Source of the DNA: an uncultured Alphaproteobacteria bacterium | GTDB lineage: Bacteria > Pseudomonadota > Alphaproteobacteria > CAAGCB01 > CAG-977 | NCBI GenBank assembly: GCA_944393745.1 | Contig: CALYBD010000003.1 | Span: 1 to 64,000, forward strand | Length of the DNA: 64,000 nt | Direction of reading: 5' to 3' | Shown here: one piece after another, positions 1 to 64,000 of the stretch | Layout: every line of letters begins with the position of its first letter | How positions within the stretch are numbered: the stretch's first letter is position 1 | Program-made: the position numbers and the translations under genes | The notes under the pieces: model-generated | What the model was told of the DNA's origin: nothing | The model's database searches: none | The model's input: only the letters and a program-made list of their open reading frames with translations

Positions 1-97
1 TGCTGTTGTATGCCGATCGGGTGCGAAGGCGTGTCGTGCAAATCGGGATATTCCCCCGTCGCCAATGCAACGGGCTGTTGCTGCGTGTGAAAATGGT
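1..97. other. Window edge, no assignable feature
   Basis: These 97 bases lie downstream of lolA. On the minus strand the frame beginning just after the lolA stop is open to the window edge, but it has no ATG and only weak GTG/TTG candidates, and I cannot match it to a family. xthA often follows lolA in alphaproteobacteria, but its typical N-terminus is not visible here. Confidence 0.3.
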
Positions 98-742
98 TTA
101 TCTGCGCCGCGGCAGATCACCGGGGCGCAGATTCTTTTTCGGATCTTTAAACTTAAACAAAGCCGGATCTACGGTAACGTTTGTTTCCATATTATCCAAG
201 GTAACCAGAGTTGTGATCTGTTGGGCATCGGTAACGCGCCATTGTTTCAGGGTTAAAGGCTTATCCTTGAAAATTAAGGTAATATTGCCGGCAGTCGGCT
301 GGTTTTTTTTTGTAACGGTGACGGAAATTAATCCCGGTTCGGAAGAAAAATCCGTAATTTCCAATCCTTCTTTTTCAAAGGAAACGTTTTCCTTTAAAAT
401 CATAGAAGCCGGGTTGTCGTCCAAGTCCAGATAGGTAACCTGTTCCAGCTTTTTATCGTGGAAAATCAGATAATATCCGTCCGCAATGACTTCAATCGGG
501 TGGGGCGGGTCATATTCCAACCGCATTTTATTGGGTTTTAAAACGTAAAAATTTCCCTGTGCCGAAGCGCCGTTATCGCTGATTTGATAGAATTTGCTTT
601 TTATGGTTTTGATGGTGTTAAAGTAGGATTCTATTTTTTTGATCAGTTCTTGCTGTTGCTGCGAAAACGGCTTTGCCGGCGGCGTTTGCGCATTTGCGGC
701 AGAGACGGCAAAACACAGACAAAAAAGAAAGATTTTAAACAT
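98..742 (-). CDS. lolA: Outer-membrane lipoprotein carrier protein LolA
   Basis: Periplasmic chaperone that takes lipoproteins released by the Lol ABC transporter and carries them to the outer membrane. The 214-residue product starts with a signal peptide (hydrophobic residues 2-14, likely cleavage after AANA around residue 18). The mature part has the usual LolA run: an amphipathic N-terminal helix with QxxLIKKIESYFN, then strands containing KFYQ, QGNFYVLKPNKMRLEYD and the ADGYYLIFHDKKLEQVTYLDL stretch. Length is normal for the family. It lies 43 bases downstream of ftsK on the same strand, the common alphaproteobacterial ftsK-lolA order. The protein ends in a short basic tail, PRRR. Family assignment is by recognition of these conserved patches. 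Confidence 0.92.
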   Translation of the reverse strand: MFKIFLFCLCFAVSAANAQTPPAKPFSQQQQELIKKIESYFNTIKTIKSKFYQISDNGASAQGNFYVLKPNKMRLEYDPPHPIEVIADGYYLIFHDKKLEQVTYLDLDDNPASMILKENVSFEKEGLEITDFSSEPGLISVTVTKKNQPTAGNITLIFKDKPLTLKQWRVTDAQQITTLVTLDNMETNVTVDPALFKFKDPKKNLRPGDLPRRR

Positions 743-785
743 TGCATTTAACCTTGTTTATTTTTTATCCGTCAGCTTAACAGGT

Positions 786-3098
786 TTATCGGTTGTCTGG
801 TACTAAAATTTCACGTTTGCCGGCATGACTGGGAGCAGAAATCACCCCCTGCGCTTCCATCTGATCAATTAAATCCGCTGCGCGGTTATAGCCGATCCGC
901 AGCTGGCGCTGGATATAACTGGTTGATACTTTTCTGTCGCGCAGGACAATGCTGACGGCTTTGTCATACAGGCTGGCGCTTTCTCCGTCATCTGTGTTGA
1001 CGGCAGCATCGCCTTCTGTTTCCGGGGGGTCTTCGGTAACAGATTGTTCGTATTCGGGAACGCCTTGCAGGCGCAGATGAGCCGTGACGGCTTCAACTTC
1101 GGCATCGCTGACAAAAGGTCCGTGCAGACGGACCGGCCGCTGCCCCTGTGCCAAATAAAGCATGTCACCGCGTCCCAGCAGTTGTTCGGCGCCTTGTTCG
1201 CCCAGGATCGTGCGGCTGTCAATTTTCGTCGTTAAACGAAAACTGATGCGTTCGGGGAAATTCGCTTTGATTGTTCCCGTAATGACGTCAACGGAAGGAC
1301 GCTGAGTCGCCAAAATCAGATGTATGCCCGCAGCACGCGCTTTCTGAGCGATCCGTTGAACGGCAATTTCGATTTCTTTGCCGGCCGTTACCATCAAATC
1401 GGCCATTTCGTCAACGATGACAACGATATAAGGGAAAGGCTTTAAGTTTAACGGTTGTTCTTCATAAATCGGTTCGCCGTTGTCGTATCCTGTCAAAACG
1501 GTACGCGTCATGGGTTCTTTGGCGTCAATCATTTCTTTGATTTTCGCGTTATAACCGTCAATGTTACGCACGCCCAGTTCGCTCATTTGGCGGTAACGGT
1601 CGTCCATTTCCCGTACGGCCCAGTTTAAAGCCAATACGGCTTTTTTCGGATCGGTAACAACCGGGGTCAGTAAATGCGGAATGCCGTTATAAACGGATAA
1701 TTCCAGCATTTTCGGATCAACCATGATCAGCCGCACCTGGTCAGGCGTTAATCTGTAAACCAATGATAAAATCATTGTATTGATGGCAACGGATTTTCCT
1801 GATCCCGTTGTTCCGGCGACCAGTAAGTGCGGCATCTTTGCCAGATCGGCAAAGGTCGGTTTTCCGCCGATGTCTTTTCCCAAAGCCAGTAACAACGGTT
1901 TTGTGGCATTTTTAAATTCATCACAGGCGAACATTTCTTTCAAATATACGTCCGCGCGTTTTTCGTTGGGCATTTCAATGCCGATCACGCTTTGCCCCGG
2001 GATAACGGCGATTCGGACGGACAGAGCGCTCATCGACCGGGCGATGTCGTCGGCCAGGTTAATGACTCGCGTTGTTTTAATACCGGGCGCCGGTTCCAGT
2101 TCAAACAAAGTAACAACGGGACCGGGGCGAACATTGACGATTTCACCTTTGACACCGTATTCTTCCAGGACATTTTCCAGCTGGCGAGCCCGTTTTTCCA
2201 AGTAATCACGGGAAACGGCAGCATCTTTGTCGATTTTCGGTTTTGCCAGAAAATCCAGCTTTGGCAAGTGAAATTGTTTGGCGTATTCACGCTGTTCCCG
2301 AATGGATTTTAAAGGTGACGGCTTGGCCGGTTGTTTGACGGTGCGCGTCGGCTGTTCTTTTTCTTCCAGTTTCAGTTCGCCTTGTTCGGCAAACAGACTT
2401 TGCGGTAATTCTTCGGGCAATTTGTGTTCGTCAACGGCTTTTTGCGCAAGATCACGATGTCGCCGTATTTTATGCCAGACAAACAAAGCTGTTATTTTCA
2501 GTCCTTTAAACAAAGCGGCGATCCAACGTTTGACCAGATAAAACGGGATTCCCAGCGTGGAGGCCAGTCCGAATATGGCGGCAACAAACACGATTGCCAG
2601 CATCAGGTATTCCAAATACGGCAGATAAGCAACCTTTAAACAATGGATTAAAGGGTGGTAAAAGGCCGGCATGACGGCACCCGAAAAACCGGCCAGGACA
2701 GGGGTGAACGAAACGGCCGGCAGCGCGGAAAACAATATCAGCAACAGAAACAATGTCGGAATGAAACATAAAACGCGCAGAATTTGAAATTTATGCCATT
2801 TCAGCCGGAAAATCAAAAATCCCCATGCGATCAGCGCCAGCGGAAACAATACGGCGCCCAGACCGAAAAACTGCCACAGCAGATCTGCGCACACGGCTCC
2901 GATTCCGCCCAAAGCATTTTGCGGCAATTCGCCGGACGCCGTGTTTAAGGACGGATCCGTTGAATTATAAGTGGCCAATGCCGCGCCCAAAGCAATTCCG
3001 GCCGCCGCAACACCGATTCCGCCGCAGCGTATGGCAAGCCTGCGCAGAAAAATTTTTAAGCTATCGGGTAAAAAAGTATGTTTTTCAGAGCTGATCAT
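786..3098 (-). CDS. ftsK: DNA translocase FtsK
   Basis: Septum-anchored ATP-driven DNA pump that clears and aligns the terminus region during division and activates XerCD recombination. The 770-residue protein has about four membrane segments in residues 20-190, a short basic linker (about 190-265) rather than the long linker of enterobacteria, and a RecA-like motor with Walker A GTTGSGKSVAIN near residue 430 and Walker B IVVIVDEMADLM. The C-terminal gamma winged helix (about 705-770, with SYIQRQLRIGYNRAADLID) is complete. lolA follows 43 bases downstream. All motor motifs are intact. Confidence 0.97.
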   Translation of the reverse strand: MISSEKHTFLPDSLKIFLRRLAIRCGGIGVAAAGIALGAALATYNSTDPSLNTASGELPQNALGGIGAVCADLLWQFFGLGAVLFPLALIAWGFLIFRLKWHKFQILRVLCFIPTLFLLLILFSALPAVSFTPVLAGFSGAVMPAFYHPLIHCLKVAYLPYLEYLMLAIVFVAAIFGLASTLGIPFYLVKRWIAALFKGLKITALFVWHKIRRHRDLAQKAVDEHKLPEELPQSLFAEQGELKLEEKEQPTRTVKQPAKPSPLKSIREQREYAKQFHLPKLDFLAKPKIDKDAAVSRDYLEKRARQLENVLEEYGVKGEIVNVRPGPVVTLFELEPAPGIKTTRVINLADDIARSMSALSVRIAVIPGQSVIGIEMPNEKRADVYLKEMFACDEFKNATKPLLLALGKDIGGKPTFADLAKMPHLLVAGTTGSGKSVAINTMILSLVYRLTPDQVRLIMVDPKMLELSVYNGIPHLLTPVVTDPKKAVLALNWAVREMDDRYRQMSELGVRNIDGYNAKIKEMIDAKEPMTRTVLTGYDNGEPIYEEQPLNLKPFPYIVVIVDEMADLMVTAGKEIEIAVQRIAQKARAAGIHLILATQRPSVDVITGTIKANFPERISFRLTTKIDSRTILGEQGAEQLLGRGDMLYLAQGQRPVRLHGPFVSDAEVEAVTAHLRLQGVPEYEQSVTEDPPETEGDAAVNTDDGESASLYDKAVSIVLRDRKVSTSYIQRQLRIGYNRAADLIDQMEAQGVISAPSHAGKREILVPDNR

Positions 3099-3164
3099 CT
3101 TTATCCGCAGATTAAAGGAAGGTAAATCTGTTTTATTTATGACACTAAAAAGTAAAAGCTCCGT

Positions 3165-3803
3165 TTAATTTATCCGTCCGTTTGAATTCATTTCCAACAA
3201 CAAAAGCAGCGTATCATAAAATTTCTGCAACTGTACGCATTCCAGCAAAGCCTGCTTTTCCGCCGGCGTAAACGGCAGCAACGAAGCCAAAGTCATCAGG
3301 ATTTGTTCGTCAGGCAGTTGTTTTAACATATCCGATGTCAGATCGATTTTATTGGAATAAGCGTAAAAATCCAGCCGGGCAAAAAGTTCTTTTTTATTAA
3401 ATTTAAATTCGTCCAGACTGAAATCTGCGGCAAAAGGAGCAAAGTCTATGCAGGCGTCCCGGTAAATGCCGTTATGATCAATTTCTTTGATCACGTTAAA
3501 TCGGGAAATGCCCGTTAACGTAATCAACAGCGTATCGTTTGATTCCGTAAAACCGGAGATTCGTCCCGCGCATCCGGTTTTATACAAAGTCGGTACTTTC
3601 ATCGCCATATCCTGCTGAATCGGCTGAACCATGCCGATCAGGCGTGAAGCGGCCAGCGCATTGAAAACCAGACGAATATAACGCATTTCGTAAATGCGCA
3701 GATTTAGCTTTGTTTCCGGAAATAAAAATGCCCCCGAAAACGGTAATATCGGCAGATTTGCCGGCAGTTCCACCATTGTAACATCAAAAAGGCTGTTGCT
3801 CAT
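3165..3803 (-). CDS. Lon N-terminal (substrate-binding) domain protein
   Basis: A stand-alone 212-residue LON substrate-binding domain, without ATPase or protease parts. Family hallmarks are the N-terminal LPILPFSGAFLFPETKLNLRIYE pattern, equivalent to the LPL..ltvLFPG..lplrIFE opening, followed by RYIRLVFNAL, IGMVQP and the GCAGRISGF stretch. Such proteins are common in alphaproteobacteria, often beside a thioredoxin-like gene, as here: the CnoX-like gene ends 12 bases upstream. A role in protein quality control or substrate recruitment is inferred from the domain and the neighbour; no direct function is known to me. Confidence 0.9.
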   Translation of the reverse strand: MSNSLFDVTMVELPANLPILPFSGAFLFPETKLNLRIYEMRYIRLVFNALAASRLIGMVQPIQQDMAMKVPTLYKTGCAGRISGFTESNDTLLITLTGISRFNVIKEIDHNGIYRDACIDFAPFAADFSLDEFKFNKKELFARLDFYAYSNKIDLTSDMLKQLPDEQILMTLASLLPFTPAEKQALLECVQLQKFYDTLLLLLEMNSNGRIN

Positions 3804-3815
3804 TGCAGCGGCCTT

Positions 3816-4724
3816 TTATGAAAACAGAAAGGAAGACAATTTCCGCCGTCCGGCAACGGTGACCGGATTTGTCTGTCCCAAAGCGGCAAAAAACTGAAAG
3901 AGCTTTTGTCGGGCGGCATCATTATTCCATTCGCGTTCCGTTTTAATGATTTCGATTAATTGATCTATGGCTTCTTCGGGCTGTCCGGCGGCGAACAGAG
4001 CATTGGCATAATCGTAACGTGCCTGAAGATCGTTCGGAGTTTGATCAATTTTTTGTTTTAAATCATCCGGTTTAGGGGCATTTTTCGCGTCCAACGCCAA
4101 TTTAAGCGCTGTTTTTGCGGCGTCCAGTTCAGGGCTTTTGACCGAAGCGTCCAGTCCTTCCGCCAGATCTTGCGCGGCTTCTAGTTGATTTAGGCGGATA
4201 AAACAGCGGATCATGCCGGCAAAGGCAGCCGGGTTCGTTTCATCTTTTTCCAAAACGGCGCTGTATGTTTCCAGGGCTTCCTGTGTTTGGTTGTTTTTTA
4301 ACTTTTCGGCGGCGCTTTTCAGCATTTCGTCCAGGGACAGGGCCGCTTTTCCGACCAGTGCCTGCATAACGGCCTTCAGTTGTGTTTCCGCAACGGTGCC
4401 TGCGAATCCGTCAACCAATCCGCCTTTTGCAAAAATCATGGTTGTCGGAACACTCTGAACCCCCAACTGAACGGCCAAAGGGCCGGCTTCTTCAATGTCA
4501 AAGGTGACCAAAGCAGCCTTGCCGTCGGCCAGTCGAACGTATTTTTCCAACAGTTGTTCGAATTGTTTGCAGACTTGATTTTGATCTGAAGAAAAATAAG
4601 CCAGCACAATACGGTTTTTGGAATCATCGACAACATCTGTTTTAAAAGACTGCGTTGTTCCTTTTTTTACGATATTATCCGGCGCGGCGGTCACGTGATT
4701 TATATCTTCAAAAAGCAAAGCCAT
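3816..4724 (-). CDS. cnoX: CnoX/YbbN-type thioredoxin-TPR co-chaperone
   Basis: Thioredoxin-fold N-terminus (about residues 30-120) joined to a TPR-like C-terminus (about 125-290), the architecture of CnoX (YbbN), a holdase that hands clients to GroEL. The thioredoxin active site is degenerate: where WCGPC would be there is SSDQNQVC, with one cysteine only, so disulfide reductase activity is unlikely. The cis-proline region (SVPTTMIF) is kept. The start at 4724 is chosen over an upstream ATG at 4757 because a GGGGGA ribosome-binding site sits directly before it. The Lon-N domain gene follows with a 12-base gap, probably co-transcribed. The symbol is by architecture, so moderately sure. Confidence 0.82.
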   Translation of the reverse strand: MALLFEDINHVTAAPDNIVKKGTTQSFKTDVVDDSKNRIVLAYFSSDQNQVCKQFEQLLEKYVRLADGKAALVTFDIEEAGPLAVQLGVQSVPTTMIFAKGGLVDGFAGTVAETQLKAVMQALVGKAALSLDEMLKSAAEKLKNNQTQEALETYSAVLEKDETNPAAFAGMIRCFIRLNQLEAAQDLAEGLDASVKSPELDAAKTALKLALDAKNAPKPDDLKQKIDQTPNDLQARYDYANALFAAGQPEEAIDQLIEIIKTEREWNNDAARQKLFQFFAALGQTNPVTVAGRRKLSSFLFS

Positions 4725-4874
4725 AAAATCCCCCGTAAAAAAAATCGAATAAAACATTCAGCGGCATTATCATATATGAAAAAAAATCCGATTAAAACGG
4801 GAAATAAACATATTTTGTAAAGAAGTCGATCTGACGAGAGTGATAAAAAAAGTCGTTAAAAATAAAAATTTTTG

Positions 4875-4902
4875 TTGCAAAAGCAGAATCACCCGTTATA
4901 AT
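4875..4902 (+). promoter_or_regulatory. Sigma-70-type promoter of tRNA-Gly
   Basis: TTGCAA at 4875-4880, a 16-base spacer and a perfect TATAAT at 4897-4902, ending 20 bases before the first base of the tRNA. Confidence 0.7.
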
Positions 4903-4922
4903 CCGGCAGTGTAAAACGGAGT

Positions 4923-4997
4923 GCGGGTGTAGCTCAGGGGTAGAGCGCAACCTTGCCAAGGTTGATGTCGAGGGTTCAAATCCCTTCGCCCGCTCCA
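4923..4997 (+). tRNA. tRNA-Gly (anticodon GCC)
   Basis: Cloverleaf read by eye. The acceptor stem GCGGGTG pairs with CGCCCGC; the D arm contains AGCTCAGGGGTAGAGC; the anticodon stem CAACC/GGTTG encloses loop TTGCCAA, giving anticodon GCC; the T arm is GAGGG-TTCAAAT-CCCTT. CCA is encoded at 4995-4997. It has its own promoter and is followed at once by a terminator hairpin. The last 20 bases are duplicated downstream at 5140-5159. Confidence 0.97.
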
Positions 4998-5003
4998 ATA
5001 AAA
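4978..5003 (+). repeat. tRNA-Gly 3'-end direct repeat, copy 1
   Basis: The last 20 bases of tRNA-Gly plus six following bases (ATAAAA), 26 in all, recur exactly at 5140-5165. Direct repetition of a tRNA 3' end is what site-specific integration into a tRNA gene leaves behind, but local duplication explains it as well. Confidence 0.85.
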
Positions 5004-5029
5004 AAAGCCGCCAAGAGGCGGTTTTTTTT
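5001..5029 (+). terminator. Intrinsic terminator after tRNA-Gly
   Basis: GCCGCC (5007-5012), loop AAGA, GGCGGT (5017-5022) flanked by A- and T-runs, giving a stem with a long U-tail on the plus strand. A second, near-identical copy lies at 5265-5291. Confidence 0.85.
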
Positions 5030-5057
5030 ATTGGATATAGGGAGGGGCTTGAACCCG
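5003..5057 (+). repeat. Hairpin-plus-tail direct repeat, copy 1
   Basis: A 55-base segment containing the GCCGCC/GGCGGT terminator hairpin followed by TTGGATATAGGGAGGGGC and TTGAACCCG. It recurs exactly 262 bases further on. Read on the minus strand, its right part looks like the 3' end of a tRNA T arm plus CCA (GGGTTCAAGCCCC ... TATCCA), but only three T-stem pairs form, so it is not a tRNA. Confidence 0.85.
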
Positions 5058-5139
5058 AGCAGAGGGTTCGGCCGAAGCGACAGCGCAGGCAACGCCGGAA
5101 CGAAGAGGAGGCGGCCCTTTAGGGCGAGCGGTAGCGAGT

Positions 5140-5165
5140 AAATCCCTTCGCCCGCTCCAATAAAA
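5140..5165 (+). repeat. tRNA-Gly 3'-end direct repeat, copy 2
   Basis: Exact second copy of 4978-5003, without the rest of a tRNA. Copy starts are 162 bases apart. The intervening DNA has no open frame of note, so if this is an attachment-site pair the element between has been lost. Confidence 0.85.
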
Positions 5166-5205
5166 CACGACAAAAACGCCCTATGACGGGCGTTTTTTGT
5201 GTTTT
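5162..5205 (+). terminator. Strong intrinsic hairpin with U-tail
   Basis: CGCCC (5177-5181), loop TATGAC, GGGCG (5188-5192) extended by A-runs on the left and T-runs on the right, so it could end transcription in both directions. It directly follows the second copy of the tRNA 3' end, just as the first copy is followed by a terminator. Confidence 0.75.
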
Positions 5206-5264
5206 ATCAATGAGCCTTAACAAGGCAAGGCGGTAGCCGCGGCCGCATTTAGGCGGAATTGGGG

Positions 5265-5319
5265 AAAAGCCGCCAAGAGGCGGTTTTTTTTATTGGATAT
5301 AGGGAGGGGCTTGAACCCG
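5265..5319 (+). repeat. Hairpin-plus-tail direct repeat, copy 2
   Basis: Exact second copy of 5003-5057. In copy 1 the element is followed within seven bases by GGGTTCGGCCGAAGCGA (5064-5080). In copy 2 the same 17 bases appear only at 5424-5440, after about 105 bases of extra, hairpin-forming sequence. Confidence 0.85.
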
Positions 5320-5429
5320 TTTGCATAAATTCTTAATTTCACTCGTCCTGCCGTCCTCGTTCAATAACGAATTTATGGTCTTGCAGACAAAAACAGAAAT
5401 TTGTTCTGTTTTTGCTTAGCGACGGGTTC
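5313..5429. other. Multi-branched inverted-repeat structure (possible RNA)
   Basis: Three nested perfect inverted repeats: outer GAACCCGT (5313-5320) with ACGGGTTC (5422-5429); inner CATAAATTC (5324-5332) with GAATTTATG (5369-5377); inner CAAAAACAGAA (5388-5398) with TTCTGTTTTTG (5404-5414). Together they describe an outer stem closing two hairpins. Copy 1 of the repeat has only a short loop at this place (5051-5069). Whether it is transcribed cannot be seen. Confidence 0.55.
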
Positions 5430-5560
5430 GGCCGAAGCGAATTAAATTTCGTCTTTTTCGTTCTTTTGCGTCCGATGCTTTTGGCAGTAACGAAGTTTTT
5501 TCACATCCTGCCGGCAGATTGTTGAAAACGGAACTTTAATCTGCCGTGCGAAAAAAACGG

Positions 5561-6322
5561 TTATTTTTTGCATTTCTTCTTGGTTCTGCGGGCCAGACGG
5601 CGAATGGCTCCTTCCAGTTCTTCAAAAGCGTAAATCGTTTCATCGGGGCGGGCTTTTTCAAAATCATGATCCCCCTGGTTTGATTTAAAAAAAACGGATT
5701 TCATGCCGATCAGGTTGGCTCCGTAAACATCGCGGTATAAATCGTTGCCGATAAAAATAACTTCATCTGCTGCCAATCCCATTTTTTTTAAAGCTTTTTT
5801 AAACAGTCGCTTGTCCGGTTTGCGATAGCCGAAGTCGCCGGAAACAATCAGCGGATCAAAAAAATCGGACAGATTAACGGCATTCAGTTCCGCTTGCGCC
5901 CAAACGGATTGTCCGTCCGAAACGGCGGCCATACGGTATTTCTTTTTTAGTTTTTTAAGAACCTTTTTGACTTCCGGGTACAACTGCAGCTGAAATAATG
6001 AAACAGCACGGAAAATTTCCGCTGCGGTCCGCGCCAAGACGGTTCTTTTCTTTTTTGTTATTTTTTTTGTATGTGTGCGGCTGTATTTTGCAATAATTTC
6101 GTCAAACAAAGCGGTAATGTCAAATTCGGGAAATTCTTCTGCGCTGTCATGCCGTTGACGTCGGTTAATCGCAAAATAAAGATCGTGAATTTCCTGCGCG
6201 GACAGGAAAATGTCCTGATAAATAAAAAAATTGCTCAAAACGCGAAAGATGTCGTCAGATTCTTCGTTTGTAAAGATGTCAATCAGCGTTCCGTTAATAT
6301 CAAATATCAATCCGCGAATCAT
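5561..6322 (-). CDS. HAD-superfamily hydrolase with DxN motif I
   Basis: 253 residues with the HAD Rossmann-like core. Motif I is FDINGT at residues 7-12: the nucleophile Asp is present but the usual second Asp is Asn. Motif II is VSDGQS, motif III the Lys in GYRKPDKRLF, and motif IV GNDLYRD. The cap lies between motifs I and II (residues 15-110). With Asn in place of the general acid/base, classical phosphatase chemistry may be reduced or altered. The start overlaps the end of the upstream kinase-like gene by four bases (ATGA), so the two are translationally coupled. Substrate unknown. The C-terminus is very basic. Confidence 0.85.
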   Translation of the reverse strand: MIRGLIFDINGTLIDIFTNEESDDIFRVLSNFFIYQDIFLSAQEIHDLYFAINRRQRHDSAEEFPEFDITALFDEIIAKYSRTHTKKITKKKRTVLARTAAEIFRAVSLFQLQLYPEVKKVLKKLKKKYRMAAVSDGQSVWAQAELNAVNLSDFFDPLIVSGDFGYRKPDKRLFKKALKKMGLAADEVIFIGNDLYRDVYGANLIGMKSVFFKSNQGDHDFEKARPDETIYAFEELEGAIRRLARRTKKKCKK

Positions 6323-7332
6323 TTTTGTTCCTCTTGAAAACAGGTTTTGGCTTCAGTGATCAGACGGCGCCGGTAATCGCGATCAATCCAGAAATTTCGG
6401 GCAATGCGCAACAGTGTTAATCCCATATAAAACGGGACGCGCCGCGTTATGGATTCAAAGGTTTCTTCTCTGTCCGGGAAATGCGTTGCATATTCCCATA
6501 AAAAATGCCCGATAAACGGTTCTGCGGCGAATTTATTACCGGCATTCATCAGGAAAAAATGCTTTAATTCGCCGGCAATGCGGCCGATATCAAAAATTCT
6601 GTCCGCATAAGTACAACGTTCCAAATCAAAAGTTTTTACGCTGCCGTCTTGTGAAAACATAAAATTTTCAGGTGTCGCGTCACCGTGCACCAGTACTCGG
6701 CAGTCTTCCCACATTTCGGCACGGTCATGCCAATTGCGGCAAAAAGAACGGAATAGCTCGATGTCTTCTTTGTTTAATAAATCGTCACACTGCCGAATGA
6801 CGCGTTTCATATAATTGCAAATCGGGTCGAAATCGACATCTTTTTCGATAACGGCCGTCCGGTTGTGCAATTCGGCAAAAAAGAAAGCCAGCAGGCTTAA
6901 CCGGTCAAACAGCAAATCGTTGTTTTTTTCAAAGATGGCGCGGGAAATAACGCTGCTTAACAATTCCCCTTCGCAGCATTCGACCATCAGTAATTCCCCG
7001 AGATCGGAATTCTTTCCGAGCGGTTTTGCAACGTATAACGGCGGTTGATCAAACCCGAGATCACGCACGGTTTGCAGACTGTCGTATTCTTTTTGCAGCC
7101 GGCGGGCGGCGATTTGACGGTTTTCTTCGCGTTCGGAATAAAAGTATTTGCCGATTATTTCGATATGCGTGCTTTTTTCTTCATACAGGAAAACGGCGTT
7201 GGAAGCATTTAACCGATACACCTGATAAACGGGGAAATCGCAAAAATCCGTCAATTGCGGCTGAATGTCATATTTCAGATAATCATAGAGCGGGTCTTCA
7301 TTTTGCAACAGTCCCAGATATTTTTTGCCCAT
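6319..7332 (-). CDS. Aminoglycoside phosphotransferase (APH)-like kinase
   Basis: 337 residues of the APH/choline-kinase fold. The catalytic loop is VLVHGDATPENFMF (HGDxxxxN) near residues 213-226 and the metal-binding motif is TFDLERCTYADRIFDIGR shortly after. The N-lobe is less conserved. The family phosphorylates small molecules such as aminoglycosides, choline, sugars or amino acids; the substrate here cannot be told. An antibiotic-resistance role is not implied. Coupled by ATGA overlap to the HAD gene, it forms a kinase-phosphatase-like pair. The transporter gene ends 38 bases upstream on the same strand, so all three may share a transcript. Confidence 0.85.
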   Translation of the reverse strand: MGKKYLGLLQNEDPLYDYLKYDIQPQLTDFCDFPVYQVYRLNASNAVFLYEEKSTHIEIIGKYFYSEREENRQIAARRLQKEYDSLQTVRDLGFDQPPLYVAKPLGKNSDLGELLMVECCEGELLSSVISRAIFEKNNDLLFDRLSLLAFFFAELHNRTAVIEKDVDFDPICNYMKRVIRQCDDLLNKEDIELFRSFCRNWHDRAEMWEDCRVLVHGDATPENFMFSQDGSVKTFDLERCTYADRIFDIGRIAGELKHFFLMNAGNKFAAEPFIGHFLWEYATHFPDREETFESITRRVPFYMGLTLLRIARNFWIDRDYRRRLITEAKTCFQEEQK

Positions 7333-7370
7333 GATTCAGCCTTTGTCTGTATAATGACGGTTTTTGTTTT

Positions 7371-9023
7371 TCAAAACAGCATCAAAGCAAGCACCTGAGC
7401 CGAGATAACACGCAGGGCAATCGTGACGGGATAAACGGTGGCGTATCCCAATGCGGGAGCGTTCGTATTTGACATATTGGCGACAAACGTCATGGACGGC
7501 AGGCTGGTAATGCAGCCCGAAAGAGCACCGCAAAGCGTCAGATAATTCATTTTCTTTGTCAAACGAACGACAATGCCGACAATCAACAACGGAACGGTTG
7601 TTATTAAAACGCCCAGCCCGACAAAATACAGTCCTTCGGTACTGCTGATCAGCTTTGCGAAACCGGGGCCGGAAGCCAATCCGACAACGGCCAAAAACAA
7701 CAGTATTCCCAGGAATTTAAAGGCATTTAAGACATGTGCCGGCGTATAAAACACAATCCGCGCCAAAGAACCGCGGTATGAAAGAAACATTGCAATAATC
7801 AGCGGCCCGCCGGACGTTCCCAACTTTAAAGGAATTTCAACGCCGGGAATATGAAACGGGATCAACCCGACCAAAATCCCCAAGATCATACCCAAAAAGA
7901 ACGGAATAAAACGCGTATCGTTTGCCCGTTCCAGATCATTTCCCAAATACCGGATCAGCGTTTTTGTTTCTTCTTTTTTCCCGACGACAACAATCTGATC
8001 GGCATAGGCCAGCTTTAAATCCGGAGTCGGAGACATCGAAATCCCGTTACGAATTACGCGTGAAATCACCCAGTGATGTCTGGTATCGCCCAGGATTTTT
8101 TTCAACGGTTTGCCGACACGGGCCGGATTGGTTAAAAGCAGCTTTTGACTTTGAATTTGTTTTGCGCTTTCTTCCATTAAATCGCGATCCGGGTCGGTTT
8201 TAAATAAAAACGAAATTTCCTGAAAGATTTTTCGCGGACCGAAAATCAACAAAATATCTCCGATCTGCAATTTGATGTGTTCATGAGGAATTATATACTC
8301 ATCGCCGCGTTTCATACGTGAAATGGTCATGGTATAATGCATCATTTTCAGGAACTTGCCTATTTCCAGGCCGTCAAAACTGGGATTGTTCACCAGAACG
8401 TTAAATGCCTGCATATGCGGATCGTCATCGACTTTTTCGGCTTCGTAAGCTGCGACTTCATCGGTGATTTTGACGTGGAAAATAACTTTAAGAAAAACAA
8501 AAATCAAAATACTGCTGATGATCGTGAACGGATAAGCAATGGCATAAGTAAAACCTGATTTTTCAATCAGCTCGGCCGATTCGCCCAATTCCGTCAGAAT
8601 TTGCTGCCCGGATCCCAACGCCGGCGTGCTGGTAACGGCCCCCGAATAAAGGCCGATCAATTCCGGCAAAGAAATTGTGCCGAATTTAAAAATCAGAACG
8701 GCGCACAGCGTTCCCAGACTGACAACCCCCAACGAAATCAAATTCAGCGTTAAACCGTTTTTACGCAGGGAAGAAAAGATGTTCGGACCGACCGACAACC
8801 CCATTGAATACAAAAATAAAATCAACCCGAATTCTTTTAAAAAAGCCAGAACTTCCGGGTTTAAAACAATAGAATAATGTTCCAGCAAATAACCGGACAA
8901 CAACCCGGCGAACAAAACACCGCCGACGCCCAGGCCGATCCCTCTGAATTTCAGACTGCCGATAAAAATGCCGATACAGGAAGTAATGCTGATGCATAAA
9001 ATGGTTAAAACAGTTAAAGACAT
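7371..9023 (-). CDS. AspT/YidE-type transporter with two TrkA-C domains
   Basis: 550-residue membrane protein of the aspartate:alanine antiporter family (AspT, YidE, YbjL). It has an N-terminal half of about five membrane helices ending with the family signature SGAVTSTPALGSGQQ (around residue 130), two cytosolic RCK-C/TrkA-C domains in the middle (about 200-260 and 285-355), and a second membrane half with a related signature (GALSGCITSLPSM) near the C-terminus. The duplicated layout and length are typical. The transported solute is not predictable; amino or organic acids are known for characterised members. The 96 bases upstream are extremely AT-rich, with a 12-base palindrome at 9085-9096; I could not choose a promoter there. 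Confidence 0.9.
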   Translation of the reverse strand: MSLTVLTILCISITSCIGIFIGSLKFRGIGLGVGGVLFAGLLSGYLLEHYSIVLNPEVLAFLKEFGLILFLYSMGLSVGPNIFSSLRKNGLTLNLISLGVVSLGTLCAVLIFKFGTISLPELIGLYSGAVTSTPALGSGQQILTELGESAELIEKSGFTYAIAYPFTIISSILIFVFLKVIFHVKITDEVAAYEAEKVDDDPHMQAFNVLVNNPSFDGLEIGKFLKMMHYTMTISRMKRGDEYIIPHEHIKLQIGDILLIFGPRKIFQEISFLFKTDPDRDLMEESAKQIQSQKLLLTNPARVGKPLKKILGDTRHHWVISRVIRNGISMSPTPDLKLAYADQIVVVGKKEETKTLIRYLGNDLERANDTRFIPFFLGMILGILVGLIPFHIPGVEIPLKLGTSGGPLIIAMFLSYRGSLARIVFYTPAHVLNAFKFLGILLFLAVVGLASGPGFAKLISSTEGLYFVGLGVLITTVPLLIVGIVVRLTKKMNYLTLCGALSGCITSLPSMTFVANMSNTNAPALGYATVYPVTIALRVISAQVLALMLF

Positions 9024-9119
9024 GGCCGTCCCCGAAAAAACAACGCTTTTTTTTTCAGGATAAACTTTTTTTTCTAAATAAAATATAAATATTTATTCGA
9101 TTTGAAAAAAAAGAAAAAA

Positions 9120-10112
9120 TCAGGCTTCGTTTTTAAACGGACGGGCAAATAAAGACTGAATGACGGCGTCCACGGGAACGTTTTCATTCATGATTTTGCT
9201 TAATCCTTCGCAAATCGGCATTTCGACTCCGGCCTGAGCCGCACGTTTCAAAACGGCCGCGGCGGTGAACACGCCTTCGGCCACCGTTCGTTTTTCGGCC
9301 AGAATATCCGTCAGTTTTCGTCCTTTTCCCAGTTCCAGTCCGACCGTAAAGTTGCGTGATTGCGTGCTGTTGGCCGTTAAGACCAGATCACCCAGGCCGG
9401 ATAATCCCATCAGCGTATAGGTTTGCCCGCCCAAAGCAACGGCCAGTCTGGAAATTTCCGCCAGCCCCCGTGTGATCAGGGCGGCGCGCGCATTGTCGCC
9501 CAGTTGTTTGCCGGCAACAATTCCGGCGGCAATGGCCATGACGTTTTTGACCGCACCGCCGATCTGCACACCGATGACATCGGCGGAATAATAAGGCCGA
9601 AACGCAGATGTTCCCAAAGTTTCAACCAGCTCTTTGCCCAAAGCTTCGTTTTTGCAGGCCAGCGTCAACGCCGTCGGTTTGTTTAAGGCGGCTTCCCGGG
9701 CAAATGTCGGTCCTGACAGGACGGCAATTTCTGCTTGCGGCAGTTCTTCTGCCAGAATTTCACTGAGCAAAGCGCCCGTTGTTTCTTCAATACCTTTGGC
9801 ACAGATAACGGCCGGCAATCCGGCGGGCCATACGGATCGCAACGAATGACAGGCCGTGCGCAGATATTGCGCGGGAATGACCATCAAAACGGCTTCGGCA
9901 TTTAAAACGGCCTGTTTTTGATCTTCGGTCGGAAAGATATGTTCGTTTAACGCAACGTCCGGCAGGAACAGAGTATTTGTGTGTTTAGTTTGAATATCTT
10001 CGATTAATTCGGGTTCTCTGACCCATAAAGTGACTTCTTTGCCGTTGTTTGCTGCGATCTGCGCCAGGGCTGTTCCCCATGCGCCGGCTCCCAGGACGGA
10101 AATTTTTTTCAT
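9120..10112 (-). CDS. gpsA: Glycerol-3-phosphate dehydrogenase [NAD(P)+]
   Basis: Reduces dihydroxyacetone phosphate to sn-glycerol 3-phosphate for phospholipid synthesis. 330 residues from the start at 10112, chosen because AAGGAG precedes it and the Rossmann motif VLGAGAWGTALA starts at residue 5; an upstream in-frame ATG would add 45 residues that are really the antisense/other-frame end of tsaD. The catalytic region has GGAVKNVMAIAAGIVAGK with the conserved Lys, and the GLGDLVLT motif follows. tsaD lies 11 bases upstream on the same strand, a common pairing in alphaproteobacteria. Confidence 0.97.
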   Translation of the reverse strand: MKKISVLGAGAWGTALAQIAANNGKEVTLWVREPELIEDIQTKHTNTLFLPDVALNEHIFPTEDQKQAVLNAEAVLMVIPAQYLRTACHSLRSVWPAGLPAVICAKGIEETTGALLSEILAEELPQAEIAVLSGPTFAREAALNKPTALTLACKNEALGKELVETLGTSAFRPYYSADVIGVQIGGAVKNVMAIAAGIVAGKQLGDNARAALITRGLAEISRLAVALGGQTYTLMGLSGLGDLVLTANSTQSRNFTVGLELGKGRKLTDILAEKRTVAEGVFTAAAVLKRAAQAGVEMPICEGLSKIMNENVPVDAVIQSLFARPFKNEA

Positions 10113-10123
10113 GTCTGCTCCTT

Positions 10124-11173
10124 TTATCTTTTGCTTGACGGATCCAGCGGCCAGCGCGGCCGCGGGCTGAAATTCAGCGGGTCGGTCAGGCCGATCCGGA
10201 AATGTTCCATTCCCGCCCATGCCACCATGGCACCGTTGTCCGTGCACAGGTTCATAGGCGCGGCGGCAAAAGTCAGTTTATATTTTTTTGCCAGATTTTC
10301 CAAGGCCTGTCGCAAAGCTTTGTTTGCGGCAACGCCTCCGGCAACGACCAGATGAGTCCCGTCGGGGGCCTGTCGTTTAAACAGTTTGATCCCGTTTTCC
10401 AGTCTGGAACAAAGTGATTCCAAGACGGCGCGCTGGAAACAGGCGCACAGATCGGCAATATCCTGCTGTGTTAATTTTGCGTGTTCCAAAATACCGTCGG
10501 GCGAAAAATTTTCGATTGCGCGGCGAACCGCAGTTTTTAATCCGGAAAAAGAAAGCTCGCAGCCCGGCTTGCCGACCATGGGGCGCGGAAAATCAAACCG
10601 GTTCGGATCGCCGGCTAAGGCGCATTGTTCGACTTTGGGGCCGCCGGGGTATCCCAACCCCATCATTTTCGCCGCTTTGTCAAAAGCTTCGCCGGCGGCA
10701 TCGTCAACGGTTGCGCCCAGTTTTTTAAATTTTCCGACACCTTCGGCAATCAGAATCTGGCAGTGCCCGCCCGAAGTTAATAATAATAAATAAGGAAAAG
10801 GAACGTCCTGCGTTAAACGAGGCGTTAAAGCATGTGCTTCCAGATGATTGACGGCAATAAACGGCAGATTATGCACGGCCGCGATTGCTTTGGCCGTCAT
10901 GACGCCGACGATGACGCCGCCGATCAGTCCCGGCCCGGCCGCTGCGGCAACGGCGCTGAGATCCTTAAAAGAAACGCCGGCCTGATCCAGAGCGCTTTGT
11001 ACGACGGATCCGACTTTTTGCAAATGCGCGCGCGCGGCGATTTCGGGGACGACGCCGCCGAATTCCTGATGTTCCGATTGAGAATACACAACGGAAGACA
11101 ACAGCTTTTTTTCATCGCTGACAATCGCTGCCGCCGTTTCGTCACAACTGGATTCTATTCCTAAAACAAGCAT
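10124..11173 (-). CDS. tsaD: tRNA N6-adenosine threonylcarbamoyltransferase TsaD
   Basis: Transfers threonylcarbamoyl to A37 of ANN-decoding tRNAs, with TsaB and TsaE as partners. 349 residues from the start at 11173, placed so that the protein opens with [16 protein letters not shown], the invariant N-terminus; the upstream ATG at 11206 would add eleven atypical residues. The metal-binding HLEAHA motif is present ([10 protein letters not shown]), as are [10 protein letters not shown] and [13 protein letters not shown]. In many alphaproteobacteria tsaD is divergent from hemC. Here the divergent neighbour is the mic60-like gene instead. Confidence 0.97.
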
Positions 11174-11218
11174 TTTGACTCTCTGATGTAAAATTATTCT
11201 ACCCATACTCGGAAAAAA

Positions 11219-11227
11219 TGGTAAAAT
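11219..11227 (+). promoter_or_regulatory. Possible extended -10 element of mic60-hemY
   Basis: TGGTAAAAT matches an extended -10 (TGnTAAAAT) 27 bases before the mic60-like start codon, in the 81-base divergent spacer with tsaD. No good -35 box is visible, so this is tentative. Confidence 0.4.
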
Positions 11228-11241
11228 CCAGTAGATTTAAT

Positions 11242-11260
11242 CAGGGAGGCATTTATGGCA
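11242..11260 (+). repeat. 19-base repeat over ribosome-binding site, copy 1
   Basis: CAGGGAGGCATTTATGGCA covers the Shine-Dalgarno GGGAGG and the start codon of the mic60-like gene. The same 19 bases recur at 13879-13897 at the start of the SMR gene. Confidence 0.8.
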
Positions 11261-12547
11261 GTTGAAAAAAACAACCGACAGGCAGAAGAATCTCAAAAAA
11301 AATCTGTTCCCCCAAAACAGGCGGAAACGGCTGCAGATCAGCAAAAGCAGTCGGAACAGTCGCCAAAATCGGCCGTTAAAAAGAAAAGCGGCAAGGGAAA
11401 ATATATTTTTCTTTTGTTGATTGTTGTTGCTGTCCTCGGGGGTGTGTTCGGAATTCCGCAGTCCCGGGAATTTTTATTGGAAAAGTATCGCAGCATGTCT
11501 GCCAAAAGTGTTGAAACAACGCCCGAACCCGTTGAATCCGCTGCCGTTGCGCAAAAAGAAACGGTGGAACCGGCGGAAATTGTCGTCCGTTTGGAACAGC
11601 TGGAAAACGAACGTGATTTTGAAAATGCCGAAGTCATTGTTTCCAGTGTCGAAACGCCTGAACCTCCTGCCGTTTCGGCGCAGGATTATGCCGTTTTGGC
11701 CGATCAGCAAAAAGCGCTGCTGGCCGAAATCGAACGTTTGCGGGCACAAATTGATCAGCTGAAAGCCGAAAATCAACAGCAAATTGATCAAATTCGGGAG
11801 TCCATGCCGAAAACAGGTTTGTTGGAAGAACGTCTGCTGGCCGTTAATGCCCGCGAAGATGCTTTTGAACAGCAGCTGGTCGAAACCGGCGTCAAACTGG
11901 AACGCATGGAAAAGAACAAAGCGGACGCTTCGGCTGTTTTATCCCTGATGACGCGTATGGAAATTACGGAACAAAAGCTGCGTGTGTCAAATGCGCAAAA
12001 AGAACGGGCCGCCGCTTTGCTGCTGGCCGTTTACCAGCTGCGCGAAGCCGCCGTTTCCGGGCACGGATTTTTAACCGAACAACAGTCGGCGTTGGTTCTG
12101 GCGTCCTCATTTCCGCAGATTGCCGCGTCAATTCGTTCTTTGTCCGTTGCGGCCGATCAGGGCGTATGGACAAAAACGGCATTGCTGCAGTCGTTTTCTT
12201 CCTATGCGGACAAGGCTGTTTTGTCCGAAACGCTCAGCGTAAAAAAAGACTGGTTTCATCAGGCGCTGAATTCCTTAAAAAAGCTGGTCGTCATCAGACG
12301 CATTGGCGGTGTGCCGTCGGATGATCTGTCCACGCAGGCCGTTTTGGCACGCGCTCAGCAGGCGGTTGATGAATCGGATCTTGCCGTTGCCGTTATTCAG
12401 TTGGAAGCTTTGCAAGGGTCGGCGGCGGAAATCATGAAGGATTGGGTGCAGGCCGCCCAGCGTTATCTGACAACGCAGAAAACAATTAATGAGATCATTT
12501 CTGCGGTTTTGGGCGTGGTTTATTCCAATCAGGCCGAAGGAGAATAA
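11255..12547 (+). CDS. Mic60/mitofilin-like membrane protein
   Basis: 430 residues: a charged, Gln/Lys-rich N-terminus (1-48), one membrane anchor (about 50-67, IFLLLIVVAVLGGVFG), a long coiled coil (about 145-230) and a conserved C-terminal mitofilin-type region (about 270-425). This is the architecture of alphaproteobacterial homologues of mitochondrial Mic60, which shape inner membranes and contact outer-membrane BAM components. It precedes hemY by three bases, as in most alphaproteobacteria, where hemC and hemD usually come first; those two genes are absent here. The assignment relies on architecture and synteny, since sequence conservation in the family is low. Confidence 0.82.
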   Translation: MAVEKNNRQAEESQKKSVPPKQAETAADQQKQSEQSPKSAVKKKSGKGKYIFLLLIVVAVLGGVFGIPQSREFLLEKYRSMSAKSVETTPEPVESAAVAQKETVEPAEIVVRLEQLENERDFENAEVIVSSVETPEPPAVSAQDYAVLADQQKALLAEIERLRAQIDQLKAENQQQIDQIRESMPKTGLLEERLLAVNAREDAFEQQLVETGVKLERMEKNKADASAVLSLMTRMEITEQKLRVSNAQKERAAALLLAVYQLREAAVSGHGFLTEQQSALVLASSFPQIAASIRSLSVAADQGVWTKTALLQSFSSYADKAVLSETLSVKKDWFHQALNSLKKLVVIRRIGGVPSDDLSTQAVLARAQQAVDESDLAVAVIQLEALQGSAAEIMKDWVQAAQRYLTTQKTINEIISAVLGVVYSNQAEGE

Positions 12548-12550
12548 ACC

Positions 12551-13858
12551 ATGATTAAAATTATTTGGAATGCTGTTCTGTTGGGCGTTATTGCTCTGGC
12601 GGCTGCCTGGCTGTCCAATAATCCCGGATCGCTGCATCTGGAATGGATCGGTTATTCGGTTCAGACGTCCGTTGCGGTCGTGATCGGTACGGTGATTATT
12701 CTTTATGCTGTTTTTTATGCTTTTTTGGCCAAACCGCTTTTGCTGGTGACGCAAAAAATATCCTATTGGCTGGGGGCGGACAAACGCGCGCAAAAAATCG
12801 CAAAAAACAAAATTAATAAAGAAGTTGACCGCTATACACTGTTGGGGAAAGGATTGACGGCTTTGGCGGCGGGGGATATTCCCGCGGCGGAAAAGCTGGC
12901 TGGATTGATTCAAAAAAGCTTTACGGACGACGAAACGAAAATAACGGTGTTTCAGGCACAGTTGGCCGAAGCAAAAAACAATACGGCCGAAGCAATGCGT
13001 TTGTATTCGGAATTAACGGATCATTCGGAAACGTATTTGTTGGGAATGCGCGGAAAAATCAGGTTGTATCGTTTGATGGGAAACCTGCCCAAAGCGCTGG
13101 AATTATGTTCCCGGCTGTCAGAATTAAAGGCGCCGCCGGCCTGGGTCTTGTCCGAAACGTTTGAACTGCAGATACACGAAAAGCAATGGCAACCGGCCGT
13201 ATCGACGTTGGAAAAGGCATATAAGCAAAATCTGTTTGACAAGCTGACGGCAAAACGCCTGAAGGCGTCCGTTTTGTTGGAACAGGCGGCCGGCACTTTG
13301 GAAGAATCCGAACGCGAAAAACTGATCCGGGAAGCGCATCATACGGATGAAACGTTTGTTCGGGCGGCAATACAGACGGCTGAACTGGACGTTCGTGCCG
13401 GACAGACCAAAAAGGCCCGTCGATTGCTGCAAAAATTATGGAAAATATCGCCCGGCTGGGCTGTCTATGAAGTCTATTTGACGCTGACGGCGCAGGAATC
13501 ACCGATTGAAGCGGTCAAAGATGTCGAAGAATTGATGGCGGAAAATCCGAAAGCCGTGATCAATGATTTAATCTTTGCCGATTGTTCGTTGAAAGCTCGG
13601 CTGTGGGGGCAGGCAAAAACAGCTGTGAACAAATATCTGGCCGTTCACCCCGATTCTCGGCGGGCATTGATGATTGCGCAGGAAATCGCTGCCTATAATC
13701 ATGACGAAAAGGCCGCCGAAGAGTATCGTCAAAAGGCTTCTGAAGCGCCGACCGAATTGCCGTATTATTGCGAAGTTTGTCATACTTCGTTTGAAAAGGA
13801 TCATACGACCTGTCCCGTTTGCCATACTTTGGGCGCCATTCATCTGACAGAAGCATAA
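12551..13858 (+). CDS. hemY: HemY-type TPR membrane protein with zinc ribbon
   Basis: 435 residues: two membrane segments (about 4-23 and 38-60), then TPR repeats forming the periplasm- or cytoplasm-facing scaffold, and a C-terminal ribbon YYCEVCHTSF-x5-CPVCHTLG with two CxxC pairs for metal binding. Bacterial HemY (not protoporphyrinogen oxidase) is named for its place in hem operons; its biochemical role is unsettled. The C-terminal ribbon is normal for alphaproteobacterial versions and resembles LapB. It starts three bases after the mic60-like gene, so both are one operon. Confidence 0.87.
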   Translation: MIKIIWNAVLLGVIALAAAWLSNNPGSLHLEWIGYSVQTSVAVVIGTVIILYAVFYAFLAKPLLLVTQKISYWLGADKRAQKIAKNKINKEVDRYTLLGKGLTALAAGDIPAAEKLAGLIQKSFTDDETKITVFQAQLAEAKNNTAEAMRLYSELTDHSETYLLGMRGKIRLYRLMGNLPKALELCSRLSELKAPPAWVLSETFELQIHEKQWQPAVSTLEKAYKQNLFDKLTAKRLKASVLLEQAAGTLEESEREKLIREAHHTDETFVRAAIQTAELDVRAGQTKKARRLLQKLWKISPGWAVYEVYLTLTAQESPIEAVKDVEELMAENPKAVINDLIFADCSLKARLWGQAKTAVNKYLAVHPDSRRALMIAQEIAAYNHDEKAAEEYRQKASEAPTELPYYCEVCHTSFEKDHTTCPVCHTLGAIHLTEA

Positions 13859-13878
13859 TCGTCGGACGGCAATTAAAA

Positions 13879-13897
13879 CAGGGAGGCATTTATGGCA
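13879..13897 (+). repeat. 19-base repeat over ribosome-binding site, copy 2
   Basis: Identical to 11242-11260; here it provides the ribosome-binding site and start codon of the SMR exporter. Confidence 0.8.
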
Positions 13898-14212
13898 TGG
13901 GTTTATCTGTTGGGGGCCGGCATCTTTGAAATGGTGTGGGTGGTCGCGATGAAGTATGCGGAAGGTTTTACGAAAATCGTACCGTCCGTCATTATGATTG
14001 TCGCTATGATTTTCAGTGTCGGCCTTTTAGGGGTGGCCGTAAAAACAATTCCGCTGGGAACAGGGTATGCGATTTGGACGGGAATCGGTGCTGTCGGCGC
14101 GGTAACCTACGGCATGATTTTTTTCGGTGAACCGGTGACGGCATTGCGCCTGACTTTTATTGCAATGATTGTCATCGGCCTGGTCGGGCTGAAACTGGTT
14201 TCTGCTTCTTAA
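13892..14212 (+). CDS. SMR-family exporter, Gdx/SugE type
   Basis: 106-residue, four-helix small multidrug resistance protein that works as an antiparallel dimer. The essential Glu is residue 13 (GAGIFEMVWVVAMK). The sequence matches the Gdx (SugE) branch, whose characterised members export guanidinium in exchange for protons: note GFTKIVPS, the SVGLLGVAVKTIPLGTGYAIWTGIGAVG core and the FGEPVTALRL loop. No guanidine riboswitch fits in the 33-base spacer after hemY, so it is probably read through from the mic60-hemY transcript. Its stop codon overlaps that of the convergent rppH. Confidence 0.93.
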   Translation: MAWVYLLGAGIFEMVWVVAMKYAEGFTKIVPSVIMIVAMIFSVGLLGVAVKTIPLGTGYAIWTGIGAVGAVTYGMIFFGEPVTALRLTFIAMIVIGLVGLKLVSAS

Positions 14213-14694
14213 CTGTTTCTGACGGCTTCGATAAACGGCATGAATTCGTCAACGACCTGACGATAAACGTCTTTTTTAAACGCAACGATCATGTCAACGA
14301 TTTCTTCTGCCGGTACCCATTGCCATTGATTAAATTCGGCGTCCGGCTGATCAAGGTTTATTTCTGATTCCTGTCCGGTAAATTGAAATAAAAACCATTT
14401 TTGTTTTTGGCCGACAAAGGCTTTTTTCTTTTCACTGAGGAATTGAACGCCGGCCGGAAAATCATAAGCATACCAATGTTTGCTTTCGGCAATTAAGGTG
14501 ACGGAGGAAATATTTGTTTCTTCAAATAATTCCCGCAAAGCAGCCGTATATTCGTCTTCGCCTTTATCAATACCGCCCTGCGGCATCTGCCAGGCCTGTT
14601 TGCGCGAATCCGTTCTGTGTGCCATAAAAACATCGCCGTTTTTGTTCAATACCATTATGCCGACGTTCGGGCGGTAAAGTTTTTTTTCTTTCAT
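14209..14694 (-). CDS. rppH: RNA pyrophosphohydrolase (Nudix)
   Basis: Removes pyrophosphate from triphosphorylated 5' ends of mRNA, opening the way to degradation. 161 residues, with the Nudix box GGIDKGEDEYTAALRELFEE at about 41-60 and the RppH-specific YRPNVGIMVLN start and WQMPQGG. It overlaps the end of yibQ by four bases (ATGA) and is last in the gpmI-envC-ctpA-yibQ-rppH run. Its stop codon shares bases with that of the convergent SMR gene, so the two 3' ends meet without a spacer. Confidence 0.95.
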   Translation of the reverse strand: MKEKKLYRPNVGIMVLNKNGDVFMAHRTDSRKQAWQMPQGGIDKGEDEYTAALRELFEETNISSVTLIAESKHWYAYDFPAGVQFLSEKKKAFVGQKQKWFLFQFTGQESEINLDQPDAEFNQWQWVPAEEIVDMIVAFKKDVYRQVVDEFMPFIEAVRNS

Positions 14695-16304
14695 TTTTTT
14701 GCCTCTTTTTGCTGAACATAGTAAGACAGCGGCACAAATGTAATTTCGGAGACGGGGTTTTCCTCTGTCGGTTCAAAAGATTTAATCCATTCTTCAATCA
14801 CCAGCAAGGAAATGGGAACCGTTTCCACCCGGACAAAAGCGGATCCCTTTTTTAAAGCAATCTGCTTGGCTTGTTCCAGTCTGGCCCGGATCGCGGCCCG
14901 GTGAAAATTATCGGCAATATGAATGTCGGGACGAATTGCCGTTTTAAATTTGGGCATACGCGGATCATTCGTTCCGTCAACATAAATCAGCCCGCGCTGG
15001 ATAATCTCGTCAAAAAAAGGTTTCATTTGCGTGCCGGAATACGAAAAATTTTCATTTGCCGTAGCGCTGATCCCGATAATGGCGACATCTTGTCCCAAAA
15101 CTTTTCTCAGCCGTTTTCTGTTTTCCTGTTCCGGCAACCCCGTTACCAATCCCAAAGGCCCTGGATCCGTATCGGGAAAGACGCCTTGCTGCATCGGCAG
15201 ATCCAACAGCGTTTCATGTCCGGTCCGTCGGGCATCGGCGATGTATGTTTTAAGCTTGTCCGCATAAGGGCTGAAAGATAAAGAAACACAGTTCGGCAAT
15301 GTATTAATGGCGGCTTCAGTCGCATTTGTTCGTTTTCCCAGCCCTGCGAATAAAATTGCAATATACGGCGTCTGCGGCGGCAGATCAACCGGCCTGCTGT
15401 ATGCTTGGAAAGCAGAGGTGTTTTCATTTTTAACGGGCAGTTTGCCGTAACGGGATTCTTCTTGCAATTCCGGCAACGGTTCAATGATGTGCAACGGTAT
15501 GGCGTTTGCCGGCGTTCCCTTTTTTATCAATGAAAAATCCGGCAAAGAATCCAGTAACGTTGTTTTGATCAGATCCGGCTGCGGCAATTCTGCCTGATAA
15601 GATTCAACGGGAAAACGTTTTAAAGGGGAATGATCGTTTTTTTGTTCTGTCTTTTTTTGCTGTTCAGGCTGTTTTGGCGGTGTTTGTTTTTCTTCCGGTT
15701 TTTTTTGATTTGTCTGTTGAACCGGTTTTGAAGAATCCGAAGAAACGGATGCCGTTTCGGCCTTGACGGATTCAAAAGCGGCCAAGGCGGCCTCCAGATC
15801 ATTTAAAGCGGTCAGTTTTTTATTTTCCTGTTCATCGCGTTCTTTTTGCAATTGTGCGATTTCGATTATTTTTTCCTGTTCCTCCGTGTCTTTTTTTTGT
15901 TGCAGTTGCTGCAATTCGGGGGATTCGGGCAAAACAGGCTGTTCGGAAGCGGTTTCTACCAATTCTTTTAAGACAACGGCCGTTTCTTCCATTGTCTTTT
16001 TTTCCTGTTCCATTTGTGCGATCAGTTCCGCATTTTGTGAAGGCTGGTTTTGATCAATTGCCTTTTTTTCCGGCGGTTGCGGATCAATCAAAGAGGATGC
16101 GTCGGTATTTTTTTCTTCCGGTGTCAGGTAATACGTTGCCGAAACAACGGGCGAACGAAAAAAATCAATATAAAGACCGTACAGCATACATAGAAAAGAA
16201 ACCGTCGCCAGAAACAGGACAACGTTAAATGCCCGTTTTTTTCCGGCGATCAGGCCTTCTTTTGAAAAAGGAGAAGCTTCGGCGTTTTTATCGGCGGACG
16301 ACAT
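14691..16304 (-). CDS. Divergent polysaccharide deacetylase (YibQ family)
   Basis: 537 residues: a short cytosolic N-terminus, a membrane anchor (about 27-47), a long low-complexity Gln/Glu/Lys-rich coiled spacer (about 60-235) and the divergent polysaccharide deacetylase domain (about 305-525), with IAILFAGLG, LPNCVSLSFSPYA, HETLLDLPMQ and DGTNDPRM. The first metal-site Asp usually seen in VxDDxG appears as FAGLG here, so metal-dependent deacetylation is doubtful. The family sits beside envC and ctpA in proteobacteria, which points to cell-wall remodelling, but its substrate is not established. It is coupled to rppH by an ATGA overlap. Confidence 0.9.
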   Translation of the reverse strand: MSSADKNAEASPFSKEGLIAGKKRAFNVVLFLATVSFLCMLYGLYIDFFRSPVVSATYYLTPEEKNTDASSLIDPQPPEKKAIDQNQPSQNAELIAQMEQEKKTMEETAVVLKELVETASEQPVLPESPELQQLQQKKDTEEQEKIIEIAQLQKERDEQENKKLTALNDLEAALAAFESVKAETASVSSDSSKPVQQTNQKKPEEKQTPPKQPEQQKKTEQKNDHSPLKRFPVESYQAELPQPDLIKTTLLDSLPDFSLIKKGTPANAIPLHIIEPLPELQEESRYGKLPVKNENTSAFQAYSRPVDLPPQTPYIAILFAGLGKRTNATEAAINTLPNCVSLSFSPYADKLKTYIADARRTGHETLLDLPMQQGVFPDTDPGPLGLVTGLPEQENRKRLRKVLGQDVAIIGISATANENFSYSGTQMKPFFDEIIQRGLIYVDGTNDPRMPKFKTAIRPDIHIADNFHRAAIRARLEQAKQIALKKGSAFVRVETVPISLLVIEEWIKSFEPTEENPVSEITFVPLSYYVQQKEAKK

Positions 16305-16307
16305 ATT

Positions 16308-17675
16308 TTATTCCTGTCTTGCCTGGTAAATGCCCATTGCCTTGACGATATCAATTGCCCGATCCAGCTGATAGTCTTCGATTTTATTTTCTTCTGCGGG
16401 TTTTTCATCAAACGGATCAGGTTCTTTTTCTTTTGATTTTTGTTTCTTCTTTTCTTTCAGTGTCTTGTTTTTCGAAGAATCGTTTTCGTCCTGTTTGGCC
16501 AAAGCATTCGGCAGAGTCGCTTCGGCAAAATCGTCAGAGCGCAGAGCGTAATATTCAACATGGCCGGGCGGAATTTTAATGTCGGGTTCAATGCCTTTGG
16601 CCTGAATGGATCGTCCGGACGGCGTATAATAACGCGCTGTCGTCAGGCGGATTGCTCCGAATCCCGTAATGGGAATAACCGTCTGAACGGATCCTTTACC
16701 GAATGAACGCATTCCGACAACAACGGCGCGTTTGTGATCCTGCAAGGCTCCGGCAACGATTTCCGCGGCAGAAGCCGATCCTTCGTTAATTAAAACGACA
16801 ACCGGTTTGTTTTTCGTGATATCGCCTTTTGTCGCGCTGTAACGTTGCATTTCTTCGTCACGGCGCGGACGAGTGGAAACGATTTCGCCTTCTTCCAAGA
16901 ACAGATCGGCGACGGATACGGCCTGATCCAAAAGACCGCCCGGATTATTGCGCAAATCAAGAATGTAACCGAACAAATCGTCTTCGGAAATGTTTTTTTG
17001 GATTTTTTCGATGGCTTTTTTGACATCGTTTGTTGTCGTGTCGGAAAACGAAGAAATACGAATATATCCGACCGAAGAGTCTTTTTCTTCGCTTTTAACG
17101 GATTGAATTTTAATGTTGTCCCGTGTCAGCGTGACGTCAAAGGGTTCTTTGTTCTTTCTGCGAATTGTCAGTTTGACTTTTGAATTCAACGGGCCGCGCA
17201 TTTTGTCAACCGCCTGAGTCAGGGTTTCACCCAAAACGGTTGTGCCGTCAATGTGCGTTATATAGTCGCCGGCCTGCAGTCCTGCCTTAAACGCCGGCGT
17301 ATCATCAATCGGAGAAATGATTTTAATCCAGCCGTTGTCCATGGTCACTTCAATGCCCAGTCCGCCGAATTCACCGCTGGTTTGTTCACGCATGTCTTTG
17401 AATGTTGCGGCGTCCAGATACGATGAATGCGGATCCAAAGAGGACAACATGCCGTTAATGGCGTATTCGATTAATTTATCTTCAGAAACGTCTTCAACAT
17501 AATCCGTTTTGGCCCGTTTCAGCGTTTCGCTGAAAATGTTCAAATATTTATAGACCAAAGCGGATTGATCTTCTTTGTCTTTTTCGTTTTTGGATTCTGT
17601 TTCTTTTGCCGTAACGGCGCCGGAACAAAAAAGAACCAATAAAATAGTCGAAACCGTTAAACCGAAACGTTTCAT
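16308..17675 (-). CDS. ctpA: Carboxy-terminal processing protease CtpA (S41)
   Basis: Exported serine protease that trims or degrades periplasmic and envelope proteins. 455 residues from the start at 17675, chosen for the AAGGA site and because the protein then opens with a signal peptide (MKRFGLTVSTILLVLFCSGAV). The PDZ domain is at about 90-170 (GGLGIEV, GLQAGDYITHIDG). The S41 catalytic Ser is in NEGSASAAEIVAGAL and the Lys in MRSFGKGSVQ. The C-terminus (about 385-430) is a lysine-rich, acidic low-complexity stretch. It lies 14 bases downstream of envC and three bases before yibQ. Confidence 0.95.
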   Translation of the reverse strand: MKRFGLTVSTILLVLFCSGAVTAKETESKNEKDKEDQSALVYKYLNIFSETLKRAKTDYVEDVSEDKLIEYAINGMLSSLDPHSSYLDAATFKDMREQTSGEFGGLGIEVTMDNGWIKIISPIDDTPAFKAGLQAGDYITHIDGTTVLGETLTQAVDKMRGPLNSKVKLTIRRKNKEPFDVTLTRDNIKIQSVKSEEKDSSVGYIRISSFSDTTTNDVKKAIEKIQKNISEDDLFGYILDLRNNPGGLLDQAVSVADLFLEEGEIVSTRPRRDEEMQRYSATKGDITKNKPVVVLINEGSASAAEIVAGALQDHKRAVVVGMRSFGKGSVQTVIPITGFGAIRLTTARYYTPSGRSIQAKGIEPDIKIPPGHVEYYALRSDDFAEATLPNALAKQDENDSSKNKTLKEKKKQKSKEKEPDPFDEKPAEENKIEDYQLDRAIDIVKAMGIYQARQE

Positions 17676-17689
17676 GTTTTTTTCCTTTT

Positions 17690-18865
17690 TTATCCTTTGT
17701 TTTTCCGATGCAGCCAACCGGCAGGATTAACCGGCTGTCCGTTTTTTCTTAATTCAATATACAACGTTGGTTTGGATTGCGCTACCATTATTCCAACGGG
17801 TTCTCCGGCCAGCAAAGACTGTCCGACGGACGTATCCAGGCGTCCTATGCCGGCCAACAGGGTATGAAAGCCGTCCCCGTGTTCGATGATCAGCAACTGA
17901 CCGTATCCGCGAAAAGGTCCCGCAAACAAAACCGTTCCGTCATAAGGCGAAATCACCTGCGCGTTCGGGCGGGTCCGGATTGTGATGCCTTTGGAGGTAA
18001 TGCCGGCTTCGGTTTGTTCGCCGTATTTTTTAACAATGGTGCCTTTGACCGGATAAGGAATGCGCCCCCGTGCCGCCATAAAAGCGCCGGTCGGTATTTC
18101 GCTTTTTTTGGAACCGCCGCTGCGGCGTTTGCTGTCGGCTTCCAGTTTTGCCAGCAGTTCTTTTAAGTTTCCGGCCTGACGGGCAAGGTTTTCGGCACGC
18201 GTTTTGGCTCGGGCGCTTTCGCTGGCAAAGGCCGTCTGTAATTGTGATTTTTTCTTGATCAGCACGTTCATGCCGCGGCGTTTTTCGTTCAGCCGTTGCG
18301 TCATGGTTTTTATTTGGGCGTACTGTGCGCGGATTGCCGTTGTCAGGCTGGCAATTTTTGTTAAATCTTTGCGCAGGCCTTCCGTCGAATATTCCAGCTG
18401 CGGAACGGCTTCGCGCAACAATAAAGCGCTGCGCAGCGTATCCTGCGGTGCCAAAGGCTGAGCAATCAGAGCTTCCGTCGGTTTGAACGCCAAAGACTGC
18501 AAAGCCGCCAAAACACGCATACGCTGGGCTTTGCGGACTTCCAGACGTTTTTTCATCAGGCTTTGTTGCGCTTCAAATTCCGCCAGTTTTTGTTCCAGCC
18601 GATCCAGGCTTTCTTCCTGTTCCTGAATGGAACTGGCCGCCGCGACCATTTTTCGGCGAACGTCCAGAATTTCTTTTTGAACTGTTTTTACTTTTTCGCG
18701 CAGAGTCTTATGTTCTTTTTCGGCCTGTTTGATTTGGCTGGTTACTCGGGACAGTTCGGATTTTGCCGAAGCCGGATTGTTCTGTGCGGCCAAAGAAAAA
18801 GACGACACGGCCAGTCCTGTCGCAAGGACAAGAAAAAACAACCCTGTCGTCTTTTTAACAGCCAT
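17690..18865 (-). CDS. envC: EnvC-like murein hydrolase activator
   Basis: 391 residues: signal peptide (about 1-26), a long coiled coil (about 30-240), and a C-terminal LytM/M23 domain (about 265-385). The LytM metal ligands are missing: HxxxD reads SKGIT and the HxH reads LYIEL, so it cannot be an active peptidase. That is the known state of EnvC, which activates amidases at the septum, with FtsEX controlling the coiled coil in better-studied species. No ftsEX or amidase gene lies in the window. It follows gpmI by three bases and precedes ctpA, the standard alphaproteobacterial order. Confidence 0.92.
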   Translation of the reverse strand: MAVKKTTGLFFLVLATGLAVSSFSLAAQNNPASAKSELSRVTSQIKQAEKEHKTLREKVKTVQKEILDVRRKMVAAASSIQEQEESLDRLEQKLAEFEAQQSLMKKRLEVRKAQRMRVLAALQSLAFKPTEALIAQPLAPQDTLRSALLLREAVPQLEYSTEGLRKDLTKIASLTTAIRAQYAQIKTMTQRLNEKRRGMNVLIKKKSQLQTAFASESARAKTRAENLARQAGNLKELLAKLEADSKRRSGGSKKSEIPTGAFMAARGRIPYPVKGTIVKKYGEQTEAGITSKGITIRTRPNAQVISPYDGTVLFAGPFRGYGQLLIIEHGDGFHTLLAGIGRLDTSVGQSLLAGEPVGIMVAQSKPTLYIELRKNGQPVNPAGWLHRKNKG

Positions 18866-18868
18866 CGG

Positions 18869-20410
18869 TTATTTTACCAGCAACGATTTTCCGGTCATTT
18901 CCGCAGGCTGATCCAAGTGCAGCAGTTCCAGCAAAGTCGGTGCCAGATCAGCCAGGCGGCCGCCTTGACGCAGTTTGTAACCGTTTTCATCGTTAAACAA
19001 AACGACGGGAACTTTAAACGTTGTATGAGCGGTATAGGGCGCCCCTGTTTTTTCGTCCTTCATCAGTTCGCAGTTGCCGTGATCTGCCGTAACCAACATG
19101 ACGCCGCCGGCGTTTTTGATGGCTTCCTGCAATCTGCCCAGACATTTATCAACGGCTTCGGCCGCTTTGACGGCGGCTTCCAAAACGCCGGTATGACCGA
19201 CCATGTCACCGTTGGCAAAGTTGACGATAATGACATCGAATTTGCCGGCATTAATGGCATCAACCAAAGCGTCACAAACTTCAAAGGCGCTCATTTCCGG
19301 CTTTAAGTCATAAGTGGCGACTTTCGGCGAGGGGATTAAAATGCGTTCTTCGCCTTTAAACAGACGTTCTTCGCCGCCGTTGAAAAAGAAGGTGACATGC
19401 GCGTATTTTTCCGTTTCCGCGATACGCAGCTGAGTCAGTCCGGCATTGGAAACCACTTCGCCGAAAATATTGCTCAGCTGTTCGGGCGGAAAGATCGGTT
19501 TGACGAAACGGTCGTGATCGACGGAATACTGCGTCATACCGACGACAGCGGCAAAATTGACTGTTTTGGGACGTTTGAATTTGTCGAATTTCGTATCGGC
19601 CAGCGCGTACATGATTTCGCGCGCACGGTCGGAACGGAAGTTCGCGAACAGCAGTCCGTCGCCGTCGTTCATGCCGTGATAATCGCCGATAACGGCCGGC
19701 AGGACGAATTCGTCGTAAACTTTTTGTTTGTAGGAAGCGTCAACGGCTTCTTCGGCCGTGTGCATACGTACCCCGTCGCCCAGCATTAAGGCATTGTAGG
19801 CCAATTCGATGCGTTCCCAACGGTTGTCACGGTCCATGGCGTAATAGCGGCCGGCAACGGTAACAATTTTAACGTTGTTCATCGCCTTTGTTTTTTCTTC
19901 GAAATCTTTGACATAGCTTAAGGCGGAATCGGGCGGGACGTCGCGGCCGTCCAGAAAAGCGTGCACGTCAACGGGAATTCCCTCATCACTGAGGATTTTA
20001 GCCAGAGCAATAATATGATTCATATGAGAATGAACGCCGCCGGGGCTCATCAATCCCATTAAATGGCAGGTTCCTTTGGAAGCTTTTAAAGAATCGATCA
20101 AATCGACAACCGCAGGCTGTTTCGCCAAAGAACCGTCCTGCGCGGCCTGGTCGATTTTCGGCAGATCCTGCATGACGACGCGGCCGGCGCCGATGTTCAT
20201 ATGTCCGACTTCGGAATTTCCCATCTGACCTTCGGGCAGTCCGACATCCAGCCCCGATGTGGCGATCAGCGTATTCGGACACGTATCGACCAGACGATGC
20301 CAATTCGGTGTGTTTCCCATTTCAATGGCATTGTTTTCTTTGCTGTCGCGATGTCCCCAGCCGTCCAGAATGCACAGCATGACGGGACGAGGTCTTTTGG
20401 TTTCTTCCAT
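18869..20410 (-). CDS. gpmI: 2,3-bisphosphoglycerate-independent phosphoglycerate mutase
   Basis: Interconverts 3- and 2-phosphoglycerate in glycolysis with two Mn ions and a phosphoserine intermediate. 513 residues, the full family length. The alkaline-phosphatase-like metal site opens with CILDGWG (about 13-19), the nucleophilic Ser is in QMGNSEVGHMNIGAGR (about 63-78), and later metal ligands are in FANGDMVGHTG and TADHGN. The start has no overlap with the upstream autotransporter gene (81 bases between). It begins the gpmI-envC-ctpA-yibQ-rppH operon. Confidence 0.97.
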   Translation of the reverse strand: MEETKRPRPVMLCILDGWGHRDSKENNAIEMGNTPNWHRLVDTCPNTLIATSGLDVGLPEGQMGNSEVGHMNIGAGRVVMQDLPKIDQAAQDGSLAKQPAVVDLIDSLKASKGTCHLMGLMSPGGVHSHMNHIIALAKILSDEGIPVDVHAFLDGRDVPPDSALSYVKDFEEKTKAMNNVKIVTVAGRYYAMDRDNRWERIELAYNALMLGDGVRMHTAEEAVDASYKQKVYDEFVLPAVIGDYHGMNDGDGLLFANFRSDRAREIMYALADTKFDKFKRPKTVNFAAVVGMTQYSVDHDRFVKPIFPPEQLSNIFGEVVSNAGLTQLRIAETEKYAHVTFFFNGGEERLFKGEERILIPSPKVATYDLKPEMSAFEVCDALVDAINAGKFDVIIVNFANGDMVGHTGVLEAAVKAAEAVDKCLGRLQEAIKNAGGVMLVTADHGNCELMKDEKTGAPYTAHTTFKVPVVLFNDENGYKLRQGGRLADLAPTLLELLHLDQPAEMTGKSLLVK

Positions 20411-20491
20411 TGCTTTTTCTCCGTTAAAAAATCAAAAATCGCAGCTACTATAATACAAAACTTTGCGTTTGACACTCTGAAAAAGACGCTT

Positions 20492-22573
20492 TTACCAGAA
20501 AAGCTGTCCGCCGAAACTTAAGTCTGCGGGAATATCGGCTTTTGAGCTGAAAAAACAGGAAAAATCTAAAAAGACGGCAAACTTTTCACTGATTTCGGCA
20601 CTGAAACCGGCGCCGGCTTCGTAAATGGTGTCCGTCATGTCTTCGATAAAGTCGTATCCGGCGAATCGAACAGCGCTTTTTTTGTTAAATTCCCGCAAAA
20701 CGGCGGTTTTTAAATATACTTCGACAGGCAGCTGATGCGTTTGTCTGAAATTTTTGCCGCCCGCAAGGCCGATGCGTCCCATGATCGAATCGGCATTTTT
20801 TCCAAAAACGGGCGTATTCATGTCCGTACGGTAAGATATATCAGGCAAACGCATATAATAAGCCTGCAGCTGCGGTTTGACAAACCAACCGTTTTTGGAA
20901 AATCGTTTTCCGACGGCGCCGGAAAAGCTCCAGGCATTCAGGCTGTATTTTGATCCGACTTTGAACCCGTTTGTTAAATAACTGTCGATTTTTTGCCGAT
21001 GGTGGTAAAAAACGCCTTCCAGATTTAACGTGTAATCGTTTTGCGTTGCCGCCGACGTATAAAGCCCGATACTGTTCGTATGGGAATATCCTTTGCCGGG
21101 ATTGTCGAATTTTTGTTTTGATTCGGAATATCCCCAATAAAGCCCCGCGATCCATTCTTTGAAAAAGTCCTGTTTGATCGGCAGGTCAAACCCGATTTGT
21201 GTGCCGCGGACGTTTAAACGGCTTTTGCTGTCGTCTTTGAAATGCAGGCGGATTTCACGACCCATGCCGCGAACCCACAAGCCGGTTTTTTTTGTAAAGC
21301 GGACTTCTTCCAGTCGCCGCCCCAGACTGTGCAGATGCGCGTAAAATATGGAATTAACGGCGGCAAAAGTGTTTTTGGCAACGATTGATCCGTCGTTCAG
21401 ATAAGGTGTTTTTTGCAGTTGCCAGGTATTGCCGATATGCGCCAGATCATAACGATAAGCACCGATGTCCGCCGCGCCGCCGATCAGATAAAAATTCTGA
21501 TCGGTATTATTCGTATTAATCAATGTCAGCGTTCCCGGAAAGTCTTCCGAAGCGCTGTAGTCATAAAAAGCAATGCCGTAAGTACCGCTGCCGTTTCCGA
21601 TTTTTAAAACATCGGCGATTTGTTCCGAAACAGTTGTTGTCAGCCGGAATATTCCCGTGCCGTTTAAATTGTCGATGGGGATTTCGGCTGAACTGATTTT
21701 GATGTTTACGTTGCCGTTTTCCAGCAACAAATCGGGAAAAGAAACACCGGAATACAAATTTAAATCACCGTTTTTAACGGTAGTTTGTCCGCTAAAAGAA
21801 GCATCGCCGTAAACAAAAGCCGATCCGCCGTCAATCGTCAGATTCGTTACATCGGCCATATCGTTGATTTCCAGTTCTCCGCCTTTGACGACAGGATCAG
21901 TTGCAACGGCTTCGCTGTAAAGGATCTGTCGCCCGTCAGCCAGAACGGAATTTTCAACCGTGCCGTAAACGTTTTGCCGTCCGCCGTCAATATAGGTATC
22001 AAAAGCCGCGGATCCGGCGTCAATCTGCTGAATCCCGCCGGCATGAATCGTCGTGCCGTTTGCCGTGCCGCCGTTGGTAACGATTTGTGTGCCGTTATAA
22101 ATCTGCGTGTCATTATCCGTTCCGTAGACATACTGTTTGCCGGAATTTAAAATCGTGTTGTTGGATTCGGCGCCGTTTCGGACATAAAGCGTGCCGCCGT
22201 TGACGGTTGTCATATTGACATTGCCGGCGTAAACGGACATTGAACCGTAAGCATTGATCGTTGAAAAATTGGCTGTTCCGTATACTTTTTGAACGGCATT
22301 TTGCAAAATAAGACTGTTTTCGGACAATCCGCCGGCATTCACGGTTTGTAAAGCGTAAGTATAAACGGTTGAATTAACGGAGCTTCCTCCGGACATAATA
22401 TTTTGTGTGCCGTAAACGGTCATGTCGTTGACGGTACCGTAAACATTTTGGGTAACGACGGAAGGGACGGATCCGCCGTTAATTGTCGTTTCGGCATCGA
22501 CAACGGACGTAATGGCCAAAGAATGTTTTGCAAAAAGGCAAAAAGCGGCGGAAAGAAAAAAGAAACGCAGCAT
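20492..22573 (-). CDS. Autotransporter with AIDA-type passenger repeats
   Basis: 693-residue type V secretion protein. It has a signal peptide (about 1-20), a passenger of imperfect repeats of about 20-40 residues rich in Gly, Asn, Thr and Val (about 25-300) with recurring VYGT, GGxxxxTTI and GGxQ motifs predicting a beta-helix, a linker (about 300-420), and a C-terminal 12-strand beta barrel (about 425-693) that ends in aromatic residues (GGQLFW), as required for BAM-mediated insertion. The passenger is short and there is no visible protease triad, suggesting an adhesin-like or structural surface role. It interrupts the otherwise conserved rlmH-gpmI junction. A good ribosome-binding site (AAGGA) precedes the ATG. 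Confidence 0.9.
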   Translation of the reverse strand: MLRFFFLSAAFCLFAKHSLAITSVVDAETTINGGSVPSVVTQNVYGTVNDMTVYGTQNIMSGGSSVNSTVYTYALQTVNAGGLSENSLILQNAVQKVYGTANFSTINAYGSMSVYAGNVNMTTVNGGTLYVRNGAESNNTILNSGKQYVYGTDNDTQIYNGTQIVTNGGTANGTTIHAGGIQQIDAGSAAFDTYIDGGRQNVYGTVENSVLADGRQILYSEAVATDPVVKGGELEINDMADVTNLTIDGGSAFVYGDASFSGQTTVKNGDLNLYSGVSFPDLLLENGNVNIKISSAEIPIDNLNGTGIFRLTTTVSEQIADVLKIGNGSGTYGIAFYDYSASEDFPGTLTLINTNNTDQNFYLIGGAADIGAYRYDLAHIGNTWQLQKTPYLNDGSIVAKNTFAAVNSIFYAHLHSLGRRLEEVRFTKKTGLWVRGMGREIRLHFKDDSKSRLNVRGTQIGFDLPIKQDFFKEWIAGLYWGYSESKQKFDNPGKGYSHTNSIGLYTSAATQNDYTLNLEGVFYHHRQKIDSYLTNGFKVGSKYSLNAWSFSGAVGKRFSKNGWFVKPQLQAYYMRLPDISYRTDMNTPVFGKNADSIMGRIGLAGGKNFRQTHQLPVEVYLKTAVLREFNKKSAVRFAGYDFIEDMTDTIYEAGAGFSAEISEKFAVFLDFSCFFSSKADIPADLSFGGQLFW

Positions 22574-22640
22574 CGGATTAATCCTTAAAAAGATAACTGC
22601 GAAATTAAACCACGCTTTTAAAAAGAAAGGGATATAGCTT

Positions 22641-23099
22641 TTATGCTCTGTGATACGGGTGGCCGTCCAGAATGGTTTTTGCCCGATAAATCTGTTCGGC
22701 CAGCATGACGCGCGCCAGCATGTGCGGCCAGGTCATTTCTCCGAATGCCAAAATCAGATCGGCTTTCTGCCGGATTTCTTCGCCGTGCCCGTCCGCGCCG
22801 CCGATCAGAAAAACAACCGCCGGGACGCTTTCGTCCTGCCAGCAGCCCAGCCGTTTGGCAAATTTTTCAGAGCACAGCTGCTTTCCCCGTTCGTCCATCA
22901 CAACAATTTTTGCGCCGGCGGGAACGGCGGAAAGCAGAAGAGCGCCTTCGCGTTTTTTGCGTTCTTCGGCAGAACCGGGTTTTTTGTCTTCAAATTCGCG
23001 CACGACAACGTTCCAGCGTGTCTGTTTAATGTATTTAGACAATAAATCCAGTTCCGGACTTTGCTTCATATGCCCGATGCAGGCGATGATAATATCCAT
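22641..23099 (-). CDS. rlmH: 23S rRNA pseudouridine-1915 N3-methyltransferase RlmH
   Basis: Methylates the pseudouridine at position 1915 of 23S rRNA in assembled 70S ribosomes. 152 residues of the SPOUT fold. The knotted SAM-binding C-terminus is clear: VVFLIGGADGHG (about 94-105), LAFGEMTWPHMLARVMLAEQIYRA and the terminal HPYHRA, the exact RlmH ending. Its start codon overlaps the rsfS stop (TAATG), so the two are translationally coupled. Confidence 0.97.
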   Translation of the reverse strand: MDIIIACIGHMKQSPELDLLSKYIKQTRWNVVVREFEDKKPGSAEERKKREGALLLSAVPAGAKIVVMDERGKQLCSEKFAKRLGCWQDESVPAVVFLIGGADGHGEEIRQKADLILAFGEMTWPHMLARVMLAEQIYRAKTILDGHPYHRA

Positions 23100-23641
23100 T
23101 ATTTTGCGCTGCGGCGCGGTGTTTCTTCACCCCACAATTCTTCAATGCAGTAAAGTTCGCGCGTTTCGGGGTGGAAAACATGAACAATAACATCACCGGC
23201 ATCAACAATGACCCAGTCGCCGACGTCTTCGCCTTCGATTGAAGCCGGAATGCCGGTCTTTTTTAACCGCAGCTGCACCTGTTCGGCCAGAGCCGTTACA
23301 TGACGCGGCGCCCGTCCGGAAGCAATTACCAGATAATCCGCAATGGCTGTTTTACCGGTTAAGTTAATGACCTTGATGTCTTCGGCTTTGCCGTTGGACA
23401 ACGTTTTTTCGATCAGCGCGACGATTTTCTTTTCTTCGGCGTTTTCTTTGGGTTTTGCGGCTTTTTTCAAAAGCTTTTCATTTTTTTCTTTGGCTTTTAA
23501 AATCTTTTTAACCGTTTTTTTGACGGTTTTTTTGATTTCTTTTTTCGCCGCCTTAACGACTTTTTTTTCCGAAGCGGTTTTGTCTGTTTTTGTTGTTTTC
23601 TTTGCTTTTTCAGTCGTTTTTTCGGACTTTTTTACGGGCAT
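23099..23641 (-). CDS. rsfS: Ribosomal silencing factor RsfS with lysine-rich extension
   Basis: Binds uL14 on the 50S subunit and blocks subunit joining under starvation. The conserved RsfS domain occupies about residues 70-175, with DIKVINLTGKTAIADYLVIASG, RHVTALAEQV, EGEDVGDWVIVDAGDVIVHVF and ELYCIEELW. Unlike the usual ~105-130-residue protein it has about 70 extra N-terminal residues made largely of Lys, Ala, Thr and Glu, with KKTVKK-type repeats resembling histone-H1-like tails. The extension is in frame and uses the only ribosome-binding start I can see; an internal start would have to lie within the Lys tract. Adjacent to nadD (four bases) and rlmH. Confidence 0.93.
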   Translation of the reverse strand: MPVKKSEKTTEKAKKTTKTDKTASEKKVVKAAKKEIKKTVKKTVKKILKAKEKNEKLLKKAAKPKENAEEKKIVALIEKTLSNGKAEDIKVINLTGKTAIADYLVIASGRAPRHVTALAEQVQLRLKKTGIPASIEGEDVGDWVIVDAGDVIVHVFHPETRELYCIEELWGEETPRRSAK

Positions 23642-23645
23642 GATT

Positions 23646-24245
23646 TTAATCTCCTACTTGAAATAATCCTTTTTTGCGAATCTCGGTGGCCGAAGCCGGG
23701 TGTTTCCTGATCGGCAGGAAAATCCACGCCGGCGGCTTTAAATAAGGCAGGCAACGGGCGTGTTCCGGTGAATGTCGGTACAGACGAAACCGGCGTGCAG
23801 CCTTGCCGTGCAGCGCTCTTAAAGCATAGTTTTTTCTGGCAAAAACGGCAATAGGCACGGCATGCATGATTGAACGCCATTGATACCAGTGATGAAATTC
23901 CAATAAATTGTCTGCCCCCATCAGCCAGACAAAGCTGATATCCGGATACATTTCCTGCAATTTGGAAATCGTGTCGATCGTGTAACGCGTGTTGATTTCC
24001 TGTTCGACGCGCGACACTTTGATCCGCGGGTGGGACGCAATTTTTTCGGCGCTGGCGACCCGCCGATCGTAAGACGCCATATCTTTGGCTTGTTTTAACG
24101 GATTTAAGGGGGAAACAAGCCACCATACTTCGTCTAATCCCAACAGCTTTAAAGCCTGCAGACTGATATGACGATGGCCGTCATGAGCCGGATTAAAAGA
24201 TCCGCCTAACAACCCGACTGTTTTACGGACGAATCTGACCGGCAC
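23646..24245 (-). CDS. nadD: Nicotinate-nucleotide adenylyltransferase
   Basis: Adenylates nicotinate mononucleotide in NAD synthesis. 199 residues, with GLLGGSFNPAHDGHRHIS at about 11-28 containing the HxGH-type nucleotidyl-transfer motif, WWLVSPLNPLK, and VWLMGADNL. The C-terminal ISSTxIR-type motif reads ASATEIR. The start is a GTG at 24245 and lies inside the last 23 bases of proA; no better downstream start precedes the conserved GGSFNP. It is followed by rsfS. Confidence 0.95.
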   Translation of the reverse strand: MPVRFVRKTVGLLGGSFNPAHDGHRHISLQALKLLGLDEVWWLVSPLNPLKQAKDMASYDRRVASAEKIASHPRIKVSRVEQEINTRYTIDTISKLQEMYPDISFVWLMGADNLLEFHHWYQWRSIMHAVPIAVFARKNYALRALHGKAARRFRLYRHSPEHARCLPYLKPPAWIFLPIRKHPASATEIRKKGLFQVGD

Positions 24246-25470
24246 CGCGCACCTGATATTTAAAAGTGGTTAACTGTTCCAGACCGATCGGTCCTCTGGC
24301 GTGCAGACGGCCCGTCGCAATTCCGATTTCCGCTCCCATGCCGAATTCGCCGCCGTCGCAGAATTGCGTTGATGCGTTGTGCATGACGACGGCGCTGTCG
24401 ACTTCGTTTAAAAATCGGTCGGCGGCTGCCGGATCTTCGGTCAAAACGGATTCCGTATGATGCGAACTGTGCCGCGCGATGTGCGCGACAGCTTCATCCA
24501 TGCCGCTGACAATACGCACGGAAACAATCGGCGCCAGATACTCCGTATCCCAATCCGCGTCGACTGCCGGAATAACACGGCTGTCCAGCCGCCGCGTTTT
24601 TTCATCGCCGCGCACTTCGCAACCGGCCGTGATCAAGTCGTCAATCACGGCGGGCAGAATGGTTTGGGAAACGGCATCGTCACACAAAATTGTTTCCGTG
24701 GAATTGCACGTTCCCGTCCGGCGCATTTTGGCGTTTAAAACGACCCGGCGCGCTTTTTCGATATCCGCCGCCGCGTGAATATAGGTATGGCAGATTCCGT
24801 TTAAATGTTTAAACAGAGGAATTTTGCTTTCGTCCGTAATTCTTTGGATCAAAGACTTTCCGCCGCGCGGGACGATCACGTCAATATATTCGTCCAGCTT
24901 GAGCATTTCGCCCACCGCCGCGCGGTCGGCCGTCGGGACGGATTGAATGCAGTCTTCGGGCAATCCGGCGGCTTTTAAACCGGCGTGCATGATTTCGGCG
25001 ATTTTTGCCGAAGAACGAAAGCTGTCGGATCCGCCGCGCAAGATGACGGCATTGCCTGATTTAAAACACAAGGCTCCCGCGTCGGCGGTAACGTTCGGGC
25101 GGCTTTCGTAAATCACGCCGATAACGCCCAAAGGAACGGCGACGCGCGTGATGACAAGCCCGTTCGGACGCGTCCATTCGGCCAGTTTTCTGCCGACGGG
25201 ATCGGGCAGGGCGGCAATGTCGTCCAATCCTTTAGCCATTGCTTCAATCCGGTCCGCATTCAGCAGCAGCCGGTCGCGCATGGCGGCCGACGTTTCCGCA
25301 GATAAAGCGTTCATATCGGCATTGTTGGCTTTCAGCAGCTCATCAACGCCGGCGCGCATTAACTTTGCGGCGGCCGTCAAAGCCCGGTTTTTTTGTTCTG
25401 TCGGCGCGTTTGCCAGAATACGGGCGGCCGCTTTGGCTTTTTGCCCCATGGAACGCATCAGCTCTTTCAT
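24223..25470 (-). CDS. proA: Glutamate-5-semialdehyde dehydrogenase (gamma-glutamyl phosphate reductase)
   Basis: Second step of proline synthesis: NADPH-dependent reduction of glutamyl 5-phosphate. 415 residues, full length. The catalytic Cys lies in MRRTGTCNSTETIL (about residue 255), and other family marks are VPLGVIGVIYESRPNVTADAGALC, GNAVILRGGSD and FGMGAEIGIATGRLHARGP. It starts two bases after the stop of the proB PUA fragment and its 3' end overlaps nadD by 23 bases. The gene looks intact, so loss of proB function, if any, would be recent. Confidence 0.97.
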   Translation of the reverse strand: MKELMRSMGQKAKAAARILANAPTEQKNRALTAAAKLMRAGVDELLKANNADMNALSAETSAAMRDRLLLNADRIEAMAKGLDDIAALPDPVGRKLAEWTRPNGLVITRVAVPLGVIGVIYESRPNVTADAGALCFKSGNAVILRGGSDSFRSSAKIAEIMHAGLKAAGLPEDCIQSVPTADRAAVGEMLKLDEYIDVIVPRGGKSLIQRITDESKIPLFKHLNGICHTYIHAAADIEKARRVVLNAKMRRTGTCNSTETILCDDAVSQTILPAVIDDLITAGCEVRGDEKTRRLDSRVIPAVDADWDTEYLAPIVSVRIVSGMDEAVAHIARHSSHHTESVLTEDPAAADRFLNEVDSAVVMHNASTQFCDGGEFGMGAEIGIATGRLHARGPIGLEQLTTFKYQVRGAGQIRP

Positions 25471-25472
25471 TG

Positions 25473-25841
25473 TTATCCTCTTTTTTCCGTAAACAAATCG
25501 TCGCGGTGAATGATTTCGTCTTGTCCGTGGTATCCTAAAATGCTTTCGATTTCGTTGCTGTGTTTGCCGGCGATTGCTTTGGCGTCACGAGCGTTATAGG
25601 CGGTTAATCCCTTTCCCAAAAACAGCCCGTTTTCGTCTTCCAGCGTAACGGCGTCGCCGCGTTCAAAGGAACCTTTAACGGCTTTAATTCCGGCGGGCAG
25701 CAGACTTTTTCCCTTGTCCAGCGCTTTAACCGCTCCGGCGTCCAGCACCAAAGTCCCCCGCGGCTTAATCGCGCCGCCGATCCAGGCTTTGCGCGCGGAA
25801 ATCGGCGATTTGTCCGCTAAAAACCACGTTCCTTCGCCCAT
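25473..25841 (-). pseudogene. proB: PUA-domain part of an interrupted proB
   Basis: 122 codons encoding the C-terminal PUA domain of glutamate 5-kinase (TWFLADKSP, ARKAWIGGAIKPRGTLVLDAGAVKAL, GKSLLPAGI, FERGDAVTL). It is in the same frame as the kinase part, separated only by a TAA (25845-25847) and one AGA codon. An ATG at 25839-25841 lies three bases after the stop, so termination-reinitiation could make it as a separate polypeptide; the ribosome-binding site (AAAGA) is weak. Either a nonsense mutation or a naturally split enzyme. The domain itself shows no decay. Confidence 0.8.
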
Positions 25842-25844
25842 TCT

Positions 25845-27711
<1,867 letters not shown>

Positions 27712-27725
27712 TCAGTCGAAAACCC

Positions 27726-27980
27726 TTATTCCGTTACAACAGAAACATAAACTCTGTCATCGGCTTTGCGCGTAAAGGCGACACGCCCTGCGGCCGTTGC
27801 GAAAATAGTATGATCACGCCCCAAGCCGACATTTTCGCCCGTACGATATTTTGTACCGCGCTGGCGGACAATAATATTTCCCGGAATAACTGCCTGACCG
27901 CCGGATTTTTTCAATCCCAAACGCTTGCTTTCGGAATCGCGTCCGTTTCTGGTGCTGCCGCCTGCTTTCTTATGAGCCAT
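27726..27980 (-). CDS. rpmA: 50S ribosomal protein bL27
   Basis: 84-residue bL27, whose N-terminus reaches the peptidyl-transferase centre. The sequence begins [20 protein letters not shown] and includes [20 protein letters not shown] and GRDHTIFAT, all family constants. No N-terminal pre-sequence is present, so no Prp-type cleavage is needed. It is 24 bases downstream of rplU. Confidence 0.98.
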
Positions 27981-28004
27981 AGCTTATCTCCTTAATTAAA
28001 GTGA

Positions 28005-28304
28005 TTATTCGGCGATATCCGTGATCTTGACGATCGAGATATGCTGACGATGACCATTTTTACGGCGGTAACCGTGACGGCGTTTCTTTTTAAAGACAAT
28101 GACCGTATCATCGCGAGTCTGTTTGACGACCTTCGCCGAAACTTTGGCGCCGGCAACAGTCGGCGTACCGATTTTTTCATTCACGGCAAGCACATTGTCA
28201 AATGTCACAGTAGAACCAACCTCTGCATTGAGTTTTTCAATAACAATCACATCGTCCTTTGCGACTTTATACTGCTTGCCGCCTGTCTTAATAACTGCGA
28301 ACAT
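28005..28304 (-). CDS. rplU: 50S ribosomal protein bL21
   Basis: 99 residues from the start at 28304, chosen because bL21 begins M(F/Y)[12 protein letters not shown] and a GGTGG site lies upstream; an ATG twelve bases earlier is less fitting. Other marks are [17 protein letters not shown] and [15 protein letters not shown] near the C-terminus. It opens the long minus-strand operon through rpmA and obgE and has a clear promoter at 28366-28395. Confidence 0.97.
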
Positions 28305-28333
28305 TTTTTCCACCATCTTAGAAATCTGTAACC

Positions 28334-28354
28334 AAAGCGGACTTATTCCGCTTT
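28334..28354 (-). promoter_or_regulatory. 5'-leader hairpin of rplU mRNA
   Basis: AAAGCGGA and TCCGCTTT form a perfect 8-base-pair stem with a five-base loop, expected within the first 30 nucleotides of the rplU transcript. It may protect the 5' end or bind a ribosomal protein for feedback; neither can be shown from sequence alone. Confidence 0.5.
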
Positions 28355-28365
28355 AAAGAGAGCTT

Positions 28366-28395
28366 TTTATAGCCGGAAAATCAGGGAATTGTCAA
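28366..28395 (-). promoter_or_regulatory. Sigma-70-type promoter of rplU
   Basis: On the minus strand TTGACA (28395-28390), an 18-base spacer and TATAAA (28371-28366). It reads towards rplU, whose start codon is about 60 bases further. The -35 box is the consensus. Confidence 0.75.
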
Positions 28396-28397
28396 CA

Positions 28398-28412
28398 GGA
28401 TATTTAATATCC
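28398..28412. promoter_or_regulatory. 15-base palindrome upstream of the rplU -35 box
   Basis: GGATATTTAATATCC is a perfect palindrome around one central base, two bases upstream of the rplU -35 box and eight bases past the stop codon of the AIM24-domain gene. It may be an operator, an UP-like element or part of the terminator of the upstream operon. Confidence 0.4.
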
Positions 28413-28419
28413 GGTGCAT

Positions 28420-29328
28420 TTATTTTTTTCGCGGGTGAATCTGATCGGCGAATCTTTGCGCCAGACGAGAAAAAGGCAAAGATTGCACCCATACTTTTCC
28501 GGGACCGCGCAGATCGGCAAAAAACAGTCCGGACCCGCCGAAAATCTGCGATTTAATGCTGCCCGTTCCGGTAACGTTAAAGTATACGGACGGCTGAAAG
28601 GCAACCAAACAGCCGACATCAACCTGCAAGGCATCGCCTTCCTGTAATGTTATTTCGCCGATCGTTCCGCCGGCATGAATAAAAACAACGCCGTCGCCGC
28701 TGAGGCGCTGCATAATAAAACCCGCCCCGCCGAACAAAGCCGTCATAATCTTTTTTTGAAAATAAATGCCGATGTCAACGTCAGCCTGCGCGCATAGAAA
28801 GCTGTCTTTCTGACAGATAATTTCTCCGCCGAATCCGGACAGGGACAGAGGTATGATTTTTCCGGGATACGGAGCCGAAAAAGCCACCTTTGCCGGAGAG
28901 TTCAACGTGTTGATAAAAGAAGAAAGAAAAGCGCTTTCACCGGATAAAACCCGTTTGCCGGCACCGAAAAGCTTGCCGAAGATCCCTTGTTTTCGGCCGG
29001 TTCCCAGCAAAGCTTCCAGATCAATGGCGATTTCTTTATAAACCATCGCGCCGGGTTCGGCGATAACGGATTCGCCGGGCTGTAAAGTAATTTCGACATA
29101 CTGCATGTCATCGCCGCAGATTTTAAAATTCAGCCCCGAATTAAAATAAGTATCGGAAGACGGCGCCGATGCCGATGATCCCGTCAACGAAGAAAACCTG
29201 TCTGCCGGCACCCATTCGGGCATTCCTGCCTGCCAAACCAGGCAGTCCGGGTGAGCCTCAATAAACCGGGCGGCGTCTTGTTGAGAGAAAGGACCGTATT
29301 TTTGATTTCCGGATAAACAATACCACAT
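28420..29328 (-). CDS. GYF_2-AIM24 (TIGR00266-type) protein
   Basis: 302 residues. The N-terminus (about 1-48) is a GYF_2 domain: WYCLSGNQKYGPFSQQDAARFI ends in LVWQAGMPEWVPA. A linker of Ser/Ala follows, then the AIM24/TIGR00266 beta-rich domain (about 68-290) with LQPGESVIAEPGAMVYKE, FLCAQADVDIGIYFQKK, GDGVVFIHAGGTI and GPGKVWVQSLPF. The family's function is poorly known; the mitochondrial AIM24 protein affects cristae and the MICOS complex. It is the last gene of a four-gene operon (gap of 18 bases to the preceding gene). The GYF-like module suggests peptide binding or membrane-protein contact. Confidence 0.87.
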   Translation of the reverse strand: MWYCLSGNQKYGPFSQQDAARFIEAHPDCLVWQAGMPEWVPADRFSSLTGSSASAPSSDTYFNSGLNFKICGDDMQYVEITLQPGESVIAEPGAMVYKEIAIDLEALLGTGRKQGIFGKLFGAGKRVLSGESAFLSSFINTLNSPAKVAFSAPYPGKIIPLSLSGFGGEIICQKDSFLCAQADVDIGIYFQKKIMTALFGGAGFIMQRLSGDGVVFIHAGGTIGEITLQEGDALQVDVGCLVAFQPSVYFNVTGTGSIKSQIFGGSGLFFADLRGPGKVWVQSLPFSRLAQRFADQIHPRKK

Positions 29329-29346
29329 GGCCTTTTCCTCCTGCTC

Positions 29347-30570
29347 TTAATATTTATGCAAAAGCGTTGTGCCGACACGCCGATTACGCGGATTTTTGGA
29401 CAATAAATGCTGAATGTAACGTCCCTGAAACAAGGTAATGTTGTATTTTCTTGCCACCAACAGAGCCTCTTCATCATCAACGCGGCATAAAATGGCTCTG
29501 TTCGGGCCGATATTTAACAGTTTTTCGGTTAAAGCGGCGTCCTCTTGCAAAGCAAAAGGCAGATCCTGATTCCATGTCAGCTTGATGTAATCGGCCGCCA
29601 GACGTTCCCGGTCAATGAATTTCAACGTTTTATACGTTATACCGTCAATACAGATCTTGTATCCCAGATTTTGCGCATAATCCCGAGCCGTTAAATATGA
29701 GCGCAAATCGCTGAAGATATCAATCGGCTGCAATTCCAACACGATCGTGTTTTTCATGCCGGAACGAATATTGTCGTCAAATTCACGGAATTCTTCGGAT
29801 AAAATCGTGGAAATATTCAGGTTTAAAGAAAAATCATGCGTAAAGGCGCCGTCGTCATGCCGGGAAACGCTGTTTAAAACCCGCTTGTCCAATGTTTCCG
29901 TCAAATCCTGAAACAACCACGGCGTCGCGGTTAAGGAAACGCCCGGCAAAATCGATTCGCCTAAGTCCGCGATTGAAACAAAGACTTCTTCGAACAAAGG
30001 TTGCGGCTGGGCTTCTTCCAGAATGATACAGACGGACTGACGGCGGATCATGTTTGAAAAATCGGTGTTTTGCAGCGCTTTGGACACGCGCGCCAGCATT
30101 TCCGGGGTGAACAGTTTTTGATTTTTATCGAAAACAAACGGGGCGACAAATTTTCTTTTTTCTTTTTTATCGCCTAATTCCCTGGAAGGACCTTTGCCGA
30201 TTCGGGAAATTTCGAACATCAGAGCCTCTTTGTCATCGGGCAGGCGATAGGTTTTTTCCAATAATTTTTCCGGCTGCATTGTTTTTTTATCGGCGGAAAA
30301 ATGCATCCATGTTTTAATCAGCGCGGCTCTGATGGTGTTGTCGTTGATTTTGGGGGAATAGATAATGAAAATGTCGTCGTTTTTTAAACAAAAAGCCTGC
30401 CCGTACAAAGCCAAAACATCATAAAAACCGTTGATAATCGTATTTAACAGGCTGTCTTTGCGCAAAGCTTCGTCAATCAGGGAAATTTTAAGCTGCAAAA
30501 CAGTAAATGGCTGTCCGGATTTTATTTGCCCGGTCAGATAATTGCGAAGCGGTTCTTCCTGATTAATCAT
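29347..30570 (-). CDS. Degenerate GGDEF/EAL-like protein, paralogue 2
   Basis: 407 residues from the start at 30570, chosen for the GGAG site eight bases upstream; it overlaps the previous stop by eight bases. The N-terminal third resembles a shrunken GGDEF domain (FCLKNDDIFIIYSPK). The rest has the strand order of an EAL domain: FSLNLNISTI, IVLELQPIDI, YKICIDGITY, YIKLTWNQDL, ILCRVDDEEALL and LFQGRYIQ. The EAL triplet itself and the DDFG pair are absent, so c-di-GMP hydrolysis is not expected. It is clearly a paralogue of the upstream gene. It might be a binding-only or purely structural protein. Confidence 0.72.
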   Translation of the reverse strand: MINQEEPLRNYLTGQIKSGQPFTVLQLKISLIDEALRKDSLLNTIINGFYDVLALYGQAFCLKNDDIFIIYSPKINDNTIRAALIKTWMHFSADKKTMQPEKLLEKTYRLPDDKEALMFEISRIGKGPSRELGDKKEKRKFVAPFVFDKNQKLFTPEMLARVSKALQNTDFSNMIRRQSVCIILEEAQPQPLFEEVFVSIADLGESILPGVSLTATPWLFQDLTETLDKRVLNSVSRHDDGAFTHDFSLNLNISTILSEEFREFDDNIRSGMKNTIVLELQPIDIFSDLRSYLTARDYAQNLGYKICIDGITYKTLKFIDRERLAADYIKLTWNQDLPFALQEDAALTEKLLNIGPNRAILCRVDDEEALLVARKYNITLFQGRYIQHLLSKNPRNRRVGTTLLHKY

Positions 30571-31834
30571 CAGCGGAGCTCCTTTTGTATTCAATCGGCA
30601 TATCCAGCCGTTGAGGCATTAAACAGCCGGCCTTTTGTACACCGGCGATCCCGGCTTTTCTGGACACGCATTGCGCCTGTGTGCAGTTTTTTTTCTTCGG
30701 GCAGCTTTTTCTGATGTTGGCCGCTGTTAAGGCATCTATGAAATATCCCTGGAAACACCGGATATCGTGCATTAACCCCCAACGCAGAGAATCTTCGTCT
30801 TCGCAACGCATTAAAATAATGCGTCCGGGATCAATTCCTTGCAGCCAGTCGGATTCCGATTCTCTGTTCAAAGCCGGCGTCCAGTTCAGCTTCATTAAAT
30901 CCGAATCCAGAATGTTCATATCCATAAATTCAAAAGAAATCGGGTGCAGTCCGTCAATCAGAACCTGATGTCCCGCTTCGTGCAGCAAATCCCGGGCCAC
31001 CAGATAATTTTGTGTGTTTTGGATAATATCCATTAGCTGGACTTCGACAATGATTGACATTTTTTCCGGCATTTCCGCCAGAAATTGTTCAAAAGCCGGC
31101 GTGAAAATAGTGGATATATTTAAATTTAAAGAAATGTTTTTGGGCGTATGCGCAAACAATTCCTTAAAAATACCCAGCATTCTTTTATCCAGCGTTTCGC
31201 TGAGATGTTGAAACAACCATCTGTTGGATAATACGTTTACATCCGGCGCAATGGCTTTTTTCAAATCGGCCATGGAGGTAAAGTATTCCAAAAACAACGA
31301 AGATATTCCGCCTTCGCGAGTGATTCGGACGGCTTCCTGCCGGCGAATGATTTTTAAAATATTAAACCCCTGAATGTTGCGCAAAATGGCGTCCAGGTGT
31401 TCCGGCGCCAGCGGAATTTCTTTTTTCTTCAGCAGTTGATTTTCAACGGCTTTTTTACGTTCTTTGGCATAGGCCATGACAACGTCGAAATCGCGATTTA
31501 AAGGATAAACGCGTATGAAATCGTTCGGGTTGGACGCGGCAAAAGAATCGGATTGGAATATGCGTCTGACAGAAGCAACGGTATCGGTCAAAGACTGCGG
31601 CAAAATATTTTGACCGACCACCATAATGTCATTGTTTGCCAAAGCATACAAACCGGATTGGGATTTAATCATCAGTTCATTTAGGGCGCCAAGCGTCATT
31701 TGAACGTGATTTTGTGTTCGGTTGGCCGGGTTCAGCGCCGATATTTTGACAAGAATCGCTGTTGATCCCGCCTTCATCGGTTCAATGCGTTTTAATTTGT
31801 CAAGAAGCTGCTGTTCCGCTTTTGCCGCACTCAC
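30563..31834 (-). CDS. Degenerate GGDEF/EAL-like protein, paralogue 1
   Basis: 423 residues. Residues about 20-115 look like a decayed GGDEF domain (GLYALANNDIMVVGQ in the GGDEF position). Residues about 145-385 follow the EAL fold: ISLNLNISTIF, IIVEVQLMDII, QVLIDGLHP, LMKLNWTPAL, IILMRCEDEDSL and CFQGYFID, but EAL and DDFG are lost. The C-terminus (about 385-410) has five cysteines in 28 residues (SCPKKKNCTQAQC and later AGC), which may bind metal. It shares the family and order with the next gene and follows the lipoprotein gene by 34 bases. Catalysis is unlikely. Confidence 0.72.
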   Translation of the reverse strand: MSAAKAEQQLLDKLKRIEPMKAGSTAILVKISALNPANRTQNHVQMTLGALNELMIKSQSGLYALANNDIMVVGQNILPQSLTDTVASVRRIFQSDSFAASNPNDFIRVYPLNRDFDVVMAYAKERKKAVENQLLKKKEIPLAPEHLDAILRNIQGFNILKIIRRQEAVRITREGGISSLFLEYFTSMADLKKAIAPDVNVLSNRWLFQHLSETLDKRMLGIFKELFAHTPKNISLNLNISTIFTPAFEQFLAEMPEKMSIIVEVQLMDIIQNTQNYLVARDLLHEAGHQVLIDGLHPISFEFMDMNILDSDLMKLNWTPALNRESESDWLQGIDPGRIILMRCEDEDSLRWGLMHDIRCFQGYFIDALTAANIRKSCPKKKNCTQAQCVSRKAGIAGVQKAGCLMPQRLDMPIEYKRSSADD

Positions 31835-31868
31835 AAAAAATCCTTTCCGATTCTTTTAGGGGAATGAT

Positions 31869-33005
31869 TTATCTTAAATACAGATGAACTTCCGTTGTTT
31901 GAATGGACGGATTTTTTATTTTTGATAAAAAGATCCGACTTTCGGGCAATCCCATCGAGATTAAAGAAGAACGAACGGCATCGGCGTTTTTAGCGGCTTC
32001 AAGTTCGCCGTATTTTGAATTGGCGGGACTGACGGCAACTATTTCGAACCCCGTGCTCGGGCGTTTGTCCAAAGCGGCTTTGGCGGCTTTGTACAAAGGC
32101 TGTTCAAAGGCAACGTCTTTTTTGTTAAACCGAATTACCATCAGCGGTTTGCGTCCGTTCAGTTCGGCTTCGGGCAGGCTGGCGGCGGCCGGCAATAATG
32201 CCGGCGCAATCGAAGCCGCGGGAACTGTTGTGACGGCGGCCTGCGGTCTGACCGTTAACATGCTGCCTTTCTGAATATCCGTCCCCAGCAGATTGATATT
32301 CTGGCTTTCTGTGCTGAAATACTGTTGCTGGCGGGCGATTTGGGCAGAAACGTCGGAACTTAACCGGTTTAAAGAAACAACGGTTTGATTGGCCTTGTCT
32401 TCCAGCGCTTTTAAGTTTTCATGGTCAATTTCCATGGCGCCGGGAATCAGAAATGTTTCGTTGATTGTGTCCAAAAGTGAGTTCAGTTCATTTTTTGTCC
32501 GGATGATTTCACTGGAAAGCTTTGCCGTTTCGGACATGTTTTTATCCGATCCGCCCAGCAGAGTCGACGCCTGTTTCCACATGGCGGTCAATTCGGGGTT
32601 TCCGGGCGTTGTTCCGTTACGTAAACGGGCATGAATGCGGGCGATATATTCATAATATTGACGGGATTCTTCGGCATTTTTATTTTTCAGTTCACGAAAA
32701 ACGCCGGTATTTTTCTGAATATTTTCCTGAATCTGCTGTAATTTAGTTTCGATGGCGGCAACTTTTTTGCTGACTTCGGAAACGATCTGAGTCCCCGGCG
32801 TATAAGAGGAATCCGAAGTTTTTACGGCCTCTTTTTCGGAAGAATCATCATTTTTTTCTTCTGTTTGCGTTGTTTGTGCGCTTTCGGACGTTTGCATGGC
32901 AAAATCATCGGCAAAATAATCGTCGGGATAAGGATCAGAAGACGAGGCACACCCTGCAAAAGTCAGTAAAGCGGCAACCAAAGAGAGTCTTTTTAAAATG
33001 GACAT
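31869..33005 (-). CDS. Lipoprotein with OmpA-like C-terminal domain
   Basis: 378 residues. The signal peptide ends in a lipobox, LTFAGC, with Cys19 as lipidation site. The next part is acidic and Ser/Thr-rich (20-75), then a helical, probably coiled region (about 76-245), a Pro/Ala linker, and an OmpA-like domain (about 285-378, VIRFNKKDVAFEQPLYKAAKAAL). The peptidoglycan-binding Asp and Arg positions of OmpA domains (TDxxG, LSxxRA) read SP and AAKNADAV, so canonical binding looks lost. OmpA-domain lipoproteins occur in secretion systems, for example IcmN/DotK, but I cannot claim homology. First gene of the operon. Confidence 0.75.
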   Translation of the reverse strand: MSILKRLSLVAALLTFAGCASSSDPYPDDYFADDFAMQTSESAQTTQTEEKNDDSSEKEAVKTSDSSYTPGTQIVSEVSKKVAAIETKLQQIQENIQKNTGVFRELKNKNAEESRQYYEYIARIHARLRNGTTPGNPELTAMWKQASTLLGGSDKNMSETAKLSSEIIRTKNELNSLLDTINETFLIPGAMEIDHENLKALEDKANQTVVSLNRLSSDVSAQIARQQQYFSTESQNINLLGTDIQKGSMLTVRPQAAVTTVPAASIAPALLPAAASLPEAELNGRKPLMVIRFNKKDVAFEQPLYKAAKAALDKRPSTGFEIVAVSPANSKYGELEAAKNADAVRSSLISMGLPESRIFLSKIKNPSIQTTEVHLYLR

Positions 33006-33111
33006 GGGTTTGAATACCTTAAAAAGTTAAGAAAACTGCGCAATTTTCCGGCCAGTCTTTTATTTTATAAAAAACGGCCTTTTTAGAATGTACCGAGAAA
33101 TAGCGCTTTTG

Positions 33112-33142
33112 CAAGAATTTTTATTATAAAATAAAATTCTTG
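33112..33142. repeat. AT-rich inverted repeat upstream of tRNA-Arg
   Basis: CAAGAATTTT and AAAATTCTTG form a perfect 10-base-pair stem over an 11-base loop, followed on the plus strand by a T-run. No plus-strand gene ends before it. It lies between the lipoprotein gene start and the tRNA promoter. Confidence 0.6.
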
Positions 33143-33163
33143 TCATTTTTTTATAAAAAAGTC

Positions 33164-33192
33164 TTGCAAGGAGTACGGCATAGTCGTATATA
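33164..33192 (+). promoter_or_regulatory. Sigma-70-type promoter of tRNA-Arg
   Basis: TTGCAA at 33164-33169, a 17-base spacer and TATATA at 33187-33192, 12 bases before the tRNA. The same TTGCAA -35 box is used by the tRNA-Gly promoter. Confidence 0.65.
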
Positions 33193-33204
33193 AGATTTGC
33201 TTAA

Positions 33205-33281
33205 GCGCCCATAGCTCAACTGGATAGAGCATCTGACTACGGATCAGAAGGCTGAGAGTTCGAATCTTTCTGGGCGCGCCA
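33205..33281 (+). tRNA. tRNA-Arg (anticodon ACG)
   Basis: Acceptor stem GCGCCCA pairs with TGGGCGC; D arm AGCTCAACTGGATAGAGC; anticodon stem TCTGA/TCAGA around loop CTACGGA gives anticodon ACG (read as ICG after deamination); T arm with TTCGAAT. CCA is encoded at 33279-33281. A terminator and then an IS element follow. Confidence 0.97.
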
Positions 33282-33283
33282 AT

Positions 33284-33312
33284 TAAAACCCGCAGAATAC
33301 TGCGGGTTTTTT
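33284..33312 (+). terminator. Intrinsic terminator after tRNA-Arg
   Basis: AAAACCCGCAG, loop AATA, CTGCGGGTTTT followed by further T residues: an 11-base-pair stem with a U-tail directly behind the tRNA. Confidence 0.9.
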
Positions 33313-33374
33313 GTAATATGGAAAACCACGTGCTAGGCACGTGGTTCGGGAGAGCTTATAGCTATGCCCAAAAA

Positions 33375-33431
33375 AACTCCTTAGGTAAATTCAGATTGCG
33401 GTCTGGCAACTGCGACTGAAACTAAGGAGTT
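33375..33431 (+). promoter_or_regulatory. Hairpin sequestering the transposase ribosome-binding site
   Basis: AACTCCTTAG (33375-33384) is the exact reverse complement of CTAAGGAGTT (33422-33431), which contains the Shine-Dalgarno AAGGAG of tnpA. Folding would hide the site, a known way by which IS200 keeps transposase translation low. Confidence 0.7.
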
Positions 33432-33435
33432 AAAG

Positions 33436-33918
33436 ATGAATGACATAAAGACATTATCACATACAGCATGGAACTGCAAATATCACATAGTATTCGCGCC
33501 GAAATATCGCCGCAAAGTATTTTATGGCGAAAAACGCTATGAGACAGGAAAAATACTCAAAGAACTGTGTGGATGGAAAGGAATAACGATAATAGAGGCG
33601 GAAGTATGTCCGGATCATGTGCATATGTTGGTTGAGATACCGCCGAAAATGAGTGTGTCGAGTTTTGTGGGCTTTCTGAAAGGTAAAAGCAGTTTGATGG
33701 TTTACGAACGGTGGAGCAATATAAAATTTAAATATCGTAACAGAGAATTCTGGTGCAAGGGATACTATGTGGACACTGCCGGTAAGAATGCCCATAAGAT
33801 TGCGGAATACATACAAAATCAGTTGAAAGAAGATGCTCTGTGTCTGACCCGTTTACGGGTAGCAAGTAACAAAATACTCCCGCCAGACCGTTGTACGCCG
33901 TTTAGGCGTCGCCAGTAG
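33436..33918 (+). CDS. tnpA: IS200-type Y1 transposase TnpA
   Basis: 160-residue HUH endonuclease that cuts and rejoins single-stranded IS ends. The start WNCKYHIVFAPKYRR is the IS200 signature; the HUH motif is HVH at 61-63 (CPDHVHMLV); KGKSSLMVYE and REFWCKGYYVDT follow; the catalytic Tyr is most likely Y125 in AEYIQNQL. Residues from about 133 (CLTRLRVASNK...) do not match the C-terminus I expect for IS200 transposases and read into the right end of the element, so the tail may be altered. The catalytic part looks whole. Confidence 0.92.
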   Translation: MNDIKTLSHTAWNCKYHIVFAPKYRRKVFYGEKRYETGKILKELCGWKGITIIEAEVCPDHVHMLVEIPPKMSVSSFVGFLKGKSSLMVYERWSNIKFKYRNREFWCKGYYVDTAGKNAHKIAEYIQNQLKEDALCLTRLRVASNKILPPDRCTPFRRRQ

Positions 33919-33975
33919 CATGAGGGCTTCGCCCGTCCTGTGAAGAACCACCCGCTAGGCGGGTGGGTATCTATT

Positions 33976-34941
33976 TTAAGCGTCAGGTTCTCGGAACAAA
34001 GGTTTGCCCTGAAACATACGCGCCGACTGCGATTCCATCAGGGTCCCCAGCGCAATCTGGCGATCTCTGATGCTGATACGCAATTGGTCTGCCGCGGTCG
34101 GATCGGGATTGGCAAAAACAAAACGGACTTCGGGAAACAACGTTTTAATTCCCTGCAGTTTTTGATGAATAACACCCAGAATGCCGCGTCCCAGCAGGTC
34201 TGCGGCCAGTTCTTCGCTCAGATCCGCGCTCATGGCATATTTGATGACAGAGTTCAGCGCATCTTCCACGCTGTTGGCGTGAATGGTTGACAACACCAAG
34301 TGTCCCGATGTCGCCGCGCGCAAAATCTGGCTGGCACAATCGGGGGTACGGATTTCGCCGACCAGAATATATCTGGGACGGCAACGCAAGGCAGATTTTA
34401 AGGATTCGCCCCAATCGTTGTTATCCGGTTCCGTTTGTTTGCACATACCCAGTCCGCCGCGTTTGGACTGATAAATACCGTCCAGCGGCATTTCGGGCGG
34501 ATCCTCAATCGTATAGGCATAGCCGCCTTCGCGTTCCAGGAATTTGCGCATCAGACAGGAAATGGACGTTGTTTTTCCTGCGCCTGTCGGTCCGGCCCAT
34601 AAGATCAGCCCGGATTCGCGGTTTAAAGAAATTAAGTGATTCGTGACGGCTTCCGGCAGACCCAACCTGACAACGTCCGGCGTTTTGCGCGGCATTCGGC
34701 GGGCGGAATACATAATTCCCGTTAATGTCGCAACGCGTTCAACGCGGTACATTGTGGATCCGTAGGCCATGGAATAACTGGATCGTCCCGTATAAGCCCG
34801 TTCCAAAGCCTGGTGAAATTCTTCGGCATCGTCTACTTCCAAAACTTTCAGTCCGAAACGTGTTTCGCCGTCATGAACATATAAAGTATGATCGGGAGTA
34901 TACCAAATATCTGAAAAAAGTTGTTCGTCGATTGTTGCCAT
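33976..34941 (-). CDS. PilT/DotB-like secretion or pilus ATPase
   Basis: 321 residues of the GspE/PilT/VirB11 hexameric ATPase superfamily. The N-terminal domain (about 1-100) is short. Walker A is AGPTGAGKTTSIS (about 133-145), the Asp box contains TIEDPPEMPL, Walker B is YILVGEIRTPD, and the His box STIHANSVEDALN. There is no tetracysteine motif, which separates it from GspE/PilB-type assembly ATPases and favours PilT or DotB/TraJ-type proteins. No pilin, inner-membrane platform or other secretion gene lies in the window, so its machine is elsewhere or lost. The IS element sits just after its stop codon. Confidence 0.85.
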   Translation of the reverse strand: MATIDEQLFSDIWYTPDHTLYVHDGETRFGLKVLEVDDAEEFHQALERAYTGRSSYSMAYGSTMYRVERVATLTGIMYSARRMPRKTPDVVRLGLPEAVTNHLISLNRESGLILWAGPTGAGKTTSISCLMRKFLEREGGYAYTIEDPPEMPLDGIYQSKRGGLGMCKQTEPDNNDWGESLKSALRCRPRYILVGEIRTPDCASQILRAATSGHLVLSTIHANSVEDALNSVIKYAMSADLSEELAADLLGRGILGVIHQKLQGIKTLFPEVRFVFANPDPTAADQLRISIRDRQIALGTLMESQSARMFQGKPLFREPDA

Positions 34942-35004
34942 ATTTTAAATCCGTTTAAAGATTTTAAAAATATAAAACAAAAAGCGTAAAAGATGCAAGT
35001 AAGT

Positions 35005-35808
35005 TTAGATGATTATTTTATGACGTCGGTGTAACAAACAGCACAACAAAAACAAAACGGCGCAGACGATTTCCATTGACGGGGCGGCCGGCATGTCGAA
35101 ATAAACGGAACAGGCCAGCCCGCAAACAACGCTGAACAGACCGATCAAAGACCCGGTGACGGCCATGCCTTCGGGGGTTTTTGCCAAAAAACGTGCGGCC
35201 GCCGGCGGAATCAGCAACAATGCCGAAACCAACAGCAGTCCGGTCGTTTTTAACGCCAAAGAAACAAATAAAGCTGTTAAAAGCATAAAAATGACGGATT
35301 GTCGTGCCGTTGAAACGTTTTCGCTTTGGGCGACATCGGGCAGAACGGCGGTAAAGATCTGTTTTTTCCAGTTAAAGAACAATAATACGGCGCACAGACT
35401 GCCTGTAACGGCAATAAAGAACAGATCCCGGCTGCTGACCGATAGGACATCGCCGAACAAATAGGCGCTTAAATCCGTTCTGATTCCCGGCAGACAGTTC
35501 AGGCCGATCAGCCCCAGACACAGCGCTGTTTGTCCGATAATCAACAACAATAAATCCGTGCCGATTATAAACTTTTCCGAAACTCTGACCAGCAACAAAG
35601 CCGTCAGACAAACAATAACGGCAACGCCGGCGTTTTGTCCGATGCCAAGCCCGATGCCAAGCAGTACGCCGGCCAAAGCCGAATGAGACAGAGCATCACT
35701 GAAATAAGCCATACGCCGCCAAATCATCAGACAGCCGATCGGTCCGGCCAGAACAGCCATTGTGCCGGCGGCCAGCAACCCGCGTAAAATAAAAGGTTCA
35801 GTCCACAT
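35005..35808 (-). CDS. znuB: Zinc ABC transporter permease ZnuB
   Basis: Membrane subunit for zinc (possibly manganese) import, ABC-3 family. 267 residues from the start at 35808, chosen for the GGGAG site and the normal ZnuB opening (PFILRGLLAAGTMAVLAGPIGCLMIWRRMAYFSDALSH); a longer reading frame upstream is znuC read in another frame. About eight membrane helices, with the conserved GVLLGIGLG and LLLIPPAAARFLA. It overlaps znuC by 11 bases. The C-terminus ends HRRHKIII. Confidence 0.93.
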   Translation of the reverse strand: MWTEPFILRGLLAAGTMAVLAGPIGCLMIWRRMAYFSDALSHSALAGVLLGIGLGIGQNAGVAVIVCLTALLLVRVSEKFIIGTDLLLLIIGQTALCLGLIGLNCLPGIRTDLSAYLFGDVLSVSSRDLFFIAVTGSLCAVLLFFNWKKQIFTAVLPDVAQSENVSTARQSVIFMLLTALFVSLALKTTGLLLVSALLLIPPAAARFLAKTPEGMAVTGSLIGLFSVVCGLACSVYFDMPAAPSMEIVCAVLFLLCCLLHRRHKIII

Positions 35809-36550
35809 ATTGAATACTCCCGTCCGGCAGATGCAGATGATCATGATGGTGGCGATAAACGGCCAAAGCCGATTTTTCGCCGTATAAAGTGCGATATCCC
35901 GGCAGAGATTCGATTTCATCGGGGTGTCCGCTGCAACAAATGTGGCGGTTGATGCACAAGACTCTGTTTGAACCGGCCATAACAACGTGCAGGTCATGTG
36001 ATACCATTAAGATGGCGCATTTTTTTGTTTGGTTCAGTTCGTTCAATAAAGCATAAAATTGTTCTTCTCCCACAGGATCCAATCCTTGAACCGGCTCGTC
36101 CAATACCAACAGATCCGGCTGTTTTAACAATGTTCTGGCCAACATGACGCGTTGCATTTCTCCGCCGGATAAGGGGTGAATGCTGCGCTGCAAAATCTCC
36201 GGCGCCAGACCGGTTTGATTTAACACGCCGACCAATTCCCGGTCGTCGTAAGAGGTGTCCAAACATAAAAAACGCTTAACCGTCAAAGCAATGCTGCGGG
36301 GTAAGTGTAATTTTTGGGGAACATAGCCGATTTTTAATCCGCTTTTTTTCCAAACGCGGCCGCTGTCGGGGCGGACAATGCCCAAAATAACTTTCAGCAG
36401 CGTTGTTTTTCCCGCGCCGTTCGGCCCGATCAGCGTTACGATTTGTCCGGCCGGTATGTCAAAAGTAATGTTTTCCAGCACGCGGACGTGATTAAGACTG
36501 AGGCAAACGTCTTCCAGATTGACCAATATTTCTTGTTGTTGTTCAGACAT
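35798..36550 (-). CDS. znuC: Zinc ABC transporter ATPase ZnuC
   Basis: ATP-binding subunit, 250 residues from the ATG at 36550; a GTG at 36571 with an AGGA upstream is a possible alternative. Walker A GPNGAGKTTLLK, Q-loop GYVPQKL, signature LSGGEMQRVMLAR, Walker B LLVLDEPVQGLDP and the switch His in VSHDLHVV are all intact. The C-terminus is His-rich (YRHHHDHLHLPDG), typical of zinc transport ATPases. It is divergent from znuA across a spacer of about 70 bases. Confidence 0.95.
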   Translation of the reverse strand: MSEQQQEILVNLEDVCLSLNHVRVLENITFDIPAGQIVTLIGPNGAGKTTLLKVILGIVRPDSGRVWKKSGLKIGYVPQKLHLPRSIALTVKRFLCLDTSYDDRELVGVLNQTGLAPEILQRSIHPLSGGEMQRVMLARTLLKQPDLLVLDEPVQGLDPVGEEQFYALLNELNQTKKCAILMVSHDLHVVMAGSNRVLCINRHICCSGHPDEIESLPGYRTLYGEKSALAVYRHHHDHLHLPDGSIQYVD

Positions 36551-36581
36551 GAAAGTATCCGGTTTTAGCACTTGTTTTTCC

Positions 36582-36598
36582 TGTCATAGCGTAATACA
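36582..36598. promoter_or_regulatory. Possible Zur/Fur-type operator in the znuC-znuA spacer
   Basis: TGTCATAGCGTAATACA has dyad symmetry at TGTnnTAnnnTAnnACA and sits in the divergent spacer between znuC and znuA, where a zinc-responsive repressor would be expected. The symmetry is imperfect, so this is only a suggestion. Confidence 0.3.
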
Positions 36599-36619
36599 GA
36601 ATAAAGGAAAAGAGGAAAA

Positions 36620-37525
36620 ATGATGTTTTTCAGAACTGTTTTTGCGCTGTTTTGCGGTTTTGTTTTTTTTGGAAAAACCGTATCGGCTCAGCCGGCCGTG
36701 ATTGTTTCCGTTGCGCCGCTGCATTCGGCGGTCAGTGCCGTCATGCAGGGTGTCGGTACGCCGGAATTGTTGTTAAATCCGGCCGTGTCCGTTCATGATT
36801 ATCATTTAAAGCCGTCCGATATGCAGCGTCTGGCAAAGGCTGATATTTTGTTCTGGGGCGGGGCGGCATTGGAATCGTTTTTGCAAAAGCCGCTGGTATC
36901 TGCCGGACTGTCGGATAAAAACGTTGCTTTTTTGGCGGATCCGCGGCTGAAAACGTATCCGTTTCGCAGCGCTTCGACGGCCGATGTCGACGGACATTTC
37001 TGGCTGGATCCCGAAAACATGGCGCAGGCAGCCCGGATCGCGGCAGAAAAGCTGGCAGTATCGGATCCTGCTCATGCGGTTCTTTATTCCGAAAATGCCG
37101 ACCGGTTTGAACAACAGATGCGAGAACTGAAAGAAAACGGACAAAGCAAACTGCAGGCGTATCTTGATCGGCCGTACGTGACATTTCACGATGCCTATCA
37201 GTATTTTGAAAAAAGTTTTCATTTAACACCGATCGGGTTTGTTTTTGTTGATCCTCATCATGCCGGCAGTGCGGGACATATCGCCGGTTTGCGCGAAAAA
37301 ATAAGACAGGCAGGCAAAGTATGCCTGTTTGCAGAACCGCAGTTTTCTGATAAAAGAATAAAAATCGTTGCGGAAGATCTGCCCGTCATTTTCGGGACGC
37401 TGGATCCGTCGGGCGTTAATTTAAAGCCGGGGGTTGGATTTTACGCGGAGTTGATGAATAATTTATTTGAATCGTTTGCCGGGTGCTTTTCCCGGTTGGC
37501 GGAACAGGGAACGGGTGGGAGATAG
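36620..37525 (+). CDS. znuA: Zinc ABC transporter substrate-binding protein ZnuA
   Basis: Periplasmic metal-binding protein of the cluster A-I family. 301 residues with a signal peptide (about 1-23, cleavage after VSA). Metal ligands expected from the family are visible as His in SVHDYHLKPSDM (about 57-62), His in FHDAY (about 192), and the acidic GTLDPSG near the C-terminus. The His-rich loop between the first two ligands that many ZnuA have is missing or reduced to DVDGHFWLDPEN. A strong AGGA-type site precedes the start. The exported Memo-AMMECR1 gene begins four bases after its stop. Confidence 0.92.
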   Translation: MMFFRTVFALFCGFVFFGKTVSAQPAVIVSVAPLHSAVSAVMQGVGTPELLLNPAVSVHDYHLKPSDMQRLAKADILFWGGAALESFLQKPLVSAGLSDKNVAFLADPRLKTYPFRSASTADVDGHFWLDPENMAQAARIAAEKLAVSDPAHAVLYSENADRFEQQMRELKENGQSKLQAYLDRPYVTFHDAYQYFEKSFHLTPIGFVFVDPHHAGSAGHIAGLREKIRQAGKVCLFAEPQFSDKRIKIVAEDLPVIFGTLDPSGVNLKPGVGFYAELMNNLFESFAGCFSRLAEQGTGGR

Positions 37526-37529
37526 TCCG

Positions 37530-39041
37530 GTGAAATTTTCGATAGTTGCGGTTTTGTTTTTTTTCCTGTTGCCTTTTGATCTGTCCGCTCAGACCATTAT
37601 GCCGCAAAAGATCAGATATCCCGTTGCAGCCGGGACTTTTTATCCTCGTGACGCCCGGGAGTTATCCAAAAAAACGGCGGATTTGATCGAATCTGCGGAT
37701 CGTCGGTTGCGTTTGCCGGCTTCGGAAATTCCCAAAGCAATCGTCGTGCCGCATAATGCGTTTTATTTTTCGGGCGATGTGGCTGCGGCGGGATACGCGG
37801 CGTTGCGGCGGTTAAAGCCTTTTATCCGGCGCGTTGTTTTAATCGGATCATCTCATCAGGGAAAGTATTTCGGTATTTCTTTGTCTCGGGCAAAGTATTG
37901 GGAAATGCCCAATCAGCGTTTTGAAGTCGATCAGGAACTGACGGAAAAATTATTGAAAATTCAGGGGATCGGATTTGACGATGACGCCCATGAAGCGGAA
38001 TCGTCTTTGGAAATGCAGCTGCCTTTTGTCAGTGCGGTTTTTAATAAAGACGTCAAAATCATGCCGATTTTGGTCGAAGATGCCAGTATTGAACAGGTGT
38101 CGGATCTGATTGCCGCCGTTTGGGGCGGGCCCGAAACGGTTATTATTGTTTCAACGGATATGTCTTCGGGCAAACAGGACGAAAAAGTCAGATCGGATAT
38201 TTACGATATATCCAAGCTGTTGGAAAAAGAAGAGTATACGAAAATCAGATCCAGACATTTTTGCGCGCCGCTGCCCGTTGCAGGGCTGTTGTCATACGTT
38301 CGGGAAAATCATTTTTCCGTTCAGACAATCGAGTTGCAAACATCGGCCGATTCTTTTCTGACGGCCGACAAGGTTATCGGATTCGGGGCCTTCGGTGTTT
38401 ATGAAACAAACGACGGAGCCGAAGACAACAAAGTGCAGATGGAAAACATACTGCAAGCCAATCAGGAATCTTTGCTGCGTGTTGCGGCGCAATCCATTGT
38501 GACCGGTTTTGAACGCGGTCGTCCGCTGCGTCTGCGGGAAACGCGTTATCCCGAAGAATTGCGCCAAAAAGGGGCAACTTTTGTTAACATTTATTATGAC
38601 GGTGTTTTGCGCGGCAGCGCGGGATCCGGCGAACCGACACGGTCAATTTTAAAAGATATTGCCGAAAATGCCTATGCGGCGGCTTTTTCGGATTTTCGCT
38701 TTATTCCTTTGAACGAAGAAGAAATCAAAAAAGCCGAAATAACAATTTCCGTTTTAACCCGTCCGATGCCGATTCGATTTGAAAACGAAAAAGAATTGCT
38801 GGCAAAGATCAAACCGAAACAAGACGGTTTGATTTTACGGGAACGTTCAAACAAAGCTTTGTTTTTGCCGCAGGTTTGGGAAACGTTTTCTTCTCCGGAA
38901 GAGTTTCTGGGCTATTTAAAACAAAAAGCGGGACTGCCGATGGATTACTGGTCACCGACGGTAAAAGTATATCGTTTTGACGTTATTGATATTAACAGCG
39001 GCGATTTGGAAAATCCGGAATCGATCTGGCTGCCGAAATAG
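37530..39041 (+). CDS. Exported Memo-AMMECR1 fusion protein
   Basis: 503 residues from a GTG at 37530, chosen because GGGAG precedes it and it yields a clean signal peptide (KFSIVAVLFFFLLPFDLSAQ); the longer frame lies inside znuA. Residues about 27-290 are a Memo domain (YPVAAGTFYP, VVPHNAFYFSG, GSSHQGKYFG, HEAESSLEMQLPF), keeping the His positions linked with metal binding. Residues about 315-500 are an AMMECR1 domain (NAYAAAFSDFRFIPL, SVLTRPMP, LFLPQVWETF). The usual LRGCIGT motif reads LRGSAGS. It corresponds to parts A and B of the so-called AmmeMemoRadiSam set; no radical-SAM partner is near. Four bases after znuA, so a metal-related role is inferred. Confidence 0.87.
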   Translation: MKFSIVAVLFFFLLPFDLSAQTIMPQKIRYPVAAGTFYPRDARELSKKTADLIESADRRLRLPASEIPKAIVVPHNAFYFSGDVAAAGYAALRRLKPFIRRVVLIGSSHQGKYFGISLSRAKYWEMPNQRFEVDQELTEKLLKIQGIGFDDDAHEAESSLEMQLPFVSAVFNKDVKIMPILVEDASIEQVSDLIAAVWGGPETVIIVSTDMSSGKQDEKVRSDIYDISKLLEKEEYTKIRSRHFCAPLPVAGLLSYVRENHFSVQTIELQTSADSFLTADKVIGFGAFGVYETNDGAEDNKVQMENILQANQESLLRVAAQSIVTGFERGRPLRLRETRYPEELRQKGATFVNIYYDGVLRGSAGSGEPTRSILKDIAENAYAAAFSDFRFIPLNEEEIKKAEITISVLTRPMPIRFENEKELLAKIKPKQDGLILRERSNKALFLPQVWETFSSPEEFLGYLKQKAGLPMDYWSPTVKVYRFDVIDINSGDLENPESIWLPK

Positions 39042-39050
39042 GAGTACGAA

Positions 39051-39479
39051 ATGGACATTGTCTGGGTTGCGGCAGGGGCATTGATGACACCTGATTTTAA
39101 AGTTTTACTGTCGCGTCGGCCGTTTGGTAAAAATCTGGCCGGTTTTTGGGAATATCCCGGCGGGAAAATCGAACGGGGCGAAACGCCGCAGGACGCTTTG
39201 TGTCGTGAGTTACAGGAAGAACTGAATATTATCGTTGATCCCGCCGCATTAAAGCCTTTGACGTTTGCGTCCTTTCGTTACGAACGGTTTCATCTGGTCA
39301 TGCCGTTATTTGTTTGCCGGTCGTGGCAGGGCCGTCCCGTCGGGGCGGAAGGCCAAGAAATCGATTTTGTTCATGCCGAAACCGTCGGTTTGGATACGCA
39401 AAGATATCCGATGCCGCCGGCTGACGGCGAATTGTCCGACAGCATAAGAGCATGGGTTAAACAACAGCAGCAGAAATAA
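39051..39479 (+). CDS. mutT: 8-oxo-dGTP diphosphatase MutT
   Basis: Removes oxidised dGTP from the nucleotide pool. 142 residues, with VWVAAGALM, LLSRRPFGKNLAGFWEYPGGK and the Nudix box GGKIERGETPQDALCRELQEE at about 37-57. The YPGGKIE pattern and a C-terminal QRYPMPPADGEL agree with alphaproteobacterial MutT. It begins nine bases after the Memo-AMMECR1 gene and so ends the znuA operon. Confidence 0.93.
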   Translation: MDIVWVAAGALMTPDFKVLLSRRPFGKNLAGFWEYPGGKIERGETPQDALCRELQEELNIIVDPAALKPLTFASFRYERFHLVMPLFVCRSWQGRPVGAEGQEIDFVHAETVGLDTQRYPMPPADGELSDSIRAWVKQQQQK

Positions 39480-39570
39480 AGAAAACGGCAGAAAAAATTT
39501 TTTTACACTCTGGTGATCTTGCGGATCTTGGTATATATTATTTTAAACTTTTGATATTCGGGTAAAACTA

Positions 39571-40146
39571 ATGACAGAACAAAAATCTACTTCTTTTAAG
39601 CAAAAATTGCCGAATTATCTGACATTTATGCGGATTTTGGTCATTCCGGGCGTGGTGATTTCCTTTTTGTTCCCCGGTATCTTGGCGGCTTGGATCGGTT
39701 GCGGATTGTTTATTGCGGCTTCCGTAACGGATTATTTTGACGGCTATCTGGCACGAAAATTTAAAAGCACGTCCAGCCTGGGGCGCATTTTTGATCCGAT
39801 TGCCGATAAATTGCTTGTCGCCGCAACGTTGTTGATGATGGCGGCTTATGACCGGCTGGGGTATACGGGACTATGGCCAGCGGTCGTTATTTTGTGCCGC
39901 GAAGTATTGGTTTCGGGATTACGCGAATTTTTGGCCGAAATTCGGATCGGTCTGCCGGTGACTCGTCTGGCAAAGTGGAAAACAGGGATTCAAATGACAG
40001 CAATTCCGATGCTGATGGTGGCTGATTTTTCCCCGTGGTTCTGCTATTTCGGCGAAGTCGGCGAAATCCTGATTTGGGTTGCCGCTTTGTTAACGGTCAT
40101 TACCGGCTATGATTACCTGCGGGCAGGTTTGAAACATCTGGATTAA
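39571..40146 (+). CDS. pgsA: Phosphatidylglycerophosphate synthase
   Basis: CDP-diacylglycerol-glycerol-3-phosphate 3-phosphatidyltransferase, first committed step to phosphatidylglycerol and cardiolipin. 191 residues with about five membrane helices. The CDP-alcohol phosphotransferase motif DGYLARKFKSTSSLGRIFDP-IADK (about 57-80) shows all D-G-AR-G-D-D positions. The start NYLTFMRILVIPG is typical. A terminator follows directly. The 91-base spacer before it is AT-rich, and it likely has its own promoter, which I could not place. Confidence 0.95.
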   Translation: MTEQKSTSFKQKLPNYLTFMRILVIPGVVISFLFPGILAAWIGCGLFIAASVTDYFDGYLARKFKSTSSLGRIFDPIADKLLVAATLLMMAAYDRLGYTGLWPAVVILCREVLVSGLREFLAEIRIGLPVTRLAKWKTGIQMTAIPMLMVADFSPWFCYFGEVGEILIWVAALLTVITGYDYLRAGLKHLD

Positions 40147-40165
40147 AAAAAGTATTTTGAAAAAT

Positions 40166-40199
40166 AAAAAAAGCCCGCTTTTCAAAAACGGGCTTTTTA
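40166..40199 (+). terminator. Intrinsic terminator after pgsA
   Basis: AAAAAGCCCG and CGGGCTTTTT form a 10-base-pair stem over an 11-base loop, ending in T residues, 20 bases past the pgsA stop. Confidence 0.85.
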
Positions 40200-40237
40200 T
40201 GTTACTACAGGACAGCTGTGTTATTGGGAGGCTTTTT

Positions 40238-41233
40238 ATGAAAAATATTATTCTTACGGGCGTTAAACCGACGGGAACGCCTCATCTGGGAAATTATTTC
40301 GGTGCAATTAAACCGGCAATAGATCTGATGCGGGAACCGGAAGCTCAATGCTTTTATTTTATTGCGGACTATCATGCGTTGACAACGCTGCAATCCGCCG
40401 CCGATATGAAAAAATATTTTTATGAAATCGCCTGTACATGGCTGGCAGCCGGACTGGATCCGGAAAAAGCCGTGTTCTACAGACAGTCGGATATACCGGA
40501 AGTTTTTGAATTAACAACGATTTTATCTAATGTCACGCCAAAGGGACTGATGAATCGCGCCCATGCTTACAAAGCCTGCGTTGAAAAAAACGAAGCCGCC
40601 GGTCTTGATCGTGATGCCGATATTAATATGGGGTTGTATAATTATCCGATTTTAATGACGGCAGACATTGTTTTGTTTAATACGAAATATGTTCCGGTCG
40701 GGCAGGATCAAAAACAACACGTTGAAATCGCGCGGGATATTGCGCAGTATTTTAATAAAAAATACGGTAAGTCTTTGATGGTTCCGTGTGAAAAAATCAG
40801 CGAACAGGTGGCGACGCTGGCCGGTCTTGACGGACGCAAAATGTCAAAAAGCTACAATAACGTTATTCCGTTGTTCTGCACGGAAAAACAGCTGCATAAA
40901 TGCGTCATGGCGATCAAGACGGATTGTTCCGCGCCGAATGATCCGAAAGATACAAACAGTATTTTGTTTACATTGTATAAACTATTTGCGACGCCGGAAC
41001 AGACAGCGACCTACGAACAGGCTTTTCATGACGGAATTCTGTGGTCGGAAGCTAAAAAACAGTTGTTTGACGTCATGAACGCTTATTTGTTGCCAATGCG
41101 TGAAAAATACGATTATTACATGGCTCATCATGATGAGGTTGACGACATTCTGGCGCAAGGTGCCGTAAAAGCGCGTGTCATTGCCAAAGAAACAATCGAA
41201 CGGGTCAGAAAAGCAATCGGATCCGGACGATAA
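40238..41233 (+). CDS. trpS: Tryptophan-tRNA ligase
   Basis: Class Ic aminoacyl-tRNA synthetase, 331 residues from the ATG at 40238, which has GGGAGG nine bases before it; the in-frame ATG at 40157 lies in front of the pgsA terminator and is not used. The HIGH-like motif is GTPHLGNYFG (about 13-22), and KMSKS is in LDGRKMSKSYNN (about 195-206). MTADIVLF and PVGQDQKQHVEIARDIA are TrpRS hallmarks. In many relatives trpS follows murJ on the same strand; here it is convergent with that cluster. Confidence 0.97.
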   Translation: MKNIILTGVKPTGTPHLGNYFGAIKPAIDLMREPEAQCFYFIADYHALTTLQSAADMKKYFYEIACTWLAAGLDPEKAVFYRQSDIPEVFELTTILSNVTPKGLMNRAHAYKACVEKNEAAGLDRDADINMGLYNYPILMTADIVLFNTKYVPVGQDQKQHVEIARDIAQYFNKKYGKSLMVPCEKISEQVATLAGLDGRKMSKSYNNVIPLFCTEKQLHKCVMAIKTDCSAPNDPKDTNSILFTLYKLFATPEQTATYEQAFHDGILWSEAKKQLFDVMNAYLLPMREKYDYYMAHHDEVDDILAQGAVKARVIAKETIERVRKAIGSGR

Positions 41234-41235
41234 AG

Positions 41236-41263
41236 AAAAAACCCCGCCGTTGCGGGGTTTTTT
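41236..41263. terminator. Bidirectional terminator between trpS and the orphan gene
   Basis: AAAAAACCCCGC, loop CGT, then GCGGGGTTTTTT. A- and T-runs on both sides allow it to work for trpS and for the convergent minus-strand gene, whose stop codon it touches. Confidence 0.85.
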
Positions 41264-42458
41264 ATCGGCATAAATTCGATTCCATTATTTTTTTTAAGGT
41301 GTCTTTGTCTTCCGGTGAATTAAGGCTGACAAAAGAATCGTCCGGATCGTTTAAAGAATCCGGCGCAACAAAATTTTTTAAATCCGCCGATGAAAGCGTA
41401 CAGATTTTTCCAAATCCTTTCTTTTGATTGTTTCGTTCCAAGACGTTGGCCAATTTTATCTGACAAACGCCGTTGGCGAACGCGGCAAGGATTCCCGTTT
41501 GGATTTTGGCGTTTCCGAATGATTTGGACATCTTGGGACCTTCGTGACGCGGCGTTCCTTTCTGACAGGCTTTTAAAGCCGAAATAATACCGGCCGACTG
41601 ATATTCGGGAATGTATTTAAGGCTGTTTTCGTCCGCAGTTTCAATAAAGGAATAGATTTTTTCCAGTGTTGTTAAATCGTTTAATTCGTCTTTTTTTACA
41701 AACAATTCAAACGGCAAAACGGAAATTTGACATCTGTCGCCCGAAAATCCTTTAACAGAAACCGTGACGGTTAAAAGAAAAATTTGTTTTGTTTCCTGTG
41801 CCGGCAAACATTGTTTTATCTTTTCCGTAAATGACGGGGAAAAGGAAAATATTTTTTCTTTCAAAATGTTTATTTCTTCTTCGTTCGGATCGTTGATTTG
41901 TTCCGAACAGGCCGTATGCAGCAATTTGTTCCAGGCAATATTGAATTTTGAATCCGTCATTTGCATTTCGGAAGGGATTTTTTTCGTGCTGCCGTCAGGT
42001 AATTCCATCGTACTGTAAACCGTAAAAGTTTCGGTAACAGGCGTTGTGTCGGGATCGATCATGGCAGCATACAGTTCCCGGTGTTGCTGGCGGGAAAGTT
42101 TGCAGTCGTAGCTGATCGTGTTCAGGCCGATCAAAGAATTTTTTACAGAAAACAGGCACTGTCCGTTTTCGTCTTTTCCTTTGATAACGACGTCAACGGC
42201 GCCATCCGACGGCAATCCGAACAATCCGGCATATTTTTTCCAGTCGGGATTTGTTTCGGCAATGTTTTCCGAATAAGCGGAACAAGTCTCTGCCGCGTTC
42301 AGAAAAGCCCGGCTGAACCGGACGGGTTTAACGTCATTATTTTTAAATTGAATACGACTTGTTTCGGATTGAACGGAAACAGATATCTTGTCGGCTTCTG
42401 CGGCGCAGGCGTTTGCGGTAATCAGAAAAAACGCGGAAAAAAGAACGGATTTGATCAT
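41262..42458 (-). CDS. Cysteine-rich secreted protein of unknown function
   Basis: 398 residues that I do not recognise. It has a signal peptide (about 1-19, cleavage after ACA) and then ten cysteines in the mature part, which would suit disulfides in the periplasm. Three segments share a pattern (roughly 50-135, 215-290 and 305-375): a helix ending in xxC, a strand pair with GxC(Q/L)(I/F), and a polar helix; ETC...GQCLFS...YDCKLS, KQC...DRCQIS and KAC...GVCQIK...KICTLSSADL. This suggests a triplicated small domain. No catalytic motif seen. It follows murJ by 12 bases on the other side of the stop, so may be a late gene of the mutS-glnD-murJ transcript or have its own start. Confidence 0.7.
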   Translation of the reverse strand: MIKSVLFSAFFLITANACAAEADKISVSVQSETSRIQFKNNDVKPVRFSRAFLNAAETCSAYSENIAETNPDWKKYAGLFGLPSDGAVDVVIKGKDENGQCLFSVKNSLIGLNTISYDCKLSRQQHRELYAAMIDPDTTPVTETFTVYSTMELPDGSTKKIPSEMQMTDSKFNIAWNKLLHTACSEQINDPNEEEINILKEKIFSFSPSFTEKIKQCLPAQETKQIFLLTVTVSVKGFSGDRCQISVLPFELFVKKDELNDLTTLEKIYSFIETADENSLKYIPEYQSAGIISALKACQKGTPRHEGPKMSKSFGNAKIQTGILAAFANGVCQIKLANVLERNNQKKGFGKICTLSSADLKNFVAPDSLNDPDDSFVSLNSPEDKDTLKKIMESNLCR

Positions 42459-42470
42459 TGTGAGCCTTTT

Positions 42471-44072
42471 TTAAGAATCTGACGATTTTTGTTTTATCAG
42501 CCTATTTTTGATTTCTTTCGGATTAACCCCGCCGGAAATCAGGACAAAAACGGCAAAGACAATACCGCCGGCCGTGATTAACGCTGTCAGCAGTCCGAAT
42601 TTTAAAAGCGGATCACCGTGGATCCAATTCGGGAAATACAGGTCGGTTTCTTTTTTTAAAACGGCCACGGTTGCCGTCATGATCAGCGTTGAAAATAAAA
42701 TGGAAACAGTACGTTTTTTAAAGATTTTGTCCGTTTTGTGCAGCTGTTGTTTTTTAATGCGCAAGATATACTGAATAACATTGATCCAGGCAACAATGCC
42801 GGTGGCTAAAGCAATACCGATATATCCGAAAAAGGATAAAAAAACCGCGCATAAGGCAATATACAATCCCAGGGCCCAGGCAGCGATGCGTACCGGCGTG
42901 ACGGTATCTCCGCGCGCATAAAAAACGGGAGCCAGCGTTTTTGTCAGGATATAAGCCGGCAGCCCGGCGGCATAAGCGCACAAAGCAGCTGCCGTTTTAA
43001 CACTGTCTTCGGCACCGAAAGCGCCGCGTTCAAACAAAACGGCAATGATCGGATTGCTCAGGATCATTAATCCCGCCATGGCCGGGACAGACGCCAACAA
43101 GGCAAATTCCAAAGCACGGTTTAAATTGTTTTGAGCCAGTTCGTTTTCTCCGGCTTTCAGCTGGCGGGTTAAAATCGGCAAAAGCGCAGTACCGATGGCC
43201 GCGCCGATAATTCCGACCGGCAGCTGATAAAGTCTGTTGGCATAATACAGCCATGAAACGGCGCCCGTTGTTAAAAAAGAAACAAACAACGTATCCAAAA
43301 ACAAATTGATCTGATAAATCCCCGATCCGAATACACCGGGCAGGATACGCTTCATCAGCAGTTTTAATTCGGCGGATTTATTTCGGACAACGCGTTTAAG
43401 CCCGTACAGCTTTAAGGACAGACCGGCGCGATGCGTATGCCAGATCAGCCATAACAACTGAAAAACGCCGGCCGTCGTTACACCGGCAGATAAAGCATAG
43501 CCGTAATTGCCGCCGAACAACGGCGTGAAAGCAAACAAAGCGGCAATCATCGTAATGTTCAATAAAACCGGCGTCAGCGCTGCCGCGGCAAAATACCCCA
43601 TCGAGTTAAGTATACCGCTTTGCAGCGAATTTAACGAAACAAGCAGCAAATAAGGAAACGTAATCCGCGACATGATGACGGCGGCATCAAATTTGGCGGT
43701 TTCTTCAATAAAGCCGGGTGCCTGTATCATAATAAAAACGGGCATGGCGATTTCGGCAACGGCCGTAAAGAACAGCACGATATAAAATAAAGCGGAAAAG
43801 GCTTCTTCGGCAAACAGACGGGCCTGTTCTTTTCCTTTTGTTTCCAGACGTTCGGAAAACATGGGGACAAAAGCGACGTTAAAGGCGCCTTCGGCAAACA
43901 GGCTTCTGAACAGGTTCGGCAGTTTGAATGCGACAAAAAAAGCATCTGCCGTCATGCCGGCGCCCAGGAAATTCGCAATCAGCAAATCGCGGATAAATCC
44001 CAAAACACGGCTGACCATTGTCCAGCCGCCGACGGTTATAATTGATTTAATCACAGAAAGCGGTGCTGCCAT
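42471..44072 (-). CDS. murJ: Lipid II flippase MurJ
   Basis: Flips lipid-linked peptidoglycan precursor across the inner membrane. 533 residues with about 14 membrane helices of the MOP superfamily. Family marks: SRVLGFIRDLLIANFLGAG, DAFFVAFKLPNLFRSLFAEGAFNVAFVPMF with the essential Arg residues, and GVFGSGIYQINLFLDTL. The start at 44072 lies 26 bases inside the glnD 3' end, and its ribosome-binding site is weak, so it may depend on coupled translation from glnD. mutS-glnD-murJ is the usual alphaproteobacterial order. Confidence 0.97.
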   Translation of the reverse strand: MAAPLSVIKSIITVGGWTMVSRVLGFIRDLLIANFLGAGMTADAFFVAFKLPNLFRSLFAEGAFNVAFVPMFSERLETKGKEQARLFAEEAFSALFYIVLFFTAVAEIAMPVFIMIQAPGFIEETAKFDAAVIMSRITFPYLLLVSLNSLQSGILNSMGYFAAAALTPVLLNITMIAALFAFTPLFGGNYGYALSAGVTTAGVFQLLWLIWHTHRAGLSLKLYGLKRVVRNKSAELKLLMKRILPGVFGSGIYQINLFLDTLFVSFLTTGAVSWLYYANRLYQLPVGIIGAAIGTALLPILTRQLKAGENELAQNNLNRALEFALLASVPAMAGLMILSNPIIAVLFERGAFGAEDSVKTAAALCAYAAGLPAYILTKTLAPVFYARGDTVTPVRIAAWALGLYIALCAVFLSFFGYIGIALATGIVAWINVIQYILRIKKQQLHKTDKIFKKRTVSILFSTLIMTATVAVLKKETDLYFPNWIHGDPLLKFGLLTALITAGGIVFAVFVLISGGVNPKEIKNRLIKQKSSDS

Positions 44073-46554
44073 TGATCGTATCCAGTAAAGCTGTTTTTAT
44101 GTGTTGTATTTTGTCCGTGTCGGTGATTTTGGCGTTCTCCGCGTCTGTTACGTAAAACACGTCAACGACACGGGAACCATACGTGTAAACGTGCGCGGAC
44201 ACAATCTTTAAATTTAATTTTGTCATTGTATGCGTAACGGCATGAAGAAATCCGATACTGTCCGTTCCGTTGATTTCGATCAGCGAACAAGAATCCGATG
44301 CCGCATTGTTGATAAACACCCGCGGCGGACTCCACAAAGCGGCGGACGGAGACGCTTTTAAACGTTTTGATCGCAGTTTTTCCTCTATAAGGGCGGAATC
44401 GGATCGGGCGATATTGTTTTGCAGACGTTGAATTTTTTTTGCGGAAGTCAGCGGTTTTTTTTCATTTAACAGGTTGGTTTCCTGAATTAAAAAAGTATCC
44501 AGAGCCATGCCGTTGTCCAGGGTGGTGATTTGGGCTTCGATAATGGAAACGTCTTCCGTTGCCATGGCACCGGTGATTTCCGCAAACAAGCCGTTATGAT
44601 CGGGCGCCAGCACAATAAATTCGCTGACACCGCGTTCGTTGTCCGTCGTGATTGAAAAAGCATACTGTCCGGCCACGGCTTTTTGCGCCATTTGTTTTTG
44701 TGTGTCGGTTAAACGGCGCGTCCGGCTGTCGGCTCCCTGCATTTTTTCCAAGGCCAGCGTAAATAATTCTTTGAGCAGTTTTTCTTTAAACGAATTCCAT
44801 ACGTTCGGACCGACGGCCTTGATGTCCGCAATGCTTAAAGCGTATAACAGTTTTAAACGTTCGGGCGATTGGACAATGTCAACAAAATCTTTGATGGTTT
44901 TGGGATCAAAAATGTCCCGTTTAAAGGCTGTTTCACTCATGATCAGATGATGCGCAACCAGCCAGATGACCGTTTCGGCATCATCGTTTTCCAATCCCAG
45001 CTCTGTTGTTATTTTTTTTGCCAGTTCGGCTCCTTTTTCGGCGTGCTTTCCGCCCCGTCCTTTACCGATATCGTGCAGCAAAGCGGCCAGATACAAAGCG
45101 CGTCTTGACTGCGGCATTAATTCCCCGGGCGTTTCGGATAAAAATCCGACGGCTTTGAACGTGTGTTCGTCCGTTGTATAAACATGATACAAATCAAACT
45201 GAACCTGAGCGACAATATTCTGAAATTCCGGAATTAAATAGCCCAAAACGCCGCTTTCCGCCATTTGCCGCAAAGCCGATTCGGGATTGTCGGACAACAA
45301 AATTTCAAAAAACATCTGCCGGGCTTCGGGCATATTGCGCACACGGCGCATCAGTTTGGAATTATCCGTAATCAACTGCAACGTCTGCGGGTTTAAAGAC
45401 AGCTTTAAACGTTGTTTTAAGACAAAAGCCTGCAGCAAAATCAACGGATTTTCATTGAAATGAACATGATCTTTAAAGGCAATCCTGTTGTTGATTAAGT
45501 AAAAATCCGCCCTGTCGTCCAAAGGCCTGATCACGGGCGTACCGTCCAAAGCATCGGTAATCGCCGTTGTGATTTGTCCGGACAATTCTCCGACCGTTTT
45601 GCAAGTCAGATAGTAATGCTTCATGAATCTTTCGGCTGCCGATTGTCCCGTCCGATTCACGTATCCCATTTCGGCCGCAATCTTTTTTTGTGCGTCAAAA
45701 GTCAGAATATCTCCGGCTTTGGCATTGATCAGATGCAAACGACAGCGTACGGTTGCCAAAAAACGGTGCGCTTTTAAAAACTTATGACAGGCGACGGGAC
45801 TTAAAATCCCCAAGCCGACCAAATCGGGCATGTCGGTAATGCCGAACAGATATTTTGCCAGCCAGAACATTAAATGCAAATCACGCAGCCCGCCGCGCCC
45901 TTCTTTGACATTGGGTTCCAGCATATATTTTGATTGCCCCATACGTTGATAACGTGCCCGGCGTTCGTCCAGTTTGGCTTCGACAAAGTGCCGCTGCGTC
46001 CCGTTTGTGCGCAACGCCTCATAACGGGCACAAAAATCATTAAACAGATCCTCGTTGCCCCAGACAAGACGGCTTTCCAGCAGATTTGTTCGGATACTCA
46101 TATCCCGTTCGGCTTCCGAAATACATTCCGCCGGTGTCCGAACAGAAGAACCGACTTTTAACCCCGTATCCCATAACACAGACGTTAAAAAAGATATAAG
46201 CTCTTGATTTTCTTTGTTTTCTTCGCGTATTAAAAATAAAATATCAATGTCCGAATACGGGGCCAGTTCTTTGCGTCCGTAACCGCCGACGGCAACCAAT
46301 GCCAGATTGTTTTCTGTTCCGGGAAAAAGAGTTTCGTTTAAAAAGTCAACGGTTTCGGATAAAGTTTGATCCAATTCGTCGGCGTGAAAGAACATGGCTT
46401 CCAGTCCGCTGTTTTGCGGTATATCCAGCGCAGCTTTTAAATGGTCCGGCATTTCGTCGCATTTTTGTTTTAACACAGCGGTCAAAGCCGTTTTTTTCCC
46501 GGCTTCGTTAACGGCGGTATCCCAGGCTTGTTTTAAATCGTGTTTTAAAGTCAT
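44047..46554 (-). CDS. glnD: Bifunctional PII uridylyltransferase/uridylyl-removing enzyme
   Basis: Nitrogen sensor that adds UMP to, or removes it from, PII proteins according to glutamine. 835 residues, somewhat shorter than many. The nucleotidyltransferase domain has VGGYGRKELAPYSDIDILFL (about 92-111); the HD domain has LAALLHDIGKGRGGKHAEKGA (about 490); two ACT domains fill the C-terminus (about 665-740 and 770-835). All four modules look intact. The ATG overlaps the mutS stop (ATGA). Its PII and glutamine synthetase partners are outside the window. Confidence 0.97.
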   Translation of the reverse strand: MTLKHDLKQAWDTAVNEAGKKTALTAVLKQKCDEMPDHLKAALDIPQNSGLEAMFFHADELDQTLSETVDFLNETLFPGTENNLALVAVGGYGRKELAPYSDIDILFLIREENKENQELISFLTSVLWDTGLKVGSSVRTPAECISEAERDMSIRTNLLESRLVWGNEDLFNDFCARYEALRTNGTQRHFVEAKLDERRARYQRMGQSKYMLEPNVKEGRGGLRDLHLMFWLAKYLFGITDMPDLVGLGILSPVACHKFLKAHRFLATVRCRLHLINAKAGDILTFDAQKKIAAEMGYVNRTGQSAAERFMKHYYLTCKTVGELSGQITTAITDALDGTPVIRPLDDRADFYLINNRIAFKDHVHFNENPLILLQAFVLKQRLKLSLNPQTLQLITDNSKLMRRVRNMPEARQMFFEILLSDNPESALRQMAESGVLGYLIPEFQNIVAQVQFDLYHVYTTDEHTFKAVGFLSETPGELMPQSRRALYLAALLHDIGKGRGGKHAEKGAELAKKITTELGLENDDAETVIWLVAHHLIMSETAFKRDIFDPKTIKDFVDIVQSPERLKLLYALSIADIKAVGPNVWNSFKEKLLKELFTLALEKMQGADSRTRRLTDTQKQMAQKAVAGQYAFSITTDNERGVSEFIVLAPDHNGLFAEITGAMATEDVSIIEAQITTLDNGMALDTFLIQETNLLNEKKPLTSAKKIQRLQNNIARSDSALIEEKLRSKRLKASPSAALWSPPRVFINNAASDSCSLIEINGTDSIGFLHAVTHTMTKLNLKIVSAHVYTYGSRVVDVFYVTDAENAKITDTDKIQHIKTALLDTINGSTAFCD

Positions 46555-49268
46555 TTGTTTTGATCCGCCAATTGTTTTAAACGGTACAATTCGTCCAAAG
46601 CCTGTCGGGGCGTTAAATCATCGGGCACGATCTTGTCCAGTTCAATTACGACAGGAGAGGGCTCAACGGTTGTTTGCGGTTCGGGCTTTTCGTTTTTTAC
46701 ATTTTTTTTAACCATGGCAAACAAAGGCAGATCGTTCATAAAGTTGATTTCATAGGATCCTTGTTTTTCCATTTGTTCCAGAACCTGTCCGGCGCGGACA
46801 ATAACGGCAGGAGGCAATCCGGCCAGCCGGCCGACATGAATGCCGTAAGATCGGTCCGCCGTTCCTTTGATGACTTCGTGCAAAAAAACAACGTTGCCTT
46901 TCCATTCTTTGATTCGCATGGTGTACAGCGACAGATGAGCCAGGACTTCGGTCAATGCCGTCAATTCATGATAGTGTGTGGCAAATAAAGCGCGGGATTT
47001 GTTGATGTCGTGCAAATATTCCACAACGGCCCAGGCGATGGACAGTCCGTCAAAAGTGGCCGTCCCGCGTCCGATTTCGTCCAATATGACCAAAGACCGT
47101 TCGGTGGATTGGTTTAAAATCGCCGCCGTTTCGATCATTTCAACCATAAAAGTCGATCGTCCGCGCGCCAGATCGTCTGCCGCGCCGACACGGGAAAACA
47201 GTTTGTCCACAATGCCGATTCGCGCCGATTGTGCCGGCACATAACACCCCGCCTGTGCCAGAATGGCAATCAGAGCGTTTTGGCGTAAAAAAGTACTTTT
47301 CCCGGCCATGTTCGGTCCCGTGATCAGCCATAGCCGTCCGTCTTTTGTTTCATGATTGCCCAGATGGCAGTCATTTGTGACAAAATCGGTTTCATGTGCG
47401 GCTTTCATTGTTTGTTCGACAACGGGGTGGCGGCCTTTGACAATATCAAACGCCAGGCTGTCTTCCAAAACCGGGCGGCAGTAATCGTTTTCTTCCGCCG
47501 TTTGCGCCAATCCGGCAGCAACGTCCAAAACCGCCAGGATTTGGGCGTTGCGGGCAATCTGATCGGCCGCGCTTGTCACTTTGGTAACCAGATCCGTAAA
47601 CAGGTTTAATTCCAAATCCAGAGCTTTTTCTGCCGCACCGCGCAGTTTGTTTTCCATTTCCGACAGTTCAACCGTTGTAAAACGCACGGCGTTTGCCATC
47701 GTCTGGCGGTGGATAAAAACGGCATTTCCGTTATGGATTTCCTGCAGGATTTTCTGCGCATTTTTGGCAGATATCTCAATAAAGTATCCCATTAAGTTAT
47801 TATGGGATATTTTCAAACCGGAAACGCCCGTCATTTCGGCATATTTTGTCTGTAATTCGGCAATCATCTGCCGGCTTTGATCGCGCAGGCGTTTCATTTC
47901 GTCCAGCTCCGCACAGTACAGCGGCGCGATAAATCCGCCGTCCCGGGCCAGCAAAGGCAGATCCGGCGCCAAAGCGCGGTTCAAAGTATCCGTTAATGCC
48001 TCTAATTCGTTTAAGGCGTTCAAACAGACTTCTATCGCCGATGGCATTCCCAGATCAGAATGCAAAGCCAGCTTTATTTCCGGTGTTTGCTTTAACGTAT
48101 CGCGGATTGCCGCCAGATCACGCGGGCCGCCGCGTCCCAAAGACAACCGCGCCAAAGCCCGTTCCATGTCCGGACATTCGGCCAGTCTGTCGCGGATCGT
48201 CGCACGGATCAGAGGATTTTTGATAAAGAATTCGATTCTGTCCAATCGTTTATTAATGGCGGCCGCATCCGTTAGCGGAGAAGATAAATACCGTGATAAC
48301 AGCCGAGCGCCCGAACCGGTAACGGTTTTGTCAATACAGGAAAAAAGAGTCGGTCCTTTTTCATCGCTCAAGGAATGAAACAGTTCCAGATTACGTCGCG
48401 TCGCCGCATCAATTTCCATCAGCCGACCGGCAGTAAAGTGTTTCAACGGGTTCAGTCTGGGAATCTGTCCTTTTTGGGTTAATTCGATATAATCAACCAA
48501 AGCGCCGGCCGCCCCCAATTCGGATTTGTTAAAATGCCCGAAAGCGTCCAGCGTTTGAACGTTAAAGAAATTTTCCAGTCTTTTTTGACCGTTTTCGGGG
48601 GAAAAACGCGCTGTCGGCAAAGGGGTCAGAAAGCGTTTATAGTCATTAAACACTTCAAAAAATTCAGGAGTTTGCAGAATTTTTTCGGAAACAATAATTT
48701 CTTTGGGTTCCAGACGCGACAATCCGGCCGCCAAAGCGACGGGCTTTCTGTCCGGCAAAGTCTGTACGGCAAAATCGCCGGTTGACACATCCGCCCAGGC
48801 CATGCCGATTCCGTCGGCCGTTTGCGTTAATGACAATAAATAATTACAGCGGCGCGGTTCCAAAATGTTGTCTTCGGTCAATGTTCCCGGCGTAATTAAA
48901 CGAATGACTTCGCGTTTGACCAGCGTATTGCTGCCGCGTTCTTTACGTGCTTGGACAGGATCTTCCATCTGTTCGCAGATGGCGACTTTGAATCCTTTTT
49001 TGATCAGGCGGGAAAGATAAATTTCATGAGAATGAACCGGGACGCCGCACATCGGAATGTCCTGTCCTTTTTCCCGGTTGCGTTTTGTCAGGGCAATATC
49101 CAACGCTGCCGACGCTTTGACGGCATCGTCAAAAAACATTTCGTAAAAATCACCCATGCGGTAAAACAGCAGGTAACCTTCGTTTTGGCGCTTTATTTCA
49201 AAATACTGCTCCATCATCGGCGTTAATTTCTGAGCCCCGTTCTGCGCCGCGTTGATTATCTGATTCAT
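46551..49268 (-). CDS. mutS: DNA mismatch repair protein MutS
   Basis: Recognises mismatches and loops in DNA. 905 residues. The mismatch-binding motif is LLFYRMGDFYEMF (about 33-45), with the FxE Phe equivalent; the ABC ATPase has Walker A TGPNMAGKSTFLRQ (about 648-660), Walker B SLVILDEIGRGTATFDG and the HYHELTAL His switch. The C-terminal helix-turn-helix and short tail are present (LTPRQALDELYRLKQL). It is divergent from maeB over 78 bases. Confidence 0.98.
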   Translation of the reverse strand: MNQIINAAQNGAQKLTPMMEQYFEIKRQNEGYLLFYRMGDFYEMFFDDAVKASAALDIALTKRNREKGQDIPMCGVPVHSHEIYLSRLIKKGFKVAICEQMEDPVQARKERGSNTLVKREVIRLITPGTLTEDNILEPRRCNYLLSLTQTADGIGMAWADVSTGDFAVQTLPDRKPVALAAGLSRLEPKEIIVSEKILQTPEFFEVFNDYKRFLTPLPTARFSPENGQKRLENFFNVQTLDAFGHFNKSELGAAGALVDYIELTQKGQIPRLNPLKHFTAGRLMEIDAATRRNLELFHSLSDEKGPTLFSCIDKTVTGSGARLLSRYLSSPLTDAAAINKRLDRIEFFIKNPLIRATIRDRLAECPDMERALARLSLGRGGPRDLAAIRDTLKQTPEIKLALHSDLGMPSAIEVCLNALNELEALTDTLNRALAPDLPLLARDGGFIAPLYCAELDEMKRLRDQSRQMIAELQTKYAEMTGVSGLKISHNNLMGYFIEISAKNAQKILQEIHNGNAVFIHRQTMANAVRFTTVELSEMENKLRGAAEKALDLELNLFTDLVTKVTSAADQIARNAQILAVLDVAAGLAQTAEENDYCRPVLEDSLAFDIVKGRHPVVEQTMKAAHETDFVTNDCHLGNHETKDGRLWLITGPNMAGKSTFLRQNALIAILAQAGCYVPAQSARIGIVDKLFSRVGAADDLARGRSTFMVEMIETAAILNQSTERSLVILDEIGRGTATFDGLSIAWAVVEYLHDINKSRALFATHYHELTALTEVLAHLSLYTMRIKEWKGNVVFLHEVIKGTADRSYGIHVGRLAGLPPAVIVRAGQVLEQMEKQGSYEINFMNDLPLFAMVKKNVKNEKPEPQTTVEPSPVVIELDKIVPDDLTPRQALDELYRLKQLADQNK

Positions 49269-49346
49269 AGCAATTCACTTCTTTATTTATTTATGATATC
49301 TGTAATATATCCATTTTTAACCGATCAATAAAGACGTGAAAAGACA

Positions 49347-50588
49347 ATGACCGAAAATAAAAAAACACTTGAACAGGAAGCTTTGGCTTTGCATACGGCC
49401 GGTCGTCCCGGAAAAATAGAAATCAAAGCAACGAAACCCCTTGAAACTCAGAAAGATTTGTCTTTGGCTTATTCGCCCGGAGTGGCGGCGCCGTGTCTGG
49501 AAATCCAAAAAAATCCGGACGATGCTTTTCGCTATACGGCCAAAGGAAATCTGGTCGCCGTTATATCAAACGGAACGGCGGTTTTGGGACTGGGGGATAT
49601 CGGGGCTTTGGCATCAAAGCCGGTGATGGAAGGCAAAGCCGTTTTATTCAAACGTTTCGCCGATGTTGATGCCGTTGATATTGAAATTAATACCAAAGAT
49701 CCCGATAAAGTCGTGGAAACGGCGGCGTTGATCGGTGACGGTTTCGGCGGAATTAATCTGGAAGATATTAAAGCACCCGAATGTTTTTATATTGAACGCG
49801 AATTAAAAAAACGGCTGAATATTCCTGTTTTTCACGATGATCAGCACGGAACGGCCGTCGTTGTCGCCGCCGGCTTGGTCAACGGATTGGAATTAACCGG
49901 CAGAAAAATCGAAGACATTAAACTGGTTGTCAACGGTGCCGGTGCAGCCGCCGTTGCCTGCACGTCTTTGTTGCGGGAAATGGGGGTTAAGAATATCATT
50001 ATGTGCGATTCCAAAGGCGTGATCTATCAGGGTCGGACCGAAGGAATGAATCCGTTTAAGGAATCTTTTGCCGCCGATACCGCGGCGCGTACTTTGGCCG
50101 AAGCCGTCAGGGGGGCTGATGTTTTCCTGGGGCTGTCGGTGAAGGGGGCTTTGACGCCCGATATGGTCAGGACAATGGCCGCGGCGCCGCTGATTTTTGC
50201 TCTGGCTAATCCAAATCCGGAAATTACGCCGCAGGAAGCTTTGGCCGCCGTTCCCGAAGCGATTATAGCAACGGGGCGTTCGGATTATCCGAATCAAATC
50301 AATAACGTGTTGGGCTTTCCGTATATTTTCAGAGGCGCTTTGGACGTTCGGGCATCGCAAATCAATGAACAGATGAAACAGGCCGCGGCTCATGCTTTGG
50401 CCGAATTGGCACGTGCGGACGGCTTGTCCAAAGACAAAATCGTTCCGTCTCCGTTTGATCCCCGGCTGATCGAAACGGTACCGCCGGCCGTGGCAAAGGC
50501 CGCCTGCGAAACAGGAGTAGCGCGTTTGCCGATAACGGATCCGGACGCCTATCGTACCGAATTGCGCGCTAAATTGAACAAAGGATAA
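49347..50588 (+). CDS. maeB: Malic enzyme, short form without phosphotransacetylase domain
   Basis: Oxidative decarboxylation of malate to pyruvate, most likely NADP-dependent. 413 residues with the malic N-domain (LSLAYSPGVAAPCLEI, GNLVAVISNGTAVLGLGDIG) and the NAD-binding domain (VNGAGAAAVACTSLL, ALANPNPEITP, ATGRSDYPNQINNVLGFPYIFRGALDVRA). Proteobacterial MaeB proteins of this position are usually about 760 residues, because a phosphotransacetylase-like domain follows; here the protein stops after the malic part, as in Gram-positive forms. No remnant of the extra domain follows, since the histidine kinase starts six bases later. Confidence 0.93.
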   Translation: MTENKKTLEQEALALHTAGRPGKIEIKATKPLETQKDLSLAYSPGVAAPCLEIQKNPDDAFRYTAKGNLVAVISNGTAVLGLGDIGALASKPVMEGKAVLFKRFADVDAVDIEINTKDPDKVVETAALIGDGFGGINLEDIKAPECFYIERELKKRLNIPVFHDDQHGTAVVVAAGLVNGLELTGRKIEDIKLVVNGAGAAAVACTSLLREMGVKNIIMCDSKGVIYQGRTEGMNPFKESFAADTAARTLAEAVRGADVFLGLSVKGALTPDMVRTMAAAPLIFALANPNPEITPQEALAAVPEAIIATGRSDYPNQINNVLGFPYIFRGALDVRASQINEQMKQAAAHALAELARADGLSKDKIVPSPFDPRLIETVPPAVAKAACETGVARLPITDPDAYRTELRAKLNKG

Positions 50589-50594
50589 CTCCTG

Positions 50595-52061
50595 ATGACT
50601 CAGCAGAATTCTGATCAAAAAGACGTTCCGTATCAATTTGCGGAACGTGTTTTAACGGTTTCTCTGCCAACGGCTCTTATGCTGATTATTCTGGTTGCGG
50701 CCGGGGAAATTGACGCACTGAGCGCAATTACCGGTTTTGCCATGGTTGTCAGTCTGACAATTGTATTGGCAATGCCGTTTTTGATGAATTTGAAAAATCT
50801 GACGCAATATGTTCACCAGATCGCACAGGAAGAAGACGTGCCCGATATGCCGACTTTCGGCAAAAAGGACGAAGAATCCGCCCGTATTATTGCCGCAATC
50901 AATCAGATGCGCAATATTTGGACAACGCGTACGGAACAATTGGAAGCACAGACTTTATCCGATGCTGCGGTGTTGGACAGTCTGCCCGATCCTTTGTTGA
51001 TGTTGGACGATGAAAGTCAGGTTATCGGCGCCAATCTGGCGGCACGTGAGCTGTTCGGTTTTAATGTGCGCGGTCAAACGTTGCGCATGTTGGTTGATTC
51101 TCAATACCTGCCGTTGGCGGCAGAACGTATTTTAAATGGTGATTCCCGCAAAGAAGATTTGGAAATCTGTCTGAAACAAAAGGTGTTTAACGCCAAACTG
51201 GAACGTTTGCCCGCGGCGGCAAAAGCCGGGGCCGTTATGGTTTTAACGTTGTATGACATGACGGCACGCAAGCAGTTTGAACAAATGCAGGCGGACTTTA
51301 TAGCCAACGCCAGTCATGAACTGCGGACGCCTTTGTCCGTGTTGTCCGGTTTTATTGAAACGTTGCAGTCGACGGCCAAAGAAGACGAACAGGCCAGGGA
51401 AAAGTTTTTATCGATTATGCAGACGCAGGCGCTCAGGATGTCCGGTCTGATCGAAAGCCTGCTGTGTTTGTCGCGTCTGCAGATGAATGAGGGGGAAAAA
51501 CTGTCCGATCTTGTGGATATTCCGGAGATTTTAACGGCCGTCAAGCAAATGCTGGACGCCAAAGCCGTCAAAACCGAAATGACGATTGCTTTAAAACCTT
51601 GTGCCCAGCCCGGAAAGATATTCGGAAATGTCAGCGAATTAAATCAGGTTTTTCAAAATCTGACGGATAACGCGTTAAAATACGGCAAACCCGGCGGACA
51701 GGTTACGATTTCCTGCCATATTGAGGATCGGGGCAGACCCGAAATGGACGCGCCGATGGTTTATGCCATTGCCGTTCATAACACCGGGGAACCGATTGCC
51801 GCAGAATATCTGCCGCATCTGTTTGAACGGTTTTATCGCGTGGCGTCCACGAAAAACAAGGCTGTCGGAACCGGTTTGGGCTTGTCGATCGTTCAGCAGA
51901 TCGTCAAACATCATAACGGTGTGATCACTGTAGAAAGTTCGAATGAAACGGGGACGGTTTTTACGGTTTATCTGCCGATGTACCCTGAGGATTTTTCTGA
52001 GGAAACTTCCGATTCAGAACCAGCAGAATCAACAGTCCCGGCAGACTCAACAAAGTCGTAA
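50595..52061 (+). CDS. PhoR-type sensor histidine kinase
   Basis: 488 residues. Two membrane helices close to the N-terminus (about 20-36 and 44-64) with hardly any periplasmic loop, a HAMP-like/linker part, a PAS domain (about 120-215), HisKA with phospho-acceptor His241 in NASHELRTPLSVLSGFIE, and HATPase with NLTDNALKYGKPGG and GTGLGLSIVQQIVKHHNG. The arrangement is that of PhoR, which senses phosphate through the Pst/PhoU complex, but neither phoB nor pst genes lie in the window, so the signal is unproven. The last 101 bases overlap the convergent ampG-like gene. Confidence 0.88.
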   Translation: MTQQNSDQKDVPYQFAERVLTVSLPTALMLIILVAAGEIDALSAITGFAMVVSLTIVLAMPFLMNLKNLTQYVHQIAQEEDVPDMPTFGKKDEESARIIAAINQMRNIWTTRTEQLEAQTLSDAAVLDSLPDPLLMLDDESQVIGANLAARELFGFNVRGQTLRMLVDSQYLPLAAERILNGDSRKEDLEICLKQKVFNAKLERLPAAAKAGAVMVLTLYDMTARKQFEQMQADFIANASHELRTPLSVLSGFIETLQSTAKEDEQAREKFLSIMQTQALRMSGLIESLLCLSRLQMNEGEKLSDLVDIPEILTAVKQMLDAKAVKTEMTIALKPCAQPGKIFGNVSELNQVFQNLTDNALKYGKPGGQVTISCHIEDRGRPEMDAPMVYAIAVHNTGEPIAAEYLPHLFERFYRVASTKNKAVGTGLGLSIVQQIVKHHNGVITVESSNETGTVFTVYLPMYPEDFSEETSDSEPAESTVPADSTKS

Positions 52062-53238
52062 TGATAAAAAAGACCGGCCAGGTCGTATGATCGGCAATCC
52101 ACCCGCTGCCCGAAGACAACAGATCACGCGGCAACGCCATTAATGAACTGAGCAAAGCGTACTGTGTTGCCGTATAGGCGGTATTGCATAAAAAGGACAT
52201 ATAAGCAACAAAGGCCGAAGTGGCCATGGCAGCCCCCAGATTATCCGATATGACGGAAATTGTCAGCCAGGTCAGGCTGTTTCCTTGCGTTGCCAAATAG
52301 GCAAAGGGCAGATTGCTGATTCCTTGTAAAATGCCGCAGATCAGCAAGCTTGGCATAACGCCGAATCGTACAACGATTACGCCGCCGATCAGCCCGCCCA
52401 GAATGGTTGCGACAATGCCGTACAATTTAACGATTGTGGCGATTTGTTCGTAAGTAAATCCCATTTCCGTATAAAACGGCGCCGTCATTGTCCCCATGGT
52501 TGTTTCACAAAGCTTGTAAAGCATAATGAACAAAACGATCCAGATCCAACCGGGACGGGAAACGAAATCTTTAATCGGTGCGATGACCGCGTTTTGAAAA
52601 AAGGCGGTATTGTCTTTTAAGGGGTGATGCGGCGGTTCTTTGACGATCAGGATTGTTATTATTCCGATCAGGCTTGAAAGGGCTAACAGCGTGTAAACGT
52701 TTTCCCAGGAAAGGATTGAGGCCAGGTACAACGCTCCGGCGCCGGCGATCAGCATACCGACACGGTAACCGAACACAAAACAGCCCGAAGCCGCTCCCTG
52801 ATCCTGCGGGTCAAAGTCTTCAACGCGAAATGCATCAAAAACAATGTCCTGAGACGCTGAGAAAAAAGCCACGCAAACGGCACAAATACCCGTTAACAAC
52901 GGCATTTGCGCCGGATTTGTTCTGACCAACAGCAGCAGACTGAGCATTAAAAAAAATTGAAAAACCAATGCCCAGGATCGCCTTTTGCCCAAAGCTTTTG
53001 TTAAAACGGGAATTTCACAATGATCAACGTAAGGCGCCCACAGAAATTTAAAACTGTAAGGAAAGCGAACCAGGGAAAATAACGCAATTTCTGTTTTGGA
53101 AACGCCTTGCGCCGCCAACCAATAAGCCAAAGTGGAAAAAATCAAAACAAACGGCAGACCGCTGAACAATCCCAAAATAAACATCACGATCATTTTGGGA
53201 TCGCGGTAAACGCCGACGGATTCTTTCCATCCGGCCAT
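51961..53238 (-). CDS. ampG: AmpG-like muropeptide MFS permease
   Basis: Takes up anhydro-muropeptides for cell-wall recycling. 425 residues with about 12 membrane helices. AmpG marks: LGLFSGLPFVLIFSTLAYWLAAQGVSKTEIALFSL, FKFLWAPYVDH, GKRRSW and ASQDIVFDAFRVE. The last helix and the 18-residue tail overlap the end of the histidine kinase by 101 bases on the other strand. typA ends three bases upstream, so the two are probably co-transcribed. Confidence 0.92.
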   Translation of the reverse strand: MAGWKESVGVYRDPKMIVMFILGLFSGLPFVLIFSTLAYWLAAQGVSKTEIALFSLVRFPYSFKFLWAPYVDHCEIPVLTKALGKRRSWALVFQFFLMLSLLLLVRTNPAQMPLLTGICAVCVAFFSASQDIVFDAFRVEDFDPQDQGAASGCFVFGYRVGMLIAGAGALYLASILSWENVYTLLALSSLIGIITILIVKEPPHHPLKDNTAFFQNAVIAPIKDFVSRPGWIWIVLFIMLYKLCETTMGTMTAPFYTEMGFTYEQIATIVKLYGIVATILGGLIGGVIVVRFGVMPSLLICGILQGISNLPFAYLATQGNSLTWLTISVISDNLGAAMATSAFVAYMSFLCNTAYTATQYALLSSLMALPRDLLSSGSGWIADHTTWPVFFIITTLLSLPGLLILLVLNRKFPQKNPQGTSADKP

Positions 53239-53241
53239 GTC

Positions 53242-55071
53242 TTATTCCTGATCCAGTTTGGCGGCCTTGTTGGCAGCGCGCTTACGCAGGTTTTCGTCCA
53301 AAATGGCTTTGCGCAACCGGAATGTCTTCGGCGTGACTTCGACCAATTCGTCTTCCTGAATATAGGCCAAGGCTTCTTCCAGGCTCATTTTCTTAGGCGG
53401 GGTCAGCATGACGTTGTCGTCTTTTCCCGCCGCGCGAATATTGGTCAGATGCTTTGTTTTAACCGGATTGACTTCGATATCGTTTGATTTTGTATGTTCG
53501 CCGATAATCATGCCGGCATAGACGTCTACGCCGGGTTCGATAAACATCGGGCCTCTGTCTTCCAGCTTCCACAAAGCGTAAGGAACCGCTTTGCCGTTGT
53601 CGGTCGAAACCATAACGCCGGTTCTGCGGCCGGGAATGGCACCTTTGTACGGCTGGTAGCTGTGGAAAACTTTATTCATGACGCCGGTGCCGCATGTATC
53701 GGTTAAAAATTGAGAATGATAGCCGATTAAACTGCGGGAAGGGGCCAGGAACGTCACGCGCGTCTTGTTGCCGCCGGACGGGCGCATATCGGTCATTTCG
53801 GCGCGGCGTTCGCCCAGTTTTTCGCAAACGGTGCCGACATATTGTTCGTCAACGTCAATGATGACTTCTTCAATCGGTTCCAGTTTTTTGCCCGATACCG
53901 GATCGACCTGCATTAACACGCGCGGACGGCTGATCGAAAGCTCGTAGCCTTCGCGGCGCATTTGTTCGATTAAGATGCCTAACTGCAATTCACCGCGACC
54001 GGCGACTTCGAAAGCGTCAGTCGATTCCGTGCGCGAAATGCGCAAAGCGACATTGCCTTCGGCTTCTTTTTGTAAACGATCCCAAATAACGCGGGAAGTG
54101 ACTTTGTCTCCGTCCTTTCCGGCTAAAGGAGAGGTGTTGATCGAAAAAGTCATGGCCAAAGTCGGCGGATCAATCGGTTGAGCCGGAATGGGAGTGGTGA
54201 CGGATAAATCACATAACGTGTCGGCGACGGTAGCTTTTGCCAGTCCGGCCAAAGCGACAATGTCACCGGCGTGAGCTTCTTCCAATCCGGTGCGTTTCAA
54301 TCCGCGGAAAGCCAGAATTTTGCTGACACGCGCCGTTTCAATCGTTTTGCCGTCCCGTCCGATGGCTTTGATCGTTGAATTAACTTTGACGGATCCCGAA
54401 TGAATCTTGCCCGTTAAAATACGGCCGACGAACGGATCGTTTTCAATGGTCGTGACCAATAAGGAAAACGGCCCGTGCGGATCGCATTTCGGCGGAGGAA
54501 CAAAGTCCATGATCAAATCAAACAACGGCGCGATGGATTCGCGGGGATCTTTGTCAAGATCTTTGACCGCCCAGCCTTCACGTCCGGACGCATAAAGCAC
54601 CGGAAAATCCAACTGTTCGTCCGTTGCGTCCAAAGAAGCAAACAGATCAAAGACTTCCTCATAGACTTCCTGCGGTCTGGCATCGGGACGATCGACTTTA
54701 TTAATAACGACAATCGGTTTCAAACCGATTTTCAAGGCCTTGCTGACAACGAATTTTGTTTGCGGCAAAGGCCCTTCCGCGGCGTCAACCAAAACGATGG
54801 CCGAATCCACCATATCCAAAATCCGTTCGACTTCGCCGCCGAAATCGGCGTGCCCCGGCGTGTCGACAATATTAAAACGCGCGCCTTTCCATTCAACGGA
54901 AGTGCATTTTGCCAAAATCGTAATGCCGCGTTCGCGTTCCAGATCATTGGAATCCAAAGCCCGTTCGGCGACAACCTGATTGTCGCGAAAAGTTCCGCTT
55001 TGACGCAGCATGGTATCGACCAGTGTCGTTTTCCCGTGGTCAACGTGAGCAATAATCGCAATATTACGCAT
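53242..55071 (-). CDS. typA: Ribosome-associated GTPase TypA/BipA
   Basis: Translational GTPase active in ribosome assembly and stress. 609 residues from the ATG at 55071, directly before the conserved [17 protein letters not shown]; the ATG at 55137 would add 22 unlikely residues and sits within the promoter. G motifs: [29 protein letters not shown] and [13 protein letters not shown]-like domains III and V and the TypA-specific C-terminal domain with [21 protein letters not shown] and RKAIL are complete. Confidence 0.97.
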
Positions 55072-55108
55072 GGAAGTTCTTCTTTTATAAAAGTTAAATG
55101 TCATTATG

Positions 55109-55137
55109 CTTTTACGGATTCTCGGGCTTTTTGTCAA
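55109..55137 (-). promoter_or_regulatory. Sigma-70-type promoter of typA
   Basis: On the minus strand TTGACA (55137-55132), a 17-base spacer and TAAAAG (55114-55109), about 38 bases upstream of the chosen typA start. Confidence 0.65.
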
Positions 55138-55224
55138 TTCCCGTTGTTCGGATTTGCCGTGTTTTTTCGTGGATTTTTCTACAGATCTGTCGTACTCTTT
55201 AGAAAAACATTTGAAAGGAATGTC

Positions 55225-55758
55225 ATGAATTTTTTAGCCGCCTCTGTATTAACGATTTTTGCGTTTCCCTGTTTGGCTGAAACGTTGACGGAACAATTTT
55301 TGCGTATGGACGTCAATCAAGACGGTTTTTTATCCGAAAAAGAATTTTCGGACGGTATGCGTGCTACTTCAGAATCAAAAGAATCCGCCGGCGTTTCGGG
55401 ACAGTCGGTGTCTGACGCGGAAAAACAAAAAATTATTGATGAGGCGATTTCCCAGACCAAACAGAATCTGCCGTATAAAATAGACGATTCCACGGTATGG
55501 ACGGACGTTTATGCCCAAAACAACGAAATTCATTATACGTATAAAGTCGAAATGGACACCAGCACTTTATCGCCGGAACAATCCGCTGCACTGAAACCGG
55601 TTTTGGAAAAACAAATCTGTGCAACAATCATGCCGTCCATGTGCGGGGTGGTTAAAGATATTTTTCTGAAAAAAGGAATTCCGCTGGTAACCCATTACAA
55701 CGATAAATCCGGCAATGAACTGGCGTCCTGCCGGCTGACCGAATCCGATTGTCCGTAA
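55225..55758 (+). CDS. Secreted EF-hand protein
   Basis: 177 residues from the ATG at 55225, which has AAGGA nine bases upstream; a longer frame running back to 54475 crosses typA antisense and is spurious. Signal peptide about 1-18 (cleavage after LA). One canonical EF-hand loop, DVNQDGFLSEKE (about 28-39), with Asp, Asn, Asp, Ser and Glu at calcium positions 1, 3, 5, 9 and 12. The remainder (about 75-177) is a beta-rich domain, EIHYTYKVEMD ... THYNDKSGNELASC, with four cysteines. Exported calcium-binding protein of unknown role; convergent with the PfkB gene. Confidence 0.82.
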   Translation: MNFLAASVLTIFAFPCLAETLTEQFLRMDVNQDGFLSEKEFSDGMRATSESKESAGVSGQSVSDAEKQKIIDEAISQTKQNLPYKIDDSTVWTDVYAQNNEIHYTYKVEMDTSTLSPEQSAALKPVLEKQICATIMPSMCGVVKDIFLKKGIPLVTHYNDKSGNELASCRLTESDCP

Positions 55759-55766
55759 AGTGTGAA

Positions 55767-56765
55767 TTACCCGACTTTTTTGGCAATCAGTTCACTGAGC
55801 GAGATTTCGGGTCTGGCCCCGTAATGGGAAATGATTTCCGCCGCGGCCAAAGCCCCCATTTGCAAGCATTCCGATATTGATTTGCCGCGTGCCATTCCCG
55901 TCAGAAAACCGGCGGCAAACAAGTCGCCAGCCCCGGTCGTGTCAATGACACGATTGATCGGTTCGGCGGGAATTTCATACCGTTTTGCGCCGCAAATGGC
56001 CACGGCTCCTTTGGCACCGCGGGTAATGACAACGATTTCGCACAGGTCTTTGCATTTTTCAAAAGCCGTTTCCTCATCATCGGTATCAAACAAGGCTTTG
56101 ATTTCATCTTCGTTGCAAAACAAAATGTCAATGCCGTCTTTGATCAGCTGCAGAAAACTGTCGCGATGACGATTGACACAGAACGGATCGGACAGGGATA
56201 AAGAAACCTTGCGGTTATGTTTATGCGCTAGTTCGACGGCATAGGTCAACGCGTCTTTTGCTTCCGGTCTGTCCCACAGATAGCCTTCCATATAAACGAT
56301 TTTGGTTTGTTTAATCAGTTCTTCGTCAATATCTTTGCGCGATAATTTTGAACACGCCCCCAGATAGGTATTCATTGTCCTTTGGGCATCGGGGCTGACA
56401 ATCACCATACAGCGTGCGGTCGGCCGTTCGTTTTCCAGGCACGGGGTTGTAAAATGAACACCGGATTTTGTGATATCCTGGCGGAAAACTTCGCCCAGTT
56501 TGTCATCGGCGACCTTGCCGATAAAAGCGGGCTTTCCGCCCAAAGCCGCGATTCCGACTGCCGTATTGGCGGCCGACCCTCCGGAACATTCGACGCCGTT
56601 TTCGGCGATGTGTCCGTAAATTTTTTCGGCCAAAGACGCATCAATCAACGTCATCATGCCTTTGGGCATATTATGCTGTGTCAGAAATTCGTCGTCCATA
56701 TTGGCCAGCACGTCAACCATGGCATTGCCGATTGCCACAACGTCAAAACGTGTCAGAGCGTTCAT
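55767..56765 (-). CDS. PfkB-family kinase, adenosine-kinase-like
   Basis: 332 residues of the ribokinase fold. Opening VVAIGNAMVDVLA and GGSAANTAVGIAALGGKPAFIGKV bind the sugar or nucleoside; the anion hole and catalytic Asp are in IDTTGAGDLFAAGFLTGMARG (about 280-300). The N-terminus and the YMEGYLWDRPEA stretch agree with alphaproteobacterial proteins annotated as adenosine kinases; specificity is uncertain, and other sugar kinases of the family remain possible. It starts with GGAGG before the ATG and is divergent from the EI24 gene. Confidence 0.87.
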   Translation of the reverse strand: MNALTRFDVVAIGNAMVDVLANMDDEFLTQHNMPKGMMTLIDASLAEKIYGHIAENGVECSGGSAANTAVGIAALGGKPAFIGKVADDKLGEVFRQDITKSGVHFTTPCLENERPTARCMVIVSPDAQRTMNTYLGACSKLSRKDIDEELIKQTKIVYMEGYLWDRPEAKDALTYAVELAHKHNRKVSLSLSDPFCVNRHRDSFLQLIKDGIDILFCNEDEIKALFDTDDEETAFEKCKDLCEIVVITRGAKGAVAICGAKRYEIPAEPINRVIDTTGAGDLFAAGFLTGMARGKSISECLQMGALAAAEIISHYGARPEISLSELIAKKVG

Positions 56766-56798
56766 ATAAAACCTCCGTCAGGGGTTGCAGATAACGAC

Positions 56799-56826
56799 AG
56801 TATAAAGAAACTTACAATTCAAACAA
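56799..56826 (-). promoter_or_regulatory. Promoter of the PfkB-family kinase gene
   Basis: On the minus strand TTGTTT (56826-56821), a 16-base spacer and TATACT (56804-56799). It overlaps the oppositely directed promoter at 56812-56840. Confidence 0.5.
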
Positions 56827-56840
56827 GACTCTGCTACAAA
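56812..56840 (+). promoter_or_regulatory. Promoter of the EI24-lipoprotein-PAP2 operon
   Basis: TTACAA (56812-56817), a 17-base spacer and TACAAA (56835-56840), 30 bases before the EI24 start codon. Confidence 0.5.
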
Positions 56841-56870
56841 ATTAAATGATTTTTTTTCGGAGATAAAGCC

Positions 56871-57551
56871 ATGCTGTCAGAATTAAAGGAAGCTTTTAAA
56901 GATGTTTTTTCTAAACAAATCAGAGGGTTAATATGGCTTACGGCATTAACGACTCTGCTGGTTTTTATCGTTCTTTTTGGTTTGTTTGTTTTTGCCATGT
57001 CGTTTTTTGAACTGGCCGAGTATCCGTGGTTGGAAAAAACGCTGGAAGTCCTTGGATATGTATTGTTTTTTATTATGTCTCTTATGCTTTTTCCGGCGGT
57101 GGCAACGTTTGTGTCCGGCTTTTTTATCGATTCGGTCGTTGATCGGACCGCGAAAAAAAACAATATTTCGAATTTAAGAGCGGTTCCTTTGTCCGAAAGC
57201 CTTGTGTTGTCGGGAGTCGGAGCCTTTAAAGGAGTTTCGTTGTCGGCGCTGTTGATTCCTGTTTCGCTGACGGTGGGGCTGATTCCTTTTGTCAACATGG
57301 TGCCGATTGTTCTATATTATGTGTTAAACGGTCGGCTGTTGGCCAGGGAATATTTTTATGCCGTTGCGTTGCGTTATGCCGCGAAAAACGACGCCGATGA
57401 AATATTTGACCGATATGCCGGATATTGGACAAAGGGAGGAATTATTATTGCTGTTTTGATGACCGTGCCGGTGATTAATGTTATTTCTCCGCTGATAGCC
57501 ATGTCTTTTATGCAGCGGTTGTTTTTAAAGAAACAACAGGATTCGAAATGA
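56871..57551 (+). CDS. EI24-domain membrane protein (CysZ-like)
   Basis: 226 residues with four to six membrane helices (about 19-47, 62-90, 122-150 and 180-210). EI24-family features are the FFIDSVVDRTAKKN stretch after the second helix pair and GRLLAREYFYAVALR in the middle. CysZ, the best-known bacterial member, moves sulfate; alphaproteobacterial forms have no proven substrate. The start codon of the lipoprotein gene overlaps its stop by four bases (ATGA). Confidence 0.85.
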   Translation: MLSELKEAFKDVFSKQIRGLIWLTALTTLLVFIVLFGLFVFAMSFFELAEYPWLEKTLEVLGYVLFFIMSLMLFPAVATFVSGFFIDSVVDRTAKKNNISNLRAVPLSESLVLSGVGAFKGVSLSALLIPVSLTVGLIPFVNMVPIVLYYVLNGRLLAREYFYAVALRYAAKNDADEIFDRYAGYWTKGGIIIAVLMTVPVINVISPLIAMSFMQRLFLKKQQDSK

Positions 57552-57919
57552 AAAAAGTTTTTTTGATGTTTATGTTTTGTTTTTTGGCGGGATGTGCGCG
57601 CGTTCCCAAAGAATTGCCTGTCGTTGCCGCGGAAAATAACGCGTCCGTTTCGGATTCGGCAAAGCGATCCGGACGAAAAGATCCGTTGTTAAAGTCGGAT
57701 TATGTTTTGCGGATTTTGGGACAGCCGACACTGAAACGCCGCGAACCGCCGTCCGAAGTCTGGGTTTACACACAAACAGGCTGCGTTTTGTTTATTTATA
57801 TGAATGATTTGGACGACGGTTCGGCTTTGGTGCGGCATATGGAAATCGGTACGCCGTCTTTTCATGCAAAACAAAAAGATTCTCTGTCGTGTCTGAAAAC
57901 GGCAGCCAAATTAAGATGA
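57548..57919 (+). CDS. Small lipoprotein, alphaproteobacterial family
   Basis: 123 residues. Signal peptide with lipobox FLAGC (Cys16). The rest is compact, with LGQPTLKRREPPSEVWVYTQTGCVLFIYM, a pattern I know from small alphaproteobacterial lipoproteins with a BamE-like G-x-P and ExW.Y core, and a second Cys pair (TGC, SLSC). No function assigned. It is coupled to the EI24 gene upstream and to the PAP2 gene downstream by ATGA overlaps. Confidence 0.75.
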   Translation: MKKVFLMFMFCFLAGCARVPKELPVVAAENNASVSDSAKRSGRKDPLLKSDYVLRILGQPTLKRREPPSEVWVYTQTGCVLFIYMNDLDDGSALVRHMEIGTPSFHAKQKDSLSCLKTAAKLR

Positions 57920-58449
57920 TTGAAACAATTTTGCAGGCGGACAAAGCCGTTTTGGAGTATATCCAAACGCTGCATTCGGATTTTTTGAATGTGTTTATGC
58001 CGGCGGTGACGTCTTTGGGGGACGCGGGTGTATTTTGGCTGACATGGGCAACGTTATTGTGTTTCTTTCCGAAAACCAGAAAAACAGGTATTTTAATGGT
58101 GGCGGCGTTAAGCGTGACTTTTGTCGTCAGTACATTGGGACTGAAGAATTTGTTTGAACGTTTGCGGCCGTGTGCACAGTTTCCGAAAGAATTCTTTTTT
58201 ATTTGTCCGTCCGGTTTTTCGTTTCCGTCGGGACATTCGATTTCGTCTTTTGCCGCAGCCGGCGTGTTATTTTTCAGACACGAAAAAGGAGGTCTTGTCG
58301 CATTAATTCTGGCGGCAATGATTGCTTTTTCAAGAACGTATCTGTATGTTCATTTCCCGCTGGATATTTTAATCGGCAGCCTGCTGGGCGTGGGATCTGC
58401 CTATTTGATCGTTCGCTGCTGCGGAACACAAAAAAAGGCAGAGCCTTAA
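57916..58449 (+). CDS. PAP2-family lipid phosphatase
   Basis: 177 residues from the ATG at 57916, set by its overlap with the lipoprotein stop (ATGA). About six membrane helices. The three PAP2 motifs are complete: KNLFERLRP (C1), PSGHS (C2) and SRTYLYVHFPLD (C3), with the catalytic His in each of the last two. Likely dephosphorylates a lipid such as undecaprenyl pyrophosphate, phosphatidate or phosphatidylglycerophosphate in the inner membrane. Its stop codon lies in the loop of the terminator shared with trxA. Confidence 0.9.
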   Translation: MIETILQADKAVLEYIQTLHSDFLNVFMPAVTSLGDAGVFWLTWATLLCFFPKTRKTGILMVAALSVTFVVSTLGLKNLFERLRPCAQFPKEFFFICPSGFSFPSGHSISSFAAAGVLFFRHEKGGLVALILAAMIAFSRTYLYVHFPLDILIGSLLGVGSAYLIVRCCGTQKKAEP

Positions 58450-58459
58450 CTCTGCCTTT
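58434..58459. terminator. Bidirectional terminator between PAP2 gene and trxA
   Basis: AAAGGCAGAG and CTCTGCCTTT form a perfect 10-base-pair stem with a six-base loop (CCTTAA) and A/T flanks. It sits between convergent genes and includes the PAP2 stop codon. Confidence 0.85.
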
Positions 58460-58467
58460 CAAGGACT

Positions 58468-58785
58468 TTATGATAATTGTTCGTTGATCCAGGCGGACAG
58501 TTTTGATTTTGTCATGGCGCCCGAATGTGTTGCAACGGCTTCGCCGTTTTTGAACATAATCAGTGTCGGAATGCCGCGGACGCCGAAATTTGTCGGTGTT
58601 TCGGGCGAATCGTCAATATTCATTTTGACGACTTTTAATTTATCGCCCAATTCGGCCGCGACTTCTTCCAAAACGGGGCTTAACTGCCGGCACGGAGAAC
58701 ACCATTCGGCAAAAAAGTCAACCAGCACGGGCACGCCTGAATTTTTTATTTCATCGGCAAATTCATTGTCTTTGATTGTTTTCAT
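58468..58785 (-). CDS. trxA: Thioredoxin
   Basis: 105-residue cytosolic dithiol reductase. The start at 58785 has AAGGAAG upstream; longer in-frame starts reach into the addA spacer. Active site WCSPC (residues about 29-33) in VDFFAEWCSPCRQLSP, one change from the usual WCGPC; cis-Pro in GIPTLIMFKNG. It follows addA by 58 bases, the addB-addA-trxA order found in many alphaproteobacteria. Confidence 0.96.
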   Translation of the reverse strand: MKTIKDNEFADEIKNSGVPVLVDFFAEWCSPCRQLSPVLEEVAAELGDKLKVVKMNIDDSPETPTNFGVRGIPTLIMFKNGEAVATHSGAMTKSKLSAWINEQLS

Positions 58786-58843
58786 GTTGTCTTCCTTTCT
58801 GTATAAAAACGTACAGCCTTTATAAAAGGCTTTAAAAAAACGG

Positions 58844-61800
58844 TCAATACTCCATTGTATCACAAACCAGTGACGTGATCTCGGTTAATTTCGGGGCTTC
58901 GGTCCACAGCAAAAAGCATCTGATTTTTTTGCCGGGATATATTCTTGCAATTAAATCCTTATAGGCCGTCATTTGCCGGATATAAGCCGGCGGCGTTTCC
59001 TGAATGTTCTGCGGAATAAGGCGGCCGGATTTGTAATCGATCAGATGTACTTCGTTTTCAAAGACGGCCAACCGATCGATTTTTGCATTGATGATACGTT
59101 CGCCGATAATGCCGGATACGGGGACTTCCGCCAAAGATTCCGGACCGAATAATCCGGCCGTTTGCGGATTTTCAAGCAAAGACAAGACGCTGTCGATCAA
59201 AGAGTTTTTTTCTTCATCAGACAGTCCTACGGCTTGCAAAGCCGCCAGCTTTCGGGCATTGATTTTACGCAGTCGGGGCGGGTACTGCGGCAGAATTTCC
59301 AGCAAAGTGTGGATCAATAAACCTTTTTTAACGGCTTTTTGCCGGCCTTGCGACAATGGGGATAATACGGACGGTTCCGCAATATCCGGCTTTGACGGAA
59401 CCAGAGGCCGCGGCGGCACGGGTTCGGCCGGCGGCAGCTGCGTTATCCAGTCGGGCAGAACGGTGTCGGGCGGCCGATCTGATTTTTCTTCGAATTTTTT
59501 CGGCGGTTCTTCCTGTCGGCAGGTCAGACGCAAAACGGGTTCGTCAAACAGGTCTGTTTGCACTTCTTGTGCCGCATAGCAATCGGATCCGTCGGCGTTT
59601 TTGATATTTAAGGATTCTTTGACCAGTTCATACCAGTTGCCGTGAGCATTCCTTGTCGTGTCCCAGCCCGTGATGTACAATCTGTCGGCGGCGCGTGTCA
59701 GGGCGACATAAAGCAAACGGTTATATTCGTCGTTACTTTTTTCTTTTAATTTTTTGATTTCATTTTCAATGAGATCGTTATTGTATTCTGCTTTGGGCGC
59801 CCACAGCATGATTTCACCGTTTTGATCCGCCGGCCAGTATGTTTTTGATTTCTGGACGGGCAATTGACGTGTATCGGGCAGAAAAACAATCGGTGCCTGC
59901 AGGCCTTTGGCGGCATGCACGGTCATGATGCGCACGGCGTCAAAGGATTGTTCGGGATCGCGTTTGATTTCCACATCGTTTTGGCGCAGATGGTTTAAAA
60001 AGTTCTGTAAAGAAGGCGGTTCCGCGGAATCGTAATGCAAAGCGAGGGACATAAATTCGTCCAAAGCGTCCAAGGCCTGCACGCCCAAGCGCGAAACAAA
60101 AGCTTTTTGTCGTCCCAGCGGCCCCAAAATATAGGCGTAAAGTTCATAAGGACGCATTTTATCAACGCGAGCCAGCAGATCTTTTAAAAACAAATACGCC
60201 TTGCCCAAAGCGGTGTCCGGTTTGTCTTCGTACGTTTTTAACCGGTCAAATAAAGACAGTTCGCCGCGTTTATAGGCCAGGCTGAACAGATCGTCTTCGG
60301 AAATACCGTCCAGGGGTATATTTTTCTCTGATGCTTTTTGCAGATCGGCTGCGGATAAATCTTTGGCTGAAATGCCGCATAAAGGGGAACGCAAAACGGT
60401 AGCCAACGCCAAATCATCTTCGGGCAGCAACAGGAAATCCCCCAGAACCATTAAATCCTTTACGGCAATGTGGGACGTGATTTTTAATCTGTCAACACCG
60501 CAGATCGGCACGCCGAGTGTTTTTAATTCCCGCGATAAATCGTCAATAAAAGTATTGCGCCGGCGCACTAAAATTAAAATATCTCCCGGTCGGATCGGTC
60601 TGTTTTCGGATTCCAAGTGTTCTTCGGAAAAGACCATATCGGCAATTTTTTTTGCGATTTTTCGCGCCAGACGGGCGGACGGCGTTTCGGAATAAACGCG
60701 TTCAACCGGCTTTGTAAAAGGTCGCTGCGTATCATTTTTTTGCGGTTTTTCCGTCGGCCATATTTCAACCAGTCCGGCCTGTTTTTTGCGCCAGGATAAA
60801 TGAGCGGCATTTTCGTCTGGATCAACAACGCCCCGTCGCGCCGGATCAAAGCGCAGAACAAAATTGACAACGTCAATAACGGCTCGGACGGATCTGAAAG
60901 AAATATACATCGGTACGTCATTCCATTTTTTGCCGGCATTGAGGGCTCGTGTTTTAAAAAAAGTGCGCATTTTTTCAAATTCTTCGGGAACGGCGCCCTG
61001 AAAACTGAAAATCGATTGTTTTTTGTCTCCGACGGCAAAGACGGTTCTGTTTTGCGTGCGCATACTGCTGCCGGCAAAAAATTCTTCGGCCAGTGCTTTG
61101 ATGACGGCCCATTGATCGGGGCTGGTGTCTTGTGCTTCGTCCACCAAAATATGATCAATGCCGCCGTCCAGCTTGAACAACACCCAGGCTGCCGCGCCGG
61201 ATTTTTCCAAAAGAGCACGAGCCTTTGCGATCAGATCGTCATAATCCATGATGCAACGTTCGTTTTTTAAAACCGTGTATTCGTCCAAAATGGCACCGGC
61301 AAGTTCAAATAAAGCCAGCGAAAAACGCTCTGTCGCAACGGAAGTCAGCTGCTTTTGCAACAATTCGGCTTTTTGTGCTTCGGCTGTCATGGCGGGCAGG
61401 GCGGCTTCGGATTCTTTGCAGCAGAGCTGTTTGCGTATTTCATTTTCCGTCGTTAAAAATACCGAAAGGTATTCGGACAGCAGGAAAAGCCGTTCTTTTT
61501 CGGAAGCATTTAGAAAATCTTCCATTTTCGGGACTTTTTCCGTATCCGTTTTTTTCTTTGAAACGCCTAAAACGGCGACGGCCAAGCGCAGTTCGTCTTC
61601 TCGTGCTTTTGTTAAACGGCAAAAGTCTGTTTTTAAAGAGTCTTCCGTGCAGCCCTGCGGCAAGTTTAAAGCTGTTTCATAGGCATTTATTAATTCCGAA
61701 CGGGAACTAAAACGGGTTTTGATCCGTTGAACGGCCGGCAAATGTGTCGTAATTTCTTTTAAAACGTCTAAAAAGTTATCTTCCGTCGTAACGGCGGCGA

Positions 61801-62323
61801 TCGTTTCCAGACAAGATTCGAAACGACTCTGTCCTAAAATTTTATTTCGAGCCTGTTCGATTAATTCGGTGGCGCCGCGTTCGTCCAAAACCTCAAACTG
61901 CGGAGAAACGCCGGCTTCCAACGGAAAACGTTTTAACAAAGATTGGCAAAAACCGTGCAGCGTTGTTACCTTTAATCCGCCGGCCGTATCCAATAACCGC
62001 GCAAACAACCGCCTTGCCCGCGCGATCATATCCGAATCGGGCGGGGTGTCGTGCAGTTCCGTTAATTCTGTTATCAGCAGGCTTTCTTCTTCGGCCGCCC
62101 ATTGTGCCAGCCGTTCGGCAATTTTGTTGGCCATCTGTGCTGCTGCCGTGCGTGTAAACGTCAGGCACAGAATTTTTTCGGGCGGCGTGCCCGTCAGCAT
62201 CAGATTCAATACCCGATCGGAAAGAACTTTTGTCTTGCCCGATCCGGCCGAAGCCGCCACCCAGGCCGATTCAAAAGGATTGGCCGCCAAACGCTGTAAA
62301 ACATTCGGATCCGTCGAAGTCAT
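58844..62323 (-). CDS. addA: ATP-dependent helicase/nuclease subunit AddA
   Basis: Helicase-nuclease partner of AddB, which processes double-strand ends for RecA. 1159 residues from the ATG at 62323, which has AGGAGG before it. UvrD/Rep helicase motifs: WVAASAGSGKTKVLSDRVLN (about 20-39), LTFTRTAAAQMA, HILVDEAQDTSPDQW, GDKKQSIFSFQGA, MTVHAAKGLQAPIVFLPD and LYVALTRAADRLYITG. The C-terminal PD-(D/E)XK nuclease has HLIDYKSGRL. Overlaps addB by two or more bases at its start codon. Confidence 0.96.
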   Translation of the reverse strand: MTSTDPNVLQRLAANPFESAWVAASAGSGKTKVLSDRVLNLMLTGTPPEKILCLTFTRTAAAQMANKIAERLAQWAAEEESLLITELTELHDTPPDSDMIARARRLFARLLDTAGGLKVTTLHGFCQSLLKRFPLEAGVSPQFEVLDERGATELIEQARNKILGQSRFESCLETIAAVTTEDNFLDVLKEITTHLPAVQRIKTRFSSRSELINAYETALNLPQGCTEDSLKTDFCRLTKAREDELRLAVAVLGVSKKKTDTEKVPKMEDFLNASEKERLFLLSEYLSVFLTTENEIRKQLCCKESEAALPAMTAEAQKAELLQKQLTSVATERFSLALFELAGAILDEYTVLKNERCIMDYDDLIAKARALLEKSGAAAWVLFKLDGGIDHILVDEAQDTSPDQWAVIKALAEEFFAGSSMRTQNRTVFAVGDKKQSIFSFQGAVPEEFEKMRTFFKTRALNAGKKWNDVPMYISFRSVRAVIDVVNFVLRFDPARRGVVDPDENAAHLSWRKKQAGLVEIWPTEKPQKNDTQRPFTKPVERVYSETPSARLARKIAKKIADMVFSEEHLESENRPIRPGDILILVRRRNTFIDDLSRELKTLGVPICGVDRLKITSHIAVKDLMVLGDFLLLPEDDLALATVLRSPLCGISAKDLSAADLQKASEKNIPLDGISEDDLFSLAYKRGELSLFDRLKTYEDKPDTALGKAYLFLKDLLARVDKMRPYELYAYILGPLGRQKAFVSRLGVQALDALDEFMSLALHYDSAEPPSLQNFLNHLRQNDVEIKRDPEQSFDAVRIMTVHAAKGLQAPIVFLPDTRQLPVQKSKTYWPADQNGEIMLWAPKAEYNNDLIENEIKKLKEKSNDEYNRLLYVALTRAADRLYITGWDTTRNAHGNWYELVKESLNIKNADGSDCYAAQEVQTDLFDEPVLRLTCRQEEPPKKFEEKSDRPPDTVLPDWITQLPPAEPVPPRPLVPSKPDIAEPSVLSPLSQGRQKAVKKGLLIHTLLEILPQYPPRLRKINARKLAALQAVGLSDEEKNSLIDSVLSLLENPQTAGLFGPESLAEVPVSGIIGERIINAKIDRLAVFENEVHLIDYKSGRLIPQNIQETPPAYIRQMTAYKDLIARIYPGKKIRCFLLWTEAPKLTEITSLVCDTMEY

Positions 62324-62324
62324 G

Positions 62325-64000
62325 TTATTCCTCCTGATCTTCCGATGAACCGGAAGTCGCCCATTCATCAAAACGCGCTAAATGATCAAAATCGTTATAT
62401 TGTAACGAAACGCTTGTGTCCGGTGTTGCCAGATAAGGCGTTTGAGGATCGTCATAAGTGTTGATCAGATCTTTTAGCCGTTGCAGAGCTTTATCGGCTT
62501 CTTCCGCGGTTTTTTCTTTGTCCGTCGTGATTTTTCGGATCATTGCACCGTCTTGTTGTCCGCGCAGGCGCCAATATTCCATGGCGGTTGCGGTTTTGTT
62601 TTTGATGTTTTCAAATCCGTTTTGCTGTAAAATGGCAGCTTCCAGCGGCAGTTGCGGAGAATAACCGGCCAAAACCGTATTCGTTGCGGGAAGTTTGCCC
62701 GTTTTATAATCAATTAAAGTAATGCTGCCGTCGTTTTTAAGGTCGATTCTGTCGGCAACACAACGCAAAGTAAAATCGCCGCCTTTGGTCTTAAAAGAAA
62801 TCTTACCTTCCTGTTCGCACAGGATTTTGGCGGTTTCTTCCTGTCTTTTTTTCTGTTGGCCGACGAACCACTTTAAAGCGGATTCCAAACGCGGTTTCCA
62901 AAAGGCTGCGGCAGTTTGCGAAAAATTTAATTCTTTGAATAAATCCGAACCGATTCTTAATATCTCGGATTCGGCATTGGCCGGCAATTTTGCGGGATAT
63001 TCGGCGCAAAACATTTCGACCGCCTTGTGAACGATCGTGCCGTAATCGGCGGCATTAAATTCTGCGTCAATATCGTCCAACGGCTGTAGTTCCAGAATAT
63101 GTCGCGCGTAAACGGAATACGGATCACGCATCAGCGCTTCTATTTTTGTGACCGACAACTTGCGAGGACGAGCTTGAACGGGCGGATTCGGTTGCGGCGG
63201 CAGAAAAGATAAAAAAGCCTGCGGTTCATCAATCTTTCGGGCCCAATGCTGCAAATCTCCCCCCTCAAACTGCAGACCGGAAATGTCCAAAACGGTTTGC
63301 AACCGCATCAACCAGCGGGACGGGACACAAGGGGTTCCTCCTTCTTTGACGGATCGGGTCATAATCAGTTTTTCGGCGCAAAAAGCCTGTGCAAAATCAT
63401 GTGCGGACAAAGCGATTTTTTGTTCCGGAGCAGATAAACCGCACTGTTCGCGCATTGGGCGGGACAGCCACGGATCGGCGTTTGGCGTTTGGGGCCAGGT
63501 TCCTTCGTTCAATCCGCCCAGAATTAAAACATCGGGCTGGATCAGGCGCGCTTCCATCGTTCCCAGAATATCCAGTCGCGGGTGCATGCCGTACTTCGGA
63601 CGGACGACAACTCCTTTAAACAAAGCCGATAAGAGGGATAAATATTCCTCCGGCGTGATTGGTTCGATTAAATCCGCCTGTTCCTTTAAATCGACAAAAA
63701 AAGCTGCGGCGGCTTCGCCGGCTTCACCGTCCCACAGTCTTTGGGATCCCGTTTTATCCCAGCTTTGCGCCAGCTGTTCCGCCGCGGTTAAATGCGCATT
63801 CAACAGTGTTTCGAAATCCTGCGCCGACGGATCGGTCATCTGCCGGGTAAAGGGGGACAGGCGTTGTTCCAGATCGTGTATGAAATTAATCAAATCCTGC
63901 TTTTTGCTTGTTTCGGCTGCTTTTTTCAACCCCGAAAAGCCGTTGCCGGGACGTTTGCCGCGCAGCAGTTCTTTTTCCGTTTTTCGCACCAAAGATCGAA
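62325..64000 (-). CDS. addB: Double-strand break repair protein AddB, 5'-truncated by window
   Basis: The last 558 or so codons of AddB; the frame is open to the end of the window, so the N-terminal ATPase-like part lies beyond base 64000. Visible are the inactive-helicase-like region (RLDILGTMEARLIQPDVLILGGLNEGTWPQ, DPWLSRPMREQ) and the C-terminal nuclease domain (LSVTKIEALMRDPYSVYARHIL, YGTIVHKAVEMF, catalytic LIDYKTGKLPATN). The TTG at 63992 is not a true start. addA begins two bases before its stop region ends, so translation is coupled. Confidence 0.95.
   Translation of the reverse strand, partial: RSLVRKTEKELLRGKRPGNGFSGLKKAAETSKKQDLINFIHDLEQRLSPFTRQMTDPSAQDFETLLNAHLTAAEQLAQSWDKTGSQRLWDGEAGEAAAAFFVDLKEQADLIEPITPEEYLSLLSALFKGVVVRPKYGMHPRLDILGTMEARLIQPDVLILGGLNEGTWPQTPNADPWLSRPMREQCGLSAPEQKIALSAHDFAQAFCAEKLIMTRSVKEGGTPCVPSRWLMRLQTVLDISGLQFEGGDLQHWARKIDEPQAFLSFLPPQPNPPVQARPRKLSVTKIEALMRDPYSVYARHILELQPLDDIDAEFNAADYGTIVHKAVEMFCAEYPAKLPANAESEILRIGSDLFKELNFSQTAAAFWKPRLESALKWFVGQQKKRQEETAKILCEQEGKISFKTKGGDFTLRCVADRIDLKNDGSITLIDYKTGKLPATNTVLAGYSPQLPLEAAILQQNGFENIKNKTATAMEYWRLRGQQDGAMIRKITTDKEKTAEEADKALQRLKDLINTYDDPQTPYLATPDTSVSLQYNDFDHLARFDEWATSGSSEDQEE

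Follow-up and report, generated by a model that had tools for sequence, protein, structure and literature searches.

Two copies of a modular sequence lie behind a tRNA-Gly(gcc) gene in the 64,000-nucleotide stretch of DNA analysed here (the window), raising the question of what kind of element occupies such a position. An initial sequence-only reading had described a conserved frame with an exchangeable loop, and proposed a small mobile or RNA-based family. We arrive at a different interpretation, with a probability of roughly 0.7: the window holds an RtT-like tRNA-tail repeat in two units, the first complete and the second truncated. Each such unit is the 3' end of the upstream tRNA in copied form, with the T-loop opened by a conserved core and an inverted T-arm copy placed ahead. 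The general order of parts is a partial inverted T-arm copy, the T-stem 5' strand, the core, and an exact tRNA 3' end with CCA, the core being GC-rich, 60-80 nt long and standing in place of the T-loop, and whole units measure about 160-180 bp.

The host gene of the repeat, tRNA-Gly(gcc), spans 4923-4997 on the + strand (ARAGORN; Rfam tRNA, 68.6 bits). Between it and unit 1 sits a terminator-like hairpin (4998-5031, +) composed of GCCGCC-AAGA-GGCGG with an A/T-extended stem and a T-run; the fold of 4998-5035 reaches z = -5.2, and a consensus terminator scan lists the hairpin on the - strand only. Next comes segment C (5031-5056, +), an inverted repeat of the tRNA T-arm and acceptor end that is imperfect (76% complementary) and terminates in CTTGAACCC. 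A short spacer separates it from segment E (5062-5069, +), which carries GAGGG, the T-stem 5' strand, followed by TTC, just as the tRNA does, and was assigned from the sequence and from a match test over 70 tRNA genes. The GC-rich core (5070-5139, +) occupies the T-loop position, as judged from covariation, folding and a match at 5062-5147 (68.3 bits) to R1, a covariance model built from 24 units, three of them from E. coli. In the window the core is drawn as three to four hairpins, with a closing helix pairing GUUCG (5066-5070) and CGAGU (5135-5139); taken alone, this core is as stable as its shuffles (z 0.03). Finally, segment G (5140-5159, +) is a direct repeat of the tRNA-Gly 3' end from T-loop to CCA, exact over 20/20 nt. 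It belongs to the exact 26-nt repeat AAATCCCTTCGCCCGCTCCAATAAAA (4978-5003 and 5140-5165), and since this repeat is the tRNA-Gly 3' end plus the bases that follow it, unit 1 extends to about 5159.

Unit 2 opens with a second copy of the terminator and segment C (5265-5318, +), a direct repeat identical to unit 1, continues with a 105-base stretch (5319-5423, +) that forms the loop between C and E, and finishes with the end of E and the first 11 core bases (5424-5440, +), where it is truncated. The repeats named in the sequence-only reading are indeed there: a 55-base block common to both units (5003-5057 and 5265-5319) and the 17-base end GGGTTCGGCCGAAGCGA (5064-5080 and 5424-5440) are each 100% identical, and the GAACCC/GGGTTC arms enclose 7 bases in unit 1 and 105 in unit 2. 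It overlooked a third exact repeat, the cut-off of unit 2 after 5440 and the piece of another dispersed repeat in the 105-base loop. The idea of a conserved frame with an exchangeable loop is abandoned, as the loop of unit 2 contains a piece of another repeat, and the short loop of unit 1 is the gap between inverted and direct T-arm copies; the real module is a tRNA 3' end with the core in its T-loop. The GAACCC/GGGTTC stem, that is, C paired with E, survives in part as a hairpin: at least seven of eight pairs form in 39 of 70 tRNA genes, and support is only moderate, since 31% also do so with the E of another tRNA.

The piece of another repeat within the unit 2 loop lies in the 3' half and belongs to a dispersed hairpin repeat, CAGACAAAAACAG..CTGTTTTTGCTTAGC (5365-5421 in the window). 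The 105-base loop is partly matched at five further genomic sites, on contigs C48 (two), C33 (two) and C2 (one), the repeat coordinates being G000:C33:28350-28486, C48:8693-8974 and C2:41591-41633, and the same repeat stands in tandem behind tRNA-Asp. Separate from both units is the 97-base element X between them (5166-5262, +), with its own terminator-like hairpin at 5172-5197 followed by ATCAATGAGCCTTAAC..GGCGGAATTG. No second copy of element X occurs in the same genome; similar stretches are found behind the syntenic tRNA-Gly of two relatives, L083 and L085. Among five metagenome-assembled genomes (MAGs) with the syntenic tRNA-Gly, several from rumen, L083 and L084 carry a unit, L081 and L082 have none, and L085 has element X in its place. 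Elsewhere in the window (region 33324-33900, +), an Rfam STnc490 match (63.4 bits) sits right behind tRNA-Arg(acg) (33205-33281). We considered it as a related element and rejected it as unrelated: it is the only such match in the genome and precedes a transposase-like gene, the open frame directly after it resembling an IS200-type transposase.

Further copies had been called for by the sequence-only reading, together with their positions relative to tRNA genes; they exist in the same genome and in relatives, and they sit behind tRNA genes. In the organism's own genome, that of a rumen-type alphaproteobacterium (2.25 Mb, 60 contigs, 40 tRNA matches), we scanned the stretches around 39 distinct tRNA genes for direct 3'-end copies of at least 11 nt within 700 nt. 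Tail copies were recovered behind nine of the 39, namely Lys(ttt), Pro(tgg), Pro(cgg), Ala(ggc), Arg(cct), Val(tac), Met, Ser(gga) and Gly(gcc). In all nine the first tail copy starts 136-163 nt downstream and a core is enclosed, and no bare tail duplicate without a core was seen among the 39 tRNAs scanned. Units stand in tandem behind Met, Ala and Pro(cgg), the window having one full and one truncated unit. Behind tRNA-Ala(ggc), at L055, the tandem units bear tRNA-Ala 3' ends and a different, longer core that the models missed. Decay is also visible: at Gly(ccc) the core is present and the tail decayed, Asn and Asp have truncated remnants (identified by eye), and second units are often truncated or decayed. 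At two loci, L067 (Met) and L097 (Gly of G011), later units have exchanged the part from acceptor end to terminator left arm for unrelated sequence of similar length, with the sequence on both sides kept.

Beyond this genome, R1 at E<=0.01 yielded 72 matches in 11 of the 12 genomes of the family. A tRNA called by ARAGORN less than 700 nt upstream was absent for 27 of the 72; sorted by reading, 16 of these lie near a contig end (within about 265 nt, on the upstream side), seven are a repeat of genome G010, two sit in longer tRNA-Arg fragments, one has its tRNA masked by N and one is an orphan (G011:C11). In G010, one of the 11 genomes, the matches represent a dispersed non-tRNA repeat with a similar core. 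Its seven copies (L114, L124, L158, L159, L160, L162 and L163) have a core of GA-linked hairpins and score about 29-31 bits with R1; such cores may thus occur away from tRNA tails as well. At E<=1e-4 with stricter filters, R1 has matches in 10 genomes among 385 at class level and in 29 among 398 at phylum level, the own genome included in both counts. From these wider searches 38 further loci were taken, the best matches only; 31 have a tRNA on the same strand less than 700 nt upstream, and four of the seven without one are near a contig end. In family f188, a Ser(gga)-type unit recurs near the bacterial small SRP RNA gene (L186, L198, L199, L200, L202 and L205). At L198 the unit is overlapped by RF02902 (AaHKsRNA22), so that the class may have a further entry in Rfam under another name.

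How closely does a unit correspond to the tRNA in front of it? For this comparison, 110 units were assembled, six were dropped with an unparsable segment E, and of the 104 kept 76 have a tRNA, 70 being first units. The corresponding 70 tRNA genes span 20 labels, for example Tyr(gta), Ser(gga), Gln(ttg), Glu(ttc) and Arg(acg), and in 67 the first unit starts 42-85 nt behind the tRNA. The longest exact match between a tail and its own tRNA, 16 nt in the median, exceeds that to any other tRNA in 63 of 70 cases. Analogously, the outer three T-stem bases of segment E agree with the own tRNA at 0.71 and with other tRNAs at 0.36 (highest of 2000 draws, 0.476). Segment C matches the inverted T-stem of its own tRNA at 7.09 of 10 positions and that of others at 5.66, but the own tRNA ranks first alone in just 13 of 70 and shares first place in 22. 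The flanks are matched to the host tRNA; the core, by contrast, is common to different tRNAs and to Alpha- and Gammaproteobacteria. The lineages also differ in how the unit is joined to its gene: a terminator stands between tRNA and unit at 33 of 39 tRNA genes in the own family and at 8 of 31 elsewhere, leaving 23 of 31 outside the family without one.

The shared core was then considered as a folded RNA. RNAalifold on the MAFFT alignment returned the closing helix only, and the structure was therefore named by hand and tested with shuffles and slides; the set of chosen loci, with those of G010 left out, comprises 93. In the unfitted MAFFT alignment, 84.8% of cells are paired, against 29-46% when slid, and 32 both-side changes compare with 13.9 in shuffles. 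Fitting 106 distinct matches to the model gives 89.9% paired cells and 207 both-side changes against 63.9, with compensatory pairs in four helices; the covariation for which the sequence-only reading had asked is accordingly present. The closing helix has the consensus GUUCG:CGARY, and its 3' side varies almost only among letters that keep G-C/G-U or U-A/U-G on the tRNA-sense strand. Over all helices read on that strand, G-U cells outnumber A-C cells by 173 to 67, in a fitted alignment that itself leans toward the tRNA-sense strand. The G-U excess and the closing-helix variation point to an RNA of the tRNA-sense strand, and selection probably acts on its fold.

These features bring the units close to E. 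coli rtT of the tyrT operon (Rfam RF00391, RtT), in which the order of parts is the same and which likewise occurs in tandem behind a tRNA. The RtT model, run on the own genome and 60 relatives, gave 18 matches at E<=0.1 in 6 of 61 genomes, none at or above the gathering score. Intact tRNAs lie just upstream of 14 of these loci, with a unit that matches that tRNA, and the other four are also units by reading (two at contig starts, one behind a tRNA-Ser cut by the contig end and one behind an N-masked tRNA). The window unit has no RtT match at E<=1, and the other units of the genome score 24.4-34.5 bits; the gathering cut-off of 45 bits is reached by no alphaproteobacterial unit tested, ten loci outside the family among them. 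In the reverse direction, R2, a model made from 21 alphaproteobacterial units alone, matches each of the three rtT repeats annotated at the E. coli tyrT locus, as well as all 28 other phylum-level loci given, which had previously been found with R1 and thus with a model containing E. coli rtT. Applied to ten whole genomes chosen by their R1 match, R2 produced eight matches in six genomes, seven of them behind a tRNA, and none in the remaining four. In gammaproteobacterial loci, RtT scores above its cut-off behind Ser(gga), Gln(ttg), Pro(tgg), Lys(ttt) and Ser(cga). A tandem GA motif is described for the first hairpin of RtT (PMC7657543); it occurs in 51 of the 106 distinct units (mean of shuffles, 3.8), and the window unit lacks it in its strict form.

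There are also differences. While rtT shares a transcript with its tRNA without a terminator, the own family mostly has a terminator before the unit, and the alphaproteobacterial units serve many isoacceptors. Because the units score below the RtT cut-off and are preceded by a terminator, we call them RtT-like and do not file them under RF00391; that they are RtT-like tail repeats nevertheless appears highly probable. In Actinobacillus, RtT is reported next to Asn- and Lys-tRNA genes with northern signals (PMC4986893), in passages that describe neither the split of the T-loop nor the fit to each tRNA. A general description of T-loop-split tRNA-tail repeats was not found in the open-licence literature, which is weak evidence of absence. 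BIME-like attenuators have been likened to rtT (PMC2965389), and BIME/REP repeats are also palindromic and intergenic; unlike these, the present units are tied and fitted to tRNA 3' ends. The units are ordinary in so far as they belong beside rtT, and unusual in making rtT a general, tRNA-fitted class.

On the core tree, which has few columns and many open forks, isoacceptor identity requires 26 changes against a shuffled mean of 31.8 (0/300 as low), and genome identity 25 against 26.9 (40/300 as low), with no genome-wise spread. The cores follow the isoacceptor rather than the genome and are thus mostly inherited with the tRNA locus, movement being rare. Of the earlier proposal of a small mobile or RNA-based family, the RNA-like part stands; transposon-type mobility is not supported. 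On two clear within-genome look-alikes, cores nonetheless appear to have moved sometimes between tRNAs: the Lys(ctt) and Val(tac) units of G002 have a 94% common core, their flanks switching at the T-loop to the sequence of the own tRNA, and the Ser(gga) and Lys(ttt) units of G000 have a 91% common core. We envisage a core that would be inherited with its tRNA locus and occasionally copied into the T-loop of another tRNA tail. Recombination or slippage, acting between the identical tRNA ends and terminators, would create arrays and shorten them again. This would account for tandems and truncated copies, and the same process may keep the flanks like the tRNA. The behaviour of rtT as a VNTR in Salmonella (PMC2658671) fits this recombination picture.

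As to function, a processed trailer RNA has been reported for E. coli rtT (PMC4986893 and PMC2965389, both citing Bosl and Kersten 1991). By analogy, the tRNA-sense RNA would fold, and read-on transcription from the tRNA could yield such a trailer. We tentatively put it forward as the working form, slightly on the doubtful side. With a terminator between tRNA and unit, only read-through RNA would carry the unit in the own organism; a trailer RNA fits other lineages, where the terminator is mostly absent, better than the own family, where it is mostly present.

That same terminator, cutting the unit off from its tRNA in the own family, speaks for neutral debris: palindrome-prone tRNA 3' ends and terminators would be duplicated when recombination or template switching occurs, the units would have no function, and their structure would be inherited likeness only. 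Such an origin would also agree with the inverted and direct T-arm copies, as expected from snap-back copying, with the many truncated or decayed second units and with the two of five syntenic relatives that have no unit. It sits poorly with compensatory pairs in four helices, the G-U strand bias, the same design in Alpha- and Gammaproteobacteria and the lack of coreless tail duplicates, and we regard it as rather unlikely.

Less probable still, though worth spelling out, is a core that is itself a mobile T-loop cassette, entering tRNA copies and mobilised either by recombination over short homologies or by a trans-acting enzyme. Such an enzyme-less or trans-mobilised cassette would enter T-loops across Proteobacteria, and host tRNAs would escape through a spare 3' end, carried or created. 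Both look-alike pairs speak for it, above all the G002 flanks that switch at the T-loop, as does the core in every tail copy of the own genome. Two units moreover lie in tRNA-Arg(acg) fragments that are longer and extend as far back as the anticodon arm, so that the core is inside the T-loop of more than a tail. Against this, cores follow the isoacceptor and not the genome, none of ten neighbour proteins tested matches an integrase or recombinase, and gene conversion with short flanks could give the same result.

Integrases that target tRNA genes usually cross over in the T-loop. Integrative elements with an attachment site there (attL/attR), reduced to scars or minimal forms, would thus share the exact duplication of a tRNA 3' end and the junction in the T-loop. 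In the units, however, the T-stem 5' strand, which lies upstream of any T-loop crossover, is duplicated too; they are very short, their structure is conserved, and the same ten neighbour proteins include no integrase, making an integrative origin improbable. Terminator duplication with chance surroundings, suggested by the hairpin within the 55-base block, is rejected, since it leaves the core and the tRNA 3' end copy unexplained, and since units also occur in lineages mostly lacking an intervening terminator; the sequence-only reading was right that more than such a duplication is present.

The RtT-like tail repeat remains the preferred reading, and its consequences reach beyond this locus. 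The units provide a tangible reason why MAG contigs end at tRNA genes, with 16 of 72 family matches near a contig end. Until now, rtT was an oddity of a single E. coli operon, and its function is no more than a suggestion. If the cassette reading were true, E. coli rtT would count as one member of a general T-loop cassette class. If the same design is tailored to about twenty tRNA types across Alpha- and Gammaproteobacteria, the questions of origin (the entry of a core into a T-loop copy), upkeep (why the flanks keep resembling the tRNA they follow) and role can be approached by comparison, with answers available from many lineages.

Follow-up and report, generated by a model that had tools for sequence, protein, structure and literature searches.

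Four adjacent genes on the reverse strand of the window, by which we mean the whole 64,000-nucleotide stretch of alphaproteobacterial DNA under analysis, raise the question of which of them belong together and what the two EAL-like proteins in their middle, EAL1 and EAL2, do. An earlier note on this DNA had proposed an operon of an OmpA-like outer lipoprotein, two neighbouring paralogues with inactive signalling folds, one of them ending in a Cys cluster, and a GYF_2-AIM24 protein, with a possible role as c-di-GMP receptor or envelope-organising module.

Organization of the locus

The four genes lie on the same strand with gaps of 34, −8 and 18 bases, as the earlier note had described, where the gap of −8 requires that EAL2 starts with the ATG at 30570 and not with the TTG at 30594, the start in the list of open reading frames (Table 1). 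In simple scans, promoter-like and terminator-like sites within the four-gene region were barely above chance and do not locate the start or end of transcription.

Table 1. Coordinates of the features in the window.
Feature	Positions	Strand	Description
Lipoprotein gene	31869–33005	−	Flank gene, outside the conserved pair
EAL1	30563–31834	−	Degenerate GGDEF (NNDIM), non-canonical EAL (EYF), C-terminal Cys4 tail
EAL1 stop/EAL2 start overlap	30563–30570	−	8 bases; translational coupling
EAL2	29347–30570 (ATG)	−	Degenerate GGDEF (NDDIF), non-canonical EAL (EVF); no Cys tail
GYF_2-AIM24 gene	28420–29328	−	Flank gene, outside the conserved pair

EAL1 and EAL2 resemble dual GGDEF-EAL proteins

The Pfam EAL family (PF00563, gathering score 31.3 bits) matches both proteins weakly, with E-values of 1.9e-7 for EAL2 and 0.0053 for EAL1. 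The corresponding scores are 16.6 bits for EAL1 and, in two separate searches, 31.1 and 31.9 bits for EAL2. A Pfam GGDEF match was looked for in both proteins and found in neither, and the GGDEF motif (PF00990) is altered in each (Table 1). With EAL1 as the query, the two proteins align at 36% identity and an E-value of 1.3e-38, in agreement with their description as paralogous neighbours.

An AlphaFold2 model of EAL1, calculated from an alignment of 14 sequences, reached a mean pLDDT of 85.7 and a pTM of 0.62. A Foldseek search with this model gave a probability of 1.00 for many EAL structures. The best matches run end to end along dual GGDEF-EAL structures, namely PA0861 (2.3e-11), MorA (5.3e-11) and LapD of V. 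cholerae (1.1e-10), and single EAL domains such as YahA, RocR and FimX rank after them. Each single fold of the model is reliable, whereas the orientation of the domains to each other is not (full-length TM about 0.4, r.m.s.d. 15–20 Å). A profile of EAL2 compared with the PDB matched RbdA/PA0861 at 1.1e-6. On its predicted model EAL1 is a dual GGDEF-EAL fold, and by homology to EAL1 the same assignment extends to EAL2, so that the fold proposed for the two proteins stands. A hydropathy scan of both window proteins detected no membrane segment, and the cut was exceeded by none of 81 homologues of EAL1 and by one of 88 homologues of EAL2.

The EAL1-EAL2 pair as the conserved unit

An EAL2 profile, run against a single genome for each species, yielded 202 relatives, the best 80 loci of which were retained. 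All 80 of these loci contain two adjacent members of the protein family. They come from Magnetospirillum, Paramagnetospirillum, Phaeospirillum, Terasakiella and other Rhodospirillaceae, and also from gut lineages, e.g. Azospirillum sp. CAG:239. In 73 of 74 measurable pairs a start of EAL2 is possible between 30 bases before and 60 bases after the stop of EAL1, mostly within 20 bases. One locus with an apparent gene fusion of 863 amino acids (L116) proved to be a frameshift in EAL1 that reads on into EAL2, and the fusion was rejected.

In the window, EAL1 ends in four cysteines with the arrangement C378-x5-C384-x4-C389-x14-C404, which accounts for the Cys cluster of the earlier note. This spacing is exact in 75 of 81 EAL1 sequences and near-exact in the remaining six. 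Among the 80 retained loci, the tail is found on the first member in 77, including L116 with its frameshifted first gene, the exceptions being L123, L129 and L133. No Pfam family covering the tail was found. Since the four cysteines are held at a fixed spacing, the sequence suggests a Zn or Fe-S site.

A search of 289 genomes of the class with an EAL1 profile detected a family member in 90, and each match that spans the whole Cys tail has a second member alongside. Many other genomes contain a single EAL2-like gene, which suggests that EAL2 is nearer to the ancestral form than EAL1. In a tree of 100 sequences, EAL1 and EAL2 form separate clusters with the same branching of lineages in each. 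The deepest forks are weakly supported, and a single duplication behind the two proteins is therefore likely but not proven.

In one genome of the window's genus (G001, 98% complete) no pair was found anywhere. Its lipoprotein gene (C12:568–1752) and AIM24 gene (C12:2153–3058) are still neighbours, followed by rplU and obg, so that in nature the pair has here been lost without its flank genes. Accordingly, the pair is not essential. In conclusion, the conserved unit at this locus is the EAL1-EAL2 pair and not the four-gene operon.

A partially preserved EAL pocket

The pocket residues were counted in 81 EAL1, 88 EAL2 and 12 single-copy homologues, numbers that are slightly inflated by duplicate rows (e.g. 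L014 = L080, L047 = L074). Seven polar residues are invariant throughout: the Gln of YQP, the Glu of EAL, the metal Asn, the metal Glu, the first Asp of DDFG, the Lys and the Gln of QG. The positions of Asn, Glu, Asp, Lys and the latter Gln are backed by profile alignments; EAL Glu and YQP Gln were placed by motif and by a predicted strand pair of EAL1 (164–171/177–185), where the global profile alignment is ambiguous. The residues Glu, Asn, Glu and Asp, which we take to be the first metal site of EAL enzymes, are present in all members, with the position of the EAL Glu derived from motif and strand; the second metal site is presumably lost. The claim that both proteins lack the catalytic triplets thus could not be upheld, since none of the homologues counted has lost EAL Glu, Asn, Glu, first Asp, Lys or QG Gln.

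Other parts of the pocket are gone. The second Asp of DDFG is replaced by Gly in 87 of 88 EAL2 sequences and mostly by Gly in EAL1, and the Glu of EGVE (Glu352 in RocR) has given way to Cys, Ala, Ser or Met in almost every pair member. Loop 6 is missing, and the sequence DFGTGYSS is absent. Moreover, the position of the Arg in ExLxR is taken by Ser, Ala or Gly in 169 of 169 EAL1 and EAL2 sequences, with the Glu of this motif retained. According to published work, loop 6 and Glu352 are required for the hydrolytic activity of EAL proteins (PMC12943098, PMC10333796), and the ExLxR Arg is reported as diagnostic, or decisive, for whether a degenerate EAL receptor binds c-di-GMP (PMC10333796). Judged from these replacements, catalysis by EAL1 and EAL2 is likely to be lost. 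The term inactive signalling folds is probably appropriate in this respect, but does not do justice to a pocket that is mostly kept.

Possible function of the pair

The reading that we favor, with a probability of about 0.5, is that EAL1 and EAL2 are co-translated GGDEF-EAL proteins which, without hydrolysing their ligand, act together as a receptor or adaptor. A receptor is more probable than evolutionary debris because the pair is ancient, always found together, and has most of its pocket intact. In this reading EAL1 and EAL2 are anciently duplicated, always-adjacent cytosolic pseudo-GGDEF-EAL proteins that probably form a heterodimer, in which each member may retain a one-metal, phosphate-binding EAL pocket. 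In this pocket a nucleotide second messenger could be bound without being hydrolysed, the likeliest candidates being c-di-GMP and its breakdown products. Binding of the ligand would alter the conformation of the dimer, which would thereby signal to a partner, and the Cys4 tail of EAL1 might bind Zn or an Fe-S cluster and serve in docking or redox sensing. Points in favor are the constant pairing and close spacing of the genes, the parallel branching in the tree, the full-length fold, the invariant pocket residues beside the lost second Asp and EGVE Glu, the fixed Cys4 spacing, the lack of membrane segments, the GGDEF proteins described below for the genomes tested and for the window's own genome, where no PilZ receptor was found, and a kinase gene upstream of EAL1 in a sister gut lineage; points against are the loss of the ExLxR Arg in every member and the absence of the pair from G001. 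That the pair stands for a new class of paired nucleotide receptors in Rhodospirillales-like Alphaproteobacteria, i.e. a GGDEF-EAL heterodimer whose retained one-metal pockets recognize some ligand different from c-di-GMP and whose Cys4 tail, as a metal or redox module, couples this ligand to a kinase or to a flagellar or envelope target, is a speculative and unlikely proposal.

Rather unlikely is also a ligand-free scaffold, in which the pair works by protein-protein contact only, like YdiV and CsrD, and the pocket is merely structural. The loss of the ExLxR Arg, of loop 6 and of two catalytic acids would fit such a role, and degenerate EAL proteins that function without ligand are known (PMC10333796). 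However, the seven polar pocket residues are invariant down to 30% identity, whereas drift would be expected in a free scaffold.

A receptor role for c-di-GMP, as suggested by the earlier note, is plausible in general terms, but the loss of the ExLxR Arg in every member makes a LapD/FimX-type receptor less likely and, given that the pair moreover has no membrane part, we consider this type quite improbable. It draws on the high rank of LapD in the fold search, where both domains align, on LapD being the best sequence match of EAL1, and on a similar change of EGVE in LapD of V. cholerae (SRVET against CRVDD). Canonical GGDEF proteins also occur in all 33 genomes tested, the smallest of about 0.9 Mb. 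These comprise 11 genomes of the window's family and 22 small genomes of the class with a family member. As the count covers these two sets alone, with the pair-less G001 among them, this co-occurrence is only consistent with a link to c-di-GMP. The window's own genome encodes three GGDEF proteins, one canonical EAL protein besides EAL2, and flagellin. No PilZ receptor was found in it, and a PilZ protein was accordingly rejected as partner of the pair.

Compared with the non-hydrolysing receptor or adaptor, an active phosphodiesterase whose chemistry uses one metal or is altered in another way, or which has a new substrate, is very improbable: the metal-site residues Glu/Asn/Glu/Asp together with Lys and Gln are indeed invariant, but a ligand of the second metal, the EGVE Glu and loop 6 are lost, the last two of which are reported to be needed for hydrolysis (PMC12943098, PMC10333796).

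Flanking genes

The lipoprotein displays a lipobox (LTFAGC) and a long coiled coil, and its C-terminal part has an OmpA-like fold, consistent with the OmpA-like outer lipoprotein anticipated from the sequence. In its model (pLDDT 75.5) the N-terminal region is of low confidence; the model further shows three long helices and the OmpA-like fold, for which PA0833, Pal and OprF are the best matches (E-values of 2e-3 to 9e-3, probability 1.00). The OmpA-like Pfam family scores below its cut-off, and no convincing Pfam match was found in the protein. In an alignment read by eye, Ser/Pro and Asn stand where the peptidoglycan site usually has its Asp and Arg. Three relatives of the lipoprotein match CpaD weakly, and the window's own genome contains no CpaD at E 0.001; a link to the CpaD pilus was discarded. 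The idea that the lipoprotein is kept beside rplU outside the window's family was likewise dropped, as it goes back to a single case (L183) with other genes in between.

The last gene of the four was correctly identified as encoding a GYF_2-AIM24 protein, with Pfam E-values of 8.9e-11 for GYF_2 and 6.6e-66 for AIM24 (PF01987, 222.3 bits, cut-off 25.7). Its AIM24 part matches PA3696 (1yox) at 1.2e-69 and passes the TIGR00266 cut-off.

The order lipoprotein-EAL1-EAL2-AIM24 is found in 9 of 12 genomes of the window's family, counting the window itself; G009 and G010 of this family lack AIM24 at the locus. In the loci read outside the family, no lipoprotein gene was found beside the pair. Among 49 genomes of the class searched outside the family, 26 carry the lipoprotein gene at unlinked places, and 72 other loci of the scan have the pair without either neighbour. 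The two flanks of the pair are a local arrangement of the window's family, and a four-gene order across alphaproteobacteria shrinks to the pair alone beyond it. In one distant genome (G042, locus L055) an AIM24-GYF_2 gene lies near a diverged pair, with a gene for a solute-binding protein in between; this locus is the only indication that AIM24 and the pair may be associated more widely.

A four-gene envelope-organising module of outer membrane lipoprotein, pair and AIM24, conceivable by analogy with yeast Aim24, which interacts with MICOS (PMC3975624), would be in line with the gene order in the family and with the G042 locus, but is very improbable given the many pairs without these neighbours, the unlinked lipoprotein genes, the two loci without AIM24 and the retention of both flank genes in G001 after loss of the pair.

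In a sister gut lineage, a same-strand gene is found directly upstream of EAL1; it belongs to a gene cluster found at about 21 loci, with a median spacing of 64.5 bases, and in the loci read it lies 49–92 bases from EAL1. The single member scanned encodes a histidine kinase of the hybrid type that contains a receiver domain. The gene context of the pair in this lineage points to signalling.

Significance

Literature searches retrieved no published description of the EAL1-EAL2 pair, and nothing on point was found on GYF-AIM24 proteins or on EAL proteins with a Cys cluster. Pseudo-EAL proteins are usually labelled degenerate and set aside. Because the Pfam scores of the members tested here fall below the cut-off or close to it, surveys of c-di-GMP domains in Alphaproteobacteria would miss many of them. 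Across about 170 sequences, the residues kept and lost follow a precise pattern, the partner gene is constant, and the Cys4 tail hardly varies. The family thus offers a clear and testable example of an enzyme fold that has probably become a receptor, and it occurs in cultured Magnetospirillum strains.

Comparison with known systems

Among the flank genes, the one for the AIM24 protein encodes a full member of the AIM24/TIGR00266 family, which differs from PA3696 by an additional N-terminal GYF_2 domain.

PA0861/RbdA and MorA, the best fold matches of EAL1, share with the pair the Asn, Glu, Asp, Lys and Gln, which align in the profile search. Both are active phosphodiesterases. They have intact DDFG and EGVE motifs, whereas EAL1 and EAL2 have lost both.

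The Caulobacter effectors TipF and PopA, with inactive EAL and GGDEF domains (PMC3764195), resemble the pair, at the level of description, as alphaproteobacterial and enzymatically inactive members of the superfamily that have taken on new roles; in contrast to the tandem pair, both are single proteins. YdiV and CsrD likewise contain non-hydrolysing EAL domains and act by contact with other molecules (PMC10333796). However, they are gammaproteobacterial and not in tandem, and it is the pair family that keeps the metal-site residues.

LapD, the c-di-GMP receptor of Pseudomonas and Vibrio, has two degenerate domains in the same order as the members of the pair, matches over the full length of the fold, and combines a similar change of EGVE with retention of most other pocket residues. 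In contrast to LapD, the pair has no membrane or periplasmic part and has lost the ExLxR Arg yet keeps the EAL Glu. Moreover, it is a tandem of two proteins, one of which carries the Cys4 tail.

Organisation of the operon in other genomes

In a genome of the same genus (locus L175; G001, contig C12, positions 1-8000), the lipoprotein and GYF_2-AIM24 genes occur without the pair of degenerate GGDEF-EAL genes (EAL1 and EAL2) between them, and the interval from which the pair is gone retains about 400 bases. In Rhodospirillaceae and related bacteria, the first member of the pair lacks the C-terminal Cys4 tail at three loci (L123, L129 and L133). The pair is also absent beside a lipoprotein homologue in a distant family (L183; G054, contig C65), where rplU and obg are located about 3 kb downstream of the homologue.

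Situated 49-92 bases upstream of EAL1 in a gut lineage (L075-L079, L083, L093, L103, L109, L111 and L127) is a gene for a hybrid histidine kinase with a receiver domain. As judged by eye from the sequences, the N-terminus of some forms is a secreted, solute-binding-like sensor region.

Other features of the window

The PilT/DotB-like ATPase displays 94% identity to its counterpart in genome G005, and no secretion genes were seen among its neighbours. The ABC genes and the gene for the ZnuA-like binding protein likely constitute a zinc-uptake cluster.

Features of the window outside the operon
Feature	Position	Strand	Remark
tRNA-Arg (ACG)	33205-33281		between operon and transposase
IS200-like Y1 transposase	33436-33918	opposite to operon	just upstream of operon
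PilT/DotB-like ATPase	33976-34941		stand-alone; adjoins likely zinc-uptake genes
ABC permease, ABC ATPase, ZnuA-like binding protein	35005-37525		
Memo-AMMECR1 protein	37467-39041		fused
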